Assembly: GCA_040757115.1 (NCBI GenBank)
Contig: JBFLYA010000096.1
Span: forward strand, 1 to 14,113
Origin: a bacterium
Lineage (GTDB): Bacteria > UBA9089 > CG2-30-40-21 > SBAY01
Direction of reading: 5' to 3'
Length of the DNA: 14,113 nt
In this document: positions 1 to 14,113 of the stretch, piece by piece
Position numbering within the stretch: position 1 is the stretch's first letter
Layout of the letters: the number at the start of each line of letters is the position of its first letter
The notes under the pieces: model-generated
The model's input: the letters and a program-made list of their open reading frames with translations, nothing else
Told to the model about the DNA's origin: nothing
Databases searched by the model: none
Translations under genes and position numbers: made by a program

Positions 1-1497
1 TAATAACTTTTTATTCACCAATCGTTGGAGGTATTTACCAATATTACCAGAGCTGATTCTACTGCCTCTTTCTGAAAGAAGTTGAGTTATTTCCTGTTTC
101 GTCAAGGGTGTTTCTTGAAAGGAAAAGACTTTAAGCACCTCTGCCTCTCCTTTACTTGCTTCATTAAACCAGTGGTCAAATATCGCTGTTCCTAAATCCA
201 CTAAGGTATTCTGTAAGGCCTTCTCCCAAACTGCTAAATCAACTTTACCTGCTATCTGAGTCTCATATAGATTTCTGCATAATACCTGCATTTCAAAAGG
301 ATGACCATGAGTATAAAGATATACCCTCTCAATTACCTCTGGTGAAAAGGTAACACCTGTATTCTCAAGGGTCTTTTCTACTGTATAAACTAACTCTTCC
401 TTTGATAGAGGAGGAAGGTTTATCTTGGAAAGAAAATATCTGCCCACAGGGTGATGTCTCTTTAAGCTAATAAATTCATTCCATTTCTCAGGAAGACAGG
501 TAATTACAAATAATATCTTTGTCTTTTTAACAATGGTTTCATTGCTTAAAACTTGTTTAATGGTAGTTAAAATCCCTGAGATAGGCTCAAAGTAATGGGC
601 ATCATCCAACATTACTACCATTAATTTCCCTTTATTTTTCTTTATATCTTCCCACAGACTCAAAAGTGTATCATAGAGAAGTCCTTGAGGCTGTAATTTC
701 GATTTAGATAACTCTCGACTATATTGAAATCCAGTACCCACAATAGTAACTCCTAAACCTGTAAGCTGCTTAGTGAATGTCTCTAATTTAGAACTTGTAA
801 AGGGTAAATCCCTAAATATTCCCTGGATGATGCATTCAACACCATCTAAAACAGTACTATCCTTCCCAAACTCATCCAATGGAACTATAGAGGCAATGTA
901 TCCTTTCTTTTGAGCTAACATCTTAAACTCTCGCAATAGCATAGTTTTACCAATACCCCAATCACCTAAGACTAAGAAATGGTCACAGACAGCCTCCTCA
1001 GCCTCCTTAAGTTTATTCTCAAAGAATCTCAACTCCTTAAATCTTCCTCCAAATACCTTTGGTTCAACACCTGTTTTGGGACAGAAAGGATTTATCTTCT
1101 GCACCTTAGTCCTGCTTTCTAAGATGGCATTCTTAATTATCCTTCTAAGTTCATCATAATCTATAGGCTTATCAATAAAATCATAGACTCCTTCTTTAAA
1201 TGCTTCTCTGGCTAACTTTGAGGTTCCATAGCCAGTAACCACAATTATCTGGGTACTAGGACTACTCTCCAATATCTCCTCCATAACCTCTAATCCACCC
1301 ATCTCTGAGGGTCTAAGTCCTGGCATCTTTAAGTCTATAATTACCACATCATAAGTCCCTCTTTTTATCTTTTTGAATGCCTCGACAACTGTATCAGAGG
1401 TATCAGTAAGATAATCTTCCCCTTTTAATTCACGACAATAAATATCTAACATATCCCGATTATCTTCAACAATTAGTATCAAAGCCTTATCTGCCAT
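1..1497 (-). CDS. Response-regulator receiver fused to P-loop ATPase with winged-helix-like tail (partial, 3' end outside window)
   Basis: The 499 visible residues run off the left edge without a stop. Residues 1-125 form a CheY-type receiver: acidic pair E11/D12, phospho-acceptor D55 in VVIIDLKMP, T88 and K110 in DFIDKP. A short insertion (LRPSEMG) follows the phosphorylation loop. Residues 150-430 are an AAA_16/ORC-like ATPase with Walker A GDWGIGKT (178-185) and Walker B VVMLDD (294-299). The last 45 residues look like a winged helix (PLTKQEITQLL ... YLQRLVNKKLL). The ATG lies inside the end of the upstream kinase gene (11-bp overlap), so the two are probably co-translated, and that kinase is the likely phosphodonor. 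I infer that phosphorylation controls the ATPase module. The output (DNA binding or protein remodelling) is unknown. A sigma-54 activator is unlikely because no GAFTGA motif is seen. Confidence 0.85.
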   Translation of the reverse strand, partial: MADKALILIVEDNRDMLDIYCRELKGEDYLTDTSDTVVEAFKKIKRGTYDVVIIDLKMPGLRPSEMGGLEVMEEILESSPSTQIIVVTGYGTSKLAREAFKEGVYDFIDKPIDYDELRRIIKNAILESRTKVQKINPFCPKTGVEPKVFGGRFKELRFFENKLKEAEEAVCDHFLVLGDWGIGKTMLLREFKMLAQKKGYIASIVPLDEFGKDSTVLDGVECIIQGIFRDLPFTSSKLETFTKQLTGLGVTIVGTGFQYSRELSKSKLQPQGLLYDTLLSLWEDIKKNKGKLMVVMLDDAHYFEPISGILTTIKQVLSNETIVKKTKILFVITCLPEKWNEFISLKRHHPVGRYFLSKINLPPLSKEELVYTVEKTLENTGVTFSPEVIERVYLYTHGHPFEMQVLCRNLYETQIAGKVDLAVWEKALQNTLVDLGTAIFDHWFNEASKGEAEVLKVFSFQETPLTKQEITQLLSERGSRISSGNIGKYLQRLVNKKLL

Positions 1498-2860
1498 ACT
1501 TTTCACTTCCTTTGATTGGTAATTCAACCATAAAAGTAGTTCCTTTACCTTCTTCACTCATAACTCTCATAACTCCGCCGTGTCGGTTAACTATTCCTCT
1601 GCTAATATATAATCCTAACCCATAACTCTTTCTTTTCGTAGTAAACGATAAATCAAATATCTTACTCAAATTATCCTCTGAAATTCCAACTCCTGTATCA
1701 CTAAATTCGATACATATAAATTTTGCTTCAGGAAAATATTCAATTACTCTACTTAGAACTTTTAACTTTCCTCCCATTGGCATTGCCTGTATTGCATTAT
1801 TTATTATATTCATGAATACCTGTTTTAACTGATCTTTATCAGCAAGCACTAAAGATAATGACGATTTTAGGGTTTTAGTCAATTTTACATTTGAGGGAAC
1901 TCGATATTTAATTAATAATAAAACCTCTTTCAGTACTTTATGAACATCAACTTCAGTAATGTTAGACTTCTCTTGAGAAACTACCTCTAAGAGATTGTTT
2001 AATAATATCTTGGAATAGTTAACACTTCGTGTTATTACCCTTATTTCTTTAGCATTTGGATTATTCTGATCAATGTTAGATGCCAGATAATTTATTGCCT
2101 TATCAATAACTTCCAATTCGTTTGTTAAAGTGTGTGCAATTTTATCTGTTGATTTTCCTAATTTACTTTTGAGCACTCTATGAACATCAATTTCGGCAAA
2201 ATCTGATTTATCACGAAAGGACAAATCTGAGATATTGCTTAACAATTTCTTACAATGATTAGCCCTTCGCGCTATTACATCTATTTCTGTAGTATTTGGA
2301 TTACTCTTCTCAATATTAGATAGCGGATAATTCACTGTGTTATCAATAATTTCAAATTCATTCGTCAGATCGTGTATAATCCCAGCTATTACTTCTCCCA
2401 ATTTAGTCAATTTCGGTAATTTCTTTGAATCAACTTGCTTCTTTTTTCCAGTAGTCTTGGAATAAACAGGTTGTTTTTTAGAAAGGGTATTTTCTAAAAG
2501 AGAATTAACCGTATTTAATATTTGTCTTGGGAAAAAAGGCTTGAATATAACTGCTGTTGGTCTAAGTTCTTTTAACTCTTCCTGTTCTTCTCCTAATGCA
2601 GTAAGAAAGATAACCGGGATCTTTTGAGTCTGAGGATTTTTTTGTAATTCATGGTATACACCAAAACCATCTAATTTAGGCATCATAATATCAGTAATGA
2701 CTAAATCTGGTCTTTCTGCAAATGCCTTTTGTACTCCTTCTTCCCCATCAATAGCTGTGAGAACCTCTAAACCACCACTAGTTAGCCTAGTTAGCTTAGT
2801 TTTGATAACCCGTAGAATAACACTATCATCATCTATGACTAAAACTTTTTTCTTGGGAAT
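1487..2860 (-). CDS. Hybrid receiver-histidine kinase with duplicated DHp region; likely ATT start
   Basis: The protein has 457 residues if started at the ATT at 2860. Residues 4-120 are a receiver: acidic cluster 10-12, acceptor D57 in VITDIMMPK, T88 and K108. Residues 161-236 and 241-316 are two homologous DHp-like segments with candidate phospho-histidines H163 (IIHDLTNE) and H243 (IAHTLTNE). Residues 330-450 are a HATPase_c domain: N box NIINNAIQAMP (351-361), G1 DTGVGIS (388-394), G2 GLGLYIS (414-420). No membrane segment or sensor domain is visible, so it is a soluble kinase that probably receives its signal through the receiver. The first in-frame ATG (2686) would delete the first three strands of the receiver. 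No ATG, GTG or TTG lies between it and the upstream stop, but a good ribosome site fits the ATT. The gene overlaps the next one by 11 bp. Confidence 0.85.
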   Translation of the reverse strand: MPKKKVLVIDDDSVILRVIKTKLTRLTSGGLEVLTAIDGEEGVQKAFAERPDLVITDIMMPKLDGFGVYHELQKNPQTQKIPVIFLTALGEEQEELKELRPTAVIFKPFFPRQILNTVNSLLENTLSKKQPVYSKTTGKKKQVDSKKLPKLTKLGEVIAGIIHDLTNEFEIIDNTVNYPLSNIEKSNPNTTEIDVIARRANHCKKLLSNISDLSFRDKSDFAEIDVHRVLKSKLGKSTDKIAHTLTNELEVIDKAINYLASNIDQNNPNAKEIRVITRSVNYSKILLNNLLEVVSQEKSNITEVDVHKVLKEVLLLIKYRVPSNVKLTKTLKSSLSLVLADKDQLKQVFMNIINNAIQAMPMGGKLKVLSRVIEYFPEAKFICIEFSDTGVGISEDNLSKIFDLSFTTKRKSYGLGLYISRGIVNRHGGVMRVMSEEGKGTTFMVELPIKGSEKYGR

Positions 2861-2874
2861 CTTAAATCACCTCT
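2858..2874 (-). promoter_or_regulatory. Shine-Dalgarno plus ATT initiation codon of the hybrid kinase
   Basis: On the minus strand AGAGGTGA (2874-2867) is followed by six bases and then ATT (2860-2858), which opens the receiver frame IPKKKVLVIDDD. An in-frame TGA lies two codons upstream of the ATT, so there is no room for another start. ATT initiation is rare but known (infC). A point change or base-call error in an original ATG is the alternative. Confidence 0.6.
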
Positions 2875-3000
2875 TGTGTCAGATTCTTCTTATGTTCCTC
2901 AGGCTAGTCTATATCAACCTTTTCAAATCGCCCTTAGATTGCAATCTTTGAGGTAGATATTCTCTTCCCGGCCATTAAATTGATCGAGATTTCTGCTATC

Positions 3001-3207
3001 GGGATGCGGATGAGCGAAGTGCCCCGAAAGGGGCATAGGTTCGACAGGCTCACTACAAGTTTTGGCTTCAGCCCCGACCTGCAAGCGCGACCCACTTCGT
3101 GGGTGCCCCGCCGCTGCTGATAGCCAAAGTGACGCAGAGCAACTTCTCTTTTTCAAAAATTCCCCTTGAGTTACATAAAGCTTCCGCCTTTCGCTCATCC
3201 GCATCCC
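3001..3207. repeat. GC-rich repeat unit 1 bounded by 18-bp perfect inverted repeats
   Basis: GGGATGCGGATGAGCGAA (3001-3018) is repeated in perfect inversion at 3190-3207. Inside are a GCCCC-GAAA-GGGGC hairpin (3021-3034) and a CCCAC-TTC-GTGGG hairpin (3091-3103). The 3064-3205 segment is closely similar to 13389-13530. A 23-base segment containing the second hairpin occurs at 3088-3110, 3208-3230 and 13412-13434. The short ORFs crossing this region on both strands resemble no protein and are ignored. No gene is seen between 2875 and 3346. Confidence 0.75.
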
Positions 3208-3273
3208 CGACCCACTTCGTGGGTGCCCCGCAAAATGCGAATCCCAAAGGGGTTCGCGCGAAGCGACATTTTG

Positions 3274-3352
3274 GTTATTGTTTTGCGGATAAAAGAAGTT
3301 GCCAAAGGCAATTTGAGTGAAGCGAAGCGAAACCTTTTATCCGTTGTTATCT
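3274..3352 (-). other. attC-like site 1 (after HEPN gene), outer box degenerate
   Basis: This is an imperfect inverted repeat with arms GCGGATAAAAG / CTTTTATCCG around a loop containing GTTGCCAAAGGCAATTT. Arms and loop match the sites at 4197, 7082 and 13564. The gene-proximal box (minus strand AGATAAC) contains the HEPN stop codon. The distal box reads CAATAAC instead of GTTRRRY, so this site is probably worn or altered at the crossover point. It is the last site of the array on this side. Confidence 0.6.
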
Positions 3353-3805
3353 GCCGTTTGTGGGCATTTTGCTTTTTTGTCTTCGCTCAATCTCTTTAAT
3401 TTTTTGTTCCACAAATTCATAAATCTCTGTTGCTATTGCTACAGATTCATCTGCCATTTCAGGGGTAAAGTCATATATTGGTAGTTCAGGATACCGTGCT
3501 TCATGTTGATAAGGATGGAGAATCAAAGACTTAGACCGTAATCTAAGAAATTCCTTATCTCCCTGGCCACATAGATCAATCAATGTCCGCAAAGAATGAA
3601 GTTCAGGGGCTGATTTGCCCATCGCTTCAAGAAAGGCTTTTAGGCTTTTTTCTACACATTCACGAGCCTCAAAACATGGCTTATGGTAAAAGTATGTTCT
3701 ATCTTCCAAACCACTCCTTGCCCATTCAAGGTCACTCTTTGCATAAAACAATAATTGCTTGTAGTACTTATCAGGATAACCCGGCTTTATCTCTTTGTTT
3801 CTCAT
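3347..3805 (-). CDS. HEPN-domain protein, toxin partner of an MNT/HEPN pair
   Basis: The 152-residue all-helical protein is of the HEPN (PF05168) type. It shows the N-terminal helix YAKSDLEWA (21-29), CFEARECVEKSLKAFL (44-59), LHSLRTLIDLC (69-79) and EARYPE (102-107). R90 and H97 are spaced as in the RX4-6H ribonuclease motif, but I am not sure they are the catalytic pair. The start overlaps the end of the upstream nucleotidyltransferase gene by 35 bp, the usual linked arrangement of MNT/HEPN toxin-antitoxin modules. The stop codon lies inside the attC-like site at 3274-3352, so the pair forms one cassette. By family knowledge HEPN partners act as RNases that are silenced by the MNT protein. 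Which is toxin here is inference. Confidence 0.85.
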   Translation of the reverse strand: MRNKEIKPGYPDKYYKQLLFYAKSDLEWARSGLEDRTYFYHKPCFEARECVEKSLKAFLEAMGKSAPELHSLRTLIDLCGQGDKEFLRLRSKSLILHPYQHEARYPELPIYDFTPEMADESVAIATEIYEFVEQKIKEIERRQKSKMPTNGR

Positions 3806-4163
3806 ATAACACTTTCCCTTTATTTATAATCTCTTGTTTCAGAAAGGAATTACCACTTTTTATACCCTTTTCTATTTGTTTGGGAGTTCTAACTATTACA
3901 TCCAGAGCAAAAAACCTTCCAGAAAATAATTCATCAATCTTGCGTTCAGCTTCTCGTACATTTCTAATCCTTTGTTTAACAATATAGAGGTCTATATCGT
4001 GAGAATTTTGCATATTCCTGGCAGCTGAACCAAAAAGGATTATTTTCTCAGGATTAAAATATTTTACTATCTTATCCCGAATCTCCTCTATAAGTGAAGA
4101 AGTAATGGGTTCAAGAATTACCTTTTCTTTCCTTTTCATTGGTTCTGCTTCATATTTACCCAT
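3771..4163 (-). CDS. Minimal nucleotidyltransferase (MNT), antitoxin partner of the HEPN gene
   Basis: The pol-beta superfamily MNT has the signature IILFGSAARN followed by HDIDLYIV, that is GS-x9-DxD, with a third acidic residue in ALDVIV. All three metal ligands are kept, so activity is plausible. In characterised MntA/HepT pairs this protein adds AMP groups to a tyrosine of the HEPN toxin and neutralises it. I assign the same role by homology and gene order. An ATG at 4172 also exists, but GGAGAGG sits directly against it and is 9 bases from the ATG at 4163, so I prefer the latter. A third candidate start lies at 4139, just before the conserved domain. The gene begins about 30 bp from the end of the attC-like site at 4197-4284, as expected for the first gene of a cassette. 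Confidence 0.85.
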   Translation of the reverse strand: MGKYEAEPMKRKEKVILEPITSSLIEEIRDKIVKYFNPEKIILFGSAARNMQNSHDIDLYIVKQRIRNVREAERKIDELFSGRFFALDVIVRTPKQIEKGIKSGNSFLKQEIINKGKVLYEKQRDKAGLS

Positions 4164-4196
4164 GGTTTGCATCCTCTCCTTTTACCCACAATGAGC

Positions 4197-4284
4197 AGAT
4201 AACGGCTCTAGCATATACGACGTTGCCAAAGGCAATGTCCCGAAGGGCAAGGGCGAAACCCGCAACGTATATGCTGTGTTAGTC
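4197..4284 (-). other. attC-like site 2 (after TIR-like gene)
   Basis: The inverted arms are AGCATATACG / CGTATATGCT, with boxes GACTAAC (minus strand, 4284-4278) and CGTTATCT at the far end. The loop shares TTGCCAAAGGCAAT with site 1. The upstream gene's TAA stop (4281-4279) lies inside the proximal box. Arm sequence differs from the other sites while box spacing and loop are kept. That pattern fits a folding recombination site better than a simple dispersed repeat. Confidence 0.7.
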
Positions 4285-5079
4285 GAAGTTTGGCTCATCT
4301 TCTTTGATGATATCATAAATATATTTCTTTAAGGTTTCTTTGAGCTTCTCACAACCTTCAGAGTTGTCAGAATATATTATGTGTCTAAATCGTAGTAGAT
4401 CGAATGGTATCTCTTTGACATCTTGAGTAATCAGTATTACACGTTTCCCTAAAGTGTGTGCTATTCCAAGTTCATAAAACACATTTGGATTTTGTCCCGT
4501 GATATCTGCAATAATTATTTTGGCCTTAACTATACTTTCATAGATGTCGATCATTACGTCTTGTCCACATAAGTCATCAGCTCTTTGACAAATTAGAGGG
4601 GGTGTCAAATCGAGTCCTGTAACCGAAGGACGAATATGTTTCTTCCAAACTCTCTCAGACCAGTTTGTAGAAAATGGCATTAGTACGAATATAAGGTTAT
4701 TACATTCATCAATTCTTCTTATATGGAAAGGGCACTTTTTCTCTATGTAATCTCTTTCATGGTATTTAACCTGAGCCAGTTTGATTTCCGATGAAAGAAT
4801 AATCTCAAGTGCTCCGATTCTCTGTTGAAATACAGTTATCCTTTCACTTTTGTTTTTGGGAGTATTTCCTTTAAAATATTGGGCGTGATCCCAAATACAA
4901 TAGGGGGTACCATAAGTAATACAACTTCCAGCAGGATCTAGAGAGTGCACATAATTCCCAGTCATTGATTCCCATTTTGAGATTTCGTTTAAGTTAAAAG
5001 TGCCAGATTGCAGTAATTGATTTCCTCTTTCCAATTGCTTTTTAAGTTTCTCTACCAAATCTTGATTCAATTTAATCAT
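4279..5079 (-). CDS. TIR / nucleoside-deoxyribosyltransferase-like nucleotide-binding protein
   Basis: The protein has 266 residues. The N-terminal half (1-125) is unrecognised; it holds a helical start and a Cys/Trp-containing stretch (GTPYCIWDHAQYF, 57-69). The C-terminal half is a Rossmann-like domain of the TIR/NDT-related group: FVLMPF (131-136), CQRADDL (164-170), IIIADITGQNPNVFYELG (188-205), IAHTLGK (206-212), IPFDLLRFRHIIY (224-236). E203 in FYELG matches the position of the catalytic glutamate of TIR NADases and deoxyribosyltransferases. In other proteins such domains cleave NAD or nucleotides or bind signalling nucleotides, often in phage defence. That role is inference here. It stands alone before its own attC-like site. 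No good Shine-Dalgarno precedes the ATG. A perfect palindrome lies about 50 bp upstream. Confidence 0.7.
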   Translation of the reverse strand: MIKLNQDLVEKLKKQLERGNQLLQSGTFNLNEISKWESMTGNYVHSLDPAGSCITYGTPYCIWDHAQYFKGNTPKNKSERITVFQQRIGALEIILSSEIKLAQVKYHERDYIEKKCPFHIRRIDECNNLIFVLMPFSTNWSERVWKKHIRPSVTGLDLTPPLICQRADDLCGQDVMIDIYESIVKAKIIIADITGQNPNVFYELGIAHTLGKRVILITQDVKEIPFDLLRFRHIIYSDNSEGCEKLKETLKKYIYDIIKEDEPNFD

Positions 5080-5404
5080 CGCTTAATCTCGTATAATAGA
5101 AATTACCAAATTTCGCCTACCTTATTTATATCCGAACAGGTTCGGATATACCCCCAATTTTGACTCTGGCTGAAAAAGCCAAAACACTCCTTCTATTAAC
5201 TTTTGTCTCCCATCACTTCCCTTTCTTCAGGCTCAAGGTATCCAGTGGACTCTTTTATTAAACTGAACTAATAGGAATTTGCTTTTTGGACATTTTGGAT
5301 GTTAATTTCTCTTTTATTCATTATGGAGATATTTTACCAAAAATTTTATCTTGTCTCAATAAAAATTTGCTTTTTTAGATCTCAGGGATATTCTACCAAA
5401 AATT
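5080..5404. other. Gene-free spacer with palindrome and direct repeats
   Basis: No complete gene is seen here. It holds the palindrome at 5127-5150, a GGCT-GAAAA-AGCC hairpin near 5168 without a T-run, and the first of the two direct repeats. On the minus strand, 5267-5196 is a 23-codon open stretch without a start (… GYLEPEEREVMGDKS). It could be the tail of a lost gene but is too short to assign. Confidence 0.5.
5127..5150. promoter_or_regulatory. Perfect 11-bp palindrome, possible operator of the TIR-like gene
   Basis: TATATCCGAAC and GTTCGGATATA are exact reverse complements separated by AG. The palindrome lies 48-71 bp upstream of the start of the TIR-like gene, where an operator would sit. 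The GAAC-N2-GTTC spacing does not match the LexA box, which has N4. The regulator is unknown. Confidence 0.4.
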
Positions 5405-5411
5405 TTATCTT
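5328..5411. repeat. Pair of 25-bp direct repeats
   Basis: GATATT(T/C)TACCAAAAATTT plus ATCTT occurs at 5328-5352 and again at 5387-5411 with one mismatch. Each copy is preceded by AATTTGCTTTTT (about 5276 and 5365), so a unit of roughly 85 bp is partly duplicated. It lies just past the end of the pseudogene at 5405. Confidence 0.55.
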
Positions 5412-5993
5412 AGGGGTATTGCAACCGCCTTATATTTTTTAAATTTCCAGCATATGGCTGTTTTGTATGGTTTTTCTACTTGTCTTTTTCTTTTTATATC
5501 TTTCTTACCCCCTTCCTTCTTACTGACTACCTCTTTACCCCTCTTTACTTCACCCCTTTTTCTATAGGTATTCTTTGTGTCAAGGATTACCCCTCCGATA
5601 AGGAAGTATTGCTGTGTCCAGGTTCCGCTGTGTATTTCCCTAACCATCTCTTTATATAGAAGGTGTCTTTGATGGTGTATCAATGGGTTTTATTGGATAA
5701 TCTGCTAATGCCAAATTCTGAAGATAGCCCCTATCCTTAAGCCACCTTGCAATCGCAACAAACTTTGCTATTCTAATAAGCTCTTTGTAAATAGGCACCT
5801 CCTTTGCAAATTCTTCATAATTATTTTCAAAGAAAGAGGCAAATTCCTCTGGTGCTTGATATTTACTTTCACTTTCAACCCCCATTACAATCTTATCAAA
5901 CATAATGCTTTCTCCTTCCTCTATGAGGACAACCTCTTTTGGCTTAAACCAGATTCTGCTGAAATGCCCTATTTTTATATTCTCATCTTTCGG
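5405..5993 (-). pseudogene. 5'-truncated and frameshifted remnant of a larger protein of unknown function
   Basis: Two overlapping frames read as one protein. Frame A (5993-5652) gives … GHFSRIWFKPKEVVLIEE … FASFFENNYEEFAKEVPIYK … RIAKFVAIARWLKDRG … and ends DTPSKTPSI. Frame B (in the same frame from 5683 to 5405) continues with REIHSGTWTQQYFLIGGVIL and a Lys-rich tail. A one-base slip around 5655-5680 joins them. Frame A is open up to 5993 with no good start and begins abruptly at an ACCTAAC heptamer, so the front of the gene is missing. The order of motifs (a WFKPKE strand, a helical VAIARWLK stretch, then a TWTQ..L.GGV.L strand pair) looks to me like the C-terminus of large surface or secreted proteins. 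I cannot name the family and give that only as an impression. Confidence 0.5.
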
Positions 5994-5999
5994 TTAGGT
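5993..5999 (-). other. Isolated attC-type heptamer ACCTAAC after the cupin gene
   Basis: On the minus strand ACCTAAC (fits RYYYAAC) begins 10 bases after the cupin stop codon, exactly where the proximal box of an attC would lie. The matching inverted arm is absent and pseudogene sequence follows at once. I read it as a possible half of a destroyed attC. Chance is quite possible for seven bases. Confidence 0.3.
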
Positions 6000-6009
6000 G
6001 AAGTCGCTA

Positions 6010-6498
6010 TCATTTTTTCACTGTTTCATATAGACGCTGTGTACCACTGTCATATTTTATTTCTATTAGTTCATTGCTTAAGCACGTGTGAAAAGAAATA
6101 ACAACCATTTCTCGTCCTTTCGGGTAAAATTCATGAGTTACACCCTTATCTATCACATACCAGCAATCTTCATTTTGCTGGTCGAATAATCTCATCTCCT
6201 CGCAACGGCCGGCAATTTTGACCTCTCCCTTCCCTTCGACTATTACCGTGTGTTGAGTACTATTTGGATGATAATGAGCAATAGAAGGAACATTCTTTTT
6301 GTTAACGAATATCCAAATAGATTTGATGTTCTGTGGTAGTCTCTCACGAAAAGACTCTATTCTTATGGCCCTCCCTATGAATGGTTCATTAGACTTCCGA
6401 AGCTGTAATTTGAGATTTTCAATAGTTTCTTTGATTGATGCGTCTTCTAATAATATTTTAACCACAACACTTAGATCCTTCAAATACTCCTTTTCCAT
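6010..6498 (-). CDS. Cupin-fold protein
   Basis: The 162-residue protein has an N-terminal helical segment (1-40) and then a single cupin barrel. Motif 1 is AHYHPNSTQHTVIVEGKG (74-91), with candidate metal ligands H75, H77 and H83 or E88. Motif 2 is GVTHEFYPKG (119-128), with H122. The spacing suits a small mononuclear metal-binding cupin, but substrate and reaction cannot be told: such proteins range from isomerases and dioxygenases to sugar or cation binders. A clear AGGAG lies about 7 bases before the ATG. It follows the GNAT gene by 51 bp in the same direction and probably shares its transcript. Confidence 0.75.
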   Translation of the reverse strand: MEKEYLKDLSVVVKILLEDASIKETIENLKLQLRKSNEPFIGRAIRIESFRERLPQNIKSIWIFVNKKNVPSIAHYHPNSTQHTVIVEGKGEVKIAGRCEEMRLFDQQNEDCWYVIDKGVTHEFYPKGREMVVISFHTCLSNELIEIKYDSGTQRLYETVKK

Positions 6499-6549
6499 AA
6501 AGTTTCTCCTAAGAATACGCCTCTTTCAACATAAACATTTGCCAAATCT

Positions 6550-7002
6550 CTAATCTATAAAATATTTTACAAAGCCAGTTTTAACTCCTTTTTCAAATCC
6601 AGCATTACCATAAAATCGTAATGTATTTTCATCTTTTCTACTGGTCATAAGCATAACCTTATAACAATTCTTTTCTTTGGCAATTTCAATTGCTCTTTTT
6701 AGTATGGCTGTTCCATATCCTTTTTTTCTATAATTCTTATGAGTTACTACATTTTCAATTAATGCATAAGGACATGCATTCCTTGTTAAATTTCTTATTA
6801 TGATTAAATTACATGAGGATATAATTTTTCCATTTTCTTCAATCACTAAACAAAAATGATTAGGGTCTTCAAATATTTCTTTCCATAGTTTTTTCAATGT
6901 CTCATCAATTTCAATCTTGGGATCATTTACATGCAAATGTTTATAAAGTTCTAATAATTGTTCAATCTCATTAAATTTTATCATTCTCACTTTTTCAATC
7001 AT
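6550..7002 (-). CDS. GNAT-family N-acetyltransferase
   Basis: The 150 residues cover one full GNAT domain. The acetyl-CoA loop is RKKGYGTA (92-99), preceded by the ENVVTH strand (83-88) and followed by helix ILKRAIEIA. Motif B is TLRFYGNAGFEKGVKTGF (127-144), with the usual Tyr (Y131) that can act as general acid. The substrate cannot be read from sequence; such genes are common integron passengers (amino-acid, peptide or antibiotic acetylation). The start could also be the ATG at 6984 (M7), since neither has a strong ribosome site. It is the first gene after the attC-like site at 7082-7167, with about 80 bp of AT-rich leader. Confidence 0.85.
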   Translation of the reverse strand: MIEKVRMIKFNEIEQLLELYKHLHVNDPKIEIDETLKKLWKEIFEDPNHFCLVIEENGKIISSCNLIIIRNLTRNACPYALIENVVTHKNYRKKGYGTAILKRAIEIAKEKNCYKVMLMTSRKDENTLRFYGNAGFEKGVKTGFVKYFID

Positions 7003-7081
7003 ATTTTAAGACCTCAAATTTAGTTAAAGCGATGGGCAAGACAGTAAACGTATATTTAATCAAAATTGGACAGGGCATTTC

Positions 7082-7167
7082 ACCTAACGTTCTGCGGATA
7101 AAAGAAGTTGCCCAAGGCAATTTGGGCGAAGGTGCGAAGCACCGTAGCCTTTTATCCGCTGTTAGGC
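7082..7167 (-). other. attC site 3 with full consensus boxes
   Basis: This is the best site of the window. The boxes GCCTAAC (minus strand 7167-7161) and GTTAGGT (7088-7082) both fit the RYYYAAC / GTTRRRY rule. The arms GCGGATAAAAG / CTTTTATCCGC pair perfectly. One arm carries four extra bases next to the box, as at sites 1 and 2. Length 86 bp is within the attC range. The loop again has GTTGCC.AAGGCAATTT. Confidence 0.8.
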
Positions 7168-7182
7168 GATAGTGCAATACCA

Positions 7183-7318
7183 TTAGAGATACCTCCTTAC
7201 TTTTTTCATATAATCCTTATATTCTTTGCCATACTGTTCTATTAAAAACTCTCTTTCATCTCTTTCCACATCGTAATAAGTATATCATAAGGCAAGGTAA
7301 AAGCTATCAATTTTTTTC
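7183..7318 (-). pseudogene. 3' remnant of an isoprenylcysteine/phospholipid methyltransferase-type gene
   Basis: Downstream of the ATPase stop, the minus strand reads KKIDSFYLAL, a TGA (7287-7285), then 33 codons including VERDEREFLIEQYGKEYKDY and KKVRRYL before a TAA at 7183. The second part matches the C-terminal signature of the ICMT/PEMT membrane methyltransferase family. The same signature is seen at residues 134-152 of the fusion protein encoded at 8800-9996 (KEEKYLERKFGQDYLHYKK). No start or upstream domain remains, and one in-frame stop interrupts it. It ends 15 bp before attC site 3, so it was probably the original passenger of that cassette, cut by arrival of the ATPase gene. Confidence 0.6.
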
Positions 7319-8638
7319 TCACCACCCTTTTTCGGATAACAGCCATTGCCATAGTGGTAAAAATCTAATTTTTTTACCCTCTATCTTTTCTTCAAATTCA
7401 TCATCTTCAGTAATAACCAGGCCTTCTTTAAGACCAAATTCCTCCATTGCCTTAATGAGTGCCTTGATTTCTCTCTGCTTAGTCTTCTCATCGTAGACAT
7501 TGGAGCAAACCTGAATAAGTTGCTTTGTCTTTAGTTTTTCTTTCAAAACAAAATCTACTTCTCTGTGAAATTGGTCTTTCCAGTAAAAGATTTCTAACTC
7601 TGGTGTTTCTCTTATTTTTTCTTTTAATTTTAAGTAAGTTATATTCTCTAATAATCTGCCTGAATTTTCGCTCGTCCTGAAACCTATCATATTTGCTAAC
7701 CCTGTATCTATGCAGTAGACTTTTTTGGGACTTTTATCCTGTTCCTTTACCTTAAAAGAAAACCTCTTCAAAAAAAATAAAATATAGGCATCTTCAAAAT
7801 AAGTAGAGAATTTTTCTATTGTATCAGCAGAGAGATTTAAATATTTTTCAATAGAGTTAAAGGTTATCAAATTTGATATGTTGGTGAGGTAATATTTGGC
7901 TAAACTTTTTATGGCTTCTTTTTTTCTTATATTGAATCTCTTTATCAGGTCTTTATTTAACACATCCTCATAATACCTTAGTAATATATCCTTTTTTTGT
8001 TGGTGTAAAACAACCTCCGGAAATGAGCCAAATTCAATATATTTCCTTAACAAAGCTTTGATTTCGTTCTGTTTGTTTATCATCTCAAGTTTATCTTTTA
8101 ATTGCAGATTGTTAAAAAGCAAATGTTCTCTAAAGGAAAGTGGATATACAGTCATATCAAGGTGCATTCCGGTCAATAAGCTGGAAAGTTCACGACTTAA
8201 TAATTTTGCGTTTGAACCGGAAATAACAATTTTTGCCTTTTGTAATTCTCGTGTGGTTCTAACCCATTTTTCCCATCCAGTAACCTCCTGAACCTCATCA
8301 AGAAAGATATAGGGCTTCCCTTTTGGACTCAAAAACTCTAAATATGTTTCATAAATCCTTTGCAGGACTTCTACATCCAATTGAGTAAATCTGGGGTCTT
8401 CAAAATTTATGATGAGAATTTCATTCTTATTGACCCCACTACTTACTAATCTTTTAGCCACCTGCCTCATAATGAATGATTTGCCACTTCTTCTTGCACC
8501 GGTTATGACCGTAATAAGCCCAGTATTTAAAAATTCTATTAACTTATTGACATAAGAATCTCTGTTAATGCCGGTTTCTATATCCTTTTCCCAGAAGTTC
8601 CAATCAGAAAGGATTCGGACAATCTCGTTTTTCTTCAT
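7319..8638 (-). CDS. AAA_14 / DUF4143 family ATP-binding protein
   Basis: The 439-residue protein has a P-loop ATPase of the AAA_14 type followed by a DUF4143 C-terminal half. Walker A is GARRSGKS (about 47-54), Walker B YIFLDEVQ (110-117), sensor VISGSNAKLL, then the LTGMHLDMTVYPLSFREHL segment typical of the family. The C-terminal part includes EIFYWKDQFHREVDFVLKE, a motif resembling restriction-endonuclease-fold active sites (D, then VDFV.K). These proteins are widespread, often next to toxin or mobile genes, and their function is not settled. I chose the ATG at 8638 because AAAGGTG sits 6 bases before it; a GTG at 8647 is also in frame. It has its own strong promoter. Transcription would run on through the methyltransferase remnant to attC site 3. 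Confidence 0.85.
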   Translation of the reverse strand: MKKNEIVRILSDWNFWEKDIETGINRDSYVNKLIEFLNTGLITVITGARRSGKSFIMRQVAKRLVSSGVNKNEILIINFEDPRFTQLDVEVLQRIYETYLEFLSPKGKPYIFLDEVQEVTGWEKWVRTTRELQKAKIVISGSNAKLLSRELSSLLTGMHLDMTVYPLSFREHLLFNNLQLKDKLEMINKQNEIKALLRKYIEFGSFPEVVLHQQKKDILLRYYEDVLNKDLIKRFNIRKKEAIKSLAKYYLTNISNLITFNSIEKYLNLSADTIEKFSTYFEDAYILFFLKRFSFKVKEQDKSPKKVYCIDTGLANMIGFRTSENSGRLLENITYLKLKEKIRETPELEIFYWKDQFHREVDFVLKEKLKTKQLIQVCSNVYDEKTKQREIKALIKAMEEFGLKEGLVITEDDEFEEKIEGKKIRFLPLWQWLLSEKGW

Positions 8639-8662
8639 TATTTTCACCTTTATTAGTCAAAA

Positions 8663-8703
8663 TTTACAAATTTTACCTAATAAGTATACAAAAATTTGGT
8701 AAA
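8663..8703. promoter_or_regulatory. Imperfect inverted repeat spanning the -10 box, possible operator
   Basis: TTTACAAATTTT (8663-8674) and AAAATTTGGTAAA (8691-8703) are inverted copies with one extra base, placed on both sides of the TATACT box. A repressor bound here would block the promoter. In such AT-rich DNA the pairing could be chance. Confidence 0.35.
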
Positions 8704-8711
8704 GATGTCAA
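8683..8711 (-). promoter_or_regulatory. Strong sigma-70 promoter of the DUF4143 ATPase gene
   Basis: On the minus strand TTGACA (8711-8706), a 17-base spacer and TATACT (8688-8683) give a near-consensus promoter. It lies about 45 bp before the start codon at 8638. Confidence 0.8.
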
Positions 8712-8799
8712 CTAAAACTTTTCCGATTAGCAACCAATGAGCCAGGGCAAGGTTGCAAAGCAATCGCAAAGTTCTTAAACCCCGCCTATCAAAAAAATA

Positions 8800-9996
8800 T
8801 TATTTCAGCCATTGTTGCATAGCATTTTTATAGCTTTGTGAATATCCCGTATGAGCTGTACACAGTATAGAAATATTTTCAAGTTCTGCTAATTTCTTAA
8901 TAGATTCCTTCTGTGTTTCAGTATCTATATTATGAAAAGGACTGAAAATCTCAACTTTTCCGTCTTTTAATGTTAGTGTATCTCCACTACAAAGAATCTT
9001 ATCGTTGATTAAGTAAGCCATATGTCCAGGAGTATGTCCTGGTGTAGCAATCGCCTCGACTTTAATTTTCCCAACATTAACTACATCTTTATCTTTAAGA
9101 AGATTATATTTTTTGTATATCTTTACAGGATTGTGTGCGAAAAACAATCTGGCCGTAGTTCCATTAATCATTTGTTCTTCTTCTTTGCCTATATATAATT
9201 TCGCACCTTTGAATAAATCAAACTTGCCAAAAAAATCGACCCCGCCAGCATGATCTGGATCAGCATGGGTTAGAAACAAATGAGTAATTGAATCAGGATC
9301 AATATTTATCTTTCTAAACTCATTTCTAAGATCATCATATTTATATCCTGCATCAATACAAATGGTATTTTCTCTATCTGAATAGATAAATAGATTAGCA
9401 TCTCTATCTTTGATAACATATAGACCCTCAGTTAGTTTTCCTGTTTCTACAGGATACCACGTCTTACTTGGTAATGATGCAATCCAGACAAACAACTCTG
9501 CGATTGCAAATTCTATTCTAGGAAAAAGGCAAGGGACTTCCTTTTTATAGTGCAAATAATCCTGGCCAAATTTTCTCTCCAAATATTTTTCCTCTTTAAC
9601 TATGAGAATTCTAAATACAAGGTACATAAAGAGAGGAATTGAAATCCCTAATAAAGAACCAAAAATTAGAACTATTCCTGGAACAATAAAGACTATCCAC
9701 GCTGCATATATTGGGTGTCGGAAGAAAGAGTATATTCCACTTTTATATAATTTTCCTTCATAAAAATATTTATCAATTGTAAACGCAGGTATCAAAAAGA
9801 TAGGAACTCCCAAAATGAGAAGGATAATGCCTAATATAACATTTACAGATCCAGATATTACCTCAAATGTAAGTGAAGGGTAATAAACAAAATGCAAAAT
9901 AAAAATTATAATTCCATAAATAACCGATATTAGAGCGAATTTGGGTCCAACTCCCCATTTTGTCATTTCCTTGTTCATAGATGAATAACCTTTCAT
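8800..9996 (-). CDS. Fusion of membrane methyltransferase-like domain and metallo-beta-lactamase-fold hydrolase
   Basis: The protein has 398 residues. Residues 15-165 form a PEMT/ICMT-type membrane domain with about four hydrophobic segments, the SGIYSFFRHPIYAAW motif (86-100) and KEEKYLERKFGQDYLHYKK (134-152). Residues 180-398 are a metallo-beta-lactamase fold: THADPDHAGG (243-252), TPGHTPGH (318-325), SGDT (337-340) and AHTG (381-384). The first metal motif reads HxDxDH rather than HxHxDH, a known variant of the superfamily; the other ligands H321, D339 and H382 are present. Joining an SAM-dependent membrane methyltransferase to a cytoplasmic hydrolase suggests sequential steps on one substrate, but that is inference. 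An ATG at 9978 has AAAGG about 10 bases upstream and may be the true start, as nothing suitable precedes 9996. It lies 25 bp after the soluble methyltransferase gene. Confidence 0.8.
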   Translation of the reverse strand: MKGYSSMNKEMTKWGVGPKFALISVIYGIIIFILHFVYYPSLTFEVISGSVNVILGIILLILGVPIFLIPAFTIDKYFYEGKLYKSGIYSFFRHPIYAAWIVFIVPGIVLIFGSLLGISIPLFMYLVFRILIVKEEKYLERKFGQDYLHYKKEVPCLFPRIEFAIAELFVWIASLPSKTWYPVETGKLTEGLYVIKDRDANLFIYSDRENTICIDAGYKYDDLRNEFRKINIDPDSITHLFLTHADPDHAGGVDFFGKFDLFKGAKLYIGKEEEQMINGTTARLFFAHNPVKIYKKYNLLKDKDVVNVGKIKVEAIATPGHTPGHMAYLINDKILCSGDTLTLKDGKVEIFSPFHNIDTETQKESIKKLAELENISILCTAHTGYSQSYKNAMQQWLK

Positions 9997-10021
9997 ATTT
10001 TTTAGGTTGAATTCATACTTT

Positions 10022-10681
10022 TTATTTCTTTAGCCATATTTCCAAATCAATAGGATTTTCTTTGACTTGGCATGTCTTAAATTTAGTTTTAGACACAAGT
10101 TCTATAATTTCTTCTTTATTATAGGAATCCTTTATCGAGTGCTTAAGCCCCCATCTCATAATGAATGAATCAATCTTTTCTAAGAGTTTACTTATCTCTT
10201 CTCTAGAAATATCTTTTCTTAAGTCACATATCAGAGCTCTTCCTTTGCTATTAAGTATTCTGCATGCTTCATTAAATACCTTAATAGGTTTTTTCCAATG
10301 ATGAAGAGAACCACTACTAACTACAAAATCAAAAGTGTTATCCTCAAATGGCATATTTGATGCATCTCCCAGTTCAAATTTAAGTTCTGCACCAGCATCT
10401 TTTGCGTTCCTTTTTGCGATCTCTATCATTGTTTCACTAATATCCAATCCTATTATTTGGAAAGCACCAAGTTTTGAAAGCTCTATTGATATATAGCCTG
10501 GACCGGGTCCTATCTCAAGGACTTTTCCGTTTTTAAGCTGCTCAGTAACGCTGCATGCAATTCTTTTATATTCATCCATTAATACTTTCTTTGCAAATTT
10601 ATCATACTTTTCTGCAAACCAGCCTTCGATTCCACCTTTTGAGGTAAACTGCTTTATTGTTCTGAATAAGTTTCTTGTCAT
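10022..10681 (-). CDS. Class I SAM-dependent methyltransferase
   Basis: The protein has 219 residues. A Rossmann methyltransferase core (Methyltransf_11/25 type) shows motif I KVLEIGPGPGY (53-63), acidic D80 at the end of strand 2 (IIGLDISETMI), motif with D106 (GDASNMPFEDNTFDFV) and post-motif SSGSLHHW (122-129). The first 45 residues (… GGIEGWFAEKYDKFAKKV) are the usual helical cap. The substrate is unknown; the SLHHW form is common among small-molecule and lipid/quinone methyltransferases. It sits 25 bp before the membrane-methyltransferase/hydrolase fusion and reads into it, so the two probably act together. About 45 bp separate its start from the far end of the attC site at 10726-10789, so it is the first gene of that cassette segment. 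Confidence 0.88.
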   Translation of the reverse strand: MTRNLFRTIKQFTSKGGIEGWFAEKYDKFAKKVLMDEYKRIACSVTEQLKNGKVLEIGPGPGYISIELSKLGAFQIIGLDISETMIEIAKRNAKDAGAELKFELGDASNMPFEDNTFDFVVSSGSLHHWKKPIKVFNEACRILNSKGRALICDLRKDISREEISKLLEKIDSFIMRWGLKHSIKDSYNKEEIIELVSKTKFKTCQVKENPIDLEIWLKK

Positions 10682-10725
10682 CTTATCGTCTCTATACCTA
10701 TTATTAATGTGGGGTTCGGAATTTC

Positions 10726-10789
10726 ATCTAACGACTGAGCTCACCTGTCCGCCTTAGTTAGGCGGGTCAGGTGCAGCGATTGGTTAGAC
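10726..10789 (-). other. attC site 4 (after MBL gene), different type
   Basis: The boxes GTCTAAC (minus strand 10789-10783) and GTTAGAT (10732-10726) both fit consensus. The arms are CTGCACCTG / CAGGTGAGCTCAG, with an extra base on one arm as in classical attC, and the apical hairpin is CCGCCT/AGGCGG. Length is 64 bp. The hydrolase stop codon TAA (10786-10784) lies in the proximal box. Arm sequence and short length set it apart from sites 1, 2, 3 and 6; it resembles attC sites of proteobacterial cassettes as I remember them. Confidence 0.8.
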
Positions 10790-11461
10790 AAATAGCTCCC
10801 TTATTAATTTTGCACCCTTCTCCAAGATTGCTTGACCATGACCAACACAAATAATGTCTATCTCAATATCTCTTAATTTCTTCACCGATTCAGAGAGCTC
10901 ATGGTCATCAATATTATAGAACCCTTGACAAACCGCTAATTTGCCTTCATTGATTAGACTATCCCCTGAGAATAAGACTTTTCTATCGGGTTGATATAAT
11001 GCCATGCTTCCAGGAGTATGTCCAGGAGTATGAATGACTTGCAACCCACCAAATATCTCTAATATATCACCATCGTCGACAGTTTTATCAACCCGAATGC
11101 CTTTTATCGCGAATAAAGTATTGAGTATCCCCCAGCCAACTCTTTTTCCAAAAGATGAATATTGAAGTTTTGCTGTTTGTTCAATATACGGCTTTTCGGC
11201 TTCATGAGCAATAAGGGTAGCATGTGAGATGTCTTGTATTTTTTTGACATTTGCTGTGTGATCACTATGACAATGGGTTAAAATGATATAGTTGATATCT
11301 TCAATTTGAAAACCTTGCTGTTTCATCTGTGAGGCAATTTTTTTATAATCTCCCATCATTCCTGTATCAATAAGGGCAACTCCATTGTTCTCTACTATCA
11401 GATAACATTGCCCACTTTTTAATTCGTCAAATTGATAAACATCTTGTGTAATTTTATGCAT
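10784..11461 (-). CDS. Metallo-beta-lactamase-fold hydrolase
   Basis: The 225-residue protein is a complete MBL fold with canonical ligands: LTHCHSDHTA (61-70; H63, H65, D67, H68), TPGHTPGS (145-152; H148), FSGDSL (164-169; D167) and VGHG (206-209; H208). It has no signal peptide, so it is cytoplasmic. It resembles glyoxalase II-like and lactonase-like hydrolases more than true beta-lactamases; the substrate is unknown. AAAGGAG lies 8 bases before the ATG. This is the cleanest single-gene cassette here: the start is about 40 bp from attC site 5 and the stop codon lies inside the box of attC site 4. I see no promoter of its own in the short leader, so it would depend on read-through. It shares the fold, but not the HxDxDH variant, with the fusion protein two genes on. 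Confidence 0.88.
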   Translation of the reverse strand: MHKITQDVYQFDELKSGQCYLIVENNGVALIDTGMMGDYKKIASQMKQQGFQIEDINYIILTHCHSDHTANVKKIQDISHATLIAHEAEKPYIEQTAKLQYSSFGKRVGWGILNTLFAIKGIRVDKTVDDGDILEIFGGLQVIHTPGHTPGSMALYQPDRKVLFSGDSLINEGKLAVCQGFYNIDDHELSESVKKLRDIEIDIICVGHGQAILEKGAKLIRELFV

Positions 11462-11500
11462 AAAGTTTTTCTCCTTTTATTCTATCATTTTGCCGTTGTT

Positions 11501-11632
11501 GTTTAACGATAAAGTTCAGGTGCGGCAGGGAGAATTACCACAAAAGTTTGATAGCAAGATAAAACTTTGAGAGAACACAAAACTCTGACCACGGCACAAT
11601 CCCCCGCCCTCAACTGCAACGCAGGGTTAGAC
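11501..11632 (-). other. attC site 5 (after Dam-like gene), long type
   Basis: The boxes are GTCTAAC (minus strand 11632-11626) and GTTAAAC (11507-11501). The inner arm GTTGCAG near the first box pairs with GTTCAG as read from the other side, leaving the single extra G that defines attC orientation. At 132 bp it is long, with an unpaired AT-rich middle. About 105 bp of sequence in which I see no gene separates it from the end of the Dam-like gene. Confidence 0.7.
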
Positions 11633-11739
11633 AAAAGCTTTGATTCGCTGTCTTTTCCTTTTCCTCTGCCTCACCGAATTATTGTGCATTCCACATTCAC
11701 GGTTTGACCCTCATATCTCCCCACCGACTTGACCTAAAT

Positions 11740-12570
11740 TTAAATTATCCCTTGCACATCCATTTTTGTTATCTCATAATTTGCAACCAACAACTCTTTC
11801 CCTTTTTGTGCTGTCTGTTGTTTATAATTGTTCATCCCGTATTGCAATTCCCACTCAACCTGATAAAAGTCTTTAAACAATGCTCGGATATATTCGTTAT
11901 TATCATAGGTTATTAACCATTTATGCTTTAATTGTTTGAGATTTTCAAAAAATACTTCGTGATTAAAATCTACATGAAGATACCCATTTTTTCCATATAA
12001 TCTTGACTGTGTAGTTGAATAATATGGTGGATCCAAAAAAATAAATACACCTTTACCTTCTTTACCTAATAGGTCAGTATAGTCTTTTGGGCTGAATTCT
12101 ATGTGTTTGATAACCTCATAAGCATGTTTTAATCGTTGGATAGAAGATATTGTAAAGCGTTTTTGAAATGCCTGTTCTGAATATCCTCCACTATCCACAA
12201 CACCGGAAAATGTAATTCTGTTTAGCACAAAAAAATCAACTGCTCGCTGAAAATCTGATAACGGCTGTTTTCGTTTGGCAACAAGTTCCTGAAATAATTC
12301 TTTTCCATTAACATATCCTTGCCTCACCCTAAGAATTTCTCTGATTAACTCATCCTTGTTCGATTGTAATTCCTTCCAGAAACAATACAAATCATAGTTT
12401 ATATCACTTGCATAATACTTGGCATACGGATTTTTCTGAACACAGTAAAACGAAAATGACCCTCCTCCAAAAAATGGTTCTCGGAATTCCTCATATTGAG
12501 GAATAAATCTGTAAAGATAGCCTACTGCCCTGGATTTTCCACCTGGATAACGTAAAGGACTTTTAATCAT
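11740..12570 (-). CDS. Dam/D12-class DNA adenine-N6 methyltransferase
   Basis: From the ATG at 12570 the protein has 276 residues, the normal size for Dam-like enzymes. It has motif X (LRYPGGKSRAV, 6-16), motif I for SAM (EPFFGGGSFSFYC, 31-43), SDINYDL (56-62) and the catalytic motif IV DPPYYS (180-185), in alpha-class order. It methylates adenine N6 in DNA. The target sequence cannot be deduced, and no matching restriction gene is visible, so it is an orphan or part of the unusual group with the neighbouring RadC-like gene. A GTG at 12585 is in frame, but GGTGAGG 9 bases upstream favours the ATG. The start overlaps the upstream frame by 8 bp (ATGATTAA), suggesting translational coupling. Confidence 0.88.
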   Translation of the reverse strand: MIKSPLRYPGGKSRAVGYLYRFIPQYEEFREPFFGGGSFSFYCVQKNPYAKYYASDINYDLYCFWKELQSNKDELIREILRVRQGYVNGKELFQELVAKRKQPLSDFQRAVDFFVLNRITFSGVVDSGGYSEQAFQKRFTISSIQRLKHAYEVIKHIEFSPKDYTDLLGKEGKGVFIFLDPPYYSTTQSRLYGKNGYLHVDFNHEVFFENLKQLKHKWLITYDNNEYIRALFKDFYQVEWELQYGMNNYKQQTAQKGKELLVANYEITKMDVQGII

Positions 12571-12751
12571 CTTTGTTTCCCTCACCGTATTCGATTATGA
12601 CCTCAAAGTTGTTTGCTCTTGCTTCTTTGAAGAGAGCGTTAATAAATTCTTCTTTGTTTTTCCTGAAGCAATTTTGCTGGAAGAATGTTGTAATTTCATT
12701 TTCATATTTTATGGACTCTAATCTTTTCTTGTGTCCATTTGAATCGTTTTC
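12563..12751 (-). pseudogene. Frameshifted continuation of the RadC-like gene
   Basis: This frame is open from an in-frame TAG at 12754 to a TAA at 12563. It gives a protein-like stretch (KRLESIKYENEITTFF … KEEFINALFKEARANN … EVIIEYGEGNKDD) but has no ATG, GTG or TTG, so it cannot start by itself. It is one base out of step with the RadC-like frame, which ends at 12702 inside it. A one-base slip in or near the A-rich stretch around 12722-12730 would join the two into a protein of about 145-150 residues. It overlaps the Dam-like start by 8 bp. It may be a mutation, a base-call error or programmed frameshifting. Confidence 0.5.
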
Positions 12752-13004
12752 CTAATTCTAATGCTGAAATAATTTGTAACGCTTTCGTGGTTCCAATTCC
12801 AGGGAATTCGCTTAATTGTTCTATAGAAATTGAATTATTTAGATTTGTGCGAATATATTCAACTAGTTCTTTGCTTAAATCAAAGACATTTTTTTCCTTG
12901 GAACCATGCCCCAAAATAATAGCAATCAAATCTTCAGTAGTTATTTGAGCAGGATTTTTAATCTCAAGCAATTTTTCCCTTGGTCTTTTAGATTCATTAT
13001 TCAT
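12702..13004 (-). CDS. Stand-alone RadC N-terminal (UPF0758) helix-hairpin-helix domain protein
   Basis: The 100 residues match only the N-terminal part of RadC: RPREKLLE (8-15), ITTEDLIAIILGHGSKEKNV (21-40), then the DNA-binding hairpin LSEFPGIGTTKALQI and SALELGKRF. The MPN/JAB-like C-terminal domain of RadC, normally over 100 residues more, is absent. The frame ends at a TGA while an adjacent frame continues with plausible protein, so the true product may be longer. I infer non-specific DNA binding. Its place directly before a Dam-like methylase, with overlaps on both sides, suggests a shared DNA-related task. It is not a full RadC. The ATG overlaps the end of a 28-codon ORF. Confidence 0.7.
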   Translation of the reverse strand: MNNESKRPREKLLEIKNPAQITTEDLIAIILGHGSKEKNVFDLSKELVEYIRTNLNNSISIEQLSEFPGIGTTKALQIISALELGKRFKWTQEKIRVHKI

Positions 13005-13083
13005 CCCTTAATTCCTCAATAACCTTCATTTTTATTCGGACAACGACCATTTTTATTTTTTCCTCGGTTTTTTCCTTATCCAT
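12997..13083 (-). CDS. Possible 28-residue small ORF upstream of the RadC-like gene
   Basis: ATG at 13083 to TAA at 12997 encodes a charged helical peptide (MDKEKTEEKIKMVV … KVIEELRDE). Its end overlaps the RadC-like start by 8 bp (ATGAATAA), the same arrangement as at the Dam-like start. The frame stays open further upstream into repeat unit 2, so it may instead be the tail of a gene cut by that repeat. The ribosome site is weak. Confidence 0.3.
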   Translation of the reverse strand: MDKEKTEEKIKMVVVRIKMKVIEELRDE

Positions 13084-13111
13084 TTTCTTTCTGCTTGCAA
13101 TTGCAACTAGC

Positions 13112-13532
13112 GGGATGTGGATGAGCGAAGTGCCCCTTATGGTTTTTGCAAAATTAACTTCCACTTTTCTGGAATACCATAAAATAAATTAAAAATCAAA
13201 CATCAAAATGTAAAATTACAAATCAAAAATCAAAATATTCTCCAGCTACTTTGTTAATTTACAAGTATTTTTGCATTTTGCATTGTAATTTTGATATTTG
13301 CATTTTGATATTTACATTAAAGTTCTTCTTGCTATCGCTCTCCCCAAAAGAGGAACCTATTTATGAAAAAGCAATTAGGGGCATTTGGGTTTCAGCCCCG
13401 ACCCGCAAGCGCGACCCACTTCGTGGGTGCCCCGCCGCCGCTGATAGCCGAAGTAACGCAGAGCCACTTCCCTTTTTCAAAAAATCCCCTTTGAGTTACA
13501 TAAAGCTTCCGCCTTTCGTTCATCCGCATCCC
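13112..13532. repeat. GC-rich repeat unit 2 bounded by 18-bp inverted repeats
   Basis: GGGATGTGGATGAGCGAA (13112-13129) matches the inverse of 13515-13532 at 16 of 18 positions. These ends are the same as those of unit 1 (3001-3207). The right part (13389-13530) is closely similar to 3064-3205; the middle holds an extra AT-rich hairpin segment. No gene is seen between 13084 and 13660. Confidence 0.7.
13189..13320. repeat. AT-rich imperfect hairpin element inside repeat unit 2
   Basis: The left arm 13189-13235 (… ATCAAACATCAAAATGTAAA …) is an imperfect inverse of 13269-13320 (… TTGCATTTTGATATTTACAT …), about 45-50 bp per arm around a short centre. Unit 1 lacks it, so it looks like a separate insertion of a palindromic (MITE-like) repeat. 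Confidence 0.5.
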
Positions 13533-13569
13533 GATAACCAAAATGGAGCGAAGCGACATTTTGGTTATC
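13533..13569. repeat. Perfect 13-bp stem hairpin abutting attC-like site 6
   Basis: GATAACCAAAATG and CATTTTGGTTATC are exact inverse copies around an 11-base loop (GAGCGAAGCGA). The right arm ends at the outer box of attC-like site 6. At site 1 the same CATTTTGGTTAT is present (3267-3278) with a diverged partner arm. Confidence 0.7.
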
Positions 13570-13643
13570 GTTCTGATGAAAAAGAAGTTTTGCGAAGCAA
13601 AATTTGGACGAAGTGAAACGAAGTCTTTTACATCGTGTTATAC
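13564..13643 (-). other. attC-like site 6 (after PIN toxin gene), outer box degenerate
   Basis: The inverted arms are CGATGTAAAAG and CTTTTTCATC, and the loop has TTCGCAAAACTTC as in site 1. The proximal box on the minus strand is GTATAAC; the distal one reads CGATAAC in place of GTTRRRY. It lies 18 bp after the PIN-domain stop codon. It is the same family as sites 1-3. Confidence 0.6.
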
Positions 13644-13660
13644 GCTGTGCCGTGCCTATT

Positions 13661-14038
13661 TTACCATATAATCTTTACCCCAATCTCATTTAGAGATTTA
13701 TCCCGACTTATTAGAGGAAGATCTAAATGCATCGAGGTAGCAACTATTAATCTATCCCAAGGATCTGCAACTATCTCTCTTGGGATCATTCTACTTTTCC
13801 TAATTATTGGTAAACATATTGGTTCTATCTGATAATTTCTTGAAGAAGATATCATCATAAGAAGGTCGTCAAATTTAACGGTAATCTTTTTCTTTTCAAT
13901 AAGATAAAGCAACTCAAAGAAGAAAATACATGGAATGACAATATTTTCTTCACTCAAAATTCTTCTTGCCTCTTGAGAAAGTTTAGGATTATCCGTCATA
14001 TGCCATATTAAAGTGTGGGTATCAGTAACATATTTCAT
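13661..14038 (-). CDS. PIN-domain ribonuclease, VapC-type toxin
   Basis: From the ATG at 14038 the protein has 125 residues, typical VapC size. The acidic quartet of the PIN fold is visible: D6 in MKYVTDTHTLIWH, E42 in FFFELLYL, D95 in DPWDRLIVATS and D113 in ISRDKSL. By family it is a metal-dependent RNase held inactive by its antitoxin. Its ATG overlaps the stop of the upstream frame (TAATG), the standard antitoxin-toxin coupling. GGGGAG lies about 7 bases before this start; an ATG at 14053 is in frame but lies inside the antitoxin gene. The pair precedes an attC-like site, and toxin-antitoxin cassettes are frequent in large integrons, where they help keep the array. Confidence 0.9.
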   Translation of the reverse strand: MKYVTDTHTLIWHMTDNPKLSQEARRILSEENIVIPCIFFFELLYLIEKKKITVKFDDLLMMISSSRNYQIEPICLPIIRKSRMIPREIVADPWDRLIVATSMHLDLPLISRDKSLNEIGVKIIW

Positions 14039-14113
14039 TACCATTCTCCCCATTTCTCTTCAAGTTTTTTTAGTAATTCATGACGTGTTTCTTTAATATC
14101 TTTCTCTGTAATA
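14038..14113 (-). CDS. C-terminal end of the cognate antitoxin (partial, start outside window)
   Basis: The last 24 codons before a TAA at 14040-14038 read ITEKDIKETRHELLKKLEEK followed by WGEW. It is a charged helix with a Trp-containing tail, as expected for the toxin-wrapping end of a small antitoxin. Its stop overlaps the toxin start. The DNA-binding N-terminus lies beyond the window, so the antitoxin class cannot be decided. Confidence 0.6.
   Translation of the reverse strand, partial: ITEKDIKETRHELLKKLEEKWGEW

Follow-up and report, generated by a model that had tools for sequence, protein, structure and literature searches.

The window analysed here, a stretch of 14,113 nt (G000:C96:1-14113), comes from a host genome of 4.32 Mb in 462 contigs; contig labels given without a genome prefix, such as C39, C55 and C154, refer to this same genome, G000. 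An earlier note described it as a cassette array with six attC-like sites and no integrase in view, and read it as the distal end of a chromosomal integron with the integrase beyond the right edge.

The cassette array and its attC sites

The window is a genuine integron gene cassette array. It contains six attC-like sites, named A to F, each located at or just beyond the 3' end of a minus strand gene, and every recognisable gene is encoded on the minus strand. Since model R2, describing type I attC sites, had been trained with window sites B and C among others, and model R3, describing classical attC sites, with D and E, we repeated the search with nhmmer profiles trained solely with attC sites of other contigs. 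At E<=0.01 this leave-window-out search recovered only the six sites in the window, all on the minus strand. The E-values were 5.6e-11 (A), 0.0089 (B), 1.9e-12 (C), 2.7e-4 (D, matched as two pieces, of which the weaker has 0.024), 2.1e-35 (E) and 4.5e-13 (F). The number, placement and common orientation of the sites are thus as the earlier note had them.

Two structural kinds of site are present, all on the minus strand. Sites A (3273-3352; R2 52 bits), B (4197-4284; 61.6 bits), C (7082-7167; 74.5 bits) and F (13563-13643; 52.6 bits) are of type I, and sites D (10726-10789, 64 nt; R3 54.9 bits) and E (11501-11632, 132 nt; R3 140 bits) are classical, E belonging to a subtype also found on contigs C39, C30 and C118. 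Site C has both R'' and R' intact. Sites A and F lack the R' half (GTT...) because a nested element, described below, starts exactly there and replaces it. A strict R''/R' hairpin finder reported only site C in the window, since an R' half is part of the cassette that follows and those of A and F are lost to the element. An Rfam search gave zero matches in the window, and a naive search for attC-end patterns gave one match, below its control.

The genes beyond the last attC on the left are not cassette genes. In brief, they are a response regulator/AAA protein cut by the window edge (1-1557) and a histidine kinase (1487-2686), both identified with Pfam and both on the minus strand, as are all genes that follow. 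The attC models have no match within 1-2686. Synteny with the sister species is lacking at the histidine kinase flank and gives no check on where the array ends on the left. The cassettes begin with a toxin-antitoxin cassette (3347-4172) encoding a HEPN protein (3347-3805; PF05168) and an MNT nucleotidyltransferase (3771-4172; PF18765), followed by a gene for a 266-aa protein without a Pfam match (4279-5079). Next come cassette genes for a cupin (6010-6498) and a GNAT protein (6550-7002). The genes for an AAA_14/DUF4143 ATPase (7319-8647), an ICMT/MBL-fold protein (8800-9996) and a methyltransferase (10022-10681) have no attC between them according to the attC models. An MBL-fold hydrolase cassette (10784-11461) is followed by a single cassette (11740-13004) holding a Dam-type methylase (11740-12585) and a RadC N-terminal fragment (12702-13004), and finally by a PIN-domain toxin cassette (13661-14053). 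The partner gene of the PIN toxin continues past the window edge, leaving HEPN/MNT as the one complete pair where two toxin-antitoxin pairs had been counted earlier.

Sites D and E belong to an IntI integron

Contig C39 encodes an intact IntI of 460 aa, divergent from an array of classical attC sites. It scores 369 bits against TIGR02249 (cut-off 265) and aligns to the Vibrio cholerae IntI (PDB 2A3V) at 2e-70, including the patch, a stretch that serves to recognise integron integrases (PMC9668308). The distance between its KGxKDR and HxLRH motifs is 100 aa. Model R3 finds at least 132 sites in the host genome, and among the matches listed the contigs with several sites are strand-coherent, C93 being the sole exception. 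The host genome holds a superintegron-sized cassette collection. The classical sites share a fold of 24 pairs, 10 of them with double changes, and an unpaired G in L''. Outside the host, R3 picks up sites close to IntI in several bacteria, Scalindua and Brocadiaceae among them; 17 of 18 are on the other strand from intI.

IntI integrons, as represented by TIGR02249 and VchIntIA (2A3V), combine a tyrosine integrase, an attI site, attC sites of the R''/L''/L'/R' type and a G|TTRRRY crossover, with co-oriented cassettes rich in toxin-antitoxin, DNA methylase and GNAT genes. Sites D and E match the classical subtypes, and E together with its flank closely resembles C39. They are ordinary attC sites of an IntI integron, and with C39 they are full members of this group. 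The attC fold with its covariation, the strand coherence and the presence of intI in the genome bear out the cassette-array reading of the earlier note, and none of the observations it had named as speaking against an integron was made: attC matches were found and an intI gene exists. The window and C39 are separate contigs, and owing to the contig ends no link between them is demonstrable.

Type I attC sites

The type I sites have an asymmetric 1/5 spacer: R'' (RYYYAAC), 1 nt, the stem, and on the other side the stem, 5 nt and GTTRRRY. We used a hand-read structure because RNAalifold with default settings gave just 6 pairs. In this structure 89.6% of the cells pair, with 34 double changes against 12.5 in shuffles, and sliding the partner by 1-3 columns lowers the pairing from 90% to 33-44%. 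Model R2 gave 23 matches in the host genome, and type I sites are present in 35 of 193 genomes, spread over many families. One type I site lies within the C39 IntI array; together with the two classical sites in the window, this suggests that IntI may use type I sites too.

A tyrosine recombinase without the IntI patch

Type I arrays often begin right after one kind of tyrosine recombinase, distinct from IntI. We found it in genomes G105 (two copies), G186, G019, G011, G160, G179, G072 and G279, and on contig C154 of the host. Most copies are broken, including the host's own. The C154 gene was considered as a stray Xer gene and this was rejected, the housekeeping XerC and XerD being encoded on C50 and C157. 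Intact copies with the catalytic residues present are found in G105 (contig C55 of that genome, 394 aa), G279 (372 aa), G346 (432 aa) and G062 (370 aa).

A type I site on the same strand lies 0.5-3.4 kb downstream of 10 of 14 integrase copies, a count that combines fragments from several searches. At the densest background a copy would have such a site by chance in about 1% of cases, which gives a rough binomial P of ~4e-17; it should be noted that the copies from related genomes are not fully independent. The other four copies have no type I site downstream, some of them being cut by contig ends. Several intact copies in other genomes have a contig break just downstream, which is what repetitive arrays would cause. 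In G279, a single-contig genome, DUF262 and HicA-like genes come after the integrase, and then a type I attC.

The distance from KGxKDR to HxLRH is 59 aa in this integrase versus 100 in each IntI measured. Its match to the integron integrase HMM is split and scores below the TIGR02249 cut-off; for the G105 protein the score is 225.6 (cut-off 265), and the XerA-like family NF040815 gives 233.7 (cut-off 220). The close copies group in a clade of their own (97/95 support) that is separate from IntI (100/100) and from Xer. In eight of nine members the N-terminal ~60 residues resemble the HARP domain (Pfam PF07443), all below threshold, with a best E-value of 0.0015 and a best score of 18.5 bits against a gathering cut-off of 25, and we therefore call the domain HARP-like only. 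The AlphaFold model is of no more than fair quality (pLDDT 78, pTM 0.48), and its top PDB matches are IntI and XerA. No convincing R2 site was found near more diverged HARP-like integrases (37-44% identical).

An attI-like site and a decayed platform in the window

At 11 loci a conserved attI-like site follows the integrase stop codon. It consists of GATATCCGAAGTACTTCGGATA, ~20 nt, TATATCCGAACCTGTTCGGATAT and AAACAA|GTTRRRY, and is clearest in C154, C55, G001:C62, G279 and G346; in G105 and G179 the palindrome is retained despite changed letters. The exact pattern was found in none of the viral contigs. Left of G|TT, the copies in C154, C55, G001:C62 and the window are 95-100% identical across 40 nt; to its right, identity is 27-36% across 100 nt, and the first cassettes are unrelated. 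This is the pattern left when different cassettes are inserted site-specifically at a single attI.

The window copy is a remnant (5114-5160, minus strand), GGGGGTATATCCGAACCTGTTCGGATATAAATAAG|GTAGGCG, in which the second palindrome and the crossover are kept and the first palindrome is deleted. It is 95-97% identical over 40 nt to the attI of C154, C55 and G001:C62. A tblastn search with the C154 integrase also revealed a C-terminal integrase remnant of 13 residues, KSPLDTLSLKKGK and a stop, at 5216-5254 (minus strand). With 12 of 13 residues identical to C154 (92%) this tail is weak alone (E 0.013); it is convincing because it adjoins the attI remnant in the layout seen in C154 and C55. Leftward from the remnant lie the 266-aa gene with attC B, as the first cassette, then HEPN/MNT with attC A, and then the histidine kinase genes. 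Rightward are cassettes of both kinds, with sites C, D, E and F, among them the cupin gene; in C154 its homologue takes the first cassette position behind attI.

This decayed platform of another integrase, centrally placed in the window (about 5114-5262), is evidence against an integrase beyond the right edge. The cassette array proposed earlier stands; the distal end of one chromosomal integron with its integrase to the right does not hold in the form given. No working integrase gene is in view, but a platform with an integrase tail and an attI remnant is.

A nested element at the attC crossover

The element that replaces R' in sites A and F is non-coding. Copy 1 (3000-3279, minus strand) begins where the crossover of attC A lies, and copy 2 (13111-13569, minus strand), enlarged by an AT-rich insertion, adjoins attC F. 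In brief, the element is a hairpin, ATAACCAAAATG...CATTTTGGTTAT, followed by GGGATGCGGATGAGCGAA inverted repeats, ~210-450 bp long and without a gene. It occurs on eight contigs, where 20 alignment pieces were read as 15 elements. All 15 are directly after a type I attC in one orientation, and the TTRRRY of the next cassette follows most of them. The element sits at the attC crossover, exactly between G and TT. By hand count it occupies 15 of 29 type I sites versus none of the 132 classical sites listed (P 1.6e-13). The sister species G001 has five copies at the same position.

An orthodox gene-less cassette would look different, as the element starts with ATAACC, not TTRRRY, and there is no R'' (RYYYAAC) before the stem. 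Pairs of loci on C338, in the window and on G001:C62 share the element and the upstream cassette only, or the element and the downstream cassette only, and cassettes have thus been exchanged on both its sides. Its closest known counterparts are the IS1111-attC insertion sequences (cited in PMC11187229) and the gene-less Vibrio cassettes (PMC11014356): it targets attC in one orientation and has no gene. It differs from them in its ~210-450 bp without a transposase, its position between G and TT and its ATAACC start.

Two integron systems or one

We consider it probable that the window is a mosaic of cassettes from two integron systems, the classical IntI system and the type I system, and a mosaic of this kind with a decayed patch-less platform is, with good confidence, our best explanation overall. 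Sites A, B, C and F would belong to a second integron-like system, separate from IntI. Its attI, just past the integrase stop codon, would be made up of paired palindromes followed by AACAA|GTTRRRY, and its cassettes would terminate in type I attC sites. At G|TT, in attI or in an attC, cassettes would be joined or released, with the attC probably acting as a folded single strand, as it does in known integrons; we infer both recombination by the patch-less integrase and the single-strand route from sequence patterns. In the window the platform would have decayed to the integrase tail and half an attI, followed by two cassettes (266-aa gene/attC B and HEPN/MNT/attC A) that end at the histidine kinase genes.

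Alternatively, the C39 IntI could use all six attC sites, the window being a distal array of one IntI integron and the patch-less integrase an unrelated gene or a passenger. That IntI is intact, the classical subtype is common to C39 and the window, and a type I site does occur inside the C39 array. Against this, a search of 885 kb around IntI genes in other bacteria, 83 loci in all, gave no type I site, type I sites track the patch-less integrase across families, and that integrase's own attI heads these arrays, also in the window. We regard a single IntI integron as unlikely. It is more doubtful still that the type I sites are old cassettes from attC clusters without an integrase (CALINs), once moved by various integrases, and that the patch-less gene tends to be captured beside attI. 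Most integrase copies are indeed pseudogenes and both cassette kinds are mixed in one array, yet the order and strand of integrase, attI and cassettes are constant between distant genomes, the palindromes of attI vary in concert, and the integrase gene lies directly upstream of attI with no attC bounding it as in cassettes. That the hairpins are terminators or REP-like repeats, as their location at gene 3' ends might suggest, is practically out of the question given the R''/R' boxes, the covariation and the strand coherence (C93 apart), and is already refuted by the leave-out search and by junctions that fall exactly at G|TT with differing neighbours on either side.

Relation to known systems and implications

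The type I platform has two features of IntI integrons: an attI with a G|TT insertion point adjoining the integrase, and co-oriented cassettes with attC-like ends. It shares the G|TTRRRY crossover with IntI integrons but differs from them in an integrase that lacks the ~41-residue patch stretch and has a HARP-like N-terminus, in an attI of its own with paired palindromes, and in attC sites with a 1/5 spacer. In Treponema-type integrons (PMC3607928) the intI gene points towards attI; these have been described as intI integrons, whereas the integrase found here is patch-less and outside the IntI clade. XerA (NF040815; PDB 5HXY, 4A8E) has the same domain, likewise patch-less, and is the best NCBIfam match above cut-off; the second-system integrase differs in being associated with attI and cassette arrays rather than with a dif-like site on the chromosome, and in its extra HARP-like domain. 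As cut, the window would count as a CALIN (IntegronFinder 2.0, PMC9024848), but it has an integrase tail and an attI remnant, which are outside what an IntI-based search targets.

On balance, we favour the view that these loci represent a second integron class. Its integrase would be patch-less and HARP-like, its palindromic attI and its attC type would be its own, and a parasitic non-coding element would insert exactly at the attC crossover. The class would be spread over many bacterial families, with an integrase that IntI-based searches miss and arrays that they would list as CALINs, and may be related to the divergent integrase/attC-like arrays of large viral contigs. Our search of open-access papers turned up no account of a patch-less or HARP integron integrase, which does not prove novelty.

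If working, a patch-less integron would mean that attC-based cassette capture evolved or survived in another recombinase line. Since the patch-less integrase lies architecturally between the XerA type and IntI, it makes an origin of integrons from Xer-like recombinases testable. The second system would also supply an owner for part of the "integrase-less" CALIN arrays, and would offer a new recombinase and attI/attC pair to study.

Type-I attC sites and remnants of the patch-less integrase

The window carries a non-coding palindromic element at 3000-3279 and 13111-13569, which in both cases lies precisely where an attC of the second kind (type-I, recognised by model R2) has its G|TT crossover. 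The genome has 15 copies of this nested element, all at exactly that position. Directly past the cupin gene, the sequence CACCTAAC is found on the minus strand (5993-6000). The cupin homologue on contig C154, which follows a decayed patch-less integrase and its attI, has an attC at the equivalent place, and CACCTAAC is probably a truncated R'' end box. On contig C258, a fragment (2406-2681) from the HARP-like N-terminal part of the patch-less integrase adjoins type-I attC sites.

Classical integrons and other loci in the same genome

Several decayed intI copies, approximately 40-55% identical to the intact IntI of contig C39, are present on contigs C30, C63, C114, C116, C118 and C324. On C30, C63, C116 and C118 the decayed gene adjoins an array in the canonical layout. 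On C63 and C118 a second array abuts its 3' end, as if integrons had been joined in tandem. Contig C93 harbors two arrays of classical attC that face one another (199-9456 on the plus strand, 11336-14276 on the minus strand) and is, among the matches listed, the only contig of this genome with classical attC on both strands.

The IntI of this genome, like that of many Desulfobacterota, anammox and Nitrospirae genomes, has an N-terminal extension of approximately 130 residues ahead of the usual SAM-like domain (L014:9514-10896; L070-L147). Beside the array start on contig C55, inspection by eye suggests E1/ThiF-like, ubiquitin-like, E2-like and JAB-like genes in succession (4625-8208), a possible bacterial ubiquitin-like conjugation operon.

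HARP-like integrases in other genomes and patch-less integrases on viral contigs

More diverged HARP-like integrases are encoded in genomes G344 and G071 (L307 10124-11311; L308 9486-10625). These are followed by the attI-like ends GTTATGTG / GTTGTGCG; the R2 model gave no convincing attC after them, and their attC may be of a type other than that recognised by R2.

A patch-less integrase is also present, with type-I-like attC sites, on large viral contigs from IMG/VR (L316-L395), for example at L365 1429-6710 and L372 3199-6673. Two measured viral integrases are 266-271 aa. All 34 attC matches on these contigs lie on the strand opposite the integrase, 33 of them upstream of it, and small ORFs alternate with the sites; in L365 the orientation of these ORFs is the reverse of that of the attC sites. 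These are apparently phage integron-like arrays with a divergent layout.
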